Source: Winogradskyella sp. PG-2 (GTDB lineage Bacteria; Bacteroidota; Bacteroidia; Flavobacteriales; Flavobacteriaceae). From it: 64,000 bases of DNA. The translations under genes and the position numbers were made by a program. This document shows positions 1-64,000 of this stretch, piece after piece (the first letter of the stretch is position 1; each line of letters opens with the position of its first letter). The stretch lies in the NCBI RefSeq assembly GCF_000828715.1, contig NZ_AP014583.1, forward strand, positions 418,501-482,500, read 5' to 3'. Below the pieces are notes generated by a model. That model was not told the origin of the DNA, made no database searches, and was given only the letters and a program-made list of their open reading frames with translations.

Positions 1-1
1 T

Positions 2-1612
2 GAGGCTTTTAGCTCTGATTTTAAATTTTGCAGGAAAGATTCTGAAGATTTCATTAAGAAAATAGCTTCTGATATTGAATTAGAAAAAACTACGCTTTCT
101 AGGCTTAAAGAAAATGGAGAAATAGAAAAGCTAAAAAAAATTGCTAAATCTAGAAAAAAATATATACGAAAAGTTTATCCTTATATTCTATTAAATGAAG
201 AAGCAACAGTCGAAAATATAAAAAATGCGTTAAAAAAAGTTATAGCAAAAGCAACAACTAATGACTACTTTATTTTCACATTTAGTGGTGTTTCAATAGA
301 ATCAGAATCAGGAAGAACCTATTTATTACCCTATGTTAATTCAAATATGACACCTGTTGGATTTGTTGAAGAACCAAAAACTACTAATAATTTATTTTCA
401 TTATTAGAACTAGCTAATTTAATGGATCAAATAGCCTCAAAAGATCAATATGTAATTTCTGAAGCAGGTATGGGAAAAACATTTGGTCAGAACTTAATGT
501 TTCGTTTATTCGAATCAAATCCAGAAATTATAGCAGGTACAGATAGAAATAGAATTATTATAACTACTAATGGCCCTGGTTATGATGGTGGAGATTGTGA
601 TAATAGACAAGTTGAGAATGGGAAACTTTTTGATTTCATTATAAACATGCCTAAAAGTCATCAAATTATAACTAATTATAAACGATTTCAATCTAATCTA
701 TATAATACTGAGGAAGAATGTAATTCAACACGCATACCTGATTATGTTAAAATTTATAATGAGGCTGATTATAGAGATATGTTATTGAGGTATAATCAAG
801 ATTCAAATTCTAGAGGATCAAAGGGTACAAATGCAAAAAAAGATGAAGATTCTAAAAATGAAAAGCCTTCTCAAACTTATGCATTTATAATTGCTTCTAA
901 TAACTATAATAATCAACAAAAGAATTGGGCAAACCTTAAAAACCCAATCAATGATGCTGAAAGTTTTTCTAAAGTTCTAGAAGAAAAATATAATACTAAA
1001 ACTAAAAAAGCTTATAACAAGAATATGGAAGAAATCTTAAAAAGTTTTAATGAATTTAGAAAACAGATTCGAGAAAACGATAAACTCATATTTTTCATTG
1101 CAGGTCATGGCTATTATAGTGAGCTTCTTTCCGATGGTTATTTAGTTTTCAAGGATAGTAAATCATTAGATGAAGATTACGCATTAAAAAGTTATTTATC
1201 AATGGCCACAATGAATAGATTGTTATATGGTGTAAATGCGAAACAAGTTTTTTCAATATTTGATGTGTGCTATGGTGCCAATTTTGAATTAAATAATGCA
1301 GATCTATCTATAGAGAACTATTCTAATACAGAATTTGATAATGGTATTGCAAATTTCATTTCAGAAACTGACAAAAAAGTTTCAAGAATCGTTTTAGCTT
1401 CTGGGGAATATGAAGTCCCTGATTATTGGAGTAACTCTTTGAACCACTCCCCTTTTGCTGATAAACTCTTAAAAGCTTTCGAAAACGAAAAAGACTTCAT
1501 TTCACCTGGGAAAATCTATTCTTATGTGAGAGGTAATACAACCAAACCTATTTTAAAGAAGTTTGGAAAGCATGAACCAACAGGTGATTTTTTACTAAAG
1601 GTTTTAAATTAA
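2..1612 (+). CDS. Caspase-family protein with tandem pseudo-caspase and caspase domains (5' end outside window)
   Basis: The frame is open from base 2, so the gene starts left of the window; the first Met at 347 is internal. In the 536 visible residues, the first part (about 1-265) aligns by eye to a caspase fold but the His position reads F-S-G-V and the Cys position S-E-A-G-M, so it should be inactive. After a linker containing R-G-S-K comes a second caspase domain (about 290-536) with catalytic His in I-A-G-H-G (369) and Cys in F-D-V-C-Y-G (423). Peptidase family C14 is known for Arg/Lys or Asp cleavage. The pseudo-domain may regulate its active neighbour. It is followed after 6 bases by a CHAT gene, so it is probably co-transcribed. 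Whether it has a signal peptide cannot be seen. Confidence 0.85.
   Translation, partial: EAFSSDFKFCRKDSEDFIKKIASDIELEKTTLSRLKENGEIEKLKKIAKSRKKYIRKVYPYILLNEEATVENIKNALKKVIAKATTNDYFIFTFSGVSIESESGRTYLLPYVNSNMTPVGFVEEPKTTNNLFSLLELANLMDQIASKDQYVISEAGMGKTFGQNLMFRLFESNPEIIAGTDRNRIIITTNGPGYDGGDCDNRQVENGKLFDFIINMPKSHQIITNYKRFQSNLYNTEEECNSTRIPDYVKIYNEADYRDMLLRYNQDSNSRGSKGTNAKKDEDSKNEKPSQTYAFIIASNNYNNQQKNWANLKNPINDAESFSKVLEEKYNTKTKKAYNKNMEEILKSFNEFRKQIRENDKLIFFIAGHGYYSELLSDGYLVFKDSKSLDEDYALKSYLSMATMNRLLYGVNAKQVFSIFDVCYGANFELNNADLSIENYSNTEFDNGIANFISETDKKVSRIVLASGEYEVPDYWSNSLNHSPFADKLLKAFENEKDFISPGKIYSYVRGNTTKPILKKFGKHEPTGDFLLKVLN
812..823 (+). other. R-G-S-K motif, linker between pseudo-caspase and caspase domains
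   Basis: The codons AGA GGA TCA AAG encode R-G-S-K in a low-complexity linker (context N-S-R-G-S-K-G-T-N). A cut after Arg would separate the inactive first domain from the active second one. The cleavage role is inferred. Confidence 0.6.
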
Positions 1613-1618
1613 TGTACA

Positions 1619-2911
1619 GTGAAAAAAAGCATTTTATATATAATTATATGCTTTGTTACCTTACAAAGTTCATTAGCTCAAAATGATAAGGACTTAATTG
1701 AACTCCACAAAGAAAATCTTAAAGATCTATATAAGCAAAGAGGTGCTCCAGAAGAATGGGTAACCACTGGTAGAGTAAACGAAGATTATTTAAGCTGGTG
1801 CATAGACCATTACAAAAAGAAAACAGCTTTGTTAGTATATTCTTATGACAACGATTCTTTAAGAATAAATTTATTCGATCAAAGCGAAAAGAAACTAGAA
1901 TCATCAATTGCAGTTTCAAAAGAAACTCTAATCCAACAAATAAATAACAGTAATTTATTTTTCTCCAAAACAAATGGAGGTATTTCTCCGAAAATGAGAG
2001 GATCTTCTCCAATTTCAGTACCGAATAAGAAACTAAAAAGTAGTTATGAATATATCAATAAAACACTTTTTCCAGATGAATTTAAGCTAACTTCTTACGA
2101 GCACATCATCATAGTGCCAACTTTAAATATTTCAATACTACCTTTTTATGCACTCAAAATTAATGACGACTACATTATTGATTTAATGAGTTATTCTATA
2201 GCACCAAGTTTATTTGAGCTGATGGTTTCCAATAAGGTTAATCAGTCCGACTATTCGTCAAAAAAGGTGAGCTACAATTGGAACAATGCTCTCTTTGTAA
2301 GTAATCCAAAATTTCCTAATGATAGTATATGGGAATTTCCAAACTTACCAGGTGCGGAGAAAGAAGTAGTACAAATTACTTCAACCTTTAAACCTAATAG
2401 TTTTACAATTCTAAATAGAGAGGCAGCTACAAAGAAAAAAGTATTAGAATCTATTTGTGATTATGACCTACTCTACTTTGCTACACATGGAATTTCTAAT
2501 TCTGAAAACCCAATGGAAAGTAGTTTTTTAGTGTTAGCAGATTCAGAAAACTCTTCCTCTTATTTATCACTCAGCGAGATTATGAATGTGCGTTACGATT
2601 GTATGCTAAAGTCTGACCTCGTAGTTTTGAGTGCTTGTCAAACAGGACTTGGAAAGTCGCATGAAGGTGGTATTATTGGTCTTGCGCGTTCATTTCAAAT
2701 TGCAGGTGCAAACCACGTGTTAATGAGTTTATGGAATATTAGTGATAATGAAACAGCAACGTTAATGAAATTCTTCTTTAATGAATTAAAAATAGTTAAC
2801 GAATTGATGCCTCATGAAGCGCTTAGAAATGCTATTTTAAAATATAAAAATGAAGTAAATGATGATCCAAAATATTGGGCGGCATTCTCAATTTTTGGTG
2901 TTCCATATTAA
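1619..2911 (+). CDS. Secreted CHAT-domain peptidase without TPR repeats
   Basis: A 430-residue protein starting at GTG, 6 bases after the preceding stop. Residues 1-20 form a clear signal peptide ending S-S-L-A-Q. The rest is essentially one CHAT domain (caspase HetF associated with TPRs): P-F-Y-A-L strand near 175, catalytic His in F-A-T-H-G (290), Cys in L-S-A-C-Q-T-G (340), and the conserved tail motif Y-W-A-A-F near 420-423. Most CHAT proteins carry long TPR arrays in front; this one has only about 100 residues before the CHAT core. It carries R-G-S-S at 127-130, where the two other CHAT proteins have R-G-S-K. Export to the periplasm is inferred from the signal peptide. It is part of a tight operon with the neighbouring peptidase genes. 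Confidence 0.88.
   Translation: MKKSILYIIICFVTLQSSLAQNDKDLIELHKENLKDLYKQRGAPEEWVTTGRVNEDYLSWCIDHYKKKTALLVYSYDNDSLRINLFDQSEKKLESSIAVSKETLIQQINNSNLFFSKTNGGISPKMRGSSPISVPNKKLKSSYEYINKTLFPDEFKLTSYEHIIIVPTLNISILPFYALKINDDYIIDLMSYSIAPSLFELMVSNKVNQSDYSSKKVSYNWNNALFVSNPKFPNDSIWEFPNLPGAEKEVVQITSTFKPNSFTILNREAATKKKVLESICDYDLLYFATHGISNSENPMESSFLVLADSENSSSYLSLSEIMNVRYDCMLKSDLVVLSACQTGLGKSHEGGIIGLARSFQIAGANHVLMSLWNISDNETATLMKFFFNELKIVNELMPHEALRNAILKYKNEVNDDPKYWAAFSIFGVPY
1997..2008 (+). other. R-G-S-S variant of the shared motif in the first CHAT protein
   Basis: The codons AGA GGA TCT TCT encode R-G-S-S in the loop before the CHAT core helix, the same place as R-G-S-K in the two downstream CHAT proteins. 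The fourth residue is Ser in place of Lys. Confidence 0.45.
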
Positions 2912-2922
2912 AATAAAATGCT

Positions 2923-4989
2923 ATGAGACAGCTTTACTTCTTAATATTTCTTTTATTCACTAGTATAAGTTCTGCCCAATCCAAAGAGGTACTTCAGCAA
3001 CAATTTGACCAACAAATAGCAGAAACAACGCAATTAGCTAAAAATGGTCAACTACAAGAAGCTATTAAAAAATGAGAACTCGCAAAGACCTTTGCTTTTG
3101 AGAATTTTAAGGATTCCAACAGAAATCAGCAAAACATTTTAAATAAGCTTAATTTTTATTATAGATTTTTAAATGACTATAAAAACGAATTGGGAACGAA
3201 TATTGAGCTTTCAAAAATTAGAAATGCGGATTTAAAAAAAGAACAAGAAACCTATACCAATTCCTTTAAGGAACTCTCCGAATATTATCTCAGTTTTGAA
3301 AATCCCAGAGCAATTATTCCAATGTTCAAAAGTGTTAATAAAAACCTCTTAAGCGATACTGAACAGGCCTTTCAATACCGTTTTGAAAACGAACGTGCTA
3401 CATTTCTTCAGAATAACATTCTGCCGTTTATAAATTTATTTCAATCATTTGCTTACAAGACCAATTATAGATATAAAAGCTTTAACCATATAATTACTAA
3501 TAATGCCTTAGTGGCAAAAGGTGTCTTATTAAATTCTTCAAAGGATATTTTAAAAAATCTTGAAAGCTTAAATGATGACGTCATAAATAAAAAAATAATA
3601 GAGTACAGAGACGTAAAAGATTTTACAACTTTTCAGCTAAGTCTTAATGAAAAAGACCGAAGCGAACAGCTAGTAACAATGCAAGGTCGCTTAATAGGTT
3701 TAGAGTCTGAGCTGGTATTATATCACAAAAGACATTTTCTTGAAGACTTCACCTTAAAACGCGAATGGAGACGCACTCAACTTAAAGAAAATGAAGTTGC
3801 CATTGAGTTTGTACGGTTTAATTATTTTAATAAGAAGTGGACGGATAGTACCTTTTATGTCGCTCATATCATAAAAAAGAACCCTAACTCTTCGCTTGAA
3901 GTCATCCCGTTATTTGAAGAAGAGGAACTTCAAAATATTATAAAAGGTACTTCATCAAATAAAATGAATGATTCGAGAGGTTCAAAGGCACGCAGAATCA
4001 ACAAAATAACTACAGAAGGCTTATATAATCTCATCATTAAACCTCTGGAAGAAAATCTCAATGGAGTTAAGACAATTTATTTATCACCAGATGGTATATT
4101 ACACCAAATTGCTTTTGCAGCTTTAGCAAATTCTGAAGGTAAATTACTAACAGAACGTTTTAATCTTGTTCAGGTTAATAGCTCTACCTCCATTAAAAGA
4201 GTTACTAAAGAACCAAGAACTAAAACTGCACTTTTTATTGGTGGTATCGATTACAGCTATAATGCAGATGGAAAGCCAATAGCGAAACAATCTGCATTAC
4301 CAGAACTCAGAGTTAGAAATAGTAACAGAGGAGAAAATGAAAATTGGCCATATGTGAAAGGTACCAAAGACGAAATAGAAAATTTGACCACCCTTTTTAA
4401 TTCAAAAGGAAAAACATCAAATTATTTAACGAATAAGACTGCTAATGAAAAGGCTATAAAAAACTTAAGTGGAGATAGTCCAAATATTCTACATATAGCT
4501 ACGCATGGTTTCTTCTATGAAAATTCTTCTGATAGCAATAAAGTTAAATCCAATGAATATAAAAGCTCTACCAATCCTCTAGTCCGCTCCGGATTGTTAT
4601 TTGCAGGTGCTAACTATGCCTGGCAAAATGGTAATAATCCTTATGAAAAAGAAGATGGCATACTTACTGCATTAGAAATATCAAACCTAGACTTGTCAAA
4701 TACAGATTTAGTAGTACTCAGTGCTTGCGAAACAGGTCTGGGAGATATAAAAGGTAATGAAGGCGTATATGGTTTACAACGAGCTTTTAAAATGGCTGGT
4801 GCAAATATGATACTAATGAGTCTTTGGGAAGTACCAGATATTGAAACAGCTGAATTTATGACGAGTTTTTATGAGTTATGGCTAGAGAATAATGCGATTC
4901 GGCAAGAATTTATTGAAACACAGAGAAAAATGCATAAATTATATCCAAACAACCCAGATAAATGGGCTGCTTTTGTATTGTATGAATAA
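2923..4989 (+). pseudogene. Secreted CHAT peptidase gene interrupted by an in-frame TGA at 3073
   Basis: ATG at 2923 begins a good signal peptide (M-R-Q-L-Y-F-L-I-F, ending S-S-A-Q), but codon 51 is TGA at 3073-3075. The same frame then continues open to 4989 with a complete CHAT domain. Counting from 2923, catalytic His is in I-A-T-H-G (528) and Cys in L-S-A-C-E-T-G (601). TGG to TGA is a likely single change (context K-K-stop-E-L-A-K would read W). The region before the CHAT core is helical and short. The C-terminal 450 residues closely resemble the next gene, so the two are tandem paralogues. Restart at TTG 3190 would lose the signal peptide. Alternatives are a sequencing error or very recent inactivation, since no other lesion is seen. 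Confidence 0.82.
3976..3987 (+). other. R-G-S-K motif in the second CHAT protein
   Basis: The codons AGA GGT TCA AAG encode R-G-S-K (context N-D-S-R-G-S-K-A-R-R) in the loop just before the helix L-Y-N-L-I-I-K-P-L that opens the CHAT core. Confidence 0.6.
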
Positions 4990-4994
4990 AAAAT

Positions 4995-7900
4995 ATGAAA
5001 CACAACTTAACTATTCTCTTATTGCTTTCCCTTTTTATTGGGACAAGTCAAAACACAGATGATTACAACAAATGGTCTCAAAATTTTCAAAATGGCTCAT
5101 CGTATTATAGCCTGGAATCTTTTAGTCAGGCAGAAGATGAGTTTGAAAAAGCATATAATCTAGCCAAAAAATTATTTGAAACAAACTCTGAGGAATTTAT
5201 CAATACAGCTTATTCTTATGCTATTGTACTTGTTCAAGCTGAAAAGAATAATGACGCAAGAGAACCCATGGAAAAAGCTATAATTGGCATTAAGAGTCTA
5301 TATGGAGAAAAAAGTGAACCCTATGGAACCGCCCTAACAATTTTAGCTAATATATATGTAAGTATAAAATCATATAAGTTAGCGAAAGATATATACCTGG
5401 AGTCTAATGAAATTATAAAAACTGCATATGGTGAAAATCATTATTTGTATGGAATCGCTTTAACCAATCTTGCAGGATTTTATAGAGAGATTGAAGATTA
5501 CAAAAATGCTTTAAATAAACTAAACAAAGGACTTGTAATATTAAAAGACAATCCTGATTTCGATCAACAGTACTATAACAACTTAAGATACAACAATCTT
5601 CCCGGAATTTATCAAGGTCTGGGCAGGTTAGAAGATGCACTCATAATAGAAAAAGAAAGTCTGAACTTCATAAAATTAAATTATGGAAAAAACACCTCTA
5701 ATTATGCAAATATTCTCACTAGTATTGGAGGTTTGCACATTAATTTAGGTAATTTTAATAAGGCCGAAAAAGTGTTAGAAGAAGCCGCCTCAATTTTTGA
5801 GTATTTAGATAATTATGAAGATGAAGAAGCATTAGGTAATGTATATTTATTTCTAGTCGCTTGTTACTCTCAAACGTCAGATTTTAAAAAAGCATTCCTC
5901 TATGCTAGTGAAGGCATACGATTAACCAAATTAGAATCTTCTAACCCTCCTTCAAATGCATTAAATTATTACGAAATTTTAGGAAGTTTAGCTTGGAATC
6001 TTGGAACTTATGATATAGCCCGAGACTATATTCTAAAAGTAATTGATGGAACCATTGCATCTATAGGCCAAAATGCACCCCAATTACCTGTTTTAAAGTC
6101 TCAACTAGGAATATGCTATATGTACTTGAATGAAAGTGATAAAGCAGAGCAATTAATTATAGAAGCCTTTGAAACAGTAAAAAAATCGAATTATTCTATA
6201 AAAGATAAAGAGTATCGTGAATGTTTAGATAACCTAAGTACTATTTTAATAGATCAAAAAAAATACAGGGAAGCTATTAAGAACTTATCTACAACTCTAA
6301 AACGAGAAGATAAATCGCATCCTGCATATTGGCTAAAACTATCCGATTTAGCAAATGTGTATTTGTTGAATAATCAATGTAACAAAGCATTAAAATTATT
6401 TGAAGAAGCTTTAAGTGGTATTAAACAATTTTATGGTAAAAATGACTCAAACTATATTAATGCATTGAATAAATATATTTCTGCAAAGGCTTGCCAAAAA
6501 AAATATGGAGCAATACTAAATGATATTAATGAAGCAGATCAATTAACTAAAAATCAAATTCAAAATAGATTCAGTTTTAGCAATGAAGGTTTAAAACGAA
6601 TTTTTTTAACCCAATTAGAACATTCATTTGATATTTATGAATCAGTAAATGTAGATTATCAAAACACTGAACTAACAATCCTAAATTTAGAAAACCAGTA
6701 TTTATTAAAAGGGCTTCTATTAAATCAATCAAAAATCATTACAAGTAAATTAAAAGAATTAAATGATGAAGCTATAAACTCAAAGGTTGATACATATATT
6801 AATAATAAGCAATTACTAAATAGATTGGAGGATAAAAAAGAATTTCCCAATGATAAAGACTTAGATGAATTGAAATCCGATATAAGTGCTGCAGAGATAG
6901 AATTAGTTCAACTTTATAACGATAGTTTCAAAAAACCTATAAAATTTAATAAAAGTTGGAAAAAAGTTCAAAACAAATTAAAAGGTAACGAAGTTGCTAT
7001 AGAATTTTCGAGATTCAATTATATCAATAATGCTGAATCAGATAGTATATATTATTTAGCATATATCGTAATGAAAAACTATAATAATCCAATTGTTATT
7101 CAACTTTTTGAAGAAAAACAATTAGGTAAAATATTAAAATCTTCAAAGTATCCGAACCAATTATATTTATCAAGAGGGTCTAAAGCTTCAATTGTTGGTA
7201 ACAAAATAGATTCTAAAGCCCTTTATAACTTAATCTGGAAACCTATAGAGCAATATTTAAAAGGCATTAATACAATTTATTTTTCTCCAGCCGGACTTCT
7301 ACATAATATTTCTTTTGCATCTATAAAGAGTGAAGGCCATTTTCTTATTAGAGGTTATAACTTAAATCAATTGAGTAGTACCTACGAAATAGTTGATGAT
7401 TTCGAACAACCCTCGTTTGACAACATTTTAATTATGGGAGGAATTGAATATGACTACCAAGAGAGTCTAAGTGACCAAAAAGAGAACTATAAATACCCTA
7501 AAGATTTTATAGGCTTAGAAACTAAACGAAGTGAAGAAAACAAATGGAACTATTTACCAGGAACATTAAAGGAAATTAACAATCTTAATGAGTTATTATC
7601 CAATTATAATAAAACCATAACTATTTTAAAAGGTTATGATGCCAAGGAATCTATATTTAAACAATTAGGTGCCAGTAGTCCTAATATATTACATATAGCA
7701 ACGCATGGTTTTTTCTATGAAAATGAACATAAAGATATTATTAATATTTCTGGCAAAAACAGTAAATTTAAAGTTGCTGACAATCCTTTAAAACGTTCAG
7801 GTATACTATTGAGTGGTGCTAATTATGCATGGCTTAACGGCAATAATCCTAATGAAATAGATAACGGTATTCTAACTGCTGAAGAAATTTCAAACTTAGA

Positions 7901-8198
7901 TTTGTCTAATACGGATATGGTTGTTTTATCTGCATGTGAAACTGGACTTGGAGATATTGATGGTAGCGAAGGAGTCTATGGTTTACAACGTGCTTTTAAA
8001 ATGGCTGGAGTAGACATAATAGTGATGAGTCTTTGGGAAGTACCAGATAAAGAAACAGCTGAATTTATGTACTCTTTTTACTCCAATTGGCTTGAAGGTA
8101 TGAAAGTTCGAGAAGCCTTTATTACAACACAGAGAACCTTATCGAATAAATACGTTGATAACCCAGAAAAATGGGCTGCTTTTGTATTGTTTGAATAA
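4995..8198 (+). CDS. Secreted TPR-CHAT peptidase
   Basis: A 1067-residue protein starting 5 bases after the previous stop. Signal peptide at 1-19 (M-K-H-N-L-T-I-L-L-L-L-S-L). Residues 25-540 are tetratricopeptide repeats (Y-G-x-A-L-x-x-L-A-x-x-Y patterns), followed by a helical linker and a CHAT domain with His in I-A-T-H-G (904) and Cys in L-S-A-C-E-T-G (981), ending K-W-A-A-F-V-L-F-E. TPR-CHAT proteins are caspase-like peptidases controlled by their TPR scaffold; the Csx29 subunit of type III-E CRISPR is one example. This one is predicted to be exported and has no CRISPR genes nearby. R-G-S-K at 727-730 lies between the TPR half and the peptidase core. A cut there would free a core of about 340 residues. 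Confidence 0.9.
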   Translation: MKHNLTILLLLSLFIGTSQNTDDYNKWSQNFQNGSSYYSLESFSQAEDEFEKAYNLAKKLFETNSEEFINTAYSYAIVLVQAEKNNDAREPMEKAIIGIKSLYGEKSEPYGTALTILANIYVSIKSYKLAKDIYLESNEIIKTAYGENHYLYGIALTNLAGFYREIEDYKNALNKLNKGLVILKDNPDFDQQYYNNLRYNNLPGIYQGLGRLEDALIIEKESLNFIKLNYGKNTSNYANILTSIGGLHINLGNFNKAEKVLEEAASIFEYLDNYEDEEALGNVYLFLVACYSQTSDFKKAFLYASEGIRLTKLESSNPPSNALNYYEILGSLAWNLGTYDIARDYILKVIDGTIASIGQNAPQLPVLKSQLGICYMYLNESDKAEQLIIEAFETVKKSNYSIKDKEYRECLDNLSTILIDQKKYREAIKNLSTTLKREDKSHPAYWLKLSDLANVYLLNNQCNKALKLFEEALSGIKQFYGKNDSNYINALNKYISAKACQKKYGAILNDINEADQLTKNQIQNRFSFSNEGLKRIFLTQLEHSFDIYESVNVDYQNTELTILNLENQYLLKGLLLNQSKIITSKLKELNDEAINSKVDTYINNKQLLNRLEDKKEFPNDKDLDELKSDISAAEIELVQLYNDSFKKPIKFNKSWKKVQNKLKGNEVAIEFSRFNYINNAESDSIYYLAYIVMKNYNNPIVIQLFEEKQLGKILKSSKYPNQLYLSRGSKASIVGNKIDSKALYNLIWKPIEQYLKGINTIYFSPAGLLHNISFASIKSEGHFLIRGYNLNQLSSTYEIVDDFEQPSFDNILIMGGIEYDYQESLSDQKENYKYPKDFIGLETKRSEENKWNYLPGTLKEINNLNELLSNYNKTITILKGYDAKESIFKQLGASSPNILHIATHGFFYENEHKDIINISGKNSKFKVADNPLKRSGILLSGANYAWLNGNNPNEIDNGILTAEEISNLDLSNTDMVVLSACETGLGDIDGSEGVYGLQRAFKMAGVDIIVMSLWEVPDKETAEFMYSFYSNWLEGMKVREAFITTQRTLSNKYVDNPEKWAAFVLFE
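7173..7184 (+). other. R-G-S-K motif in the third CHAT protein
   Basis: The codons AGA GGG TCT AAA encode R-G-S-K (context Y-L-S-R-G-S-K-A-S-I), located before L-Y-N-L-I-W-K-P-I. This matches the position in the paralogue upstream, although the surrounding residues differ. Confidence 0.6.
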
Positions 8199-8232
8199 AC
8201 TTAAAAAAGTAAAACCTAGAAAATTCGTAATT

Positions 8233-8260
8233 TGCTAATATCTATTTTAGATATTTAGCA
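8233..8260. repeat. Imperfect inverted repeat in the gap before the caspase-TPR gene
   Basis: Arms TGCTAATATCTA and TAGATATTTAGCA (one extra T in the right arm) enclose a TTT loop, in the 79-base gap between the CHAT operon and the next gene, 18 bases before its ATG. It could be an operator or an mRNA hairpin. It lacks a T-run, so it is a poor terminator. Confidence 0.4.
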
Positions 8261-8277
8261 TAATACCAAATCATATT

Positions 8278-11265
8278 ATGAAACAATTACTACTATCACT
8301 ATGCATTTTGTTTTCGTGTATTTCGTATGCCCAGAACGGAGCTCGAGGCTCTAAAGCAAAGGCAACTGAGACAAATAATGATGGTACAAAACGAGCACTG
8401 ATAATAGGTGTTTCAGATTATAACGAGAAAGAACTTCAATTAAATTACGCAGATAATGATGCGATTCTTTTTAACAATTACCTGAGCAAAGTAGAAGGTC
8501 TAACAGATGAAAACATCTCTTTATTAATAAACCAAGATGCAGTGTCTCTTAATATCCTCAAGGAGTTTAAATCATTACTTAAAAAGACATCATCTGGCGA
8601 TATTATATACATCTATTTTGCTGGGCATGGTGACGTTATTGATGATTTTGGTGAAAAAGAAGGATTTCTTTTAGCATCAGATGCAAATGCTAATCAAGAG
8701 TATTATTCCGGAGGTACAATTCCTTTTTCTCTACTAGAAAAAATCTTAAACAGTTTTATATCCAAGGAATCTAAAGTCATTCTTATTTTAGATGCTTGTC
8801 AATCTGGTTTCCCATTTAAAGGAACTTCACAGAAAAACATGGGCACCATACAAGCTATGTTTCAAAATTCAACTCGATTTTTGAGTTGTGGTTCAGAAGA
8901 GCTTTCCTATGAAAGTAGTGACTTAAAGCATGGCTATTTTACATACTATTTGGTTAAAGGTCTTACAGGAAAAGCGGATAAAGATGCTAACGCTACTTTA
9001 ACATACAATGAAGTTGATGATTATTTATATGAAAATGTTACTGATATTGTATTAAAAGAGCATAAAGGGAAACAATCACCTGTAATGCACACCGAAAACA
9101 AAAGAGCTATTTTAAAAGCCATAACTGCAGCATCTAACACCATCGTTTTTGAAGATATTAATGTAAATATTGAAAGTGACAAACGTATTGCAGCTAGAGG
9201 TATAAGTGATACTGATTTAAAGGATAAAACTGGCGGTTCTGAGATTCAGAAATTTAATGAAGCTATAAATAGAAAATCATATTACGGGAAATCTTCTAGT
9301 GCTTATGAAATTTATAAATCTATAAGTAACAACCCAACTATTGATGTAAGATTAAAGGAAAAAATGAACAGTACTTTATTAAAGATTCTATCTAATAGTG
9401 CACAAAAACTCATAAATGCTTATATCGATGGGAATAAGATATTACCTCCAAGTAGGGCATTTAAAATTCAGGCAAAACATTTAGAGATTTGTTTAGAATT
9501 GATGGGTGAAGATGGCTTTCTTAAAGACAGAGTTGAGGCAAGCAAATTATTGTTAGAGTCTTATGTAATTATTAGAAACAGAAACTACGCACGATACAAA
9601 GCGGCTAAGTTAATGCTTAAAAACGCATTACAATTAGAACCTAGGGCTGCTTATATTCATAATGCTTTGGGTGAAGTTTACAACAATGAAGAGCAATACG
9701 ATAGTGCGCATTATCATTATAATAAGGCTAAAAAATTGATTTATTCTTGGTCTAAACCCGTGACAAATATTGGTGACAATTTAATGGACCAGTATAAGTA
9801 TGACGATGCAAAAACATACCTAAACACTACGCTTGGTACTAAAGGCGCAAATGCCAACCTTAAATTAGGAGAAATAAGTGAAAAAGAAGGTAAATACAGC
9901 GAAGCAGAATCTTTTTACATGGCAGTTTTAAAAACTGAGCCTAAAAATGTGAAAGCGCTTCAAAAGATGAGCAATCTTCAAAAATTAAAAGGAAACAGCA
10001 AATCTTCTATAGATTGGTATAAAAAGGCAGTAAAAACAGATTCTATAAATTCAGTATTTGGATATGGATTAATTAACTATATAGAAGACAACAAAATTGA
10101 TGATGCCAAAGCTGAAAAACTTTTACTAAATGCCATTGATTATGCGCCAGAGTCTTCAATTGTATATTCAGAATATGCTGATTTCCTTAGGCTAAAAAAA
10201 TCAAAATTATCCCGTTTACGTTTAGCAGATTCATTGTATGGAAAAGCCATACAAAATGACCCTTTTAATACATGGGCTTATGCTGGTCGTGGTAGCTTAC
10301 AAAACAAAATGAGGAAACCTTTAAAAGCAAAACAATCTTTTGAATCTGGTATTGCAAAAAATCGTAATAAACCAGAACCTTATTTTTATTACGCCAACTA
10401 TAATAATCAATTAAATAAGATTAGTGAAGCTGAAGTATTATACTTAAAGGCTATTGAAAAGAACAACTATTTCATTCCTGCATATGATAAATTAGTTAGC
10501 CTTTATAATAATCAAAATCTTCAAGAAAAATCTATTAATTTACTTCATACGGCAATAGCTAATCATCCTAACACCCCAGATTTTAATCATTTGTTAGGTC
10601 AAACCTATTTTTCAAAAAAGAATTTCACTGAAGCCATTAAAGCGTACAAATCTGCTACAAAAATTGATGCTTCGTTTGTGAAAAGTTCGAAAAATCTTGG
10701 TTATAGTCAGATAGAAACTGATGATATTAATTCTGCGGAACAAAATTTAAAAACTGCTTCAGACAGTGATGCCTTTGGAGATCGACAAAAAGAAATCTCA
10801 GCTTATATACGTACAATGGCTAAAGATAAATTAAAATTCGGCAAGTCGTCTGATGCTAAAGCTTTATACAAATTGGCTTTTGAAATTTCAAATTCTGCTG
10901 AGAATGCTCACATTTATTCAGAATTCTTGTATTTACAATCTCAACCTATAAAAGCATTAGAAATAGCTTTACCATCTTTAAGTAAACTCAATTCCAAATC
11001 ACATAACATACAGCTTTTAGAAGTTATGGTAAAAGCAGCAATTGATGCTAATGCATTAGAAAATGCTAATTATTACTATACTAATTTGATTAAACTAGAT
11101 AAAAATCCAGATATGCTTTTAGCATCAGTCTATGCAAGGTTTATTGGAGATATTACTAGTAGTGAAAATTACAGAAGACGTGTTGATCAGAATCTTTTAC
11201 GTTCTAATAAACTTAAAACTTTTTATAGCACAGAGACTATAAATAAATATATCCTTAACAACTAA
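8278..11265 (+). CDS. Secreted caspase-TPR protein
   Basis: A 995-residue protein with a signal peptide (1-19, ending S-Y-A-Q) directly followed by R-G-S-K at 23-26. A caspase domain occupies about 37-280: first strand R-A-L-I-I-G-V-S-D-Y, catalytic His in F-A-G-H-G-D (117), Cys in L-D-A-C-Q-S-G (174), and the substrate-loop-like segment L-S-C-G-S-E-E-L-S. From about 330 to the end are TPR-type helical repeats, for example A-A-Y-I-H-N-A-L-G-E-V-Y-N-N. Domain order is the reverse of the CHAT proteins: peptidase first, scaffold second. It is separated by 79 bases from the operon upstream, so it may have its own promoter. It ends exactly against the convergent gene's stop codon. The function is a predicted periplasmic Arg/Lys-type peptidase; partners and trigger are unknown. 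Confidence 0.9.
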   Translation: MKQLLLSLCILFSCISYAQNGARGSKAKATETNNDGTKRALIIGVSDYNEKELQLNYADNDAILFNNYLSKVEGLTDENISLLINQDAVSLNILKEFKSLLKKTSSGDIIYIYFAGHGDVIDDFGEKEGFLLASDANANQEYYSGGTIPFSLLEKILNSFISKESKVILILDACQSGFPFKGTSQKNMGTIQAMFQNSTRFLSCGSEELSYESSDLKHGYFTYYLVKGLTGKADKDANATLTYNEVDDYLYENVTDIVLKEHKGKQSPVMHTENKRAILKAITAASNTIVFEDINVNIESDKRIAARGISDTDLKDKTGGSEIQKFNEAINRKSYYGKSSSAYEIYKSISNNPTIDVRLKEKMNSTLLKILSNSAQKLINAYIDGNKILPPSRAFKIQAKHLEICLELMGEDGFLKDRVEASKLLLESYVIIRNRNYARYKAAKLMLKNALQLEPRAAYIHNALGEVYNNEEQYDSAHYHYNKAKKLIYSWSKPVTNIGDNLMDQYKYDDAKTYLNTTLGTKGANANLKLGEISEKEGKYSEAESFYMAVLKTEPKNVKALQKMSNLQKLKGNSKSSIDWYKKAVKTDSINSVFGYGLINYIEDNKIDDAKAEKLLLNAIDYAPESSIVYSEYADFLRLKKSKLSRLRLADSLYGKAIQNDPFNTWAYAGRGSLQNKMRKPLKAKQSFESGIAKNRNKPEPYFYYANYNNQLNKISEAEVLYLKAIEKNNYFIPAYDKLVSLYNNQNLQEKSINLLHTAIANHPNTPDFNHLLGQTYFSKKNFTEAIKAYKSATKIDASFVKSSKNLGYSQIETDDINSAEQNLKTASDSDAFGDRQKEISAYIRTMAKDKLKFGKSSDAKALYKLAFEISNSAENAHIYSEFLYLQSQPIKALEIALPSLSKLNSKSHNIQLLEVMVKAAIDANALENANYYYTNLIKLDKNPDMLLASVYARFIGDITSSENYRRRVDQNLLRSNKLKTFYSTETINKYILNN
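8344..8355 (+). other. R-G-S-K motif at the predicted mature N-terminus of caspase-TPR
   Basis: The codons CGA GGC TCT AAA encode R-G-S-K three residues after the predicted signal peptidase site (context N-G-A-R-G-S-K-A-K). A cut here would remove only a few residues, so here the motif might act as a new N-terminus or a docking sequence. Confidence 0.55.
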
Positions 11266-14200
11266 TTACCACATTTTAAGTTGAGACTTGGCATTTAATT
11301 CTCTTAAATCAGGAGTCTGCTTTCCATTAGTTAAAAGCATAACTCGCTTTAATAATTCTGAAATCGTGTCATCTGTTAATTGTAAAGATTTCTTTAAATC
11401 TTTTTCGTTCAGTAAAAAGCCCGAAGAGCTTAATCTCCCTTTTAATGTTTTTATATAAGCACTTGTAAATGCCCCATTTCCTAAGGTCTTATTTTCATAA
11501 GCGACATCCTCTCCAGAGGAAGCAGAAATAACGGTGATACCACTTTTAGATAAAAAATCTTCAAACAAATCTGATATAACATCAGATACTTTAAACTCTG
11601 ACTTAGAATTAACACGTCTAGATTTTGAACCACGTTGATTTGGTTTATTTATATTCTGTTCTGAAATTACTGTTTTAGTATCGATATCTAAAGTATTACC
11701 TGAATGACAAGAATCCATTAATAGCATAATATTATTGGAATTAGCTTTTTTTAGATTCTCAATAATTGTATTAAATGAAACCCCTTTTTGCTTCACATCA
11801 TTAAATACCATATCGTGTGGAGCAAAATAATAATTGAGATCTTCATCTAAAACTCCATGACCTGCTAAGAAAACAATAACTTGATCATTAGGCTTTACGT
11901 TCTTAAAAAACCCATTGAGCTCCTTTTTTATATTCTCTGAGGTAGCTTCTGCATTCGTTAAATACTTTATTCTCGTTTTTTTAAATGATGCTGGCTTATT
12001 ATATGCTAAAAGACTATCTCTTTTAAAGTAATCTTCTTTTACTAATGGATCAGAAGATCTAATCCAGAATAGGTCGTTGTTATATCCTGAAAACCCTTTT
12101 ACATTAATATCAAAACTATCACTTCTAACTAATTTTCCATCTAAATTATAAGTTAAGATTTCGCGTTCAGAACTGTTTAATGAAGTTCTATATATTGATA
12201 ATTGTGAAGCATCGTTAGAGATATAAACCATATCATATTTATCAAAATTACTTAGATTCAATTTTAAAGGTACTACAGGAGATGTATTTAAATCTACATA
12301 AAATAAATCGCTATCAAAGCTACTATATAGCATATGCCTACCGTTTGCGGATAAGGCTTTTAAGCTAGGTAAATAAATATTTGCAGAGTCTTTCTGTCTT
12401 TTTCCACTTTCATTAAGAGACTCAAAATTATCGAGGCTAAATTTTATTTTTCCGTCAATTTCTTTTTTATCTGTTTCACCAAAAACAATTTCAACATAAT
12501 TATCTAAACCTTCTGTTTTATAAGAAAAATAAGCCCATTTATTATCTATTACTGGTTTTAATGCACTTCTTGAAATTGAGGCATAATCATCAAAAGGTAA
12601 ATTGATTACTGAGAATTTTTTGCTGGAAAATTTATATTGATAAAAAACATCATCATCAGAAATGATATAAAACCCTGTACCATCTGGGTGAATAGAAATA
12701 GCGTTATTATAACTTAAAGTTTCCATTATAAAACCCTTAGGCATTGTTATTGGTTCTATCGTACCTGTTTTATAATTCCATAGATTATACTTTCCATAAT
12801 CGTGTTCTAACCAAAGTGTACGTTCTTCGTTTAATGCATATAAATCACCTGTTATTGTATACAGTCCTCCATATCTTTTTAATTCATTAACAACTTCACC
12901 AGAATTAGCCTCTAAACTATATCTACTACCAAAGAATTTTTTATTGTACGCATACTCATCATCTTTGCTTAGACTTCCATAAATTCGAGAAATATCTAAG
13001 GCATCTTTATCTGCAAATGTGAGATTATAATCTGTTTGCAGATAGTCAGACACACCTACAGATAATAAAAATAAATCACCTTTTTCACTGCTTAAAGTGC
13101 TTTCATTATCTATATTAACCTCTGTATTATCAAATTGATTTTTTTGTTTTAATGCGAGAGCTTTTTTTAACGTAGATATATACTCCTTGTTTGGCATACC
13201 AAAAGATTTAAGTACTTCTTCTGGTTTAAAAAAACGCTCTTCAAAATCTTTTACAGGAGAACTCTTTCCATTTAATGACGCAAGAACAAATTCATCTGGA
13301 TTAACATTACTGAAATAATTATTATTACTATCCACAAATACATGACTAGATTTGTCTGGATGTAACATTTCTGCAAGTAGTTTTAAGCCTTTAGTTTGAT
13401 AAATTTTAATTTTACCATTATTAAAACTCGCCATCAATTTTGAACCATCTGAATTTAGAGATACCCTTGTTGGAAACTCTGAAGATGGAAATTTATACAG
13501 CTTATCACCTATTGTTAAACCTAGATACTCTATACTCAATACCGTAATATTTTCAACTGAATCAAAATCTAATACATTTAGACATTCTGTCTTCTGACTT
13601 GTCACCTTATGGTTTGAATCCATAGAGAAACCAATTGAATTTGTATTACACTTTTCTTTATCAATTTTCCAAAAGGCATTAGAAACTAAGAACTCATTAG
13701 ATTGATCTGAAAATATCTTATACTTTCCATCAATAAGCGTTTCGGAATGTAAAATTTTCATGGTCTCAACCAATCGAATAGATACCTCATTTAAATTTGA
13801 AATTAAAAGGACATATTGACCATCTTCAGAAAATTTCCCAAATTTATACAAGCCCTCTATATTAATAATATCATCATTTTTTAAAAGAGCAAACTCTTGA
13901 GGTTCTGTATGACCACCATTGTAATAAGGTCTTTGACTTAAAAGTAAGGTCCGCTTAACTGAATTATAATCTACAACATTACGTTTATTTGTTTCTAAAT
14001 TACTTATAAGTTGTACTTTATCTTTCATTAAGTCATAAGCATAAAAACCATAATCAGCTTCAAACTCTGATCTATTTTTTGAGCCATAAAATGGATGTAT
14101 ACTCGTATATTTATTAAAATCAAATTCTTTGTTAGAAAAATCTTTTATACCAAATTTAGTCTCCATTAAATTATTATAATCTAGCTTACCAAAACGATTA

Positions 14201-15420
14201 TAAAATGTTCCAGATTCGTAATACTTTAATTGATATTCTTGTTGTCCAATACCGAAATTCCCAGTACTTATTTCGCTTCCTATAACAATCCAACTATCAT
14301 TCGGTAAAAATGATCCATGATAATAAGGCTTGACCTCCTTTGGTATTGTTTTTACAATTTTTTCAGTTTCATTATCAAAAACTTTAAACCTTATATAACT
14401 CGAAAAATTTGGGTTAAAAGACTCAAAAAAGAGATGTTCATTTTTATCCTCTAAATAAACTGATGTAGTGACTCCATCATTAGCATTAGGTCTTTGGTCT
14501 TTATAAATATTTCCATTTTTTTTGATGATAAGTGGTTTAGTGCTAAAACCATACTTTTCTGTAATGACGAGTTGTAGTATTTCATTTTTATGCGATATAT
14601 CAACATTTATTGACGCATTAAAATCAATTGCAACTTTATGCACTGGCTTAGTAAAGTCTTTTACTTTAGATAAGTTATAAATCTCAATTATTTTAGCTTC
14701 TTTGTTTTTTGATAATACATATAAGTCATCAGCATGGTAAAAGAGTTTAATAATTTCTAGAGATTCAGGAATGTCTATATTTAATTTTTTCTTGTAATCA
14801 TTCTTATACAAAAACAAAATATTAAGCTGGGTTAAACCTCTTTTTTGAACCATTACAATTTCACCCGAAACCAGATTATAAGCAGCTTTATCAATACTAT
14901 TAGAAGCATAAAATCGCGTTATTTTCTCAAAATTCTTATCATAAACATCTATGATATTTAAGCTCTTGTCAGCATTTGTATCTCTAATCAAAATAGCATC
15001 ATCTTGACTTCCAACAAATTCAATGTTAGCTGCATTTTGCATCAATACTTTTTGGTCGAAAACACTGATACTAAATATTGAATCAGTTTTACCATCGCTA
15101 AAATTAAATTTTTGATTAATGGTTAAAACCCTATCGTCATTGGTTAATCGCATACTCTTTACAGGTATACCAGATGCTGGTCTCAATGTCTTTACTACCC
15201 GTTTTGATTCTGTACTGTAAGCTAAAATTTTACCAGACTCATCGGCTGTAAAGAAATATGGATATTTTTTTGAAGCGACAGTAGTTGTAATACTTGCAGA
15301 ATGATAATCTCGTAATGTAATTTTCACTTCATCTTGTTGCCCGAAACTAAACGTATAGACACAACATAATACTAAGCAAAGTAAAATATTTTTCAAGCTT
15401 GAATTATTTACAAATTCCAT
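11266..15420 (-). CDS. Secreted beta-propeller/caspase protein with a propeller segment nested in the caspase fold
   Basis: I chose ATG at 15420 because it begins M-E-F-V-N-N with a proper signal peptide (ending F-S-F-G-Q); the first ATG at 15456 adds 12 residues and lengthens the overlap. Numbering from 15456, residues 45-730 are WD40/propeller-like strands. The first caspase strand and helix appear at 793-830 (F-L-L-S-V-G-V-S-D-Y, A-D-K-D-A). About 320 residues of further propeller-like repeats follow. The fold then resumes at 1160 (R-I-K-Y-L-T-N-A-E-A-T) with catalytic His in L-A-G-H-G (1200) and Cys in D-S-C-H-S-G (1250). R-G-S-K is at 1275-1278, in the loop after the catalytic Cys. It is the last gene of a four-gene operon; its start overlaps the FecR-like gene by 17 bases. 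Confidence 0.87.
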   Translation of the reverse strand: MEFVNNSSLKNILLCLVLCCVYTFSFGQQDEVKITLRDYHSASITTTVASKKYPYFFTADESGKILAYSTESKRVVKTLRPASGIPVKSMRLTNDDRVLTINQKFNFSDGKTDSIFSISVFDQKVLMQNAANIEFVGSQDDAILIRDTNADKSLNIIDVYDKNFEKITRFYASNSIDKAAYNLVSGEIVMVQKRGLTQLNILFLYKNDYKKKLNIDIPESLEIIKLFYHADDLYVLSKNKEAKIIEIYNLSKVKDFTKPVHKVAIDFNASINVDISHKNEILQLVITEKYGFSTKPLIIKKNGNIYKDQRPNANDGVTTSVYLEDKNEHLFFESFNPNFSSYIRFKVFDNETEKIVKTIPKEVKPYYHGSFLPNDSWIVIGSEISTGNFGIGQQEYQLKYYESGTFYNRFGKLDYNNLMETKFGIKDFSNKEFDFNKYTSIHPFYGSKNRSEFEADYGFYAYDLMKDKVQLISNLETNKRNVVDYNSVKRTLLLSQRPYYNGGHTEPQEFALLKNDDIINIEGLYKFGKFSEDGQYVLLISNLNEVSIRLVETMKILHSETLIDGKYKIFSDQSNEFLVSNAFWKIDKEKCNTNSIGFSMDSNHKVTSQKTECLNVLDFDSVENITVLSIEYLGLTIGDKLYKFPSSEFPTRVSLNSDGSKLMASFNNGKIKIYQTKGLKLLAEMLHPDKSSHVFVDSNNNYFSNVNPDEFVLASLNGKSSPVKDFEERFFKPEEVLKSFGMPNKEYISTLKKALALKQKNQFDNTEVNIDNESTLSSEKGDLFLLSVGVSDYLQTDYNLTFADKDALDISRIYGSLSKDDEYAYNKKFFGSRYSLEANSGEVVNELKRYGGLYTITGDLYALNEERTLWLEHDYGKYNLWNYKTGTIEPITMPKGFIMETLSYNNAISIHPDGTGFYIISDDDVFYQYKFSSKKFSVINLPFDDYASISRSALKPVIDNKWAYFSYKTEGLDNYVEIVFGETDKKEIDGKIKFSLDNFESLNESGKRQKDSANIYLPSLKALSANGRHMLYSSFDSDLFYVDLNTSPVVPLKLNLSNFDKYDMVYISNDASQLSIYRTSLNSSEREILTYNLDGKLVRSDSFDINVKGFSGYNNDLFWIRSSDPLVKEDYFKRDSLLAYNKPASFKKTRIKYLTNAEATSENIKKELNGFFKNVKPNDQVIVFLAGHGVLDEDLNYYFAPHDMVFNDVKQKGVSFNTIIENLKKANSNNIMLLMDSCHSGNTLDIDTKTVISEQNINKPNQRGSKSRRVNSKSEFKVSDVISDLFEDFLSKSGITVISASSGEDVAYENKTLGNGAFTSAYIKTLKGRLSSSGFLLNEKDLKKSLQLTDDTISELLKRVMLLTNGKQTPDLRELNAKSQLKMW
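11623..11634 (-). other. R-G-S-K motif in the caspase inter-subunit loop
   Basis: The minus-strand codons CGT GGT TCA AAA encode R-G-S-K about 25 residues after the catalytic Cys (context P-N-Q-R-G-S-K-S-R-R). This is where caspases and metacaspases are known to be cut between large and small subunits. Confidence 0.65.
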
Positions 15421-16180
15421 AAGTTTCACAAAGTGAATTTTCAATTTCAGATTCATTAAAGCCCAAAGTCTTTAAATCATTAATTAAGTCTTTATAACTC
15501 GTTTTTATTGACTCATACTCTACTCTATCAATTAATGTGAATGAATAAAACGGAATATTCTTAAGATTAGGAAACTCAGATATAGAAACTGACCATTGAA
15601 AACTAACTCCTTGGGAAAAAATAGAATGATCTTTATATAATGATAACTCACTTCCGTTTGTAGCAAACTTAAAAATCTCCTCAGTTTCTATATTTTTGAT
15701 AAAAAGATAGTATTGAGGCGTGTCTTTATCTGTAGTCCATTTAAAGGTTAATTTAGAACTTGCTAGCATAGTACTATCAATTGGAGATTGCATTAATAAA
15801 TCACCTCTAAATACTCCCCCTATAATAGTCTTACCTGAATTTTTTTTAAGTAATTCGTCCCAAATAAGCTTAAAGTATTTAGACGTTAAACCCTTAGCAT
15901 TTTTTAGAACATTATGTTCTAAAATCTTATTATAGTTATACTCTCCAGATTTACTGATTTGAAAGGCCTCCCCTTTAGAATTAATTGCAGTTATTTTAGT
16001 AGACTCATTAACTAACAATGAAGATTTTTCGTTTATATAAGTGCCTTTTGTCAAGGGCTTAAGCGTATTTGCAATTTTACCGTACGCACTTCCTTTAAGT
16101 TTAAAGACACAAAGACTATCTTGAGCACTTAATGCGATAGTAAAACTAAATAACAGTATTATAACAAATGACTTTCCCAT
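15404..16180 (-). CDS. Secreted FecR/DUF928-like protein of the caspase cluster
   Basis: A 258-residue protein with a signal peptide (1-19, ending A-L-S-A-Q). Residues 30-85 resemble the FecR-type beta domain (G-x-Y-I-N-E-K-S-S-L-L-V-N followed by a strand-rich segment). The middle (130-230) is an Ig-like, strand-rich region with aromatic residues. I do not recognise a firm family. In cyanobacteria, DUF928 and FecR-type proteins often neighbour CHAT and CHASE2 genes, which is why I group it so. It overlaps the CHASE2 gene by 22 bases and the caspase gene by 17, so translation is probably coupled. A likely role is a periplasmic adaptor or sensor, which is inference. Confidence 0.65.
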   Translation of the reverse strand: MGKSFVIILLFSFTIALSAQDSLCVFKLKGSAYGKIANTLKPLTKGTYINEKSSLLVNESTKITAINSKGEAFQISKSGEYNYNKILEHNVLKNAKGLTSKYFKLIWDELLKKNSGKTIIGGVFRGDLLMQSPIDSTMLASSKLTFKWTTDKDTPQYYLFIKNIETEEIFKFATNGSELSLYKDHSIFSQGVSFQWSVSISEFPNLKNIPFYSFTLIDRVEYESIKTSYKDLINDLKTLGFNESEIENSLCETYGICK

Positions 16181-17325
16181 TTAAATTTCTTATTAAGATA
16201 TCTAACTAAGTACTCATAATAGTCTATCATTTCAATTCCTAATAAACATAATAGAATTATAGGTACAACACTTATATAAACGTTAACCTGTAACAATAAT
16301 AAGGCCAAATATAAAAACACAACAGAAAGCACAAGCTGTACTATTTTTTCTGTAATATCAAAAATAAAACTACTTCGCTTGTATAGTTTCATAGCAAAAA
16401 ATATGGTAAAAAAACAAAGTATGAAAGCTATTAAATAGGTAGAAAATACAGTAACTCTATATATTAAATTTTGCTTAGAGAGCATATTCAAAATATTTGC
16501 ATGCACTACAACACCATATGTATCTGGTACTGCTCTACCAACCCATTCTTCATTAAGCGGTGTAAAGTGTCTATCCTCAATATCAAATTCTTCTTTACCG
16601 TCACCAAAATATCCTAATATGACTACAGCATCTTTTAATGCAGGAATCTTATCAGAACTAGAAATTTTATCAATATCAAAATTTAGAAATACATCTTGAT
16701 TACCAATGTAGTTTATTGGTATGGGCTTTTTCAATTCTTTTGACGCGTATTCTTTATCTATATAGCCAGCATTTAAGGCCAATTGAACCGCAAAGGCATA
16801 TTCTTTATTGTCTTTCCCTTTAACACCTATGAAATCTCTTATAACTGTGTTTTGACCTTTTAAATTTAAGTTGATATAGCCTTTCTTTTCATCTTTTACT
16901 TTGAAGTAATTATGATTATAAACAATAGAATCATTTTCGTGATAGTAGGCAGTAACTATATTTTTATTTTCTACTAATAAATGTTTTAAAATCGAATCTG
17001 TAAATTCTAATTTACGGTCTTTAAAAATAATATCTACGCCAATAACTTTAGGCTTTTGCTTTTGTATTTCTGTTATAGTCCGTGAGAGTTGAAAACGATC
17101 TGCATGCTTAATATTAACAAGAATGATTTTATCATTTAATTGTTCTTTATCTAAACGCTTAGAATAAAATATATCTGTAAATTTAAAATCCTTGAATGCC
17201 TTTTCAAATGGGTCTATTATGGAAAGATTAACAAATACAAAATAGAGTAATCCTGCAACAATAAAAGTCATAACAGTGCATAAAAATGCATCTCTATATA
17301 ACAGCTTATTTGTTGACCACTTCAT
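16159..17325 (-). CDS. Stand-alone CHASE2-domain membrane protein
   Basis: A 388-residue protein. One membrane helix at about 12-34, an extracytoplasmic domain at 45-280 with the CHASE2 hallmarks (D-K-I-I-L-V-N-I, I-Q-K-Q-K-P-K-V-I-G-V-D-I-I-F-K-D, V-V-I-L-G-Y-F-G-D-G near 230, and V-V-H-A-N-I-L-N-M-L near 275), then about three hydrophobic C-terminal helices. CHASE2 is normally the sensor part of kinases or cyclases and is also found fused to CHAT/caspase domains in cyanobacteria. Here no output domain follows, so it probably anchors or triggers the periplasmic peptidases encoded around it. It lies 5 bases after the lipoprotein gene in the same operon. Confidence 0.85.
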   Translation of the reverse strand: MKWSTNKLLYRDAFLCTVMTFIVAGLLYFVFVNLSIIDPFEKAFKDFKFTDIFYSKRLDKEQLNDKIILVNIKHADRFQLSRTITEIQKQKPKVIGVDIIFKDRKLEFTDSILKHLLVENKNIVTAYYHENDSIVYNHNYFKVKDEKKGYINLNLKGQNTVIRDFIGVKGKDNKEYAFAVQLALNAGYIDKEYASKELKKPIPINYIGNQDVFLNFDIDKISSSDKIPALKDAVVILGYFGDGKEEFDIEDRHFTPLNEEWVGRAVPDTYGVVVHANILNMLSKQNLIYRVTVFSTYLIAFILCFFTIFFAMKLYKRSSFIFDITEKIVQLVLSVVFLYLALLLLQVNVYISVVPIILLCLLGIEMIDYYEYLVRYLNKKFKWESHLL

Positions 17326-17330
17326 ATAAA

Positions 17331-18230
17331 TTAATTTGTGATTTTCTCAATGACAGACGCTCCATCTGTGATAATAGCATCTTTATTATCACTTAGCATA
17401 CTTGGTAGTTTATTAATGTATTTACTTTTATTACCTTCATACTCTTCTAACCTAACATTCACTTTAACAACACCATAATTACTATTGTCATCAACTAATG
17501 TTGTTGTTGGTATATCATAATACCATGGTGACAAGATTGGTTTATGTATTAAATTATCTGCACCATATTTTAAATCTTTGAAATCATATTCTTGTTCTAT
17601 GAGTGTTGCACTAATTGGTGTACCATCATCACCTCGCCACTGTCCTTCTATAGCTACTGATACTCTAGCATTTAAATCTTCATCGGTATAAACTTTAGTT
17701 TTAGAAAAGAAAACTCGTAGTTCATTAAAGCTTAATCTTGTAATCCCAGGATTCTCAGGATCACTTATAAGCTCAATAACTGCATAAAAATTCAGCATAT
17801 CATCTTCTTCAATTCTTATCACATCATTAACGCTTAAAGCACCTGTATTGCCTCTAGTTTTAGGTAGCGCATTAAATTCATCCTTTACAATTGTTTTGAT
17901 TTTATCTTTCTCACCAGTATCATTTGGCTTTGAATATTTCTTAATATGGATTTCTTTATAAGTTTTTTCTACATCACCCAAATCTGTATTATAATAATTA
18001 TTAATGGAGAGCGATTGAGAATAGGTATTTGATAAGGATTTAGACGTCTTTTCTGCTAAATAAGAAGCACCAAAAAATATACCTTCTAAGGCAGCTTCTA
18101 TTAATCCGCCACGTGTCTGTGGCTTTTTTAACTCTACTACAAATTCTTCGTTAGATTGAATATTAGACCTTTGATGCACTTTACAAGAGCATAATAGCAT
18201 TATTAATACCAGTGAAAATATTTTTTTCAT
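17331..18230 (-). CDS. Lipoprotein of the caspase cluster, possible peptidase substrate
   Basis: A 299-residue protein with a lipobox (L-L-C-S-C, Cys near 16), so it is predicted to be attached to the inner or outer membrane. There is a G/A-rich hydrophobic stretch at 42-57 (G-L-I-E-A-A-L-E-G-I-F-F-G-A-S-Y). The rest is mixed alpha/beta with no family that I recognise. Two similar motifs, P-Q-T-R-G (37-41) and P-K-T-R-G (about 124-128), bracket an 85-residue segment. With R-G-S-K in the peptidases this suggests, but does not prove, that it is cleaved by them. It is the first gene of the minus-strand operon, whose promoter should lie within 18231-18330; I found no convincing TAnnTTTG there. 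Confidence 0.6.
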   Translation of the reverse strand: MKKIFSLVLIMLLCSCKVHQRSNIQSNEEFVVELKKPQTRGGLIEAALEGIFFGASYLAEKTSKSLSNTYSQSLSINNYYNTDLGDVEKTYKEIHIKKYSKPNDTGEKDKIKTIVKDEFNALPKTRGNTGALSVNDVIRIEEDDMLNFYAVIELISDPENPGITRLSFNELRVFFSKTKVYTDEDLNARVSVAIEGQWRGDDGTPISATLIEQEYDFKDLKYGADNLIHKPILSPWYYDIPTTTLVDDNSNYGVVKVNVRLEEYEGNKSKYINKLPSMLSDNKDAIITDGASVIEKITN

Positions 18231-18371
18231 ATTATATAATTATAGGTTCCCTAAGTTATTAATTAATCTTTAACTAATTAATAATTTTAAATTCTTTAAG
18301 TTCTATTAAACAAAAACACTGCCAAATGGTTCGTTTAGAACCTAAATTAAAAATCAAGATAGCTATAAAAC

Positions 18372-18408
18372 AAAGAAAAGTCTACATTAAAAATGTAGAC
18401 TTTTCTTT
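18372..18408 (-). terminator. Rho-independent terminator after tRNA-Arg
   Basis: A perfect 17-bp stem (left arm AAAGAAAAGTCTACATT) with a 3-base loop, flanked by A/T runs on both sides. It lies just past the 3' end of tRNA-Arg on the minus strand. The AT-rich gap from 18231 to here holds no gene that I can support. Confidence 0.75.
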
Positions 18409-18414
18409 TATTAG

Positions 18415-18488
18415 TGACCTCGACAGGATTCAAACCTGTAACCTCTTGAGCCGTAATCAAGTGCGCTATTCAGTTGCGCCACGAGGCC
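18415..18488 (-). tRNA. tRNA-Arg (anticodon ACG)
   Basis: A 74-base cloverleaf on the minus strand: acceptor GGCCTCG pairs with CGAGGTC, D-stem GCGC/GCGC, anticodon stem CTTGA/TCAAG around loop TTACGGC giving ACG, T-stem ACAGG/CCTGT. CCA is not encoded. Its 3' end faces the caspase cluster. Confidence 0.93.
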
Positions 18489-18502
18489 TTTTAAAGTGGG
18501 TG

Positions 18503-18535
18503 CAAATATAATACAATTATTAAAAAACAACCAAA
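18503..18535 (-). promoter_or_regulatory. Bacteroidetes-type promoter of tRNA-Arg
   Basis: On the minus strand TATATTTG (18503-18510) fits the -7 consensus TAnnTTTG. TTTG (18532-18535) lies 21 bases upstream as the -33 element. Transcription would start about 10 bases before the tRNA. Confidence 0.6.
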
Positions 18536-18559
18536 CTATTTATTTCAAAATTGTAATTG

Positions 18560-18567
18560 TATTTTTG
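18560..18567 (+). promoter_or_regulatory. -7 element before the Crp/Fnr gene
   Basis: TATTTTTG matches TAnnTTTG and ends 4 bases before the ATG at 18572, so the mRNA would be nearly leaderless. No clear -33 TTG was found. Confidence 0.35.
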
Positions 18568-18571
18568 AAGT

Positions 18572-19207
18572 ATGATTTCTAAAGAATTACTTCAACCATT
18601 TGAATACTTATTTGATTCAGAAATTATTAATAATATCTTAAATTCCGCTTCTTTAAAGACTTTTAAAAAGCATGAAATCATAATAGATATTGGACAAAAC
18701 TTAAGTTTTGTCCCATTTCTTATTAGTGGAAATATAAAAGTTTTAAGAGAAGACTCAAATGATCATGAGCTTCTGTTATATATTTTAGAAGCTGGTGACA
18801 CATGTGCAATGTCATTAACGTGTTGCATGGCAAAATCAACTAGTAAGATAAGAGCTATAGCAGATGAAGATGCAACAGTAGTAATGATACCAATCATAAG
18901 TATGAAATCATGGTTTCATGAAAATGAAAGTTGGAGAAACTTTATTTTACAAAGCTATCAAGTCCGTTTTGATGAGATGTTAGAAACTATAGACACACTC
19001 GCATTCTTAAAAATGGATGCACGTGTATTTAAATATCTTTCAAACCAAGTAAAGTTATCATCAACAACAACTTTAGAAATAACACATCAAGAAATAGCAG
19101 AAGATTTACATACCTCTAGAGTTGTTATCTCTAGACTTTTAAAACAACTCGAAAGAGAATTTAACATTAAACTTGGCAGAAATAAAATAACGGTATTAGA
19201 GTTTTAG
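18572..19207 (+). CDS. Crp/Fnr-family transcription regulator of the sulfur module
   Basis: A 211-residue regulator: N-terminal cyclic-nucleotide-binding fold (about 10-125), long dimer helix (126-150), and C-terminal winged helix with T-H-Q-E-I-A-E-D-L-H-T-S-R-V-V-I-S-R-L-L (171-190). The effector pocket lacks the usual R-x-A-T cAMP residues. Instead there are three cysteines in T-C-A-M-S-L-T-C-C (78, 84, 85), which suggests a thiol or sulfane-sulfur signal rather than cAMP (inference). Its genes lie directly upstream of a thiosulfate-type transporter and a persulfide dioxygenase. A shared palindrome upstream of both is its likely operator. Confidence 0.85.
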   Translation: MISKELLQPFEYLFDSEIINNILNSASLKTFKKHEIIIDIGQNLSFVPFLISGNIKVLREDSNDHELLLYILEAGDTCAMSLTCCMAKSTSKIRAIADEDATVVMIPIISMKSWFHENESWRNFILQSYQVRFDEMLETIDTLAFLKMDARVFKYLSNQVKLSSTTTLEITHQEIAEDLHTSRVVISRLLKQLEREFNIKLGRNKITVLEF

Positions 19208-19212
19208 TAACT

Positions 19213-19225
19213 TTTGTAACACAAA
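19213..19225. promoter_or_regulatory. Predicted Crp/Fnr operator, site 1
   Basis: TTTGTAACACAAA has 5-bp inverted arms (TTTGT/ACAAA) around AAC. It differs at one base from the sequence at 21090-21102. It lies just upstream of a -7 element, which is compatible with activation of the transporter operon. Confidence 0.5.
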
Positions 19226-19241
19226 CTAAAATGTATAATTA

Positions 19242-19249
19242 TATTTTTG
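19242..19249 (+). promoter_or_regulatory. -7 element before the YeeE/YedE operon
   Basis: TATTTTTG fits TAnnTTTG, 15 bases before the chosen ATG at 19265. The TTG at 19247, which would add six residues, falls within this element and was rejected as a start. Confidence 0.4.
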
Positions 19250-19264
19250 CATCAAATTAAATCT

Positions 19265-19822
19265 ATGGAATATATTTTACAACCTTGGCCTTGGTATGTT
19301 TCTGGACCTTGCATTGCAATCGTAATGTTTCTTCTACTCTATTTTGGTAGATCGTTCGGAATGTCATCTAATCTTAGAACCTTATGTGCTATTGGAGGTG
19401 CAGGAAAACGAGTAGAATTCTTTAAGTTCGATTGGAAAAGCCAAAGGTGGAACCTCATCGTTGTACTTGGCGCTATAATTGGTGGGTTTATTGCTCACAA
19501 TTATTTATCAAACCCTATTCATATAGATTTAAGTGAAAGCACTGTTAAAGATTTAACTAGCCTCGGTTTTTATGAAGCTGATCAAAGTTTATTACCACCA
19601 GAATTATTTAGTTGGGATGCTGCATTAAGTGCAAAAGGATTATCAATTTTAATAATTGGTGGCTTTTTAGTTGGATTCGGAACACGTTATGCTGGTGGTT
19701 GCACATCTGGTCATGCGATTACAGGATTAAGTAGTTTGCAATTACCATCCTTAATTGCTGTAGTTGGTTTTTTTATAGGAGGTTTAATTATGATTCATTT
19801 CATTTATCCAATACTATTTTAA
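19265..19822 (+). CDS. YeeE/YedE-family transporter subunit (thiosulfate uptake type)
   Basis: A 185-residue membrane protein starting M-E-Y-I-L-Q-P-W. It has several hydrophobic helices and the family signature G-G-C-T-S-G-H near residue 150, preceded by F-G-T-R-Y-A-G. In TsuA/YeeE the conserved cysteines pass thiosulfate through the membrane. Here the transporter is split into two half-size proteins, this one and the next gene, separated by one base. Import of a reduced sulfur compound for the downstream dioxygenase-rhodanese is the likely role. Confidence 0.85.
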   Translation: MEYILQPWPWYVSGPCIAIVMFLLLYFGRSFGMSSNLRTLCAIGGAGKRVEFFKFDWKSQRWNLIVVLGAIIGGFIAHNYLSNPIHIDLSESTVKDLTSLGFYEADQSLLPPELFSWDAALSAKGLSILIIGGFLVGFGTRYAGGCTSGHAITGLSSLQLPSLIAVVGFFIGGLIMIHFIYPILF

Positions 19823-19823
19823 T

Positions 19824-20240
19824 ATGGGAAAGTATATAAAGTTTTTATTGGTAGGTATTTTCTTTGGAATTGTTTTGGTAAAATCTGAGGCTGTTTCTTG
19901 GTATCGAATTTTTGAAATGTTTAAGTTTCAATCTTTTCATATGTATGGAATTATTGGAACCGCTGTTGGAACTGGTATTATTTTATTATTACTTTCTAAT
20001 CAGTTAAATTTAAAAACAATTAAAGGAAATGCCATAAAAGTACCTTTGAAGGAAAAAGGATTAGTTCGCTATATTATAGGAGGAACAATTTTTGGATTAG
20101 GATGGGCACTGTGTGGTGCCTGCCCAGGACCAATGTATATATTAGTTGGTACTGGTGTATTTACAATTCTAATAGTTATTGCAGCTGCATTATTAGGAAC
20201 TTATGTTTATGGAGTATTAAAAAACAAACTACCTCATTAA
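19824..20240 (+). CDS. YeeE/YedE-family second half (DUF6691-type) membrane protein
   Basis: A 138-residue protein with four predicted membrane helices and the signature W-A-L-C-G-A-C-P-G-P near 98-107, the partner of the G-G-C-T-S-G-H motif in the preceding gene. It corresponds to the C-terminal half of single-chain YeeE transporters. It is followed without any gap by the TauE/SafE gene (stop at 20238-20240, ATG at 20241), so the three genes are translated from one message. Confidence 0.85.
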   Translation: MGKYIKFLLVGIFFGIVLVKSEAVSWYRIFEMFKFQSFHMYGIIGTAVGTGIILLLLSNQLNLKTIKGNAIKVPLKEKGLVRYIIGGTIFGLGWALCGACPGPMYILVGTGVFTILIVIAAALLGTYVYGVLKNKLPH

Positions 20241-21044
20241 ATGGAATTTACTGAAATTTTAGGATACTGTGGTGCTTTAATCGTTGGTCTAGTTTTAGGT
20301 CTAATTGGTGGTGGTGGTTCAATACTTACAGTTCCTATTTTGGTGTATTTTTTGGGGTTCAATCCTATTGTCGCTACGGCATACTCACTTTTTGTAGTTG
20401 GTAGTACTGCTTTAGTTGGCACATTAAGAAATATTAGACAAAATAAAATTGACTTTAAAACCGCAATTGTATTCGCAATTCCGTCTATAATTACTGTGTT
20501 TATGGTACGCAGTTTAGTCATACCAAACTTACCTGAGGTTATATTTTCTATTGGTACTTTTAAACTTACCAATTCACTTTTTATAATGCTATTATTTGCA
20601 TTTATAATGCTTTTAGCTGGCTGGTCAATGATAAAATCTAAAGTAGCACAAAGTGACGATGCAATTAAAAAATTCGATAACTCACATTATTTCACTATTG
20701 GTACACAGGCTATTGGTATTGGAGTTTTAGCCGGATTAGTAGGAGCTGGAGGCGGATTTCTAATCGTACCAGCATTAGTTTTATTGGTAAAGCTTCCTAT
20801 TAAAAAAGCGATTAGCACATCGTTGTTTATTATTGCTATTCAGTCCTTAATTGGTTTCCTAGGTGATCTAAAAACTTTAACCATTGATTGGGAATTTCTC
20901 TTATTATTTACTACGATTTCTATTTTAGGGATTTTTATAGGGTTGATATTATCTAAAAAAATTAGTGCTAAAAGATTAAAAATAGGTTTTGGTTATTTCA
21001 CAATAATTATGGCTGTTTATATTTTATTTAAAGAGCTCTTTTAA
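20241..21044 (+). CDS. TauE/SafE-family sulfite/sulfonate exporter
   Basis: A 267-residue membrane protein with eight predicted helices in two inverted halves. Each half begins with the family motif: G-L-I-G-G-G-G-S-I-L-T-V-P (21-33) and L-V-G-A-G-G-G-F-L-I-V-P-A (about 172-184). TauE/SafE proteins export sulfite, sulfonates or related anions. Next to a persulfide dioxygenase, which makes sulfite, removal of sulfite is a sensible role. It ends 68 bases before the dioxygenase gene, which has its own predicted promoter and operator. Confidence 0.88.
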   Translation: MEFTEILGYCGALIVGLVLGLIGGGGSILTVPILVYFLGFNPIVATAYSLFVVGSTALVGTLRNIRQNKIDFKTAIVFAIPSIITVFMVRSLVIPNLPEVIFSIGTFKLTNSLFIMLLFAFIMLLAGWSMIKSKVAQSDDAIKKFDNSHYFTIGTQAIGIGVLAGLVGAGGGFLIVPALVLLVKLPIKKAISTSLFIIAIQSLIGFLGDLKTLTIDWEFLLLFTTISILGIFIGLILSKKISAKRLKIGFGYFTIIMAVYILFKELF

Positions 21045-21085
21045 AGCTTTATGATAAATATCACATTTCAAAAAATGAAGTTTTG

Positions 21086-21102
21086 TAACTTTGTAATACA
21101 AA
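21086..21102 (+). promoter_or_regulatory. -7 element overlapping predicted Crp/Fnr operator, site 2
   Basis: TAACTTTG (21086-21093) fits TAnnTTTG exactly. TTTGTAATACAAA (21090-21102), a perfect palindrome, overlaps it and lies 10 bases before the ATG. Binding at this place would be expected to block transcription, unlike site 1. Confidence 0.5.
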
Positions 21103-21112
21103 AGAATTAAGA

Positions 21113-22519
21113 ATGAAAATTGAACAATTATATACAGGATGTTTAGCACAAGGTGCTTACTATATTGAGTCTGAGGGTGAAGTTGCTATAATTGATCCTT
21201 TACGTGAGATTCAACAATATATCGATAAAGCTGATGCTAATAATGCCAAAATAAAATACATATTAGAAACGCATTTTCATGCAGATTTTGTGTCTGGTCA
21301 TGTGGATTTAGCTAATAAATCTGGTGCAAAAATAGTTTTTGGACCTGGAGCTTCTACTGACTATGATATCCACTCTGCAATAGATGGTGAAGAACTAAGT
21401 ATAGGCAAATTAACCCTTAAAGTTCTTCACACACCTGGACACACATTGGAGTCTACAACTTATTTATTAAAAGATAAAAACGGAAAAGATCATGCTATTT
21501 TTTCTGGTGACACTTTATTTTTAGGAGACGTTGGACGACCTGATTTAGCAATAAAGTCTGACTTAACTAAAGAAGATTTAGCAGGTATGTTATTTGATTC
21601 ACTTCGTGAAAAGATTATGCCCTTGGCAAATGATGTTATTATTTATCCTGCTCATGGTGCTGGTTCTGCATGTGGTAAAAATTTAAGTAAAGAAACTGTT
21701 GGTGTTTTAGGAGAGCAGAAGAAAACCAATTATGCGCTAAGAGCAGATATGACTAAAGCTGAATTTGTAAAAGAAGTACTTGATGGTATTGCACCACCTC
21801 CACAATATTTTGCTAAGAATGCTATGATGAATAAAATGGGTTATGACGCGTTTGACACTGTTTTAAAAACAGGTGATGTTCCACTTAATCCTGAAGAGTT
21901 TGAAGCTTTAGCAAATCATGAGTCTGCTTTAGTTTTAGACGTAAGACCACAATCAGATTATATAAAAGGACACATACCTAATTCAATCTTTATAGGTTTA
22001 AATGGTGGTTTTGCTCCTTGGGTTGGTGCTTTAATAACAGATCTAAAACAGCCTATTGTATTGGTTGTACCAGAAGGTAAATCAGAAGAAGCTGTCACAC
22101 GTTTATCTCGCGTTGGTTATGATAATACGCTTGGTTATTTAGAAGGTGGAATTGAAGAATGGAAATCTTCAGGAAAAGATATTGACACATTAGAATCTAT
22201 ATCAGCAGAAGAATTTGCAAATAGAGCGAATACATCTGAAATTAATATTCTCGATGTGCGTAAAGACGGAGAATTTCAATCAATGCATCTGGAAAAAGCT
22301 CAGCATTTATCATTAGATTATATAAATGATAAAATGAATGAAGTCAGTAAAGAAAAGACTTATTATATCCATTGTGCAGGTGGTTATCGTTCGGTGATTG
22401 CTGCATCAATTTTAAAAGCTAGAGGTTTTGATAAACTTATAGATATTGCTGGTGGTTTTGGTGCTATTAAAAAAACAGATTTGGCAACAACTGATTTTGT
22501 GTGTCCAACAACTTTGTAA
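21113..22519 (+). CDS. Persulfide dioxygenase-rhodanese fusion (MBL fold)
   Basis: A 468-residue protein. The N-terminal metallo-beta-lactamase domain (1-240) has the ETHE1-type iron site T-H-F-H-A-D-F-V-S-G-H (54, 56, 58, 63), H-T-P-G-H (110), S-G-D-T (D133) and P-A-H-G (181). Two rhodanese domains follow. The first (about 260-355) has lost its cysteine (V-V-P-E-G-K); the second (about 362-468) keeps the active site H-C-A-G-G-Y-R-S (C421). These enzymes oxidise glutathione or protein persulfide to sulfite and shuttle sulfane sulfur to thiosulfate. This fits the neighbouring sulfur transporters and the cysteine-bearing regulator. Confidence 0.92.
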   Translation: MKIEQLYTGCLAQGAYYIESEGEVAIIDPLREIQQYIDKADANNAKIKYILETHFHADFVSGHVDLANKSGAKIVFGPGASTDYDIHSAIDGEELSIGKLTLKVLHTPGHTLESTTYLLKDKNGKDHAIFSGDTLFLGDVGRPDLAIKSDLTKEDLAGMLFDSLREKIMPLANDVIIYPAHGAGSACGKNLSKETVGVLGEQKKTNYALRADMTKAEFVKEVLDGIAPPPQYFAKNAMMNKMGYDAFDTVLKTGDVPLNPEEFEALANHESALVLDVRPQSDYIKGHIPNSIFIGLNGGFAPWVGALITDLKQPIVLVVPEGKSEEAVTRLSRVGYDNTLGYLEGGIEEWKSSGKDIDTLESISAEEFANRANTSEINILDVRKDGEFQSMHLEKAQHLSLDYINDKMNEVSKEKTYYIHCAGGYRSVIAASILKARGFDKLIDIAGGFGAIKKTDLATTDFVCPTTL

Positions 22520-22521
22520 TT

Positions 22522-22791
22522 ATGAAACGTTCAATTAAAATACAAAACCTTAAATGTGGTGGTTGTGCTAATACTATCATTATTCAATTATCTAAATTAG
22601 ATGGTATTTCTGAAGTTACAGTTAATAATGAAACCGATGAAGTAAGCTTAAATTACAATTCTGAAATAGAATTTGAATCAGCAAAGAAGAAATTATCTGT
22701 ATTAGGCTATCCAATGATTGGTGAAACGAACTCTCTACCAAAAAAAGCAAAATCTTTTGTTAGTTGTGCAGTAGGAAGAATGAGTAAATAA
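22522..22791 (+). CDS. HMA-domain (heavy-metal/copper chaperone-like) small protein
   Basis: An 89-residue protein. ATG at 22522, two bases after the preceding stop, was chosen over GTG at 22501, which overlaps the upstream gene. It has the ferredoxin-like HMA fold with metal motif K-C-G-G-C-A-N-T (C12, C15), and a C-terminal tail with one more Cys (F-V-S-C-A-V-G). HMA proteins bind Cu(I) or other soft metals. Here a role in the sulfur operon is possible but unproven. Its stop is one base from the convergent clpS stop. Confidence 0.8.
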   Translation: MKRSIKIQNLKCGGCANTIIIQLSKLDGISEVTVNNETDEVSLNYNSEIEFESAKKKLSVLGYPMIGETNSLPKKAKSFVSCAVGRMSK

Positions 22792-22792
22792 T

Positions 22793-23068
22793 TTATAAGA
22801 TCTCAGCACTAAGACCAGCCTCAAGAAGTTTAGAGCATCTTGGTTCTAACTCGTCGTAAGACCCAGTTTTAACAGTACACTTCCCCTTATAATGCACTAA
22901 AATTGCACATTGTTCTGCTTGTTCAGAAGTATGTTCGCAAGCATATATCAATGTATCAATGACATGATCAAAGGTATTGACATCATCATTAAACAAGACG
23001 ATTTCATTTTGCTTTAATTTTTCTTCTTGTAGAAGTAAATCTTCTTGATATTGCTTTTGGGTACTCAT
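22793..23068 (-). CDS. clpS: ClpS, adaptor for the ClpAP/ClpCP protease
   Basis: A 91-residue protein from M-S-T-Q-K; a start two residues earlier is possible. It has the ClpS core N-D-D-V-N-T-F-D-H-V (28-37), which binds N-degron substrates, the histidine-containing helix Y-A-C-E-H-T, and A-I-L-V-H-Y-K-G-K-C. It delivers proteins with destabilising N-termini to the Clp protease. It is the last gene of the tpiA-prmA-clpS unit, 9 or 15 bases after prmA. Confidence 0.93.
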   Translation of the reverse strand: MSTQKQYQEDLLLQEEKLKQNEIVLFNDDVNTFDHVIDTLIYACEHTSEQAEQCAILVHYKGKCTVKTGSYDELEPRCSKLLEAGLSAEIL

Positions 23069-23083
23069 TATCAAAATTTTAAT

Positions 23084-23920
23084 CTAATTTATAAATTTTA
23101 ACGATACCCACTGTCCTTTTTGTATAATTTCGTCCAATTTTAACTTATTCTTACTACATTCAGTTTCAATTAAAGGAATGTCTTCTTTATAAAATCCGCT
23201 TAAGAATAAGGTGCCATTTTCATTTAAGCATTTTGAATACTGAGATATATCAGCTAGTAATATATTTCTATTAATGTTAGCAATAATGCTATCATATTTT
23301 TTCTCATCTAGTAACTTCACATCACCTTCGTAAACCGAAATATTACTACAATTATTGCGTTCTACATTTTCTAAGCTATTTAAGTAACACCAGTTATCAA
23401 TATCAATAGCATCCAGTTGTGTGGCACCAACTTTTTCGGCCAAAATTGCCAAAACACCTGTACCACAACCCATATCTAAAACTGATTTACTTTTAAAATC
23501 ATTTTTTAAAATATGCTGAATCATCATATGAGTCGTTTCATGATGACCCGTACCAAAGCTCATTTTTGGTTCAATGATTAAATCATATTTAGTACTTGGC
23601 TTATCATGAAATGGTGCACGAACCGTTACCAAATCGTCTACAACAATAGGATTAAAATTCTTTTCCCATTCTTCGTTCCAATTGGTTTGTTCAATTTCGT
23701 TAAAATCGTAGGTGATTTTAAACTCATCTGAACTTAAAATATGGATATCATTTAGAATGGTTTCAGTCCATTCATTTTTTTGAATATAGGCAGTTACACC
23801 TTTTTCATTTTCAACAAAACTTTCAAAACCTGCATAACCTAATTCTGCAATTAATATTTCAGTTGCTGGTTGTAACGGTTCTACTTTAAAATTGTAGCCA
23901 ATATAAATTACATTAGACAT
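23084..23920 (-). CDS. prmA: Ribosomal protein L11 methyltransferase PrmA
   Basis: A 278-residue SAM-dependent methyltransferase. Residues 100-130 contain E-P-K-M-S-F-G-T-G-H-H-E-T-T, then the SAM loop V-L-D-M-G-C-G-T-G-V-L-A-I (146-158) and I-I-A-N-I-N-R-N-I-L in place of the usual N-P-P-Y-like segment, as in PrmA. It trimethylates ribosomal protein L11. The N-terminal domain is shorter than in E. coli, as is usual in Bacteroidota. It lies two bases from tpiA. Confidence 0.92.
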   Translation of the reverse strand: MSNVIYIGYNFKVEPLQPATEILIAELGYAGFESFVENEKGVTAYIQKNEWTETILNDIHILSSDEFKITYDFNEIEQTNWNEEWEKNFNPIVVDDLVTVRAPFHDKPSTKYDLIIEPKMSFGTGHHETTHMMIQHILKNDFKSKSVLDMGCGTGVLAILAEKVGATQLDAIDIDNWCYLNSLENVERNNCSNISVYEGDVKLLDEKKYDSIIANINRNILLADISQYSKCLNENGTLFLSGFYKEDIPLIETECSKNKLKLDEIIQKGQWVSLKFIN

Positions 23921-23922
23921 TA

Positions 23923-24681
23923 TTAAAACGCAGTGATTATTGCATGAAAATCTTCAGCTTTTAATGAAGCACCACCAATCAAGCCGCCATCTACATCTGC
24001 CTTTGAAAAAATTTCTTTAGCGTTTGCTGGTTTTACACTTCCTCCATAAAGAATAGAAACTGAATCAGCTACATCATTTCCATATTTAGCAGATAAGGTC
24101 TTTCTTATAAAAGCGTGCATGTCTTGTGCTTGTTCTGGACTTGCAGTTTCACCTGTACCTATTGCCCAAACAGGCTCATAAGCCAAAACAATATTTTTGT
24201 AAGCATTAGCATCTAAATGGAATAACGCATTTTTAATCTGGCCTTCAACAACGGCTTCTTCATTACCAGCTTTTCTATCTGCCAACTCTTCACCGAAACA
24301 AAATATAACTTCTAGTTTATTTGCTAAAGCAGCATTAACTTTTTCTGCTAAAAGTGCGTCAGTCTCACCAAAATAAGCACGTCTTTCTGAATGACCTAAA
24401 ATAACCGTTTTTACACCAATACTTTTTAACATATCTGCAGAAATTTCTCCTGTATATGCTCCATTAGTAGCTTGATGCATATTCTGTGCTGCAACTTCTA
24501 ATTTAGATTTTTTTGAACGCTTTACAGCAGTAGCAAGGTTAACAAATGTAGGTGCAACAATAACTCTAGTGTTATTTAAATCCTCACCTTTTATTGACTT
24601 TCTGATTTGTTTAACCAACTTTCTAGTAGCTTTTAAATCATTATTCATTTTCCAGTTACCTGCAACTATATTTTTTCTCAT
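23923..24681 (-). CDS. tpiA: Triosephosphate isomerase
   Basis: A 252-residue TIM barrel of normal length. The N-terminus is R-K-N-I-V-A-G-N-W-K-M-N with the substrate Asn and Lys, catalytic His in L-G-H-S-E-R-R, catalytic Glu in A-Y-E-P-V-W-A-I-G-T-G, and phosphate loop L-Y-G-G-S-V-K. It interconverts dihydroxyacetone phosphate and glyceraldehyde-3-phosphate in glycolysis. It is first gene of the tpiA-prmA-clpS unit; a -7 element lies about 56 bases upstream. Confidence 0.96.
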   Translation of the reverse strand: MRKNIVAGNWKMNNDLKATRKLVKQIRKSIKGEDLNNTRVIVAPTFVNLATAVKRSKKSKLEVAAQNMHQATNGAYTGEISADMLKSIGVKTVILGHSERRAYFGETDALLAEKVNAALANKLEVIFCFGEELADRKAGNEEAVVEGQIKNALFHLDANAYKNIVLAYEPVWAIGTGETASPEQAQDMHAFIRKTLSAKYGNDVADSVSILYGGSVKPANAKEIFSKADVDGGLIGGASLKAEDFHAIITAF

Positions 24682-24736
24682 AATGTTATATTTATACTTC
24701 TATAGAGGAAGCTATATTATTGATTTAATTGGTATA

Positions 24737-24744
24737 CAAAAATA
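24737..24744 (-). promoter_or_regulatory. -7 element upstream of tpiA
   Basis: On the minus strand TATTTTTG fits TAnnTTTG, 55 bases before the tpiA ATG. No TTG at the right distance was found, so the match may be chance in AT-rich DNA. Confidence 0.3.
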
Positions 24745-24853
24745 AGCAAAAACCCAACCTTACCGTATAATAGAAAGAATTTGTTGCGAAATCGTTGTAG
24801 AAAAAGTAGTTACAAATATCTATATAATAATCAACTTAATGTAACTCTAAAAA

Positions 24854-25931
24854 TTAAGATAATTTCACTCTAGGATCTAGCCATGCATATATAATATCTA
24901 CAAAGATATTTATCGTAATGAAAATAATTGCTATGACTAAAACTGCTCCCATGATTACTGGTAGATCTAATGTATTAAGCGCATTAACGATTTCTTTTCC
25001 AAGTCCATTCCAACCAAAAATATATTCTACAAAAACAGCACCAGCTAACATAGAGGCAAACCAACCAGATATTGCAGTTATTACAGGGTTTAATGCATTT
25101 TTAACCGCATGATTTTTAATCACTTGAAACTCACTCAAACCCTTAGCTCTGGCTGTCCTTATATAATCTTGATTCATAACTTCTAGCAATGAATTACGCA
25201 TCAACTGAATAACAACTGCCAATGGACGAATACCCAAAACAATAGAAGGCAGAATCAAATTTTTCCATTTAATAGTCATTTTTTCTCCAAAATCATCAAG
25301 CTCATACAAACTACCTGTCATTTCTAGATTAGTGTATTTATGCAATACAAAACCAAATAACCATGCAAATAAAATGGCACTAAAAAATGAAGGCACACTC
25401 ATACCAAACGTACTTAGTATCTGAATTGTTTTATCAATCCAAGTATCTTTATATAGTGCAGAAATGATTCCGAATATAATTCCTAGAATAATTGCTATTA
25501 TAATTGCAGAAATTGCCAACACAAATGTGTTTGGAATAGTTTCTCCAATCACTTGACTTACTTTTTTTCCTTGTTTTGTAAACGATTCTCGTAGATATGG
25601 AGCCTTAATTACGGTTGTTGTATTTCCTATGGTAAATAGTTCTGACGCTGAATATTTATTTGAACTTAGATAAGTATAATCTTCCAATTTATTTGAATGA
25701 AAAGAAATTGGAGACAAATCATTTAAGTAATATAAAAACTGAGTTCCAAGGGGTTTATCAAAACCATATTTCTGTTTTACAGCTGCAACTTGGTCTGCTG
25801 TTTGATTTTGACCCAACATCATTTTAGCCGGATCACCTGGTAGAATTGTAAATAGAAAGAAAATGACAGTAATAACACCTATTAAGGTGATGAAAGCGTA
25901 GAGGAGTTTATTTAAGAGGTATCTTATCAGT
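24854..25931 (-). CDS. DppB/OppB-type ABC transporter permease, non-ATG start
   Basis: The first ATG (25822) gives 322 residues but misses the conserved first membrane helix. The same frame is open upstream to the previous gene's stop and encodes I-R-Y-L-L-N-K-L-L-Y-A-F-I-T-L-I-G-V, then L-P-G-D-P-A-K, the family N-terminus. The only start-like codon is CTG at 25929-25931, directly after the neighbour's TAA. Full length is then about 358 residues with six helices and the EAA loop (R-T-A-R-A-K-G-L-S). It is an oligopeptide or dipeptide importer permease; partner subunits are not in the window. Start by CTG or ATA, or by reinitiation, remains open. Confidence 0.82.
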
Positions 25932-27266
25932 TTATTCTTTATTTAATATTACTTTTATAATAGATGAATAATTAGTACCATTTGCGACATTAATTGAATC
26001 TATAACATCTCCTTCATATCGTTCTTTCAAAACATATACTTCTTTAATATTGTCCTTTGACAAAGAATCAATTTCTTGCTTTGATGCTATTTTATTATCA
26101 ACTAAATATAAAGTACCATCATCCTTTTTTACTGCTGGCTTTTTAGGTAATTCTTTCAATTCAATATCTTCAATATCATTCCAATGTGCTTTGTTTAAAA
26201 CGGTCCCTTTGCTCAAAATAACAATCCCAGGATTAGAACGTACAATTGTTTTGATTACTTTTTCATCGCATAAATAAAAATCAAAACTAAGATCGTAATC
26301 TGACTTTAGCTGTTGTATATCTTCAATACCAGATGATGTTAAACCTATAACTTTATAACCCTTCTTTATAGCTTCATCTGTAAAAGCCTTTAGTTTAGCT
26401 TTACCATCTGTTTCACCTTTAGCGATATTATACATGGCTATAAGTACAAGATTGTCTTCTTCTAAGAAATACGATGTTAAATCTTCATCATCAGATTCTA
26501 TAGAAAAATCTTGAATTGGTGGAACATAACCTTCATCTATAACTTTGGTCTCTACACCAACGTAATCTCCTTCTACACTAGGATAACTTCCATTAGTCAC
26601 AAAATCTTGCTCTTCACCATTCACATTAAAAGTCCATGTGTACTCTAATACTGGTTTTTGAGCATCCTCTGGAATCTCCATACCCTTTTGGATGTTTGCA
26701 CCAATCTTAAAAGCTCTAAAGTCTACAGATGGTAAATGCATTAATACGTGGTATCCAAACCAAAGTGAAACTACAAAACTTAATAAAGCAATTACTGTAG
26801 TTGGTAGCTTTGTGAAAATTGGTTTAATATGTTTTAAACCAAAGAATAATATTACGATTAGTACTAATAGAACAATATCCTTTTTAAAGCTTTCCCAAGG
26901 AGTCATTGTTCTGCCAATTAAGTCTTTAAAAGCGTCCCCAAAACATCCACAATCTTTTACTTTATCGAAATAAGCAGAATAAAATGTTAGGAATGTGAAG
27001 AATACAATCATAACCAGTAAACTCCAAATTGTAAATTTAGGTTTGTATCCTATTAGTAAAAATACACCTAGAACAACTTCGAAGACCACTACTATTACCG
27101 AAATACCAAGCGCATAAGGAATTAAAAATTCGAGATTTAATACATCTTCCCCAAAATATTCTTGAAGCTTATATGAAAACCCAAGTGGATCATTCAATTT
27201 TATAAAACCCGAAAAAATGAATAGAACTCCGACTAAAACTCTACTGATATGTACTAAGTATTTCAT
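25932..27266 (-). CDS. BT_3928-family DoxX/MauE-like membrane protein with thioredoxin-like domain
   Basis: A 444-residue protein. The N-terminal half has four or more membrane helices of the DoxX/MauE type (R-V-L-V-G-V-L-F-I-F-S-G-F-I-K-L, and a cysteine pair D-C-G-C-F-G-D near 107). The C-terminal half (about 190-390) is periplasmic or cytosolic with a redox-like fold that lacks a C-x-x-C motif. MauE-like proteins take part in electron transfer or disulfide formation. The gene order tpiA / permease / BT_3928 / DUF1599 / folP / cdaA is, to my knowledge, common in Flavobacteriia. Confidence 0.82.
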   Translation of the reverse strand: MKYLVHISRVLVGVLFIFSGFIKLNDPLGFSYKLQEYFGEDVLNLEFLIPYALGISVIVVVFEVVLGVFLLIGYKPKFTIWSLLVMIVFFTFLTFYSAYFDKVKDCGCFGDAFKDLIGRTMTPWESFKKDIVLLVLIVILFFGLKHIKPIFTKLPTTVIALLSFVVSLWFGYHVLMHLPSVDFRAFKIGANIQKGMEIPEDAQKPVLEYTWTFNVNGEEQDFVTNGSYPSVEGDYVGVETKVIDEGYVPPIQDFSIESDDEDLTSYFLEEDNLVLIAMYNIAKGETDGKAKLKAFTDEAIKKGYKVIGLTSSGIEDIQQLKSDYDLSFDFYLCDEKVIKTIVRSNPGIVILSKGTVLNKAHWNDIEDIELKELPKKPAVKKDDGTLYLVDNKIASKQEIDSLSKDNIKEVYVLKERYEGDVIDSINVANGTNYSSIIKVILNKE

Positions 27267-27321
27267 AAACTTTATGGTTTCCTAAATCTAATGGTATCTC
27301 GTTTTTGTGGTTTAGAATTTA

Positions 27322-27861
27322 CTAGCTTTCACCCAAATGAATCATTGCAAAAACGGCATAATTTATCATGTCTTGATAATTGGCATCAATACCTTCACTT
27401 ACAATAGTCTTACCAGCATTATCTTCAATCTGCTTAACACGCAAAAGCTTTTGTAAAATCAAATCCGTTAATGAACTAACACGCATATCTCTCCAGGCTT
27501 CACCATAATCATGATTCTTATCTAACATCAATTGCTTAGTCAATGCTGTTTTTTCATCATAGAGTTCTGTAGCTTCTTCTGTATTTAAATCGGGTTGCTC
27601 AACAACACCTTTTTCTAACTGTATCAATGCCATTAAACAATAGTTAATAATGCCAATAAACTCGCTAACTTCTCCTTCATCCACTTTTCTGACAGCATTT
27701 TGTTGTAAGCTTCTTATGCGTTGTGCTTTAATAAAAATTTGGTCGGTTAGAGATGGTAATCTTAAAATTCGCCATGCGCTACCATAATCACTCATTTTAT
27801 TCGCAAAAAGGGCTCTACATTTAGAAATAACCGCATCATATTGTTTTGAAGTATCTTGCAT
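27322..27861 (-). CDS. DUF1599-domain protein
   Basis: A 179-residue helical protein made of two similar halves, each with a D-Y-G-x-A-W-R motif (26-32 and about 117-123) followed by S-L-T-D-x-I and a lysine/arginine helix. This is the duplicated DUF1599 unit. The helical N-x-x-D-Y pattern resembles nucleotide pyrophosphohydrolase folds, but no function is established that I know of. It is divergent from the small gene and folP to its right. Confidence 0.85.
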   Translation of the reverse strand: MQDTSKQYDAVISKCRALFANKMSDYGSAWRILRLPSLTDQIFIKAQRIRSLQQNAVRKVDEGEVSEFIGIINYCLMALIQLEKGVVEQPDLNTEEATELYDEKTALTKQLMLDKNHDYGEAWRDMRVSSLTDLILQKLLRVKQIEDNAGKTIVSEGIDANYQDMINYAVFAMIHLGES

Positions 27862-27918
27862 CTAATCCAATTATAATTTCCGTAAATTTCGCTTAAATAG
27901 TTTAGAGTTCAAAGTCAG

Positions 27919-28225
27919 GTGTTCAAAAAAAATACAATTAGATCAAAATCACTTTTATGATTTAATTATTGAATTACTCACAAGAAAAAAAAGTTCTTTT
28001 AATATTGAACCAAAAAATGGAATTCTGTTAACTCTTGAAGAATGGATTAAAGAGGAGGGAGATTTTGCTAAAGAAAAATTTATAAAATTAAAGGACGAAA
28101 TAAAAAAAGAAAAAATTGAATATAGATTATTAGGAGGAAATAGATATGTTGCTGAATATTTCAAGGGAATTTTAATAATAATTGATGATTTATGTTGGGC
28201 AAAATCGTATGTAATCTCTATTTAA
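27919..28225 (+). pseudogene. Small uncharacterised gene with probable homopolymer frameshift
   Basis: The plus strand is open from 27866 to TAA 28223-28225 and encodes protein-like sequence (for example L-L-T-L-E-E-W-I-K-E-E-G-D-F-A-K; Y-R-L-L-G-G-N-R-Y-V-A-E-Y) but has no ATG. If the run of eight A at 27925-27932 had seven, GTG at 27919 would start it as M-F-K-K-I-Q-L-D-Q-N, giving about 101 residues. I recognise no family. It may be a real gene with a sequencing or natural indel, or a decayed remnant. It fills most of the 379-base gap between DUF1599 and folP. Confidence 0.4.
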
Positions 28226-28240
28226 AATATTTTTGAATAT

Positions 28241-29068
28241 ATGACCATAAACTGTAAAGGCAAATTAATAGATTTATCATCCCCAAAAGTCATGGGTATT
28301 CTTAATGTTACTCCAGATTCTTTCTTTGATGGTGGGAAATATAAAGATGAAACTTCGATTCTTAATCAAGTAGAAAACATGATAACAGATGGAGCTACAT
28401 TTATTGATATTGGTGGTTACAGCTCTCGTCCTGGTGCTGAGAATGTTAGTGAGGAAGAAGAATTAAATCGCGTTTTACCTGTTATAGAATTAGTTTTGAA
28501 ACATTTTCCCGAAACCCTAATTTCTATTGATACCTTTAGAAGTAAAGTTGCTAAAAAAAGTATTGAGGCTGGAGCAGCTTTAATTAATGATATCTCAGGA
28601 GGAAAGTTAGACGACAATATGCTTTCTACTATTGGTAATTTAAGCGTGCCTTACATTATAATGCATATGAGAGGTAATCCTAAAACCATGCAGCAGCAAA
28701 CGGATTATAACGATTTAATTAAAGAAGTTATATCCTATTTTGCAGAACGTATTTCTGCTGCTAATGCTGAAAAAATTAATGATATTATTATTGATCCTGG
28801 CTTCGGATTTGCCAAAACATTAGAACAGAATTATGAATTATTGAACCGTTTAGAGTTACTAAACATATTAGACAAGCCAATGTTGGCAGGTGTATCTCGA
28901 AAATCTATGATATACAAAACTTTGAATACCACTTCCGAAAATGCTTTAAACGGAACCACAGCTTTACATATGGTAGCTTTACAAAAGGATGCGAAAATTT
29001 TACGCGTTCACGATGTAAAAGAAGCCATTGAATGTGTTACGCTTTTTAATCAACTTACTTCTCAATAG
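28241..29068 (+). CDS. folP: Dihydropteroate synthase
   Basis: A 275-residue TIM barrel with both family signatures: V-M-G-I-L-N-V-T-P-D-S-F-F-D-G-G (17-32) binds the phosphate, and D-I-G-G-Y-S-S-R-P-G-A (57-67) corresponds to the sulfonamide-sensitive loop. I-I-D-P-G-F-G-F-A-K and the C-terminal R-V-H-D-V are also present. It joins 4-aminobenzoate to the pterin in folate synthesis. It is followed after 3 bases by a lipoprotein gene and then cdaA. Confidence 0.95.
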   Translation: MTINCKGKLIDLSSPKVMGILNVTPDSFFDGGKYKDETSILNQVENMITDGATFIDIGGYSSRPGAENVSEEEELNRVLPVIELVLKHFPETLISIDTFRSKVAKKSIEAGAALINDISGGKLDDNMLSTIGNLSVPYIIMHMRGNPKTMQQQTDYNDLIKEVISYFAERISAANAEKINDIIIDPGFGFAKTLEQNYELLNRLELLNILDKPMLAGVSRKSMIYKTLNTTSENALNGTTALHMVALQKDAKILRVHDVKEAIECVTLFNQLTSQ

Positions 29069-29071
29069 ACT

Positions 29072-29791
29072 ATGCGCAATATTTGTTTACTTGTACTTTT
29101 ATTATGTCTGAGTTGTAATAATGAGCGAATATTACAATTACCAGAAATTGAAAATGCAGAAATTATAGAAGTTTTAGATGTATCTCCTGCTTATATATTT
29201 TATGACGAAACGCAACCAGATTCCACTTTATTAAATCGAAAAAACTTAATTAGCACCACCAATTGGTTAGTTAATGTAGATAGGCGATTGACTTTAAAAC
29301 AAGCCATTCCTCATATTAAATTCTTACAAGAAAAAAAGCGAAATGCTGAAATGCATAAAAATGAAAATGCTAAGGATTATTTTACTTGCAATGAAACAAG
29401 TATTGGTAATTTAGGGTTTGTAGATTTTACAGATATACATTTTATAACTGATGAGACTCCTATTTCTTTTTATAGTCAGATTTCTCAAATATACGATGAC
29501 AGAATTTTCATATACCCTAAGATTAAAAATGAGGAATCGCTTCATGGCCAATCGTTAATGGTTGAAATTTCAGCAGGAAGTGGGATTGACCTCAATCTTA
29601 AATGGCTTTTCTCATTTCAGTTTGCTCAATATCTTAAATCCTATTACAAAGAAAGTTCAAAAGAATTCTTAGAGGTTTCATTGAGTTTTGATAAAAATTT
29701 AAGCTTCCAAGATTATATATCAATCAAATCAGAATTAACTCAACTTATGAATGATAAAATCATTATACATACAAACGAATTCATTTATTAA
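29072..29791 (+). CDS. Uncharacterised lipoprotein between folP and cdaA
   Basis: A 239-residue protein with lipobox L-C-L-S-C (Cys 15). The mature part is mixed alpha/beta, ending in a domain with an ExbD/biopolymer-like look (Q-D-Y-I-S-I-K-S-E-L-T-Q-L-M), but I cannot assign a family. It starts 3 bases after folP and ends 34 bases before cdaA, so all three may be one transcript. Cell-envelope location is predicted from the lipid anchor. Confidence 0.7.
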   Translation: MRNICLLVLLLCLSCNNERILQLPEIENAEIIEVLDVSPAYIFYDETQPDSTLLNRKNLISTTNWLVNVDRRLTLKQAIPHIKFLQEKKRNAEMHKNENAKDYFTCNETSIGNLGFVDFTDIHFITDETPISFYSQISQIYDDRIFIYPKIKNEESLHGQSLMVEISAGSGIDLNLKWLFSFQFAQYLKSYYKESSKEFLEVSLSFDKNLSFQDYISIKSELTQLMNDKIIIHTNEFIY

Positions 29792-29825
29792 CATAAATTC
29801 TTAAATTAGCAAAAAGACTAACCAT

Positions 29826-30608
29826 TTGGAAAACTTACAACTTTGGGATTTTAGATTTATAGACTTCGTTGACGTCTTCCTAGTTGCTATTCTACTCTAC
29901 TACATTTATAAACTCGTAAAAGGTACTGTAGCGATTAATATATTTATAGGTATTCTTGTGATTTATATTGCATGGCAAATCACTGACTATCTTAACATGA
30001 GAATGCTATATGGTATTTTTAATGGCTTTATGAAAGTTGGTATTATCGCTCTAATTGTAGTCTTTCAGCCAGAAATCAGAAAGTTTTTATTGATGGTTGG
30101 TTCTACTAACATTGGTGGTAAGAAAAGTTTCTTTAAAAATTTTAAGTTCTTAAAAAACGATGACCAAACCTCTACTGATGTTGATGCGATCATCAATGCC
30201 TGTAATAAAATGGGAACTACTAATACAGGAGCTCTAATTGTTATTGAGCGAAATAATAACTTAGATTTTCTAACAAATACTGGAGATGAAATGAATATTC
30301 TCGTCTCTCAACCGATTATAGAAAGTATCTTTTTTAAAAATAGCCCTTTACATGATGGAGCTATTATTATTGATAATAATGTAGTAAAAGCAACACGTGT
30401 AATACTGCCTGTAAATAATGAGAAAAATATTCCTGAACGATTTGGGTTAAGACATAGAGCTGCGGTTGGTATTACCGAAAAGACAGATGCTCTAGCAATT
30501 GCAGTAAGTGAAGAAACTGGTCAGATTTCTTATTTTAAATCTGGTGAGTTTGTAATGTTTAAAGATACTGATGATCTTACCCAGAAAATTAAAAAAGACT
30601 TAGGGTAA
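29826..30608 (+). CDS. cdaA: Diadenylate cyclase CdaA (cyclic di-AMP synthase)
   Basis: A 260-residue protein from a TTG start. Three N-terminal membrane helices (about 12-75), then the DAC domain with catalytic motifs P-L-H-D-G-A-I-I (about 177-184) and R-H-R-A-A-V-G (about 209-215). It makes c-di-AMP from two ATP, a second messenger for potassium, osmotic and wall homeostasis. Its stop overlaps the next gene's start (TAATG), so translation is coupled to the DUF3667 protein. Confidence 0.93.
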   Translation: MENLQLWDFRFIDFVDVFLVAILLYYIYKLVKGTVAINIFIGILVIYIAWQITDYLNMRMLYGIFNGFMKVGIIALIVVFQPEIRKFLLMVGSTNIGGKKSFFKNFKFLKNDDQTSTDVDAIINACNKMGTTNTGALIVIERNNNLDFLTNTGDEMNILVSQPIIESIFFKNSPLHDGAIIIDNNVVKATRVILPVNNEKNIPERFGLRHRAAVGITEKTDALAIAVSEETGQISYFKSGEFVMFKDTDDLTQKIKKDLG

Positions 30609-31406
30609 TGAATTGCAAAAATTGTCATAAAACACTCAGTGACACACAAAAATTTTGTGATGATTGCGGAGCTAAAGTGATTCAAAATCGATTGACACCT
30701 AAGATTCTTGCTGCTCAAGTTAATGAAGAATTTATATCAATAGATAATAAACTTCTTCGAACATTTATTGCACTTTTTAAGAAACCTGAAGCAGTAATTA
30801 ACGGATATATTAATGGCACTCGTAAAAAGTATATAGATGTGCTTCAGTTTTTTTGCTATTGCATTGACTATAGCTGGTATTCAATTCTTTCTAATAAAAA
30901 CTTTTTACGTAGAACAACTCGAAAATCCTTTTCAATTAACAGATCCAAATATAGATAATAGTGAGTTCGCTAAAAATTATGAAAAGGCAATTAACGATAT
31001 GATGACAGGTGGTAATAATTTTCAAAGCATTATTTATATACTTATGGTGCCTTTTTCAGCTATTGGCACTTGGATAGCTTATTATTATACGGGATTAAAG
31101 CGCTTTAATTTCACCGAACATATAATTATAAACCTTTATTATACTGCACAAACCATAATAATTTTATCTCTTTTCACTGTTTTATGTGCTATGTTAGGTG
31201 CACCATTAACTATTGCTGCTACCTTAGTTACTATCCTAGGATTTATATATCAATGTTATGCCTTTAAAAAGGTAACTGAAGAAACCTATATAGAAACTTT
31301 TGCGAAAATTATATTATCATATATCATTGTAGGCTTACAAGTTTTAATTTTATTAATTCTATTTGCTATAGTAATACTTCTACTAAAAGCCACTAATATC
31401 ATCTAA
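30608..31406 (+). pseudogene. DUF3667-type zinc-ribbon membrane protein, frameshifted
   Basis: The N-terminal part (30608 onward) has a zinc ribbon C-K-N-C and C-D-D-C, and R-L-T-P-K-I-L-A. The reading shifts by one base within a run of seven T at 30848-30854. With six T the protein would read K-Y-I-D-V-L-Q-F-F-A-I-A-L-T-I-A-G, aligning residue by residue with the intact paralogue next door (R-Y-V-N-P-I-S-Y-I-A-L-S-L-T-V-G-G). The remainder has about five membrane helices and ends at 31406. It is either a real frameshift (possibly slippage) or a homopolymer error. Full length would be about 265 residues. Confidence 0.8.
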
Positions 31407-31408
31407 TA

Positions 31409-32242
31409 GTGAATTGCAAAAACTGTCATACAGAATTACAAGAGCACGATGATTACTGCAGAAATTGCGGTGGAAAAATCATTAGAAATCGTCTAACATT
31501 CAAAAACCTCTTTGAGCATATCAGTGAAACGTTTTTTAACTATGACAATAAGCTCTTAAGAACAGTTATTGATCTTTTCAGAAAACCAGAAGTGGTGATG
31601 GGAGGTTATATAGATGGTATGCGAAAACGCTACGTCAACCCAATTAGTTATATAGCATTATCGCTTACAGTTGGCGGTGTTTACATGCTTATTTTAAGCA
31701 AATATTTTCCTGATGCAATGACAGAAATGTCGTCCGTTGGTGTTGCTGAAGGACAGGAAGAGATAATGGCTAGATATGGATCATTTATCCAAAAGTATTA
31801 TTCTTTTATGATGATCTCATTTATCCCACTTTATGCTTTAATTTCTCGTTTAGTTTTTATAAACAGAAAGGAATATAACTTTACTGAGCATTTAGTAATG
31901 TCTATGTACATCATGGCACAATTCTCTTTAGTAAGTTCCTTTTTAAATATAATCTTGTTAGTATTTCAGCTTCCAGCTGGTATTCTAGGATCAGCCAGCA
32001 TCTTTTTACAAATAGCCTATTTCGCCTATTGTTATAAGAGGATGTACAAATTATCATTTTCTGGAATCATCTTACGATCACTTTTCTTTTTTGGAATATT
32101 GATAGTTATTATGATTGGCATAGGAATTCTAGGTGTGATTATAGGTATTATATATAAAGATTCAGAAGTTATGCAAAGTTTAATTGAATCTCAGAAAGCA
32201 GCAATTGAAGCGCAAAAAGCGCTAAAAGATTCAATTAATTAA
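31409..32242 (+). CDS. DUF3667-type zinc-ribbon membrane protein (intact paralogue)
   Basis: A 277-residue protein from GTG. Zinc ribbon with C-K-N-C-H (3-7) and C-R-N-C-G (about 17-21), the basic segment I-I-R-N-R-L-T-F, then five predicted membrane helices (about 84-245) and a short charged cytoplasmic tail. It is the tandem paralogue of the frameshifted gene before it. The family is uncharacterised. Position behind cdaA suggests, without proof, an envelope or c-di-AMP-linked role. It overlaps the convergent ABC transporter gene by 4 bases. Confidence 0.82.
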   Translation: MNCKNCHTELQEHDDYCRNCGGKIIRNRLTFKNLFEHISETFFNYDNKLLRTVIDLFRKPEVVMGGYIDGMRKRYVNPISYIALSLTVGGVYMLILSKYFPDAMTEMSSVGVAEGQEEIMARYGSFIQKYYSFMMISFIPLYALISRLVFINRKEYNFTEHLVMSMYIMAQFSLVSSFLNIILLVFQLPAGILGSASIFLQIAYFAYCYKRMYKLSFSGIILRSLFFFGILIVIMIGIGILGVIIGIIYKDSEVMQSLIESQKAAIEAQKALKDSIN

Positions 32243-34008
32243 ACAGCTTCAGCCTTTAAAAACTGAACCTCATAAAGGTTTTTATAGTAACCATTCTCTT
32301 TTTCTAAAAGTGATTTGTGCGTACCCATTTCAACAATGTGTCCTGCATCCATAACAATGATTTTATCAGCTTGCTGAATGGTAGCCAATCTATGAGCAAT
32401 TACAATTGAGGTTCTTCCTTTAGTTATAGTGTCTGTAGCATCTTGTATTAATTGTTCAGAATAGGAATCTACTGAAGATGTTGCTTCATCTAATATTAAA
32501 ATACTTGGATTTGTTACATATGCTCTTAAGAAAGAAATTAATTGACGTTGACCAGAAGATAACATAACACCACGTTCTTTAACATTATAGTGATAGCCAC
32601 CAGGAAGACTTGAAATAAAATCATGAATACCAATAGCTTTAGCTGCTGTTACCACATCTTCTTCAGTAATATAATCATTATTAAGTGTAATATTATTTAG
32701 AATCGTATCAGCAAAGAGAAATACGTCTTGTAAAACAACTGCGATTTGATTTCGCAACGAACTCAAGGTCATATCTTTTATATCAGTATCGTCTACTTTA
32801 ATCGCTCCAGAATTGATTTCATAAAAACGATTTAATAGATTGATAATTGTAGATTTCCCTGCTCCTGTAGCACCTACAATAGCAACGGTTTCTCCAGCTT
32901 TCACATTAAACGAAATACCTTTTAAAACCTCTTCATCTTCTAAATAAGAAAATCTTACATTTTCAAATTCAATTTCACCTTTAAAATGATTAGCTTCAAT
33001 AGTTCCTGCATCATCGATATTAGAATCTGTATCTAATACTTTAAACACACGGTCTGCAGCGACCATTCCCATTTGTAACGTATTAAACTTATTCGCTATT
33101 TGATATAAAGGTCTAAATAGCATTGGGATAAACATTGTAAATGAAATTAAGTCTCCCAATGTGGTTCCTGGATTTTCAGAAACAGCATCGTAACCTCCAA
33201 CCAAAATAACCATAGCTAATGTAAGAGAGGATACAAACTCTGCAATAGGAAAGAAAATAGAGTTATACCAAACTGTTTTTAACCAACCTTTTTTATGGCG
33301 TTCATTAATGGCTTTAAAGTTTTTATATTCTGTTTCTTCACGAGTAAACAGTTGTAAGATCTTCATGCCTGTGACCCGCTCTTGTACAAAAGAGTTTAAA
33401 TTAGAAACCTCTGTACGCACATCCTCAAAAGCACGTTTCATATACCTTTGAAAAATCTTAGTTGCAATTATTATAATTGGCATTGTAGCAAAAACAATTA
33501 AACTTAGTTTAAAGTTTATAAACGCCATGAATACAGCCACAACGACCATTTTTAGAATATCGCTAAATATCATAAAAAGACCTTGTCCAAAAATATCAGC
33601 AATACGTTCCATATCAGTTACTGCTCGTGTGATTAAAACACCAACAGATGATTTATCAAAATAGGTCATTTTAAATTTGAGCATATGACGAAATAGCTTC
33701 ACACGTATATCTCTAACCACAGACTGTCCAAGCCAACTAGCGTAATAGATAAAAAGAAGTTGAGAAATAACCTCAAAAATCAATAAACCTAGCATAATGG
33801 CCATGTAAAAAACAAAACCATCATATTGTTTATTAGCTATCTTAACATCAATGGCTTCTTTTAAAACATAAGGTCTAAAAGCACCAAATAAAGCGAGTCC
33901 TATAACGCAGAATAAAGAAATCACAAAAACCATACGATAAGGTTTTATGTATTGAAGTAAACGCTTAAAAAGCGACATATCAAATATTTTCTTTTTCTCT
34001 TCTGCCAT
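32239..34008 (-). CDS. MsbA-like ABC exporter (fused permease and ATPase)
   Basis: A 589-residue half-transporter: six membrane helices (about 20-320), then an ATPase with Walker A V-G-A-T-G-A-G-K-S-T (about 377-386), Q-loop L-Q-D-V-F-L-F, signature L-S-S-G-Q-R-Q (about 479-485), Walker B I-L-I-L-D-E-A-T-S-S-V-D and H-loop I-A-H-R-L-A-T. It works as a homo- or heterodimer. The substrate is not clear; lipid or drug export is typical. It is followed downstream by the convergent DUF3667 gene. Confidence 0.92.
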   Translation of the reverse strand: MAEEKKKIFDMSLFKRLLQYIKPYRMVFVISLFCVIGLALFGAFRPYVLKEAIDVKIANKQYDGFVFYMAIMLGLLIFEVISQLLFIYYASWLGQSVVRDIRVKLFRHMLKFKMTYFDKSSVGVLITRAVTDMERIADIFGQGLFMIFSDILKMVVVAVFMAFINFKLSLIVFATMPIIIIATKIFQRYMKRAFEDVRTEVSNLNSFVQERVTGMKILQLFTREETEYKNFKAINERHKKGWLKTVWYNSIFFPIAEFVSSLTLAMVILVGGYDAVSENPGTTLGDLISFTMFIPMLFRPLYQIANKFNTLQMGMVAADRVFKVLDTDSNIDDAGTIEANHFKGEIEFENVRFSYLEDEEVLKGISFNVKAGETVAIVGATGAGKSTIINLLNRFYEINSGAIKVDDTDIKDMTLSSLRNQIAVVLQDVFLFADTILNNITLNNDYITEEDVVTAAKAIGIHDFISSLPGGYHYNVKERGVMLSSGQRQLISFLRAYVTNPSILILDEATSSVDSYSEQLIQDATDTITKGRTSIVIAHRLATIQQADKIIVMDAGHIVEMGTHKSLLEKENGYYKNLYEVQFLKAEAV

Positions 34009-34031
34009 TATGTATTAAACCTAATTCAGTA

Positions 34032-34778
34032 TTAATTTATTCTTATTGAATCTGGATAAATAATTTCTACCAAATATAAACCATGAGCTGGCACTGAAAA
34101 TCCAGCTTCTCCCCTATCCTTAGAGGAAATTATTCTATGTAAATCCTCTGGTTTTAGTTTCCCTAAACCAATATTAATCATAGTCCCAACTACAGCTCTA
34201 ACCATATTACGTAAAAAGCGATCTGCAGTAATTGTAAATATTAGTTGATTAGAATTCTTTGTCCAAAATGCTTCTTTTATATCACAATTATACGTCTTTA
34301 CATCGGTATTAGTTTTAGAAAAGCATTGAAAGTCTTTATATTTAAATAAGATTTTACAGGCTTGGTTCATTGCATCTACATTTAAAGGCAATTGTACTTG
34401 GTAGGCAAAATCGTAATCAAATACATTTTTTGAAGTTGAAACCTTATAATGATACGTTCTACTTTCTGCATAGAATCTAGCATGCGTTTCATGTTTAACT
34501 TCAAAAATTGTAATAACTGCTATGTCTTTTGGTAAATACGAATTTAGCTTGTAAACTAAATCATTCAATTCAAAACTACCTTTATAATCAAAATGCGCAA
34601 ACATTTGAGAAGCATGCACACCTGCATCTGTTCTTCCTGCTCCAATTATTGCAATATCGTTCTTAAGAATAGTGCTTAACGCCTTTTCTATAACTTCTTG
34701 TACAGAAATAGCATTAGGCTGGTTCTGCCACCCATGATAGGCTTTGCCATTATATGAAAGTTCAATGAAATATCGCAA
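34032..34778 (-). CDS. truA: tRNA pseudouridine synthase A
   Basis: A 248-residue protein with the N-terminus R-Y-F-I-E-L-S-Y-N-G-K-A-Y-H-G-W-Q and catalytic Asp in G-A-G-R-T-D-A-G-V-H-A (about 46-56). Also F-L-R-N-M-V-R, the C-terminal RNA-binding motif. It makes pseudouridine at positions 38-40 of the tRNA anticodon stem. It lies 23 bases upstream of the ABC exporter gene on the same strand. Confidence 0.95.
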   Translation of the reverse strand: MRYFIELSYNGKAYHGWQNQPNAISVQEVIEKALSTILKNDIAIIGAGRTDAGVHASQMFAHFDYKGSFELNDLVYKLNSYLPKDIAVITIFEVKHETHARFYAESRTYHYKVSTSKNVFDYDFAYQVQLPLNVDAMNQACKILFKYKDFQCFSKTNTDVKTYNCDIKEAFWTKNSNQLIFTITADRFLRNMVRAVVGTMINIGLGKLKPEDLHRIISSKDRGEAGFSVPAHGLYLVEIIYPDSIRIN

Positions 34779-34879
34779 TAGAAATCTTACTTTTGTAAAG
34801 ACACAAAGATAACAGTTTTAGTTCCTAAAGAAATGCTAAATTATAAAGATGCAGATTTTCAATTTCTAGGAAAATAAAT

Positions 34880-35374
34880 ATGAAAAAAATACTCTTATTA
34901 TCAGACACACATAGCTATATAGACGATGCCATACTTAAGTATGTTAAACAAGCAGACGAAATTTGGCACGCTGGTGATATTGGCGATTTAAATGTAACGG
35001 ATAGCATCCAAAAAATTAAGCCTCTAAAAGCAGTTTATGGAAATATCGATGACGCTAAAACTAGAACTGAATTCCCGCTTCATAATAGATTTATGTGTGA
35101 AGAAGTAGATATATGGATGACTCATATTGGCGGTTATCCTCCAAAGTATAATAATAGAGTTCGAGAAGAATTAGTTGTTAATCCACCAGATATTTTTATT
35201 ACAGGCCATTCACACATTCTTAAAGTTATGCCTGATAAAAAACTAAACTTACTACATATGAATCCTGGTGCTGTTGGTAAACACGGGTTCCATAAAACCA
35301 GAACCATGTTACGCTTTATAATTGATGGTAAACAAATAAATGACTTAGAAGTTATTGAATTTGAGAAACGATAA
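34880..35374 (+). CDS. YfcE-type metallophosphoesterase
   Basis: A 164-residue phosphodiesterase with all metal-site motifs: L-L-S-D-T-H-S (6-12), H-A-G-D-I-G-D (about 30-36), Y-G-N-I-D-D, M-T-H-I-G-G, and G-H-S-H-I-L (about 113-118), ending N-P-G-A-V-G-K-H-G. This family hydrolyses phosphodiesters with Mn(2+); the physiological substrate is unknown. It is divergent from truA and followed by a terminator. Confidence 0.9.
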   Translation: MKKILLLSDTHSYIDDAILKYVKQADEIWHAGDIGDLNVTDSIQKIKPLKAVYGNIDDAKTRTEFPLHNRFMCEEVDIWMTHIGGYPPKYNNRVREELVVNPPDIFITGHSHILKVMPDKKLNLLHMNPGAVGKHGFHKTRTMLRFIIDGKQINDLEVIEFEKR

Positions 35375-35380
35375 AAAATG

Positions 35381-35410
35381 AAAAACCCAGACGGCAGCGT
35401 CTGGGTTTTT
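35381..35410. terminator. Bidirectional Rho-independent terminator
   Basis: Arms AAAAACCCAGACG and CGTCTGGGTTTTT with loop GCAG lie between the convergent phosphoesterase and DUF4293 genes. The stem is GC-rich for this genome and has T-runs on both strands. Confidence 0.88.
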
Positions 35411-35437
35411 CGCACTAATACTACTAAGATTTTAGGT

Positions 35438-35848
35438 TCATCGTAATCGATCTACAGATTTTACAAGATCTTCATCCTTTTTAATAGCCTTGTTAGCCAA
35501 GACTAAACACACAATAGAAAAAATAGGAAGAAGAATCCCAATACCTTTCTCAGAAACGTTAGTTTCTCCAGATATATTTAGAGATTGATAAACAAAGATT
35601 CCTAGTAAAATAAAGTTTAATATGATATTAAGTCGTCCCATTACAAATTGAGACTTCCTGTTTTTAAACATAAATATTGAAATTAAAGATAGCAATGCAG
35701 AACCTAAAAACAGTCCTAAATACAAGTAATCATCTAAAACAAATACTTTACTACCTGCATTGTTAGTCCACAAATGAAACACAAAAATTAAACCTGCCGA
35801 AATTCCAGCAGATAAGATTAGATAAAGTGTTTGTATGCGTTGAATCAT
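35438..35848 (-). CDS. DUF4293-family membrane protein
   Basis: A 136-residue protein starting M-I-Q-R-I-Q-T-L-Y-L, the typical beginning of this Bacteroidota family, with four membrane helices (about 7-25, 42-60, 75-92, 105-122). Function unknown. Its gene is divergent from rho across a 216-base gap; the same pairing with rho is, as far as I know, frequent in Flavobacteriia. Confidence 0.85.
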   Translation of the reverse strand: MIQRIQTLYLILSAGISAGLIFVFHLWTNNAGSKVFVLDDYLYLGLFLGSALLSLISIFMFKNRKSQFVMGRLNIILNFILLGIFVYQSLNISGETNVSEKGIGILLPIFSIVCLVLANKAIKKDEDLVKSVDRLR

Positions 35849-35870
35849 ATCTTTAATTAAAAAAGCCTTG

Positions 35871-35878
35871 CAAAATTA
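35871..35878 (-). promoter_or_regulatory. -7 element upstream of the DUF4293 gene
   Basis: On the minus strand TAATTTTG fits TAnnTTTG, 22 bases before the ATG. No matching -33 TTTG was found. Confidence 0.35.
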
Positions 35879-36064
35879 GTAGTTTATTTTTTAAAAAGAT
35901 AGAATTTGTTTTAAAATAAAGTTGTATAATTGCAATAGAAAGTAGTAACATACTGAGTAACATCTTTCTAATCTTCCAAATTAATTTCACTTTTTTTCTT
36001 TTTATTTCATTTAGAAAACATTGAATTAATAATATCAAAATTATAATACATTATACACATACGA

Positions 36065-37717
36065 ATGTTTGAAATTTCACAGTTAAAAGCTAAGAAGCTT
36101 CCTGAATTACAGGAACTAGCAAAAGAACTAAAGGTACCAAAATACCGTTCACTAAAAAAATTAGACTTGGTTTATCAAATCTTAGATTACCAAGCTGCTA
36201 ATCCTGATGCTGTTAAAGCTAAGGTTGAAACTGAAACTAAGCCTCAACCAAAACAGAACAAACCACAACAAAAACGTGCAAGGGTACAGAAACCTAAGCC
36301 TGCTGAGGATAATAAAGATCAAAAAACTATAGAGTTTTCTGATAAAAAAGAAGAACCTAAACCTCAGGAGCGCAGGCAAAATAATGATAAGTCTAATAAC
36401 GATAGACAAAATCATAAAAAACAAGATCATAAGTCTAACAATGATCGAAAAGACGATAATCGTCGTTCTAACAATAATCAAAATAACGATAAAAGGCATA
36501 ATCAAAATCGTTCTAAAGACAATAATAGAGGTAATAACAATAATCAAAAGAATAACGGTAATAAGGATAACAGAAACCGTTACCGCGAACCAGATTTTGA
36601 ATTTGATGCTATTATTGAAAGTGAAGGTGTTTTAGACATCATGCAAGATGGTTATGGGTTTTTAAGATCTTCTGATTATAATTACCTAACATCTCCTGAT
36701 GATATATACGTATCGCAATCACAAATACGTTTATTTGGTTTAAAAACTGGTGATACAGTTCTTGGACATGTAAGACCACCTAAAGAAGGTGAAAAATATT
36801 TCCCTTTAATTAAGGTAAGTAAAATTAATGGTCAAAATCCAAATGTAGTCAGAGACCGTGTAGCTTTTGAACACTTAACCCCATTATTTCCTCAAGAGAA
36901 GTTCAATTTAGCAGAAAAACAAGCCACGATTTCTACTCGTATTATGGATTTGTTTTCACCTATTGGAAAAGGACAACGTGGTATGATTGTATCTCAACCA
37001 AAAACAGGTAAAACCATGTTACTTAAAGATGTGGCCAATGCTATTGCTGCAAATCATCCTGAAGTATACCAAATGATATTGTTAATTGATGAACGTCCTG
37101 AGGAGGTAACTGACATGCAACGAAATGTGCGTGGTGAAGTTATCGCTTCTACTTTCGATAAGGAAGCGCATGAGCATGTAAAGATTGCAAATATTGTTTT
37201 AGAAAAAGCAAAGCGTTTAGTAGAATGTGGACATGATGTAGTCATTCTTTTAGATTCGATAACACGTTTAGCTAGAGCATATAACACTGTGCAACCAGCT
37301 TCTGGTAAGATTCTTTCTGGTGGTGTAGATGCTAATGCACTTCACAAGCCAAAACGTTTCTTTGGTGCTGCACGTAATATTGAAAATGGCGGTTCTTTAA
37401 CTATAATTGCAACAGCACTTACAGAGACAGGTTCTAAAATGGATGAAGTCATCTTTGAAGAATTTAAAGGAACTGGTAATATGGAGCTTCAGTTAGATCG
37501 TAAGATTTCTAACCGTCGTATTTTCCCCGCAATTGACCTAACATCATCGAGTACAAGACGTGATGATATTTTATTAGATGCTAATACAATTCAAAGGATG
37601 TGGGTAATGCGTAAATATCTTGCAGACATGAATCCGGTTGAAGCAATGGAATTTATTAACGACCGATTTAAACAAACGAGAAACAATGAAGAATTTCTTA
37701 TTTCCATGAATGGATAA
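36065..37717 (+). CDS. rho: Transcription termination factor Rho with large disordered insert
   Basis: A 550-residue protein. Rho_N helices at 1-48, then about 120 residues (51-172) extremely rich in N, K, R, D and Q (for example [12 protein letters not shown]). The cold-shock-like RNA-binding domain starts about 178 ([14 protein letters not shown]). The ATPase has Walker A Q-P-K-T-G-K-T (311-317) and L-L-D-S-I-T-R. The hexameric helicase ends transcription. Inserts of this kind in Bacteroidota Rho have been reported to drive condensate formation. The leader from 35849 is 216 bases and holds no gene that I can support; autoregulation is possible. Confidence 0.95.
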
Positions 37718-37740
37718 GGACTTTTTGACTAAATAAAAAC

Positions 37741-37774
37741 AAAAGCCTTGAATTAAAAATTCAAGGCTTTTTTG
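37741..37774 (+). terminator. Rho-independent terminator after rho
   Basis: Arms AAAAGCCTTGAATT and AATTCAAGGCTTTT with a 3-base A loop, followed by TTT. It starts 24 bases after the rho stop. Confidence 0.85.
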
Positions 37775-37803
37775 TGTATCGATAGTAAAAGTATTTGAAA
37801 TAA

Positions 37804-37834
37804 AAAAAGTCTTTCCATTTTGGAAAGACTTTTT
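37804..37834 (-). terminator. Rho-independent terminator after rpsT
   Basis: Arms AAAAAGTCTTTCCA and TGGAAAGACTTTTT around a TTT loop, with T-rich flanks on both strands. It lies 24 bases past the rpsT stop. Confidence 0.85.
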
Positions 37835-37857
37835 TATTATCTTAGTAATTACTACAA

Positions 37858-38109
37858 TTATAATGCAGCAACATGTTTAGTTAACTGTGATTTTAAATTA
37901 CCAGCTTTGTTCGAATGAATAACATTTTTCTTTGCTAATTTATCAATCATACCAATTACAGAAGGTAACATTTTTTGTGCTTCTTTACTATCAGTAATTT
38001 CACGTAATTTCTTAATAGCATTACGAGTTGTTTTATGCTGATATCTGTTAAGTACACGTCTTTTTTCGTTACTTCTAATTCTTTTTAAAGCTGACTTATG
38101 ATTTGCCAT
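37858..38109 (-). CDS. rpsT: 30S ribosomal protein S20
   Basis: An 83-residue basic protein of normal length: M-A-N-H-K-S-A-L-K-R-I-R, R-R-V-L-N-R-Y-Q-H-K-T, then the C-terminal helices with V-I-H-S-N-K-A-G-N-L-K-S-Q-L. It binds 16S rRNA in the body of the small subunit. It lies 22 bases downstream of tRNA-Glu on the same strand and may share its transcript. Confidence 0.96.
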   Translation of the reverse strand: MANHKSALKRIRSNEKRRVLNRYQHKTTRNAIKKLREITDSKEAQKMLPSVIGMIDKLAKKNVIHSNKAGNLKSQLTKHVAAL

Positions 38110-38131
38110 TATATTCTTCTTATTAAAATTG

Positions 38132-38203
38132 TAGCCCGTAGGGGAATCGAACCCCTCTTACATGGATGAAAACCATGCGTCCTAGCCGATAGACGAACGG
38201 GCC
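38132..38203 (-). tRNA. tRNA-Glu (anticodon TTC)
   Basis: A 72-base cloverleaf on the minus strand: acceptor GGCCCGT pairs with ACGGGCT, anticodon stem CATGG/CCATG around loop TTTTCAT giving TTC, T-stem GAGGGG/CCCCT with TTCGATT loop. CCA is not encoded. Confidence 0.94.
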
Positions 38204-38254
38204 ATTTGGTTATTTTACTAATTAAATGTACCTACAATGTTTCCATTGCGGATG

Positions 38255-38284
38255 CAAAAATACAACTATTTTTAAATGTTGCAA
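38255..38284 (-). promoter_or_regulatory. Bacteroidetes-type promoter of tRNA-Glu/rpsT
   Basis: On the minus strand TATTTTTG (38255-38262) fits TAnnTTTG, with TTG (38282-38284) 19 bases upstream. Start of transcription would be about 45 bases before the tRNA. Confidence 0.6.
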
Positions 38285-38312
38285 CTACTAAGATATATTT
38301 TTTGAAAAAAAT

Positions 38313-39791
38313 TTAGTAAGCCTTTGCAAAAAGAACACGTTGTGATGATAGGTTTCCGCTGTAAACGCATTTTCCTTCATCTAACGGATTATTCATTGGA
38401 ATACATCTGATTGTAGCTTTAGTCAATTCTTTTATCTTCTGTTCAGTCTCTGCCGTACCATCCCAATGTGCAGATACAAAGCCTGTTTTAGTTTCTAACA
38501 CATTTTTAAAGTCTTCAAAATTATCAACCTCTGTGATATGGGCATCTCTATAATTTAAAGCCTTAGCAAATAGCTCATCTTGAATTTGACTTAACAAATC
38601 TTTTATGATATTTGAAACATCGGAAATCTCAACAATAGATTTAGTCAAGGTATCTCTTCTTGCTAATTCAACAGTTTTATTTTCTAAATCCTTAGGACCT
38701 ATTGCAATTCGCAATGGTACACCTTGCAGTTCATGTTGTGCAAATTTTGCACCTGGTCTATGGGTAGTTCTTTTATCAAACTTACACGAAATACCTAATG
38801 CTTTTAACTCCTTTATAATAGATTCTGCTTTTTCGGAAATAGCATCAAATTGTTCATCGTTCTTATATATTGGAACTATCACAACTTGGAATGGTGACAA
38901 ATTTGGTGGTAATACTAAACCTTTATCATCACTATGCGTCATAATCAAAGCACCCATTAACCTCGTAGAAACTCCCCAAGATGTTGCCCAAACATAATCT
39001 TGTTTCCCTTCATTATTAGTGAATTTTACATCAAAAGCTTTTGCGAAATTTTGACCTAAAAAATGTGAAGTTCCAGCTTGTAAAGCTTTTCCATCTTGCA
39101 TTAAAGCTTCAATACAGAAGGTTTCTTCAGCGCCAGCAAAACGTTCACTTTCAGTTTTAACACCTTTAATAACTGGAATAGCCATAAAGTTTTCTGCAAA
39201 TTCTGCATAAACATTATTCATAAGCTCTGCTTCCTCTATGGCTTCATTCTTTGTAGCATGTGCTGTATGTCCCTCTTGCCATAAAAATTCTGCTGTACGT
39301 AAAAATAAACGTGTACGCATTTCCCAACGCACAACATTTGCCCATTGATTTATTAAAATTGGTAAGTCTCTATAACTTTGAATCCAACCTTTGTAAGTAT
39401 TCCATATAATAGCTTCACTTGTTGGTCTTACCACAAGCTCTTCCTCTAATCTAGCTTCTGGATCAACTCTAAGTTTACCTTCATTATCAGGATCATTTTG
39501 TAATCTATAATGTGTAACAACAGCACATTCTTTCGCAAAACCTTCAGCATTTTTCTCTTCTGCTTCAAACAAGCTTTTTGGAACAAATAATGGGAAGTAA
39601 GCATTTTGATGTCCTGTTTCTTTAAACATCCTATCTAATTCAGCTTGCATTTTTTCCCATATAGCGTAGCCATAAGGTTTAATCACCATACATCCTCTAA
39701 CCGCTGAGTTTTCAGCTAAATCAGCTTTTACAACCAATTCATTGTACCATTTTGAATAATCTTCAGCTCTACTCGTAAGATTTTTACTCAT
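38313..39791 (-). CDS. proS: Prolyl-tRNA synthetase (archaeal/eukaryal-type ProS)
   Basis: A 492-residue class II synthetase, shorter than the E. coli type because it lacks the editing insertion. Motif 2 region [24 protein letters not shown], motif R-P-T-S-E-A-I-I-W, and anticodon-binding domain V-V-I-V-P-I-Y (about 305-311). It charges tRNA-Pro. The C-terminal domain ends in Tyr, as in other type 3 ProS proteins. It is divergent from the lipoprotein at 39892. Confidence 0.95.
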
Positions 39792-39855
39792 TTTTAGTGT
39801 TTTGGCACAGATATTGTGCTTTTGTTAAATAAAAAAATAGTTCAGCAAAACTAAC

Positions 39856-39863
39856 TATTTTTG
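39856..39863 (+). promoter_or_regulatory. -7 element upstream of the low-complexity lipoprotein gene
   Basis: TATTTTTG fits TAnnTTTG, 28 bases before the ATG at 39892. No -33 TTG at suitable spacing was found. Confidence 0.4.
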
Positions 39864-39891
39864 CATTGTTCAACAATAAAATAAAAGAGAT

Positions 39892-41034
39892 ATGCAATTT
39901 AAAACTATTACTAAACAAAAATTGCCATTTTTTGTTGCACTCGGTTTAATGGCCGTGTTAACTTCATGTGGATCATTTCAATATGCAGGATACGACAACG
40001 ATGGTATTTATGCCTCAGATGATAATAACACCGAGGTTGAACAAGACGTTGTAACGACATCTACTAGTGACTCTAATTATTATAAAAATTATTTCGCTGA
40101 AAATTCTGCCGAATTAAATGCAATACAAGATGAGAGTGAGATATTTACAGATATAGATTCTTATGAAGGTAATTATGTTGAACAAGCACAAGACACTTTA
40201 GAACAAAGAGCTTCTTATGGAGGTTGGGGACAAAACAGCACTGTTACAATAAATGTAATTGATAACGGCTGGTACGGATTTAATGATCCATGGTTATGGA
40301 ATGGTGGTTTCGGAGTTGCCTCTTTTGGATGGGGACGTCCTTGGGGTTGGAATCGATGGGGTTGGAATAACTGGGGCTGGAACTCTGCATGGAGATGGAA
40401 CTCAGGTTGGGGATATGGCTGGAATAACTGGGGTTGGAACAATGGATTTGGATGGGGCGGATGGAACGCTTGGTGTCCACCAGGATATAATAATTGGGGT
40501 TGGAATAACGGTTATTATAGAAACTCAAGCAGAATTGCTTATGCTAATAGCAGAAGAGGATCAATATTTAATAACAACAATAGTTTAAACCGAAGAGTAA
40601 GAAGTAATTCAGCACTTTCTAGACGATACTACTCGACCAGTAGACTTTCAAATGCTGCTAGATCTACTAGAAGTGTAAGAACCAGATCTAATTCACCTTC
40701 TAGAAGTATTGGTAATACAAGGAGTACGAGATCAGTTAGAACTTATACTCCGACAAGAACAACACGCTCTAGTACTCCTAGAGCCACTAGACCTACAACG
40801 ACGAGATCAGTAAGAACAAGATCTAACACACCTACAAGGTCTACAAGAGCAAGTTCTCCAACGAGGTCTTCTGGTGTAAGGTCAACAAGAAGTTCAAGAT
40901 CTTCTTCTGGAAGTGTGAGATCTTCTTCACGAAGTTCAAGTTCAAGGTCTTCTAGCTCTGTTAGATCATCAAGTAGTTCTAGATCATCTAGTTCATCTAG
41001 ATCTTCTTCAAGTGGTAGACGAGGTAGAGGATAA
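39892..41034 (+). CDS. Low-complexity surface lipoprotein (Trp/Gly/Asn-rich, then Arg/Ser/Thr-rich)
   Basis: A 380-residue protein with lipobox L-T-S-C (Cys 26). Residues 30-100 are acidic. Residues about 107-205 are repeats of G-W-N-N-W-G-W-N type with more than 25 tryptophans. Residues about 210-380 are almost only R, S, T with some P and G (S-S-R-S-S-S). Acidic, aromatic and strongly basic blocks in one chain suggest binding to polysaccharide or DNA, or self-assembly at the surface, which is inference. Similar genes before a FadL-type porin occur in Flavobacteriia to my knowledge. It is separated by 36 bases from the porin gene. Confidence 0.75.
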   Translation: MQFKTITKQKLPFFVALGLMAVLTSCGSFQYAGYDNDGIYASDDNNTEVEQDVVTTSTSDSNYYKNYFAENSAELNAIQDESEIFTDIDSYEGNYVEQAQDTLEQRASYGGWGQNSTVTINVIDNGWYGFNDPWLWNGGFGVASFGWGRPWGWNRWGWNNWGWNSAWRWNSGWGYGWNNWGWNNGFGWGGWNAWCPPGYNNWGWNNGYYRNSSRIAYANSRRGSIFNNNNSLNRRVRSNSALSRRYYSTSRLSNAARSTRSVRTRSNSPSRSIGNTRSTRSVRTYTPTRTTRSSTPRATRPTTTRSVRTRSNTPTRSTRASSPTRSSGVRSTRSSRSSSGSVRSSSRSSSSRSSSSVRSSSSSRSSSSSRSSSSGRRGRG

Positions 41035-41070
41035 ACTTTAGTTGAATTTCAAATTTTAAAAAAATTACTT

Positions 41071-42603
41071 ATGAAAAAAATACTTATGCTTTGCATAGGC
41101 TTAATAAGCACGTCCCAATTCTTTGCTCAAGATGTAACAGATGCCGTACGATATTCTCAGGATGAAATTCAAGGTACGGCTCGCTTTAGAGCAATGAGCG
41201 GTGCTTTTGGAGCCTTAGGTGGTGATATGTCATCTATTAATATTAATCCGGCTGGTTCAGCTATTTTTAATAATAGTCATGCTTCTATATCTCTAGGTCT
41301 TTTCGATAAAAATAATGATGTGACTTATAATACAAACAATGCGACAAACTCTTTTTCAAATTCTAATGTAGATTTAAATCAATTAGGAGCCGCTTTTGTA
41401 TTTCGAAATACAAACATTGATTCTCCTTGGAAAAAATTTACTCTAGGAATTACTTATGATCGTTCTTCAGATTTTAATGATGAGTGGGTTGCAAGTGGAA
41501 CAAATACAAATTCAATAGACAGCTATTTTCTTTCTTTTACGAATAATTCAGATATTCCTTTTGGAATTTTAAAATTGCAACAGAATGAATTTATAGAAGA
41601 AGCTTATGCTGACATTGGAACACTTAATAATGGGTATGATATACAACAAGCATTTTTGGGATATTGGTCTGGCATTATAGATCCGATGAATTTAGATGAT
41701 AATACTAATGATGATGAAACTAATTATGTTTCAAACATTGCCCCTGGAAATTTTAACCAAGATTATCTATATTCATCAACCGGTTATAATGGTAAATTAG
41801 CATTTAATTTTGCTACTGAGTATGATGAGAAAATCTTTTTTGGATTAAATCTGAACGCGCACTTTATTAATTACGAAAAGTTTACAAGGTTTAATGAAAC
41901 CAATTCTAATACTGGATCTGTAGTTGAAAATCTTGCTTTCGAAAATTTATTGACTACAAACGGTAGCGGTTTTTCATTTCAATTGGGTACAATTGTTAAA
42001 TTAACTAAGCAATTGAGAGCTGGTGTATCTTATAACTCACCGACGTGGTATAGAGTAAATGAGGAATTAATACAAGGTATCAGCTCTAACAATGCTGATC
42101 CAGAAATTAACTTTATAAGTGATGTAATAAATATATATCCAGAATATAAATTGCAAACACCTGGAAAAATTACTGGAAGCTTAGCTTATGTATTTGGCAA
42201 GAAAGGTTTATTGAGTTTTGATTATTCAGTTAAAGACTACACTGATGCTAAATTTAGACCTACTACTGATGCCATATTTTCTAGTTTAAATAATGAACTT
42301 AGTAATGTCTTAACGACGGCATCGACCTATAAATTTGGTGGCGAATATCGTCATAAACAATTTAGTTTTAGAGGTGGTTATCGTTTTGAAGAAAGTCCAT
42401 ATAAAGATGATACTTTTTATGGTGACTTAACTGGTTATTCACTTGGTTTAGGTTATAGCTTTGGAGATTTTAATCTTGATATAGCATATAGCCAAGCTGA
42501 GCGCGATACTAATTATCAGTTATTTTCTTCAGGATTAACAGATACTGCGCTAATTCAGTCAAAGTTTACTGATGTTATTTTAACATTAGGATTTAGAATT
42601 TAA
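41071..42603 (+). CDS. OMPP1/FadL/TodX-family outer membrane porin
   Basis: A 510-residue protein with signal peptide 1-19 (ending Q-F-F-A-Q). The mature N-terminus has the FadL-like plug segment A-R-F-R-A-M-S-G-A-F-G-A-L-G-G-D-M-S-S-I-N-I-N-P-A-G. The rest alternates as amphipathic strands and ends in a C-terminal aromatic/hydrophobic strand (D-V-I-L-T-L-G-F-R-I). It carries hydrophobic compounds across the outer membrane; the substrate is unknown. It is followed by a bidirectional terminator. Confidence 0.88.
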   Translation: MKKILMLCIGLISTSQFFAQDVTDAVRYSQDEIQGTARFRAMSGAFGALGGDMSSININPAGSAIFNNSHASISLGLFDKNNDVTYNTNNATNSFSNSNVDLNQLGAAFVFRNTNIDSPWKKFTLGITYDRSSDFNDEWVASGTNTNSIDSYFLSFTNNSDIPFGILKLQQNEFIEEAYADIGTLNNGYDIQQAFLGYWSGIIDPMNLDDNTNDDETNYVSNIAPGNFNQDYLYSSTGYNGKLAFNFATEYDEKIFFGLNLNAHFINYEKFTRFNETNSNTGSVVENLAFENLLTTNGSGFSFQLGTIVKLTKQLRAGVSYNSPTWYRVNEELIQGISSNNADPEINFISDVINIYPEYKLQTPGKITGSLAYVFGKKGLLSFDYSVKDYTDAKFRPTTDAIFSSLNNELSNVLTTASTYKFGGEYRHKQFSFRGGYRFEESPYKDDTFYGDLTGYSLGLGYSFGDFNLDIAYSQAERDTNYQLFSSGLTDTALIQSKFTDVILTLGFRI

Positions 42604-42619
42604 TACTCGACTAAGAATA

Positions 42620-42658
42620 AAAAGAAAGCCTTAACAAATGATGTTAAGGCTTTCTTTT
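42620..42658. terminator. Bidirectional terminator between the porin and the giant T9SS protein
   Basis: Arms AAAAGAAAGCCTTAACA and TGTTAAGGCTTTCTTTT with loop AATGA lie between convergent genes, with T-runs on both strands. Confidence 0.88.
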
Positions 42659-42675
42659 TTATAGAATAATGTGAA

Positions 42676-45600
42676 CTATCGTTTCAGGGTAAAATGGGCT
42701 TTAAATTCTTTTTGGTTACCATTAATAGGTTCGTTATAAATAACTGTAAACCAGTAATCACTTGTTGGCATTAAACTACCATTAAATGTTCCATCCCAAC
42801 CCGATCCTGTCGGACTGAGTTGTTTCAGTAATTTTCCATAACGGTCAAATATATAAATTTTTGCACTACTTCCAATACCTTCTATATTCCAAGTATCATG
42901 GTTTCCATCTCCATTTGGTGTAAAGTATAATGGATAATCTATTACTTGTACTTCTACACTGACTAATCCACAACCAATCTTATCGCGTGCTGTGATTATA
43001 CGTATCCCTGAGGATACATTGGTAAACACACCACTATCTTGCCATGGACCATTATCTAAACTGTATTCATAATCACCGATTCCAGTAGCAACTGCTTCTA
43101 TAACGTTATTATCACCAAATAGTTGTGTTACCACTTCTGCTGTTAAACTTGGTGGTGCACTTTCTATCACTTCTGTGCTATCCATATTAACACAACTTGT
43201 AACACTCGATGTACTTATATCTGTAACGATAACACTATATGTTCCACCTTGGGTTGGCGCTAAACTAGATCCTGTTTCTGTTGGAAGGATAGCCCCATTG
43301 TAACTCCATTCAAAACTATAATCCGTTTCTGATAAGCCTGTGTCTAATACTGGACTACTTAATACTTCTGTACCATTGGTATCAATACATAAGATATAAC
43401 TGTCTTCTAAATCAAATTCTGGTAATGGATTTACCTGTAAGGTTAACTCGGCTACTTCAAAACAAATTGATCCATCAACTTGGTTATCAAACACTCCATC
43501 ATTGGTAATATCTACTGGGTCTCCTTGTCCGTCTCCATCTACATCTACAAAATCTATAAAACCATCAGCATTGGTGTCTATAGCATCTGAGATACCGTCT
43601 CCATCGACATCAATCAAATCAAACACCCCATCTGCATCTGCATCATAAGTATCTATAGTGCCATCCCCATCTAAATCTAAGCCTGTTGCCAGACCTGCTA
43701 AATCTAAGTTAATCGAGATCACTGTTAACGTGTTATTATCTACTCTTGCATAAATCACCTGTGGATTTACGATATTCTCGTACAGGTTAGGTAATGGGTT
43801 TACATTTAAATTCGCATCGTCCTCTGTTGCATAATAAGTGACTATATAATTCGCTGGATCTTGACCGTCTAATACTTCTGGGTCGCGAGTTGCTAAATCA
43901 AATTGTACACTGTCATTTGATGGGTTTCCATCAGTCCCCATATTATCATCACACTCCTCATACACAATAGCTTCCATATCTGGATTGGCCTGCGCAGCTT
44001 CATCCACTTGGATATTAAAACGTTGTGTACTAATCGAACAACCTGTTACTGTATTGGTTATCGTTACAAAAATCTCTTGTGGATTTGTAAGATTAGTATA
44101 AGGGCTTACTAAGGCATTCATCTCTGCTTCTGCATCTAATAAACTCTCATGATAGGTCACTACAAACTCCATTGGGTCTTGACCATTTAAGACTTCTGCA
44201 TCCTTAGTTGTTAAATCAAAACTATCGATACCATCAGTATTTAATTCACATTGTATAAAGTCTGTTACTGCTATTACTGCTGGTAGTGGATTTACGATGA
44301 GCGCAAAATCAACTATGGTATAACAGCCTGTAACATCATTGGTTACTCTTACGTAAATCGTTTGTGGTGTTTGTGTATTGGTATAGTTTATTGGATCTAG
44401 TATTGGATTACTACCTGAGTCTGCATCTTCTGGTGTTTCATGATACGTCGGTGTAACTCCAACTTCACCATTTAATAGCAGTATCTCATTTTCTGTTAAG
44501 TCAAAGACTTCTTCCCCATCTCCTGTATTGATATCGTCACATAACACTAAATCTGGTAGTATATCCGTTGGAGTTGGATTAGGTAATACTCTAATGGTCA
44601 TTGTAGTGAAGTCCACACAACCTGTATCTGTATCGGTTACCACTACGTACAAAGTTTGTGGGTTTTGTGGTAAACCTCCTATGGACGTATTTGTATATTG
44701 GGTTGGGTCTGGTATCGCATTCATCTGCGACTGAGCATCTGCATCAGTCTCATAATAATCTACAGACCAACTGGCATTACCTCCTGTGATCTCTGCGTCT
44801 TTTAACGTCAAATCAAAAGTCGTCATCTCATCTCCTGGGGATTCCCCTAAATCATCACAATCCTCTAATGGTGTTGGTTGCACTGCTACTGGTGGTAATT
44901 CTACTTGTAACTCAAACTCTCCTGTATCTTGACAACCTGTTGTTGGATTGAATAACCTCACATAGATAACCTGTGGGTTCATTGTATTGGTATAGTTACC
45001 TACATTAATGATTGCACTATTACCTGCTTCTGCTGCGGCTGCGCTCAAATGATAGGTCAATATAACGTCTGTTGCACTTTGAGTGCCTAAAATCTCTGAT
45101 GCTTTGGTTGTTAAATCAAATTGAGTCATCCCATTAGCATCATCATCACACAACACATAAGGTGCTATATCTGTTGGTACTTCTGGCGATGGAACTACAA
45201 TTAACTCTAACGTATTTAAGGTGAGACTATAACAACCTGTGATGGTGTTCTCTGATCGTACATAAATCATTTGACTGTTCGCCATAATGTTAGTATATAA
45301 GCCTGTGATTGGATTATCACCTAGGTTAGCTTCTTCTTCCGTTTCATGGTAACTAATCACAACATCTAACTCACCATTTATAATTTCTATGGTGCGTTGC
45401 TCTAAATCAAATTCTGCAAAACCATCATTATCATCATCACAAACTTCTATAGGGTCTGGATCTGGTTCTGGTGATGGAATTGGATCTACACGTAAGGTTA
45501 ATGTAATGGTGCTATAACAACCTGTATCATCGTTCTCTGCTCTTACATAAATCGTCTGTGCATTACTCGTATTGGTATATGAACTCCCTATTGGGCTGGT

Positions 45601-48600
45601 TGCTGCGTCTGCATCTGCCTGTGTTTCATAATATGTTAGGGTAATTCCTGTTTGACCATTGAGTATCTCATCTCTGGCGTCGTCTAGCATAAAGGCTTCT
45701 GATTCATCTCCTGGATTGTTAACATCACACTCCTCTAATGGGCTTGGTTGTACTAATACTGGTAATGGATTGACTTTAAGTACTAAACTTGTAACCTTAT
45801 AACAGCCTCCCGCAGTACTACTGTCTTCAACACGTATCCATATTGTTTGGGTGTTTTCTGTATTGGTATAAGCCGTTGGATTGGCTATTGGATTATTAGC
45901 GTCGTTTGCATTTTCTGGCGTCTCGTAATAGCTTACAATATAATCTGTCGCATCTGCACCGTTTAAGACTTCGTCTGCCTTGGTCGTTAAATCAAAACTT
46001 GCAAAGCCATCTGCTGAGATATCATCACACTCCTCTAATGGTGTTGGCTCTATAATCTGTGGGCTTGGTTCTACGATTAATTGTAACTCTACTAGTGTTG
46101 CACAGGCTGTCGCTATCGTTGCACTTTCTACTCTGGCGTATAGCGTCTGCTCATCAACTACAATATTATTGTAATCTACTGTGGTATCTATGGCATCTAC
46201 ATTATTGTCTGCATTGGCGTAAGTCTCATGGTAACTCACGGTGAGTCCTGCTGCACCTCCTGTAATATCATTATCTGCATCTGTTAGCATAAAAACCCCA
46301 AAACCGTCATTGTCTGGATCACAATAGGTCAACGCTGTTGGTATTGGATTAGCGATTGGTGCTTGTTCTACGACTAACTCTAAAGTTGTTGTATCATAAC
46401 AGCCTGTACCTGTATCTTCTACACGTACATAGATGATTTGTCCGTTACTTGTATTGGTATATAATGTTGGTAGTGGACTTGTCTCTGATTGCGCATCTGA
46501 CAAGTTCTCATAGTAACTCACTGCATAACTCGGGTTGTTCCCTGTAATCTCGATGTTCTTTAAACTTAAATCCATCTCTGTGAGTCCGTCTGGTGTAGCA
46601 TCATCACAAACCTCTAAAGCGGTAGGTGCGATTAAGGATGGTAATGGATTAACTACTAAATCAAAGCTAATGTTAGAACTACAATTAGTGAGTGTATTGG
46701 TCAGTACTGCAAATACTTCTTGAGGGTTGCTTATCGTATTTGCATATAATGTAGTAATCTCATTAATTCCTAAATCGGCATCCATCTGATTTCCATAGTA
46801 AGCTACCGTAACATTAACTTGGCCGTTTATTATTTCTGCATCTTTGGTAGTGAGATTAAATAACTCTTGTCCATCACCTGGATTATTCTCGTCACACAAC
46901 TCATAATCACCAATCTCTATAGTTGTTGGTAGTGGGTTAACAATTAATTGTAAGGTTGTCGTAGCATAACAACCTGTAACATCATTTTCTATTCGTGCAT
47001 AGATAACTTGAGATCCTGCTACTATATTACTATAATTGTTTGCTAATGGATTATTACCTGCTATAGCTTCTGCTTCAGTATCATAGTAATTTACCACCAT
47101 TCCTGTTTGTGTTCCTATAACCTCTACATCACGTAAACTTAAATTGAAAGTGGCTAAACCATCATTATCATCATCACAAACTTCTAAAGGTGTCGTTGGA
47201 TTGGCTATTGGGTTTTCTAAAACTTCGAGTGGCAATGCAGTGACATTATAACAACTGGTCATTGTATTCTCTAATCTTACATATACAGTGTCGTTATTTG
47301 CCGTCGTATTGATATAACCATCAAAAATTTCTGCTGTATCCATCTCTGCCCCTGACATATTCTCATGGAACGATACTTCTATTCCTGTTTGTCCATTTAA
47401 TAGCTCCGCTTCTTTAGTACTTAATGGGAAGCCTACAAAACCATCCGTGTCGTCATCACATACTTGTAATGGTGTTACTGATGATACTATTGGTAATGGA
47501 TTGACAATTAAATCAAAACTTGTCGTACCATAACAGTCTGGATGTAAAGGGTCTTCTACTCTTACATAAACAGTCTCAATATTTGGATCTGTATTACTAT
47601 AAAGCGTCGGTAAGGCTCCTTCATTATTATCCGCATCGTCTTGGGTATCATGAAACGATACATTGTAAATCGATGGGTCTTGACCTGCTAGTATATCTGC
47701 TTCTTGGGTCGATAAATCAAATTGCTCTACACCATCGTTACTTACATCATCACAGGTCATCATATTTTCTGGCATATTGCCTATCGCTCGTGTGTTGACT
47801 GTTAATGTGAAATCGACTGACCCTGTAACGTTATAACAATTACTGTCACTTACACTCTCTATTCTTACATAGATATCTTGCGAATTACTCGTATTGGTAT
47901 ACAAATCTGGTAAGGCTCCTACACCCATCTCTGCATCTACAATACTCGTGTGATAAGTCACCGTGAAATCAGTCGGACTTTGACTACCTAATATCGTAGC
48001 AGTCTGTAAACCTAAATCAAAATCCCCAAAACCATCATTACTAAAATCATCACAAACCATTAAATTATTTACAACGTTAATCGTTGGTTGTATTGAAAAA
48101 CCTAATGTTACTGTACTTGTTGAAAAACAACTTGTTCCATTGGCCACAACTCTTACATATAAAATTTCTCCATCAGTACCAGAATAAGAATTTGTAACAG
48201 TTACGGCTGCATTACCATTTTCAGCATCTGGTTGATTATTATGGAAAGAAACTGTATAATCCATTGTATCTAATGGATTTAAAATATCAGCAACTGCAGC
48301 GTCTAAATCAAAATTAGCTATGGTTGTAGCACTACACTCTGTTAATGCTATATCATTTAAAATGAAATCGTCAGCTATTGTAATAACGACTTCGTCTTCA
48401 GAAGTACAAGGATCACCAAATACCGCATCACTACCATCAGCAATTAAGGTATAAGTACCAGATTCTGTTACGGTAAGCGTAGAACTTGTCTCACCTGGTA
48501 TAGTAACTCCGTCTTTTTGCCATTCAAAAGTATTAAAAGCTCCATTGAAAGAAGGATTAATCGTATAATCGGCACTGTTACATAATTCTTGATCATCCCC

Positions 48601-49797
48601 TAAATCAACTTGACAAATGATATCACAATTTGTTGTGGCATTAGAATTAGGATCTGGGTTTAAAACTAAATTAATAAAACCAGCAGATGTACTATAATTA
48701 GTTATTAATAAAACATAATAAGAATTAGCAGGTGCATTAGGTATATCTATCTGTTCTGTAGCAGCTGCAGAGAAACTACAATCTACTTGAGTACTAGCAT
48801 TTAAATCATCTGCCCCACATTCTGGCTGAGCAAATGGTCCCCATATAATAAAATCTACATCATTTCCACCTCCAGTACCGTTAGGTCCTGAAGTCTGAGT
48901 TAAAGTAAAACTTAAATCACCTGCTTCATCACCTGTCTGTAAGAAATACCATCTTGGTCTAGGCTGAGATCCTAAACATCCATAATCGATACCTGCTTCA
49001 GCAGCTCCAGTCCCAACTGGAGAAGGTACATCACTAATACCATCACATATTGGTAAAGCACCAGCACAGGTATCATTATCTAAAACATTAACTTGAATTG
49101 AACTATCTGTACCTGAACAACCCAAAGGATTCGTATCGGTAACTGTAAGCGTCAATGTATAACTACCTGGATTGGGATAAGCATAGTTTACTGATTCCCC
49201 TGTAAGCATATCGCCATTACCAAAATCCCATGTGTAAGTTGCTCCAGTTCCATCTCCTGAAAAAGTAGCACTCCCATCAAAAGTAATTTGTTCACCTGGA
49301 TCTACTTCAATAATTCCTGAAGCAGCAGGAGGGTTTGTACTATCTATTGAAGCAGTAATTGTTTGACAAGGAGTAAAACATAAAATATCTGCTGCCCAAC
49401 CCGCTGATGTACCAGAATCATTAGATATAAATTCAATAGTAAGACAACCCGATGTATTAGCAGCTGTAGCAGATATTAGACCTGGATCCGTAGTTGGACC
49501 AAAATAACTACCTATTAAGTTAGCCGATGTATCATCACCATCATAAATGTTCATGGTATCCACATTAAGGCCTTGTTGAGTATCAAAAAGTGTAAAATCT
49601 AAAGCAACAAAATCCCCAGGAACATCTGAACATATAGTAGTTACAAAATTTTCATCTAGACTATAGTTTCCGAATTCCCCTCCAGAATCATAAAATACAT
49701 CAGTACATTGGCTAAACGTACCATTTTGCATCAATATATCTTGAGAGAAAACTATACCTGAAGTTAAGAATATGAATAGGAGTAAAATATTTTTCAT
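42676..49797 (-). CDS. Giant T9SS-secreted repeat protein (type B sorting domain)
   Basis: A 2373-residue protein. Signal peptide 1-18 (ending V-F-S-Q), a CUB-like region (about 25-140), a PKD domain (about 155-240, T-Y-T-W-D-F-G-N-G-D), then a domain with D-N-D-T-C-A-G-A. From about 475 to 2125 are some 16 repeats of about 95 residues, each with C-D-D, F-D-L, Y-T-N, I-Y-V-R and T-G-C-Y marks. The last repeat carries a D-rich insert. The end (about 2285-2373; F-T-P-N-G-D-G, F-D-R-Y-G-K-L, G-W-D-G-T-F-N-G) is the gliding-motility/T9SS type B signal that sends the protein to the surface. Adhesion or matrix function is inferred. Confidence 0.92.
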   Translation of the reverse strand: MKNILLLFIFLTSGIVFSQDILMQNGTFSQCTDVFYDSGGEFGNYSLDENFVTTICSDVPGDFVALDFTLFDTQQGLNVDTMNIYDGDDTSANLIGSYFGPTTDPGLISATAANTSGCLTIEFISNDSGTSAGWAADILCFTPCQTITASIDSTNPPAASGIIEVDPGEQITFDGSATFSGDGTGATYTWDFGNGDMLTGESVNYAYPNPGSYTLTLTVTDTNPLGCSGTDSSIQVNVLDNDTCAGALPICDGISDVPSPVGTGAAEAGIDYGCLGSQPRPRWYFLQTGDEAGDLSFTLTQTSGPNGTGGGNDVDFIIWGPFAQPECGADDLNASTQVDCSFSAAATEQIDIPNAPANSYYVLLITNYSTSAGFINLVLNPDPNSNATTNCDIICQVDLGDDQELCNSADYTINPSFNGAFNTFEWQKDGVTIPGETSSTLTVTESGTYTLIADGSDAVFGDPCTSEDEVVITIADDFILNDIALTECSATTIANFDLDAAVADILNPLDTMDYTVSFHNNQPDAENGNAAVTVTNSYSGTDGEILYVRVVANGTSCFSTSTVTLGFSIQPTINVVNNLMVCDDFSNDGFGDFDLGLQTATILGSQSPTDFTVTYHTSIVDAEMGVGALPDLYTNTSNSQDIYVRIESVSDSNCYNVTGSVDFTLTVNTRAIGNMPENMMTCDDVSNDGVEQFDLSTQEADILAGQDPSIYNVSFHDTQDDADNNEGALPTLYSNTDPNIETVYVRVEDPLHPDCYGTTSFDLIVNPLPIVSSVTPLQVCDDDTDGFVGFPLSTKEAELLNGQTGIEVSFHENMSGAEMDTAEIFDGYINTTANNDTVYVRLENTMTSCYNVTALPLEVLENPIANPTTPLEVCDDDNDGLATFNLSLRDVEVIGTQTGMVVNYYDTEAEAIAGNNPLANNYSNIVAGSQVIYARIENDVTGCYATTTLQLIVNPLPTTIEIGDYELCDENNPGDGQELFNLTTKDAEIINGQVNVTVAYYGNQMDADLGINEITTLYANTISNPQEVFAVLTNTLTNCSSNISFDLVVNPLPSLIAPTALEVCDDATPDGLTEMDLSLKNIEITGNNPSYAVSYYENLSDAQSETSPLPTLYTNTSNGQIIYVRVEDTGTGCYDTTTLELVVEQAPIANPIPTALTYCDPDNDGFGVFMLTDADNDITGGAAGLTVSYHETYANADNNVDAIDTTVDYNNIVVDEQTLYARVESATIATACATLVELQLIVEPSPQIIEPTPLEECDDISADGFASFDLTTKADEVLNGADATDYIVSYYETPENANDANNPIANPTAYTNTENTQTIWIRVEDSSTAGGCYKVTSLVLKVNPLPVLVQPSPLEECDVNNPGDESEAFMLDDARDEILNGQTGITLTYYETQADADAATSPIGSSYTNTSNAQTIYVRAENDDTGCYSTITLTLRVDPIPSPEPDPDPIEVCDDDNDGFAEFDLEQRTIEIINGELDVVISYHETEEEANLGDNPITGLYTNIMANSQMIYVRSENTITGCYSLTLNTLELIVVPSPEVPTDIAPYVLCDDDANGMTQFDLTTKASEILGTQSATDVILTYHLSAAAAEAGNSAIINVGNYTNTMNPQVIYVRLFNPTTGCQDTGEFELQVELPPVAVQPTPLEDCDDLGESPGDEMTTFDLTLKDAEITGGNASWSVDYYETDADAQSQMNAIPDPTQYTNTSIGGLPQNPQTLYVVVTDTDTGCVDFTTMTIRVLPNPTPTDILPDLVLCDDINTGDGEEVFDLTENEILLLNGEVGVTPTYHETPEDADSGSNPILDPINYTNTQTPQTIYVRVTNDVTGCYTIVDFALIVNPLPAVIAVTDFIQCELNTDGIDSFDLTTKDAEVLNGQDPMEFVVTYHESLLDAEAEMNALVSPYTNLTNPQEIFVTITNTVTGCSISTQRFNIQVDEAAQANPDMEAIVYEECDDNMGTDGNPSNDSVQFDLATRDPEVLDGQDPANYIVTYYATEDDANLNVNPLPNLYENIVNPQVIYARVDNNTLTVISINLDLAGLATGLDLDGDGTIDTYDADADGVFDLIDVDGDGISDAIDTNADGFIDFVDVDGDGQGDPVDITNDGVFDNQVDGSICFEVAELTLQVNPLPEFDLEDSYILCIDTNGTEVLSSPVLDTGLSETDYSFEWSYNGAILPTETGSSLAPTQGGTYSVIVTDISTSSVTSCVNMDSTEVIESAPPSLTAEVVTQLFGDNNVIEAVATGIGDYEYSLDNGPWQDSGVFTNVSSGIRIITARDKIGCGLVSVEVQVIDYPLYFTPNGDGNHDTWNIEGIGSSAKIYIFDRYGKLLKQLSPTGSGWDGTFNGSLMPTSDYWFTVIYNEPINGNQKEFKAHFTLKR
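43420..48375 (-). repeat. About 16 tandem protein repeats of about 95 residues in the giant T9SS protein
   Basis: Repeats begin near C-D-D-x-x-x-D-G-x-x-x-F-D-L, pass through T-Y-H-E-T or Y-Y-E-T and Y-T-N-T, and end T-G-C-Y-x-x-x-x-L-x-L-x-V-N-P-L-P. They are diverged at the protein level, not near-identical DNA copies. I counted 16 by eye; the boundaries are approximate. Confidence 0.75.
43470..43735 (-). other. Aspartate-rich calcium-binding-type insert within the last repeat
   Basis: About 85 residues with periodic D-x-D-G-x-x-D motifs (for example D-L-D-G-D-G-T-I-D, D-V-D-G-D-G-I-S-D) as in thrombospondin type-3 or dockerin-like calcium loops. They split the last of the 95-residue repeats between N-N-T and I-C-F-E. 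Confidence 0.7.
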
Positions 49798-49819
49798 TAT
49801 ACTGTTTTATCAGTTAATA

Positions 49820-50293
49820 TTAATTTTTAAGATTTTTTCTATACTGAGAAGTAATCTGAATAAAATAATTTGTATTGTCTATGCGATATAAATAAGTTCC
49901 ATTTGCAAAAAAGTCTAATTTATATTTTAATGGATTAAAATTTGAAAGATCAATTTTAGTATCTCTTGTCAAATCCTCATTGTATGTATTTTGTAATGGC
50001 ACTTGAGAAAGTAGCTTACATTTTTTCTGAGTTTTGACATTAGAATCTTCATAAATAAGAATTCTATTTCTTAGCAAATGCTTTATATCTTTTAAATACT
50101 CTTTTTGGTTGTATACAATTTCTTTTGCGCTAGATTGATAAACTTCATCTATCATTAGTTTCTCCTTTTCTGTTAATGGTGCATCAACATTTTCAGGAAA
50201 ATGAATTGAACTTCTAATCGCTCCATTATTATTCTGGCTATACACGCTAAAAGTAAAAAGGAAAAATGTAAAGAGTATTAGTATTTTTTTCAT
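49820..50293 (-). CDS. Small secreted protein co-transcribed with the giant T9SS protein
   Basis: A 157-residue protein with a signal peptide (1-19, ending S-V-Y-S-Q). The mature part is charged and helical in the middle (L-T-E-K-E-K-L-M-I-D-E-V-Y) and ends in a strand-rich segment with a basic tail. I do not recognise a family. It lies 22 bases upstream of the giant gene on the same strand, which suggests shared expression and perhaps shared export or assembly. Confidence 0.65.
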   Translation of the reverse strand: MKKILILFTFFLFTFSVYSQNNNGAIRSSIHFPENVDAPLTEKEKLMIDEVYQSSAKEIVYNQKEYLKDIKHLLRNRILIYEDSNVKTQKKCKLLSQVPLQNTYNEDLTRDTKIDLSNFNPLKYKLDFFANGTYLYRIDNTNYFIQITSQYRKNLKN

Positions 50294-50444
50294 GTTTATA
50301 GAGGTATTTTTAAAGTTTCGAAAATTAAGAAAATTTTAAAGAAACAGTTGTTAGTTTATCAAGGTAATTGGCATTTTAACGGTTTTAACTATATAACAGC
50401 TGTAATATTAAAACTCCTACCTTCTAGATGCTGTTTTTATTGTT

Positions 50445-50452
50445 TATCTTTG
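50445..50452 (+). promoter_or_regulatory. -7 element upstream of folE
   Basis: TATCTTTG fits TAnnTTTG, 37 bases before the ATG of folE. A clear -33 element was not seen. Confidence 0.45.
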
Positions 50453-50489
50453 CGACTTGCTTTTAAAAATTTATAAATAAGATTTTACA

Positions 50490-51167
50490 ATGAAAATCGA
50501 TAGTGATTTTAATGATTTTGATGCTTTAGGTGATGACCATATAGGTACATCTAGCGAAACACCGTTACGAAAAGATGCTTTTAATTTATCTAGTTCAGAG
50601 AAAATAGAAATTATTAAAGGTGATGTTAAGCATATTATGGAAACTTTAGGCCTTGATTTAAATGACGATAGTCTAAGTGGAACCCCAAACCGAGTTGCCA
50701 AGATGTTTGTTAACGAAATTTTTGGAGGCTTAGATCCTGATAAGAAACCAAAGGCTTCTACATTTGACAATAAATATAAATATGGTGAAATGTTAGTAGA
50801 AAAAAACATTACCCTTTATTCTACTTGTGAGCACCACTTATTACCAATAGTAGGTAGAGCACACGTTGCTTATATTTCTAATGGGACAGTAGTTGGCTTA
50901 TCTAAAATGAATCGTATCGTTGATTATTACGCAAAGCGACCTCAAGTGCAAGAACGCTTAACGATTCAAATTGTAAAAGAACTTCAAACTGTTTTAAATA
51001 CTGAAGATGTAGCATGCGTTATAGACGCTAAACATCTATGTGTTAATTCTAGAGGTATTAGAGATATTGAAAGTAGCACTGTAACATCAGAATTTGGTGG
51101 GAAATTTAAAGAAAATGAAACACGCAGAGAGTTTTTAGACTACATTCAATTAGACACAAAGTTTTAG
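50490..51167 (+). CDS. folE: GTP cyclohydrolase I (FolE type 1)
   Basis: A 225-residue enzyme. Zinc ligands are C-E-H-H (about 111-114) and a later Cys in K-H-L-C-V (about 180). G-R-A-H-V-A-Y and S-R-G-I-R-D-I-E-S-S are present. It converts GTP to dihydroneopterin triphosphate, first step toward folate. About 40 acidic N-terminal residues before the core are typical for Bacteroidota. It is likely an independent gene with its own promoter, 59 bases before cysS. Confidence 0.95.
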   Translation: MKIDSDFNDFDALGDDHIGTSSETPLRKDAFNLSSSEKIEIIKGDVKHIMETLGLDLNDDSLSGTPNRVAKMFVNEIFGGLDPDKKPKASTFDNKYKYGEMLVEKNITLYSTCEHHLLPIVGRAHVAYISNGTVVGLSKMNRIVDYYAKRPQVQERLTIQIVKELQTVLNTEDVACVIDAKHLCVNSRGIRDIESSTVTSEFGGKFKENETRREFLDYIQLDTKF

Positions 51168-51225
51168 CTTGTTTTCTCTAAGCTAGTTTTTTAGTTTTGC
51201 TTATACATTTTTTCAAATTTGCATC

Positions 51226-52707
51226 ATGCCATTATACGATATCAATCACATAAAAATATATAATACGCTTTCTGGTGAGAAAGAAGTATTTAAACCTATA
51301 ACCGCTGGTCATATTGGTATGTATGTATGTGGCCCTACAGTGTACAGCAACGTGCATTTAGGTAACGTAAGAACTTTTATGTCTTTTGATATGATCTTTC
51401 GTTATTTTAAACATTTAGGTTATAAAGTAAGGTATGTAAGAAATATTACAGATGCTGGTCATTTAGAAAATGATGGTGATATTGGTGAAGATAAAATTAC
51501 AAAAAAAGCAAGGTTAGAGGCTATTGAGCCCATGGAAATTGTACAACGTTATACTGTAGATTTTCATAATGTTTTAAATACTTTTAATTTTTTACCACCT
51601 AGTATTGAACCAACAGCAACTGGTCATATTATTGAGCAAATAGAATTAATTCAATCTATAATAGACAATGGTTTTGCATATGTTGTTAACGGATCAGTCT
51701 ATTTTGATGTCCATAAGTATAATGAGTCTAATGAATATGGAATTTTAAGTAAGCGTAAACTAGAGGACTTAATTCATAATACAAGAGCACTTGATGGACA
51801 AAGTGATAAAAAAAATCCTCAAGATTTTGCGCTTTGGAAAAAAGCAGAACCAACTCACATTATGCGATGGCCATCGCCTTGGAGTGATGGATTTCCAGGT
51901 TGGCACCTAGAATGTACAGCAATGAGCACTAAATATCTTGGTGACTTTTTTGATATTCATGGTGGTGGAATGGACTTAAAATTTCCTCATCACGAATGTG
52001 AAATTGCACAAAACCAAGCAGCAAAAGGACAAGACCCAGTTAAATATTGGCTGCACGCTAATATGCTAGAGCTTAATGGAGCTCGTATGAGTAAATCTAC
52101 TGGTAATTATATTAATCCTGCTGAATTACTTTCAGGCGATAATGATAAAATGTCTAAAGGGTATAATCCAAGTGTCATTCGTTTTTTTATGATGCAAGCC
52201 TCTTATAAAAGTGTTTTAGATTTGACAGATGACGGCCTACTAGCTGCAGAAAAAGGTTTCAATAGATTAATGGATGCTATTAGTTTAATTGACAATTTAA
52301 AAACAAATTCTACATCAACGTTTAATGTTTCAGAATGGAAACTAAAATGTTATGATGCTATGAATGATGATTTTAATACTCCTATTTTAATTGCTAATCT
52401 ATTTGATGCTGTAAAGTTTATCAATCAGATAAAAGATGGAAGTGCAACTGTGACTGGTGATGATTTAGAAATATTAAAGCACACTATTGAAATTTTTACA
52501 TTTGAAATTTTAGGCTTAATTAATGTTTCTAAAGAAAGTAAAGGAAGTGATAAACTTGCTGGTGTTGTTGACATTTTAATCAATATGAGGAAAGAAGCAA
52601 GGCTAAATAAGGACTTTGCTTTATCTGATAAAATTAGAAATGAATTAGCTGAAGCTGGCATTCAGTTAAATGATAGCAGAGAAGGCACAACTTTTACGAC
52701 TAATTAA
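51226..52707 (+). CDS. cysS: Cysteinyl-tRNA synthetase
   Basis: A 493-residue class I synthetase. The first zinc ligand is C-G-P-T-V-Y, the HIGH-type motif is S-N-V-H-L-G-N (about 41-47), further ligands are in W-H-L-E-C and H-H-E-C-E, and the KMSKS motif is R-M-S-K-S-T-G-N (about 287-294). It charges tRNA-Cys. The upstream sequence CAAATTTG near 51214 is one base off the -7 consensus. yidD follows after 2 bases. Confidence 0.96.
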
Positions 52708-52709
52708 TA

Positions 52710-52943
52710 GTGAAAAAGATTCTTACATACCCTTTTTTATTTCTAATTAAGATATATCAAACTTTAATTTCTCCAATAACACCTGCAACATGTAGATATC
52801 AACCTACATGTTCGCATTATGCAAAAGAAGCGCTTGAAGTACATGGCTTTTTTAAAGGTAGTAAGTTAGCTATAAAGCGTATTTTTAGTTGTCATCCTTG
52901 GGGAGGAAAAGGTTTTGATCCGGTTCCGCCAAAAGACCATTAA
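52710..52943 (+). CDS. yidD: Membrane protein insertion efficiency factor YidD
   Basis: A 77-residue protein from GTG, with a hydrophobic N-terminus and the conserved block [14 protein letters not shown] (about 24-37) and [13 protein letters not shown]. It helps the YidC insertase. It starts 2 bases after cysS, so it is translated from the same mRNA, and lgt follows in 65 bases. Confidence 0.95.
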
Positions 52944-53008
52944 TATTCCGTTAATCTCGTTTTCAATCCTTTTCAAAATATTATATTTACAACATAAAGT
53001 AAACACCT

Positions 53009-53839
53009 ATGCATTTTTTACAAATTTCTTGGGATCCAATTAAATCTATTGACTTAGGTTTTTTCGAGCTTCATTTTTACAGTGTCATGTGGATAGTAGC
53101 CTTTATTCTAGGCTTCTACATCATAAAGCGTATCTGGAAAAAAGAAAATCAATCTGAAGAATCCTTAGATTCCTTGTTCATATATTCAGTGCTAGGTATT
53201 ATGCTAGGTGCTCGTCTGGGACATGTTATTTTTTATCAATCCGAACTTATTACCGAAGATTTCTTCAGTATTTTTCTCCCTTTTAAATTTAAAGGTGGAT
53301 TAGAATTTACAGGTTTTCAAGGTTTAGCAAGTCATGGTGCTGCCATTGCAATGATTATCTCTATGTATCTTTTTAATAAAAAGATATTAAAGAAAACAGT
53401 GCTCTGGATTTTGGATCGCGTGGTAGTCCCAGTTGCTTTAGGTGCAGTATTTGTTAGGATAGGAAACTTTATTAATTCTGAAATTATTGGTAAATTCACA
53501 GAGTCTGATTTTGGGGTAGTTTTTAAACAACTTGGAGAAACGGAACCAAGGCATCCTGCACAATTATATGAGGCCTTCTCATATATTTTTGTATTTCTAA
53601 TTTTGTTATATTTCTACTGGAAAACTAAAAAATCTGAGCAACAAGGCTTTTTATTTGGGTTGTTTTTAGTTCTTCTTTGGACAGTGCGATTCTTTGTTGA
53701 AAATGTAAAAGTTAGTCAAGGAGGGATTGAAAAATATTTTGGCGATTATTTATCTACTGGACAACTTCTTAGTATACCATTCATATTAATTGGTCTTTAT
53801 TTTATGTTTATATATAAACCTAAAACAAAAATAGTCTAA
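53009..53839 (+). CDS. lgt: Prolipoprotein diacylglyceryl transferase
   Basis: A 276-residue protein with seven membrane helices. It contains the Lgt signatures G-L-A-S-H-G-A (about 108-114), R-I-G-N-F-I-N-S-E-I-I-G (the family box, about 150-161), R-H-P-A-Q-L-Y-E-A and F-F-V-E. It adds diacylglycerol to the lipobox Cys of prelipoproteins, such as the several in this window. It is followed after 5 bases by a DUF192 lipoprotein gene. Confidence 0.95.
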   Translation: MHFLQISWDPIKSIDLGFFELHFYSVMWIVAFILGFYIIKRIWKKENQSEESLDSLFIYSVLGIMLGARLGHVIFYQSELITEDFFSIFLPFKFKGGLEFTGFQGLASHGAAIAMIISMYLFNKKILKKTVLWILDRVVVPVALGAVFVRIGNFINSEIIGKFTESDFGVVFKQLGETEPRHPAQLYEAFSYIFVFLILLYFYWKTKKSEQQGFLFGLFLVLLWTVRFFVENVKVSQGGIEKYFGDYLSTGQLLSIPFILIGLYFMFIYKPKTKIV

Positions 53840-53844
53840 CCATT

Positions 53845-54342
53845 TTGAAATTTTTTGGTACATATCTCTTGTTTTTCTTATGCCTCGTATTTATTGTTAG
53901 CTGTAAAGAAGATAAGCCAACAAAAGCTGAAGACAAAGTTGTTGTTACTTTTAAAAAAGAAGGTGCACTTAATATTCTAAAAGGGGACTCTGATTCTGTG
54001 GTAAAGACTATAGCAATAGAAATTGCCGATAATGATTATGAAACTCAAACGGGTTTAATGTATAGAACTAAACTTGAGACCAATCACGGAATGCTTTTTA
54101 TATTTCCAGATTTGCAACCAAGAAGTTTCTATATGAAAAACACTAAGATCCCTTTAGATATTATCTACATAGACGAAAATAAAACTATAGTAAGTTTTCA
54201 AAAAGATGCTAAGCCTTTTGATGAGACTTCGCTTCCATCTAATGCTCCTGCTAAATATGTTTTAGAAATTAATGGAGGACTTTCGGATGAGTGGCAACTT
54301 GAGATTGGAGATAGGGTTGATTTCATTTTAATCAATGAGTAA
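53845..54342 (+). CDS. DUF192-family lipoprotein
   Basis: A 165-residue protein from a TTG start. Lipobox I-V-S-C-K (Cys near 20), then the DUF192 domain: Q-T-G-L-M-Y-R-T-K-L, G-M-L-F-I-F, F-Y-M-K-N-T-K-I-P-L-D-I-I-Y-I-D and the C-terminal V-L-E-I-N-G-G. Function is unknown; it is a small beta domain exported to the periplasm in many bacteria. Its last 8 bases overlap the start of the broken hydrolase gene. Confidence 0.88.
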   Translation: MKFFGTYLLFFLCLVFIVSCKEDKPTKAEDKVVVTFKKEGALNILKGDSDSVVKTIAIEIADNDYETQTGLMYRTKLETNHGMLFIFPDLQPRSFYMKNTKIPLDIIYIDENKTIVSFQKDAKPFDETSLPSNAPAKYVLEINGGLSDEWQLEIGDRVDFILINE

Positions 54343-55198
54343 TCCTGAAAATTTATGCATTAAAACACCCGTAGGACATAATTTAAGTCTAACCCTTTTT
54401 AAGCCTAAAACTTCAATTCATAAAACTATCATTATTTCTTCCGCAACCGGATTTTTGTAGCATTACTATTATAACTTTGCTACTCATTTCTCCGAATTAG
54501 GATATACTGTTTATTGCTTTGACTATTTTGGAATTGGTAAATCAAGTAGAAGTATTACTCAACTCAAAAAAAATACAATTACTCTAAAAGCTTGGGGAGA
54601 AAATGATCAAGCCTAAGTTATAGATCATGCCAAATCTAAACATCCCAAACACCAAATAATAGTAATTACGCATAGTATTGGTGGACAAATTTTAGCTTTT
54701 AATAAATCTATCTGTCATGTAGACACTCTAATTACTATAGTTTCACAAAGTGGTTATTGGAAGTATTGGAAAGGTTACGAGCGTATTAGAATGTTTACAT
54801 TTTGGTATATATTAATTCCAACACTAACTCCATTATTTAGTTATTTCCCAGCTAAGAAAATTGGTCTGTTCGAAAATTTACCTAAACAAATGGCCTACCA
54901 ATGGGAACGTTGGGGAAAACATAAAGATTATATTTTAAGCGAATTCGATTTTGAAGACCTTCAATTCAAAAATTATGATAAGCATTTACTTTCATTAAGT
55001 TTTCCTAAAGATGAATATGCTTCTAAATCTTCAGTAGATTGGTTGGCAAAACAATTTATCAATGCAAATATTGAAAGACGTCATATAATTCCTGAAAAAT
55101 TAGGAATTGAAAACATTGGACCTTTTGGATTCTTTAGAAGTAAATTTAAGGATTCATTATGGGAAATGACAAACGAATGGATCGAATCAAATGGTTAA
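54335..55198 (+). pseudogene. Alpha/beta hydrolase gene with two in-frame stops
   Basis: One continuous frame from ATG 54335 to TGA-less end at 55198 is broken by TAG at 54458-54460 and TAA at 54614-54616. The reading still shows the fold: S-A-T-G-F-L (oxyanion loop), G-Y-T-V-Y-C-F-D-Y-F-G-I-G-K-S-S, and the nucleophile elbow I-T-H-S-I-G-G-Q with Ser. The 135-residue piece from 54791 is the C-terminal half. TAG probably came from CAG. With two stops, real decay is more likely than a sequencing slip, but both stops could be single substitutions in recent time. Confidence 0.85.
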
Positions 55199-55235
55199 AC
55201 ACCTATTAGTTAAATATTAAATTCTCTTAAAAAGA

Positions 55236-55265
55236 AAAATGCCTTTCTTTACAGAAAGGCATTTT
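55236..55265. terminator. Bidirectional terminator between the hydrolase remnant and secDF
   Basis: Arms AAAATGCCTTTCT and AGAAAGGCATTTT with loop TTAC, between convergent genes. Confidence 0.85.
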
Positions 55266-55305
55266 AGGTTCTGAAACAAATTCAGAACAAAATTATATCA
55301 GAAAC

Positions 55306-58300
55306 TTAAGCTTCGTCTTCTTCTTTTACTTTTTTCTTTAATGATTCTGCCGCATCACCTTTCTTAGCAGTATCGTACATTAATGGTGTTGCGATAAACA
55401 TCGAAGAATATGTACCAACTAAAACACCAACTATTAATGCAAATAATAAACCTCTTAATGAATCTGCACCAAAAGCGAACATTGCTAATAACACAACCAA
55501 TGTTGTTACAGAGGTATTTAATGTTCTACTCAATGTACTATTTAAAGACGCATTAATTGTTTTTCCGAATTCCCATGAGGTATGTTCATTTAAGAACTCT
55601 CTAATTCTATCAAATACAACAACCGTATCATTTAACGAGTAACCAATAACCGTTAAAATTGCCGCAATAAAGGCCTGGTCAATCTCCATACTAAATGGCA
55701 TAAACTTCCATGTTAATGAGAAGATTCCTAATACAATTAATACATCATGGAATACTGCAGCTACTGCACCTAACGAGAACTGCCATCTCTTAAATCTAAA
55801 TAAGATATACAAGAATACAACAACTAAAGATCCTAAGACTGCCCATAATGATGATGTCTTAATATCATCAGCTATAGTAGGACTTACTTTACTAGATGAC
55901 ATTTTACCAACTTTGGCATCACCTGACCCATCTAAGAATTCTTGATAAGTCATACCATCTGGAAGATACTTTTGTAAAGCTCCAAATAACTTAGACTGAA
56001 CTTCTTCATCTACTTCAGTAGAATTCTCATCAACTTTGTATTTTGTAGAAATCTTTAATTGATTATCACCACCTATAGTTTTAACCTCAGCACTATTAAA
56101 TACAGCATTAAGATCACTCTTCACTTCTTCAATACTCATAGGTTGTTCAAAACGTACTTGGTACGTTCTACCACCTACAAAATCAATTCCTTGATCTAGT
56201 TTGTTTGTAAATAAAGATCCTAAACTTGCTAATAATAATACTCCAGAAATCACATAAGCAATCTTACGTTTCTTTAAGAAATTAATATTTATGTTCTTAA
56301 ATAGACCTTTGGTCATTGCTGTAGAGAAATCTAATTTTCCGCCTCTATTTGCATACCAATCTAGTAATAATCTAGTGATGAATATCGCTGTGAATAATGA
56401 GGTTAAAATACCAATGATTAAAGTCGTAGCAAAACCTTTAATTGGCCCAGTACCAAATACAAATAATATTAAAGCAGTTAAACCTGTTGTAATATTCGCA
56501 TCTAAAATTGATGATAATGCATTTGAAAAACCATCTTTAATTGATTCTTTCTGCGATTTTCCTTTTGCCAGTTCTTCTCGAATACGTTCAAAGATAAGTA
56601 CGTTTGCATCGACCGAAATACCAATAGTTAATACAATACCTGCAATACCGGGTAAAGTTAATACGGCTCCTAAACTTGCCAATACACCAAATATTAATAA
56701 GATATTTAATAGTAAAGCAATATCTGCGAATATACCTGCTTTACCATAGTAAAAAACCATCCAAAGTAAAACAAAAGCTAAGGCGATAATGAATGATTTC
56801 ATACCACTATCAATCGCCTCTTGTCCTAAAGAAGGTCCAATTTCTTCTGCTTGAACAATCTCAGCAGAAGCAGGTAATTTACCAGCTCTTAATACGTTAG
56901 CTAAATCAACCGCTTCAGTTAACGAGAATGATCCTGAAATTTGTGATCTACCACCAGCAATTGCCCCAGAAGATACACTTGGAGCAGAATACACAATATT
57001 ATCTAAAACAATGGCAATGTACCCTTGTGTCTCGTATGCTTTCTTAGTCATTTCTTCCCAAGTCTTAGAACCTTTCGCATTCATTTGCATACTTACTGCT
57101 GGTCTACTTAGTTGATCGTAATCTTGTCTAGCATCAGTAATAACTGCACCACTTAATTCTGGTTGATCGTCTCTATTACTTTTAATAGCATACAATTGTG
57201 CAAATTCAGAATCCTTTTCTTGAATTCCCCATACAAACTTTGCATAACGCATCTCAGCAGGTAAAGTTGCTCTATTCTTAGAACTATTTAATTCCGCTAA
57301 CACTTTTTCCTTATCCTTAGCTAGAAAAGTTCCAATTATTGAACCTCCGTTACCATAACCTTGAATTCCTAATGGATTTACGTCTGCAACATTAGTGCTA
57401 TCTGATTCTATCTGACCTGTTAAATCATCAATCACATCTGCCGTAGTATCTTCCTCTGTTTGCGCTACATCTTCTGCTACTTCTTCTTCAGTTTCCTCAG
57501 CTTTGTTTGCTTCAACTAAAGCTTGGTTAACTTGGAAAAGGTAAGGTGTCATTTCCTGAGATTTGTATGTTTCCCAAAATTGTAACTGTGCTGTTTTTGT
57601 AATGATATCTACAACACGCTTTTTATCCTTAGCACCTGGTAATTCTATTAAAATACGACCAGAATTTCCTAAACGTTGAATGTTTGGTGACGAAACACCA
57701 AAACCATCAATACGATTTCTTAATACTTCAAATGCAGAAACTATTGATTCATCAATTTTAGTTTCAATGATACCTTTAACTTCATCATCTGACATATCAA
57801 ATTTAATGACATCACTCAAATCACGATTAGCGAAAATATCTGGAGATGCTAATTTCGTATCCCCTTTTATAGCATCGAAAGCTCTAAAGAAAGACTCTAA
57901 ATAAGATTCTTGTGCATCTGTCTGTAAGTCTTCAGCATCATCTAATGCTTTGTTAAAAACAGGGTCACTACTATTATTAGCTAACCCTTTTAAAATATCC
58001 TTTACAGAAATTTGTATGATGGCATTAATACCACCTTTAAGGTCTAAACCTAATTTCATGGCATTACTCTCAACCTCTGAATAAGTGTATTGAGATACAC
58101 CTAATAAATTATAAACTTCAATAGGTTCAAATTCATCACCTACTTTAATTTTAGACGTCTTTAATGAATCTATATAGTTAATTTCAGCCTGATTTCTCAA
58201 ATCCTGATAGCTATTTACAGTTTCATCATACTGTGCTACAGCTGCAGTTTTAGCAGCATCCTCTATTTGATTGGCTTTAAATGTAAATGATAATTGGTAG

Positions 58301-58356
58301 ATACTTACCAAGCCAAATAAAATAGCGAAAAGCTTAATTATTCCTTTGTTTTGCAT
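55306..58356 (-). CDS. secDF: SecDF fusion, protein-export motor
   Basis: A 1016-residue fusion of SecD (about 1-640) and SecF (about 650-1016), as in most Bacteroidota. SecD motifs G-L-D-L-K-G-G, the P1 region L-R-N-R-I-D-G-F-G-V-S-S-P and G-I-S-V-D-A-N-V-L-I-F-E-R; SecF has G-Y-S-L-N-D-T-V-V-V-F-D-R-I-R-E. Twelve membrane helices. It uses proton motive force to pull proteins through SecYEG. An acidic T/E/D-rich insert (about 275-325) lies in the periplasmic part. It is preceded by a strong promoter match. Confidence 0.95.
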   Translation of the reverse strand: MQNKGIIKLFAILFGLVSIYQLSFTFKANQIEDAAKTAAVAQYDETVNSYQDLRNQAEINYIDSLKTSKIKVGDEFEPIEVYNLLGVSQYTYSEVESNAMKLGLDLKGGINAIIQISVKDILKGLANNSSDPVFNKALDDAEDLQTDAQESYLESFFRAFDAIKGDTKLASPDIFANRDLSDVIKFDMSDDEVKGIIETKIDESIVSAFEVLRNRIDGFGVSSPNIQRLGNSGRILIELPGAKDKKRVVDIITKTAQLQFWETYKSQEMTPYLFQVNQALVEANKAEETEEEVAEDVAQTEEDTTADVIDDLTGQIESDSTNVADVNPLGIQGYGNGGSIIGTFLAKDKEKVLAELNSSKNRATLPAEMRYAKFVWGIQEKDSEFAQLYAIKSNRDDQPELSGAVITDARQDYDQLSRPAVSMQMNAKGSKTWEEMTKKAYETQGYIAIVLDNIVYSAPSVSSGAIAGGRSQISGSFSLTEAVDLANVLRAGKLPASAEIVQAEEIGPSLGQEAIDSGMKSFIIALAFVLLWMVFYYGKAGIFADIALLLNILLIFGVLASLGAVLTLPGIAGIVLTIGISVDANVLIFERIREELAKGKSQKESIKDGFSNALSSILDANITTGLTALILFVFGTGPIKGFATTLIIGILTSLFTAIFITRLLLDWYANRGGKLDFSTAMTKGLFKNININFLKKRKIAYVISGVLLLASLGSLFTNKLDQGIDFVGGRTYQVRFEQPMSIEEVKSDLNAVFNSAEVKTIGGDNQLKISTKYKVDENSTEVDEEVQSKLFGALQKYLPDGMTYQEFLDGSGDAKVGKMSSSKVSPTIADDIKTSSLWAVLGSLVVVFLYILFRFKRWQFSLGAVAAVFHDVLIVLGIFSLTWKFMPFSMEIDQAFIAAILTVIGYSLNDTVVVFDRIREFLNEHTSWEFGKTINASLNSTLSRTLNTSVTTLVVLLAMFAFGADSLRGLLFALIVGVLVGTYSSMFIATPLMYDTAKKGDAAESLKKKVKEEDEA

Positions 58357-58402
58357 TGTTATAGTTATTTAGTGTCGAATTTTAGATTAAAATTTATCCG
58401 CG

Positions 58403-58433
58403 CAAATATAGAGTTTACGCTCTAATCCGACAA
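58403..58433 (-). promoter_or_regulatory. Bacteroidetes-type promoter of secDF
   Basis: On the minus strand TATATTTG (58403-58410) fits TAnnTTTG, with TTG (58431-58433) 20 bases upstream. The leader to the ATG at 58356 is about 40 bases. Confidence 0.6.
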
Positions 58434-58509
58434 TTGTTTTTTTATGTTATAAATGTGTTTAGCTTTTTGATTGATTTATAAAAGCTATTGAAAATACTTG
58501 GGAATTATT

Positions 58510-59136
58510 TTAGATTCTAAATTCCCTTTTTGAAGGGCCTGCTCTAACTTCAGGAATGATATTAGATATATGATCAAATGCGAGAGCAATAGTAGTATAT
58601 CTTTTAATTTCGAACTCTACAGTTCTACTTATGTAGTTTGAATTAAGGATTCCGTTTGGAAGATGGTCTGTAGGATTATTAAAGCGATCTGTTTTTTGAT
58701 TCAACTCTGTGATTTGAATTCCGTCAAAATGCCAGTTTGTATCCGCATCTTTTTGAATTTCAGAAATGTTGAGCTTGTAATCATTTTCATTACTATTCTC
58801 TGGATAATCACTAGAACGATTTTCATCAGATTGATATGCAAGCTTTAAACTGCCTTCATTAGAAAGTATATTCTGAATTCGATTTACATCTGCATCGCTA
58901 TAATATGTGATTTTGAGTTTTCCATCTTCATGTTGCCCAATACTAATATGTAAGACACCAATACTTTGAAGTTTTTCTTTTACATCTTCAATAGTGGTAT
59001 TTGCGTCTTCAGAAGAAATATTTTCATTAGAAAACTGAATAACAATCTGTTGATTAGGTACTATTGTATTATCTAAATACGTTCCTAAAAACGTAAAAAG
59101 AAGAATAATAATTCCTAATTGCAATCTAATTTTCAT
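58510..59136 (-). CDS. Small membrane-anchored protein resembling the SecD periplasmic head
   Basis: A 208-residue protein: one N-terminal hydrophobic anchor (about 6-24), then alpha/beta structure in which V-K-E-K-L-Q-S-I-G-V and L-K-I-T-Y-Y-S-D-A-D-V-N-R-I-Q-N-I-L-S-N-E-G-S-L recall the SecD P1 head order (helix with R-x-x-x-x-G-V, strand, helix, L-x-F). The likeness is weak and judged by eye. Its place beside secDF on the same strand supports a link to export. A TATATTTG at 59141-59148 lies just before its ATG, giving a very short leader. Confidence 0.6.
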   Translation of the reverse strand: MKIRLQLGIIILLFTFLGTYLDNTIVPNQQIVIQFSNENISSEDANTTIEDVKEKLQSIGVLHISIGQHEDGKLKITYYSDADVNRIQNILSNEGSLKLAYQSDENRSSDYPENSNENDYKLNISEIQKDADTNWHFDGIQITELNQKTDRFNNPTDHLPNGILNSNYISRTVEFEIKRYTTIALAFDHISNIIPEVRAGPSKREFRI

Positions 59137-59196
59137 GCGCCAAATATAGAAAAATTATAGGTTTATCTATAGTATTTAGGCATGTATACTTTAAAA

Positions 59197-60327
59197 TTAA
59201 ATTTCTGGAATAACAGATTTTGGCACTTTAGGTTCTTTAGCTTTCTTAATTGGTTTTTTACCATAACCAATAAGCATATATGAATGATTAGGAAAAAGCT
59301 TATTAAAACCAATCGCAGTAAGCATACTCAAACTAATTAAAAGTAGAATAACAACTATATATAACATTAACGAATAATTTTCAAAACTTATATCGAGGTA
59401 GCTTTTTAAAATCATTAAAAATTTTAAAAAATATACATGCAAAAAGTAAATCGCAAAACTGGTATTAGCTAAACTATTGATAAATTTACTTTTTACATGT
59501 TCAAAACGATGTAGCCAAATCATAAAAAACAAGCAAAGAAATACCATCTTAAATATTAAAAGATCGACACCATTATAGACTAGAAAGTGAGTTTTATAAA
59601 GTCCAACATCGCCCAAATTTGTTTGCAAAAAGATGAAGAATATAACAACTAATAGCAAATAGACATCTTTGCCCTTTAATAATTCATAAATTTTATCTTT
59701 ATGAATTGCGCATATTATTCCCATTAAATATAATGGTGTAAAATAAATTAAAGATTGAAAGGCTTGAAAAAGAAAAGTACGTTCGTAAGGTCTTTGCACA
59801 AAAGACGCAACAATTAAAAGGAAACTAAATATGAATAGTTGCTGCTTTAATTTTAGCTTAATAAACTTCACATGTAATGGCGACAAAACTGCCATAATCA
59901 TTACGAAGGGAATATACCAATATGCCGTAATGTGAGCACCAGAAATCAAATACTTAAAGGTTGAAATAGAATTCCAAAACAACTTATTCAATTGATTAGA
60001 CTCTATTAAACCAGAATTATCCCAATAGAATGGCATAGTCATTAAACCCATAAATATTGGTAATATGGATAAAAATAAATAAGGTTTAAAAAAACGATTC
60101 ACCCTTGCTTTAAAAAAATTAGAATACTCGTATTTTTTGTATAAAACGAGATAAAACAAAAAGCCAGAAATAAACGAAAAATTTAGTGTAGAGCCACTAA
60201 TAGCATTAAAAAAAAATTTGCTGGTAAACGTATCCAATTTTACATCAGAAACAAATTGCGCATGCACGGCAATAATAAAAATAATTGCTAATGCTCTGTA
60301 ATGGTTAAGGGAATTTAAATACTTCAT
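59197..60327 (-). CDS. Acyltransferase 3 family membrane protein
   Basis: A 376-residue protein with about ten membrane helices. The N-terminal motif L-N-H-Y-R-A-L-A-I-I-F-I-I-A-V-H (5-21) carries the conserved catalytic His, and F-K-A-R-V-N-R-F-F-K-P-Y the conserved basic R-x-x-R-x-x-x-P. OafA/YrhL-type enzymes O-acylate surface sugars such as LPS or peptidoglycan. Substrate cannot be told here. The tail is basic and Pro/Lys-rich. No co-transcribed glycan genes are next to it. Confidence 0.88.
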   Translation of the reverse strand: MKYLNSLNHYRALAIIFIIAVHAQFVSDVKLDTFTSKFFFNAISGSTLNFSFISGFLFYLVLYKKYEYSNFFKARVNRFFKPYLFLSILPIFMGLMTMPFYWDNSGLIESNQLNKLFWNSISTFKYLISGAHITAYWYIPFVMIMAVLSPLHVKFIKLKLKQQLFIFSFLLIVASFVQRPYERTFLFQAFQSLIYFTPLYLMGIICAIHKDKIYELLKGKDVYLLLVVIFFIFLQTNLGDVGLYKTHFLVYNGVDLLIFKMVFLCLFFMIWLHRFEHVKSKFINSLANTSFAIYFLHVYFLKFLMILKSYLDISFENYSLMLYIVVILLLISLSMLTAIGFNKLFPNHSYMLIGYGKKPIKKAKEPKVPKSVIPEI

Positions 60328-60545
60328 GTTTGGGGCATTACAAGTATATATAGTTTAACTCATCTTAATAGGTTTAAATGAGTTGACAAATACTCAGAAT
60401 AATCCAAATGTATGTTTGAACCAAATATCAGTCAATAAAAATAGATTAAAGCACTAAAATTATCCATAAAAATTTCTTTTTGATAAAAATCATCGATGAA
60501 ATGACTATAAATGTACATAATCCTAGTGATACGTTATAAATCAAA

Positions 60546-60572
60546 AAGAGGTCTGAAAAATTCAGACCTCTT
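60546..60572 (-). terminator. Rho-independent terminator after mdh
   Basis: Arms AAGAGGTCTGAA and TTCAGACCTCTT with a 3-base loop; on the minus strand the stem ends in TTTTTGA. The AT-rich stretch 60328-60545 upstream of the acyltransferase gene holds no gene that I can support. Confidence 0.85.
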
Positions 60573-60598
60573 CTATTTTTTACGCTTATTATGATTTC

Positions 60599-61525
60599 TT
60601 ATAACTCTAACAATCCATTTGTTTTCTTAACACCTTCAGCACTTTCAGCCATATGTGCTTTTTCAGCAGCACTTAATGGAACATCAATAATTTTTTCAAT
60701 TCCGTTTCTACCTAAAATTACAGGTACACCAATACATAAGTCGTTTAATCCGTATTCACCTTCTAAAAAGGTAGAACATGGAAATATTTTCTTTTGATCG
60801 CAAGCAATGGCCTGAACCAAACCACTTACAGCTGCACCTGGCGCATACCAAGCAGAAGTTCCTAATAATTTTGTTAGAGTAGCTCCACCTACTTTGGTAT
60901 CTGCTGCAACTTGATTTAAACGATCTTCTGATAAAAACTCAGATACTTTAATACTATTTCTTGTTGCATGTGATGTTAAAGGCACCATACCTTTATCACT
61001 ATGTCCACCAATCACCATACCATCAACATCGCTAATTGGAGCTTCTAAAGCTTCAGCTAATCTATATTTAAAACGTGCAGAATCTAATGCTCCACCCATT
61101 CCAATAATTCTATTTTTTGGAAGATCTATTGTTTTATGAGCTAAATAAGTCATTGTATCCATAGGATTACTAACAACTATTAAAATCGTATTTGGTGAGT
61201 GTTCTACTAAACTTGCAGAAACTGATTTTACAATCCCAGCATTAATACCAATTAATTCTTCGCGTGTCATACCTGGTTTACGAGGAATACCAGAGGTAAT
61301 TACACAAATATCACTATTTGTAGTTTTAGAATAATCGCTTGTACTACCTGTAATCTTAGTATCAAAACCATTTAAAGATGCTGTCTGCATAAGATCCATT
61401 GCTTTTCCTTCTGCATAACCTTCCTTTATATCCAACAACACAACCTCAGAGGCAAAATCTTTTATGGCAATATATTCTGCACAACTTGCACCAACTGCTC
61501 CTGCACCAACTACTGTTACTTTCAT
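60599..61525 (-). CDS. mdh: Malate dehydrogenase
   Basis: A 308-residue enzyme of the LDH-like MDH type: dinucleotide fold V-V-G-A-G-A-V-G-A-S-C-A (4-15), D-I-K-E-G after the second strand (NAD preference from the acidic residue), T-S-G-I-P-R-K-P-G-M-T-R (about 77-88) with substrate Arg, V-S-N-P-M-D-T-M, and catalytic His in G-G-H-S-D-K-G-M. It oxidises malate to oxaloacetate in the TCA cycle. A TAATTTTG (minus strand, 61572-61579) lies about 47 bases upstream as a possible -7 element. Confidence 0.95.
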   Translation of the reverse strand: MKVTVVGAGAVGASCAEYIAIKDFASEVVLLDIKEGYAEGKAMDLMQTASLNGFDTKITGSTSDYSKTTNSDICVITSGIPRKPGMTREELIGINAGIVKSVSASLVEHSPNTILIVVSNPMDTMTYLAHKTIDLPKNRIIGMGGALDSARFKYRLAEALEAPISDVDGMVIGGHSDKGMVPLTSHATRNSIKVSEFLSEDRLNQVAADTKVGGATLTKLLGTSAWYAPGAAVSGLVQAIACDQKKIFPCSTFLEGEYGLNDLCIGVPVILGRNGIEKIIDVPLSAAEKAHMAESAEGVKKTNGLLEL

Positions 61526-61603
61526 TTTCTTTTAAATTTTTTAATGTGAAACTATACGTTTAAAACGATTGCAAAATTACGAATAAAAATGCTGTAAATG
61601 AAA

Positions 61604-61630
61604 AAAGCACAAGAGTAAATCTTGTGCTTT
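61604..61630 (-). terminator. Rho-independent terminator after the HmuY-like gene
   Basis: Arms AAAGCACAAGA and TCTTGTGCTTT around loop GTAAA; on the minus strand it ends in TTTTTTC. It lies 44 bases past the stop. Confidence 0.82.
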
Positions 61631-61673
61631 AATGCCATATTAAAACCTTTGAGAAAACTAGGTATTTTCATTA

Positions 61674-62300
61674 TTAAAATATAGTCTCTCCTTCATTTGG
61701 ATTGTAAACGTAGTCAAAAGTATAATATCTTCCATTTGCAGGATTAGATGGATCTTGATCCAAATAATAGCTAATGATTTCGACTTTAGCGTAACGTCCG
61801 TCTCTAGTTCGGAACACGAGAACTTTCCCAGGAATTTTTGTAATGAGATTAGTCATAAAGTTATAGTTATACCAACCATTATCACTTCCTGTTGTAATTG
61901 CAAAACCTTCTGTACCATCTTGAGCAAAAGTTAAGCCATCAACAGAGGTTACATTAGCTAATGTACCATCTACTATTACTGCACCAGCATTACCATTACG
62001 TTCTGGTTCATCTGCAGTGCCAGTTTGAGCACCACCATTTATTGCAATTGTTGTACCTCTAAAAGCAATATCCCAATCTGTAGCACTAGTTGTCTGCATT
62101 CCAGTAGAAAAATCAAATCTAGTGAATTCACCACCAATAGGCTGACCTTGGCCTCCAGTTTGTGGTGCGCTTAGGTTTTCTATGGTTACAGATTCCAGAT
62201 CGATACGAGATGGACCATTGTCATCATCAGAGCTGCAAGATGCAAACCCTATAAATAAAGCGAGTAATGTGAGTGTTTTAAAAGTGTTCATTGTTTTCAT
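61674..62300 (-). CDS. HmuY-family haem-binding lipoprotein
   Basis: A 208-residue protein with lipobox G-F-A-S-C-S-S-D-D-D (Cys near 22), an export signal for the cell surface in Bacteroidota. The mature part has the HmuY hallmarks: F-T-R-F-D-F-S-T-G, A-T-D-W-D-I-A-F-R-G-T-T-I-A-I-N-G-G, and near the end Y-Y-T-F-D-Y-V-Y-N-P. HmuY proteins capture haem and pass it to a TonB-dependent receptor, here encoded 18 bases upstream on the same strand. Confidence 0.9.
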   Translation of the reverse strand: MKTMNTFKTLTLLALFIGFASCSSDDDNGPSRIDLESVTIENLSAPQTGGQGQPIGGEFTRFDFSTGMQTTSATDWDIAFRGTTIAINGGAQTGTADEPERNGNAGAVIVDGTLANVTSVDGLTFAQDGTEGFAITTGSDNGWYNYNFMTNLITKIPGKVLVFRTRDGRYAKVEIISYYLDQDPSNPANGRYYTFDYVYNPNEGETIF

Positions 62301-62318
62301 TTGTATTAAATTATTGTG

Positions 62319-64000
62319 TTAAAAATTATAATTAAGTCTTGTGAATAATTGAATTCCGTTAAGATTTGGAATATTATTATCGGTATGATTTAAAAAATTT
62401 CTGGCACCAACTTGTAAATCAAAATGGTCTTCAAATTGTTTTGTAGCTGCAATATTTACAGTTACAAAACCAGCAACAAAGCTATCATCATAAGTATCTA
62501 AAATAGCATTGCCATTAGTATCAAACTGACCATATTTACTTCTGTAAATAGTACGTAAATTGAAATTGGTTTTAATTTTAGGAATCGTATAAAATATTTT
62601 AAGATTGGCTGTATGACGCGAGCGGTTTACTAAACCAAAGTAATCAGAACGTTCTACTAAAATGGTTCTTCCTGCATCATCTATAGTAAAAACTTCTTCA
62701 TTTTTTATTTTATCGAGCTGTGCTTTATCGTAAGTGTACAATAATTGATAACCACCGCTAATTCTTAAATTTTCATTCCAATTATAGGTAGCATCTAATT
62801 CTACACCAGTAAAAAAGACTTCATCAAAATTGCGATAGCTAAATACGTTTTGCCCATTGACTTTACGCGCAATAACCTGTGTATCTATCAGGTTTTTGAA
62901 ATCGTTTCTGAAGCCATTTATGCTAACATTCCAATTATCTTTAGTATAGCTCGCACCTAAGTTGATACCAATTGAACTTTCTGCTTTCAACGGATTATTA
63001 AATTGATTAATAGGAACAACAACATCGAGAATTTGCCCAGCAGCTTCTAATTCTTGCAACTTATCTAAAGCAACATTATAACCCAAAACGGTATAGCCAA
63101 CCGCAGAATTGGTGAAATCGAAGAACAGTTGCCTAAAATCTGGTGCTTTAAATCCATAACCAACAGAACTTTTTAGTGCGATGTCATAGGTGATATTATA
63201 TCTTAAAGCCAGTTTTGGACTAAATTGATTACTGTATTCCGAATGATTATCAAAACGACCACCAACTATAACACTCAAGTCTTGTAGAGGTTTTACATCC
63301 CACTGTGCATAGATGTATTGCGAATTGAAATTAACCTGATTATCAAAAAACGAACGGTCCAATTCGTCATATTGGTAGCCTAAACCAGTTGTAATTTCAC
63401 CCGAATTCTTTAAGTTGTAAACAGCTCTAACTTCTGGCCTTATGAGATATTGATTAAAGTTACTATCAAAAAGGACATCACCAGTTACCGGACTTTGAGA
63501 AGATTCGTTCGCTCTATAATTTGTGAAATAGAATTCATATTCAAAACGCAGTTTATCATGCCATTCGTGATTGAGTCGTAAGTGCGAGTTCCATTCTGTT
63601 TCTTCGGAGTCTCCCTCAAAAAGATCATCAGCAGATTCAAAACTATTTTCTTGTGTTTGGGTGTAAAAGCGTGTGGAACTAAATAGTTTTAATTGGTCAT
63701 TAAAATCATAAGTTAATCTGCCGTTTAAAGTGTAATTTTCAAAAGGACTCACTGTTTGTCCTGCAGTTTCTGGTGTTAAATCATAACCTTCGCTAGAAAA
63801 GCGATTTATAAAAATACCATAGCCTAATTTTTCAAATTTCTGATTTATATTAACATTCGCGTCCAATTGGGTGAAAGAACCAGCTCTAAAAGAAACATTA
63901 CCACTAGGTTTGCTAGATTTAGGTTTTTCAGTGATGATATTAACGACGCCACCCATGGCTTCGCTGCCATAAAGTGCACTCGATGGCCCTTTTACCACCT
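62319..64000 (-). CDS. TonB-dependent receptor, probably haem uptake (5' end outside window)
   Basis: The 561 visible residues start inside the plug: V-V-K-G-P-S-S-A-L-Y-G-S-E-A-M-G-G-V-V-N-I-I-T, the canonical plug end, followed by a 22-strand-type barrel with many aromatic turns and a C-terminal strand ending F-T-R-L-N-Y-N-F. The start codon, signal peptide and TonB box lie beyond base 64000; an apparent GTG at 63998 is internal Val. With the HmuY-like lipoprotein gene directly after it, haem import across the outer membrane is the likely job. Confidence 0.92.
   Translation of the reverse strand, partial: VVKGPSSALYGSEAMGGVVNIITEKPKSSKPSGNVSFRAGSFTQLDANVNINQKFEKLGYGIFINRFSSEGYDLTPETAGQTVSPFENYTLNGRLTYDFNDQLKLFSSTRFYTQTQENSFESADDLFEGDSEETEWNSHLRLNHEWHDKLRFEYEFYFTNYRANESSQSPVTGDVLFDSNFNQYLIRPEVRAVYNLKNSGEITTGLGYQYDELDRSFFDNQVNFNSQYIYAQWDVKPLQDLSVIVGGRFDNHSEYSNQFSPKLALRYNITYDIALKSSVGYGFKAPDFRQLFFDFTNSAVGYTVLGYNVALDKLQELEAAGQILDVVVPINQFNNPLKAESSIGINLGASYTKDNWNVSINGFRNDFKNLIDTQVIARKVNGQNVFSYRNFDEVFFTGVELDATYNWNENLRISGGYQLLYTYDKAQLDKIKNEEVFTIDDAGRTILVERSDYFGLVNRSRHTANLKIFYTIPKIKTNFNLRTIYRSKYGQFDTNGNAILDTYDDSFVAGFVTVNIAATKQFEDHFDLQVGARNFLNHTDNNIPNLNGIQLFTRLNYNF

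Follow-up and report, generated by a model that had tools for sequence, protein, structure and literature searches.

A conserved Arg-Gly site shared by exported caspase-fold proteases and unrelated neighboring proteins of Winogradskyella sp. PG-2 is a probable proteolytic processing site

The conservation and placement of a short Arg-Gly (R-G) sequence suggest that it is the shared proteolytic processing site of an exported protein network, with the metacaspase-like enzyme C14a as the likeliest cutting enzyme (probability about 0.6). The proposed network would comprise four C14 enzymes of the metacaspase/orthocaspase type together with CHAT proteases, a trypsin-fold protease, and clients that are not proteases. 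The sites, their conservation, their loop placement in two modeled proteins, the intact catalytic residues and pocket acids, and the co-occurrence of the genes are directly observed. The DNA analyzed, called the window here, is a stretch of 64,000 nucleotides of the genome of this marine bacterium, and the R-G-bearing cluster extends about 7 kb upstream of it.

Results

The motif is present in the proteins first described and in others, and only its first two residues are conserved. R-G-S-K is in frame in long open reading frames at five sites and R-G-S-S at a sixth (Table 1), while frames of at least 100 codons in the window contain no further R-G-S-K. The six copies have six different 12-base codings. 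The preliminary description was right that selection acts on the protein sequence, and recent DNA duplication is rejected as the source of the copies. Its placements (linker at 812, loop before the CHAT domain, mature N-terminus at 8344, and inter-subunit loop at 11623) match the Pfam limits, with signal peptides assigned by visual inspection or a simple pattern rather than by a predictor. It had described R-G-S-K in caspase-fold peptidases, but the motif is wider. The K is not conserved, and R-G occurs not only in C14a but also in proteins of other kinds, namely a hydrolase, a trypsin-fold protease, a lipoprotein, and a secreted protein of unknown type. Five different proteins do carry R-G-S-K, but they are not five independent copies, since those of CHAT2 and CHAT3 lie at one aligned column and were inherited within one family. 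Many exported cluster proteins that are mutually unrelated share R-G, including several caspase-like enzymes.

Table 1. Genes and R-G sites of the cluster within the window
Feature	Position (strand)	Description	Match or conservation
C14b	2..1612 (+)	N-terminal degenerate caspase-like stretch, C-terminal Peptidase_C14	PF00656, 3.6e-21
C14b R-G-S-K	812..823 (+)	linker between the two parts
CHAT1	1619..2911 (+)	CHAT protease, signal-peptide-like start	PF12770, 8.5e-53
CHAT1 R-G-A-P	1739..1750 (+)	second R-G, N-terminal part	kept in 3/3 CHAT1 sequences
CHAT1 R-G-S-S	1997..2008 (+)	before CHAT core	R-G kept in 3/3 CHAT1 sequences
CHAT2	2923..4989 (+)	CHAT paralogue, in-frame stop after signal-peptide region	PF12770, 9.1e-59
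CHAT2 R-G-S-K	3976..3987 (+)	before CHAT core	same column as CHAT3
CHAT3	4995..8198 (+)	TPR-CHAT protease, signal-peptide-like start	PF12770, 5e-55; TPR families
CHAT3 R-G-S-K	7173..7184 (+)	before CHAT core
C14c	8278..11265 (+)	Peptidase_C14 and TPR, signal-peptide-like start	PF00656, 1.5e-17
C14c R-G-S-K	8344..8355 (+)	just past likely signal peptide
C14d	11266..15456 (-)	long protein, weak beta-propeller matches, C-terminal Peptidase_C14	PF00656, 9.4e-10, residues 1165-1384
C14d R-G-S-K	11623..11634 (-)	after catalytic Cys (p20/p10 linker)
FecR-like	15404..16180 (-)	labeled by eye only	no Pfam match
FecR-like R-G-D-L	15797..15808 (-)	fairly conserved stretch	R-G in 16/16 rows
CHASE2	16159..17325 (-)	CHASE2-domain membrane protein	PF05226, 1.1e-18
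LIPO	17331..18230 (-)	lipoprotein-type protein with Cys16	no Pfam family
LIPO R126-G127	17850..17855 (-)	variable loop	R 120/120, G 118/120 (120 listed of 224 homologues)
LIPO R40-G41	18108..18113 (-)	24 residues past Cys16	R 120/120, G 119/120 (120 listed of 224 homologues)

The motif is strongly enriched in the cluster. The 13 cluster proteins (8,179 aa) have ten RGS and five RGSK, compared to ten RGS and one RGSK in 393 other genes of the genome that were called mechanically and total 132,213 aa. The enrichment also holds against length-matched secreted-like proteins: RGS[KS] occurs seven times in the cluster, while 5,000 draws from 159 signal-peptide-like control proteins gave a mean of 0.16 and a maximum of 4. 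No other conserved dipeptide is as over-represented as R-G across ten aligned families, where 14 conserved instances stand against 3.04 expected, and none of 2,000 local column shuffles reached this number. C14b (two rows) and CHAT1 (three rows) were left out of this test, and CHAT2 was merged with CHAT3. A 4-mer filter removed near-identical rows from the alignments, and hits covering no more than 50-60% of the reference were omitted. Non-cluster families shared in the loci of relatives have one R-G against 1.86 expected, although this is a weak control with only five usable families. Two of the 14 conserved instances lie in conserved cores (FecR-like 125 and DUF900 335), and a third (41 of the trypsin-fold protein TrypAnk) has partly conserved flanks. 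A chance origin of the five R-G-S-K in an AT-rich genome has practically negligible probability. The single RGSK among the control genes speaks for it, but the difference in rate between cluster and controls and the conservation of R-G across genera do not, and the shuffle test and the enrichment within the genome lead to its rejection.

C14a is metacaspase-like in sequence and fold. It is encoded upstream of the window and matches PF00656 at 65.3 bits (cut-off 21.4). It matches Mca1, AtMCA4, and TbMCA2 in sequence and AtMCA9 and GSU0716 in fold (Foldseek), and metacaspase structures score best in both comparisons. Catalytic H100 and C167 and D45 and D165 of the predicted S1 pocket are present in 12 of 12 rows. 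The two pocket residues align with Mca1 and presumably correspond to D95 and D211 of TbMC2. C14a has five R-G of its own (174, 179, 607, 614, and 632), situated in its p20/p10 linker and C-terminus, and in the model all five are inside low-pLDDT segments (168-205 and 607-644). The C-terminus also has a short conserved peptide, NPLExF...Y, flanked by twin R-G sites. C14a is found in all 15 searched genomes that carry LIPO, 14 by one search and one through locus L065. Within 199 genomes of the family, PG-2 included, all five that are positive for LIPO are positive for C14a. LIPO-bearing genomes carry other C14 and CHAT genes as well. Two Sphingobacterium loci (L074 and L075) keep R-G in both LIPO and C14a. 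A C14-family search of G540 gave no match.

The other C14 enzymes differ in how widely their sites are kept. The C14b gene begins at L043:18864, before the first position of the window; its N-terminal stretch matches C14, with the His missing by eye, and its site is kept as SRGSKG in the single orthologue found (L086_5). For C14c, 119 of 149 hits were used (P0120 and 29 unlisted hits were left out). In these 119 proteins, PG-2 included, the region before the C14 domain has RG in 102, KG in five distant homologues, and neither in nine, with three unparsed. Of these nine, three have 37% identity and six have 26-30%. The catalytic His/Cys and the two metacaspase-pocket Asp are kept in 89/90 and 90/90 C14c proteins and in 17/17 C14d proteins. 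A cut a few residues past the C14c signal peptide would have no obvious activating effect. All 17 C14d proteins that could be aligned for the greater part of their sequence have R-G. Conservation in orthologous clusters, which the preliminary description made decisive, is thus largely found, except that linker R-G is present in nine and absent in 11 of 20 C14d-like hits outside the alignment, some of them fragments or the same gene twice. Seven of the 11 have only an RGxGA element that is apparently part of the fold.

The linker site of C14 enzymes is not special to the cluster. In a survey of the phylum covering 30 loci and 20 regions out of 145 C14 matches, R-G follows the catalytic Cys by no more than 60 residues in 26 of 42 parsed C14 proteins. 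A signal-peptide-like start is lacking in 18 of them, 16 of which belong to the L121-L144 group, showing that non-secreted C14 proteins of other groups share the feature. The linker R-G of C14a and C14d may therefore be a general C14 trait, structural or for processing, and not a code of the cluster. Its frequent position soon after the catalytic Cys fits self-processing by C14 enzymes in general. The accessible text of PMC5756287 reports, however, that self-processing at the p20/p10 junction does not occur in type I metacaspases. An absence of R-G from propeller-type C14 proteins in other classes is refuted, as several long C14 proteins there have it soon after the Cys.

The CHAT proteases keep R-G within their family, but it does not simply track C14a. 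R-G is present in 12 of 12 aligned TPR-CHAT rows (the reference and CHAT2 of PG-2 included), and two further CHAT genes of the genome have it at the CHAT2/CHAT3 column. However, two other CHAT genes (L045 and L046) of this C14a-positive genome are without it, and in G015 both CHAT genes keep R-G, yet C14a gave no hit. G015 is an 84% complete MAG with a contig that ends inside UNK475, where C14a would follow. In the survey of 14 CHAT loci, four (L167, L170, L173, and L180) were unparsed and L169 does not cover the site. The in-frame stop of CHAT2 was recognized by comparison with the orthologue in L061, and its R-G-S-K may for this reason not be exported.

Non-protease proteins and the trypsin-fold protein also have conserved sites. 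In LIPO, the lipobox-type C16 and R40 are invariant in 31 aligned sequences, and R126 is invariant amid variable flanks. Both R-G sites are in low-confidence segments (39-65 and 126-130) of a model whose overall confidence is modest (67.5); a PDB search with this model gave no hit at E<=0.001. C14a, LIPO, and UNK475 each have between two and five R-G. Four of five secreted DUF900 proteins carry R-G near residue 147, the exception being L084 (G131), which has no R-G, and a homologue with no evident signal peptide has none. The FecR-like gene adjoins CHASE2 in relatives. The flanks of its R-G are conserved, so this site may be structural, while CHASE2 has no conserved R-G in 16 rows. TrypAnk is encoded within the cluster (L043:12198-13733), and R-G lies N-terminal to its protease domain in seven of seven sequences. 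A search with its N-terminal part found nothing on a zymogen site. The Asp before its catalytic Ser aligns with that of a trypsin. A glutamyl endopeptidase has this Asp at the same aligned position, and a trypsin-like specificity was therefore dropped.

Discussion

The alignments reveal a conserved, cleavable-type site in several putative zymogens of one cluster. Cleavage would occur after Arg and leave Gly as the new N-terminus. C14a is the likeliest candidate for the cutting enzyme, based on its own R-G sites and its presence in every searched genome with LIPO. Cutting would separate prodomains or linkers from the protease cores of C14b, C14c, the CHATs, and the trypsin-fold protein, and C14d and C14a would be nicked between subunits. 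The lipoprotein would be freed from its lipid anchor, and the hydrolase part would be separated from its N-terminal part. We infer the cleavage itself, the cutting enzyme, the order of the cuts, and activation as their outcome. The preliminary description proposed a cascade with a shared cleavage site; a shared processing site is the best fit, and an ordered cascade stays hypothetical. A wider and more tentative proposal, possible but doubtful, is that Bacteroidota have an extracytoplasmic, coagulation-like zymogen network. Secreted C14a would cut one R-G site in proteases and effectors, free a membrane-active lipoprotein, and unleash a lipase-like hydrolase, and it may excise its own C-terminal peptide as a signal or inhibitor.

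Other explanations account for part of the data. R-G could be a docking or pseudo-substrate motif, with the Arg held uncut in the acidic pocket of a C14 or CHAT partner and serving to hold or inhibit it. This alternative, already named in the preliminary description, is compatible with the same conservation and loop placement, and one cluster supplies several partners. Docking motifs usually conserve more positions, however, and here little beyond R-G is kept, K can substitute for R, and the dipeptide is repeated within single proteins. A processing site fits better on the first two points, and docking is considered unlikely. Cutting by a different Arg/Lys protease, with C14a as one more client, is quite unlikely. 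Candidates would be the trypsin-fold protein, the other C14 and CHAT enzymes, and proteases encoded elsewhere that are secreted or located in the outer membrane. The trypsin-like Asp of TrypAnk and the additional C14 and CHAT genes of LIPO-bearing genomes are in its favor. On the other hand, the glutamyl endopeptidase shares this Asp, and the 20-kb Sphingobacterium loci keep the LIPO and C14a sites while the trypsin-fold gene is absent from these loci.

It is very unlikely that R-G is a structural turn or was simply inherited within each family, without a function common to them. Such an origin agrees with descent of the site in CHAT2, CHAT3, and the two other CHAT genes, with the conserved cores around the FecR-like and DUF900 335 sites, and with the common linker R-G in other C14 proteins of the phylum. 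It does not explain why unrelated folds share R-G, mostly amid variable flanks, why R-G ranks first of all dipeptides, or why predicted order is low at the C14a and LIPO sites. The shared processing site remains the preferred reading.

To our knowledge, few natural substrates are known for bacterial caspase relatives. If R-G is a common cutting site, it is a readable code for such substrates, and the lipoprotein, the hydrolase, the trypsin-fold protease, and the CHATs are candidates named beforehand. An activation network of several proteases would then also exist outside the cytoplasm of a bacterium; none was found described in the literature searched, which also gave nothing on an R-G motif. 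The site makes an exported caspase-fold network testable by ordinary means.

The cluster resembles several known systems in part. C14a is like metacaspases and orthocaspases in its C14 fold, His/Cys dyad, and pocket Asp, and specificity for Arg/Lys at P1 is expected. It is unlike them in its signal-peptide-like start, its clustering with CHAT and trypsin-fold proteases, and the repetition of R-G in non-protease neighbors. The accessible parts of PMC5756287 and PMC8283722 attribute the preference for Arg/Lys at P1, which characterized C14 enzymes show with the exception of animal caspases, to an acidic pocket. Defense-system models, applied to ten of the 13 cluster proteins, matched with a generic caspase profile and, in the TPR region of C14c, weakly with PrimPol in one case. 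Craspase (TPR-CHAT/Csx29) and the SAVED-CHAT to PCaspase cascades are known systems in which CHAT and C14 proteases likewise act on their partners. In contrast, the cluster proteins have signal-peptide-like starts, and the Csx29 model gave CHAT1 30.1 bits against a cut-off of 300 (CHAT2 was not among the proteins submitted). EACC1 is similar in having caspase-like and trypsin-like proteases, proposed as activators in bacterial conflict systems in the available text of PMC8195603, where no R-G site was found. The best score with the EACC1 caspase model NF047832 was 70.2 bits against a cut-off of 140 among the submitted proteins (C14b not included).

Further parallels for an exported Arg site are the gingipains and the coagulation and complement cascades. 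Arg-gingipain is an Arg-specific cysteine protease with a caspase-like fold. In the maturation of fimbrial lipoproteins by this enzyme, as in LIPO, an Arg site is downstream of a lipobox-type Cys; Rgp cuts the lipoprotein Mfa1 of Porphyromonas fimbriae after Arg49, downstream of the lipidated Cys, according to the accessible portion of PMC5954841. A pilin or fimbrillin fold, as in a type V pilin, was not found for LIPO in Pfam or PDB at E<=0.001 (model confidence 67.5). The cluster differs from the gingipain system in its enzymes, which are C14 and CHAT proteases, and in that these proteases carry the R-G site too. In the coagulation and complement cascades, successive exported zymogen proteases share an Arg activation site, while the enzymes here are bacterial and mainly of the caspase fold.

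Enrichment and conservation of the R-G pair

The Arg-Gly (R-G) pair, the proposed common processing site, is overrepresented in the proteins of the cluster. All six RGSK and RGSS motifs are in frame and are coded in six different ways, and the expected enrichment was borne out: RGS occurs 10 times in the 8,179 residues of 13 cluster proteins versus 10 times in 132,213 residues from 393 control genes called mechanically in the same genome. RG[SAGT], a class picked after the data were seen, occurs 15 times in the 13 proteins versus a resampling mean of 3.85 (0/5,000 draws reach 15), and for that reason a dipeptide test carries more weight. It covered ten families with at least six aligned sequences each, and scored adjacent column pairs kept by 75% or more of the rows against 2,000 column shuffles within 30-residue blocks. 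R-G ranked first by z-score (14 observed, 3.04 expected, z 6.75, 0/2,000 shuffles), followed by I-E (11 versus 2.74). The CHASE2 family has no conserved R-G in this test, and five common non-cluster families, a small control, gave 1 versus 1.86 expected. Apart from those of the FecR-like, DUF900 and TrypAnk proteins, the conserved pairs lie in linkers, loops or tails, as read by eye.

Features of the cluster, with R-G pairs conserved in the dipeptide test (L043 is the stretch upstream of the window)
Feature	Coordinates (strand)	Conserved R-G (residue)	Remarks
RGSK motifs	812, 3976, 7173, 8344 (+); 11623 (-)		
RGSS motif	1997 (+)		
TrypAnk		41	flanks partly conserved (by eye); about 70 residues N-terminal to the Pfam domain
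DUF900 hydrolase		335	inside conserved core (by eye); another R-G at 147, near the start of part 141-478
UNK475		132, 236	R-G as TRGSAS
C14a		174, 179, 607, 632	five R-G; segments with pLDDT <50: 168-205, 607-644
C14b	L043:18864-20000 and 2-1612		
CHAT2	2923-4989		in-frame stop at 3073-3075
CHAT3		727	
C14c		23	
C14d	11266-15456 (-)	1275	
FecR-like		125	inside conserved core (by eye)
LIPO	17331-18230 (-)	40, 126	
Neighboring block	18572-22519		
Further TPR-CHAT gene with RGSK (L047)	G000:C1:3746000-3755000		

Homologues were taken from protein searches, 27 named loci and further genomes. The preliminary description called for conservation in orthologous clusters, and this is found in LIPO, a lipoprotein with Cys16: among the homologues listed, R40 is kept in 120/120 and G41 in 119/120, and R126 in 120/120 and G127 in 118/120. 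The flanks are very variable around 126 and less so around 40. TPR-CHAT proteins have R-G in 12/12 rows. For two peptidase families the expectation largely held, though not throughout. Of 119 C14c proteins, 102 have RG ahead of the C14 domain, five have KG, nine have neither and three were unparsed; among 144 control signal-peptide-like proteins, RG[SAGT] falls in residues 5-45 in one and any RG in eight. C14d has R-G in all 17 aligned rows, but the linker R-G is present in just nine of 20 C14d-like hits outside the alignment, which include fragments and repeated genes; of the other eleven, seven have an RGxGA element alone, which looks like part of the fold, and four have neither. In the first C14d list, RG[SA] is in the C-terminal part of 12 of 13 proteins (P0132 lacks it).

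The upstream proteins are also conserved at R-G. In C14a, R179-G180 is found in 12/12 rows and R174 in 12/12 (G next in ten), and the pairs at 607 and 632 are in 11/12, the twelfth row ending with its contig. R-G is found in the linker and near the C-terminus of all 14 full-length C14a genes that were taken, one from each genome; seven of the 14 come from loci used before. UNK475 has R-G at 132 in 8/9 rows (the ninth is incomplete there) and at 236 in 9/9. The pair is present in 7/7 trypsin-fold proteins and 4/5 secreted forms of DUF900.

Cluster content

The cluster extends about 7 kb upstream of the window, which spans G000:C1:418501-482500, and so beyond the stretch first described. One strand of the window has, in order, C14b (starting upstream), CHAT1, CHAT2, CHAT3 (TPR-CHAT) and C14c (C14-TPR), and the opposite strand has C14d, a FecR-like protein (label by eye), a CHASE2 protein and LIPO. 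L043 contributes a trypsin-fold protease with ankyrin repeats (TrypAnk), a DUF900 alpha/beta hydrolase, the uncharacterized protein UNK475 and a fourth C14 protein, C14a, and all of them bear R-G. The order trypsin-fold, DUF900, UNK475, C14a, C14b, CHAT is identical in the L086 genome. DUF900 part 141-478 is the region common to a homologue without evident signal peptide.

Several genes have unusual structures. Set against a 688-aa orthologue in L061, CHAT2 shows its in-frame stop past the signal-peptide region, which makes export of this copy unlikely. The L047 gene is split between overlapping frames of 902 and 210 aa and is likely frame-shifted. The caspase-like start of C14d, Asp818, is about 380 residues from His1200 in the His/Cys part, versus a gap of 55 in C14a, and both parts are kept in 17/17 aligned proteins, as if a large domain had been inserted into the protease. 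C14b has an N-terminal C14-like stretch whose dyad His is seemingly missing, and it seems to be a pseudo-caspase part joined to an intact C14 by an R-G linker. Next to the cluster come a Crp-type regulator, transporters of the YeeE-like and TauE-like kinds and an MBL-rhodanese protein, all named by eye; a large part of the block also borders the cluster in L056, L058, L061, L078 and L079. A metacaspase-sulfur link in Bacteroidetes was noted in a Baltic Sea survey (PMC4933709).

Shared site or general C14 feature

R-G past the catalytic Cys may instead be a general C14 processing site. Of the 42 C14 proteins parsed in a phylum survey, 26 have R-G within 60 residues after this Cys (hand count). 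Linker R-G is therefore common among C14 enzymes. This suits self-processing, but C14a and C14d may then carry their linker sites independently of any code shared across the cluster. Eighteen of the 26 lack a signal-peptide-like start, 16 of these coming from one locus group. Non-cluster C14 proteins at L121-L144 and L145-L157 often have SRGLR or TRGAAE within 60 residues past the Cys, and many of them lack a signal-peptide-like start. R-G in CHAT genes also does not simply follow the presence of C14a. Five CHAT rows readable from C14a-positive genomes have R-G, four of them from the Winogradskyella genome itself, and two other CHAT genes of that genome (L045 and L046) have none. C14a-negative genomes gave eight readable CHAT genes, and six of them lack R-G (two in G129, one each in G039, G036, G146 and G141). 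The two with R-G are from G015, an 84% complete MAG whose contig stops inside UNK475, where C14a would come next.

C14a is the best candidate for the putative cutting enzyme, because it is metacaspase-like and is found in all 15 searched LIPO-bearing genomes. Fourteen of these came from one survey and G540 from locus L065; a C14-family search of G540 gave no C14a match, though C14a is present at L065. All four C14 proteins keep the catalytic His and Cys. Two Asp at positions matched here to the metacaspase pocket, for which D95 and D211 of TbMC2 are named in PMC8283722, are retained across the C14a, C14c and C14d families, and C14b of this genome has the same pattern in its own sequence. According to a review (PMC5756287), an acidic pocket makes characterized C14 members except caspases prefer Arg or Lys at P1. 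In Sphingobacterium, C14a adjoins LIPO and both bear R-G at L074 and L075. They are the sole cluster genes in the 20 kb of L074, L075 has a C14d-like gene too, and both genomes have further C14 and CHAT genes elsewhere. LIPO is found in 5/199 family genomes (this one included), all C14a-positive, and C14a in 6/299, counts that are less independent than they appear due to linkage and kinship.

Proposed mechanism

A shared R-G cut after Arg would be the simplest account of these sequences. Cutting after R40, 24 residues past the lipidated-type Cys, would free LIPO from its anchor. Other cuts would take off N-terminal pieces ahead of the CHAT, C14b, C14c, trypsin-fold and hydrolase domains; C14a and C14d would be nicked between subunits. 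Toward the C-terminus of C14a, a short conserved stretch (NPLExF...Y) lies between the pairs at 607 and 632. Its residues N618, P619, L620, E621, F623 and Y628 are invariant or almost so in 13 sequences, and the stretch could be excised and released as a peptide. AlphaFold2 models of modest quality were used to place sites in two proteins: R-G 174, 179, 607, 614 and 632 of C14a (mean pLDDT 72) and both LIPO sites (mean 67.5; segments 39-65 and 126-130) are all in segments below 50, which likely reflects flexibility. Straight after R40, LIPO residues 42-64 form a conserved stretch with many small and hydrophobic residues (GGLIE.ALQGLFFGA.YLAEK), which might be membrane-active once freed. Given the hydrolase and CHASE2 partners, a role of the network in envelope stress or self-killing would be plausible.

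Comparison with known systems

The R-G site and the cluster are apparently undescribed, as no description of either was found in the literature searched, with partial journal coverage. SAVED-CHAT/PCaspase is a known CHAT/caspase system. The parts are of known kinds, namely metacaspases and orthocaspases, gingipain lipoprotein maturation and CHAT/caspase systems (PMC5756287, PMC7935541, PMC5954841, PMC8195603). The proposed freeing of LIPO resembles the cutting of Mfa1 at Arg49 by Arg-gingipain (PMC5954841).
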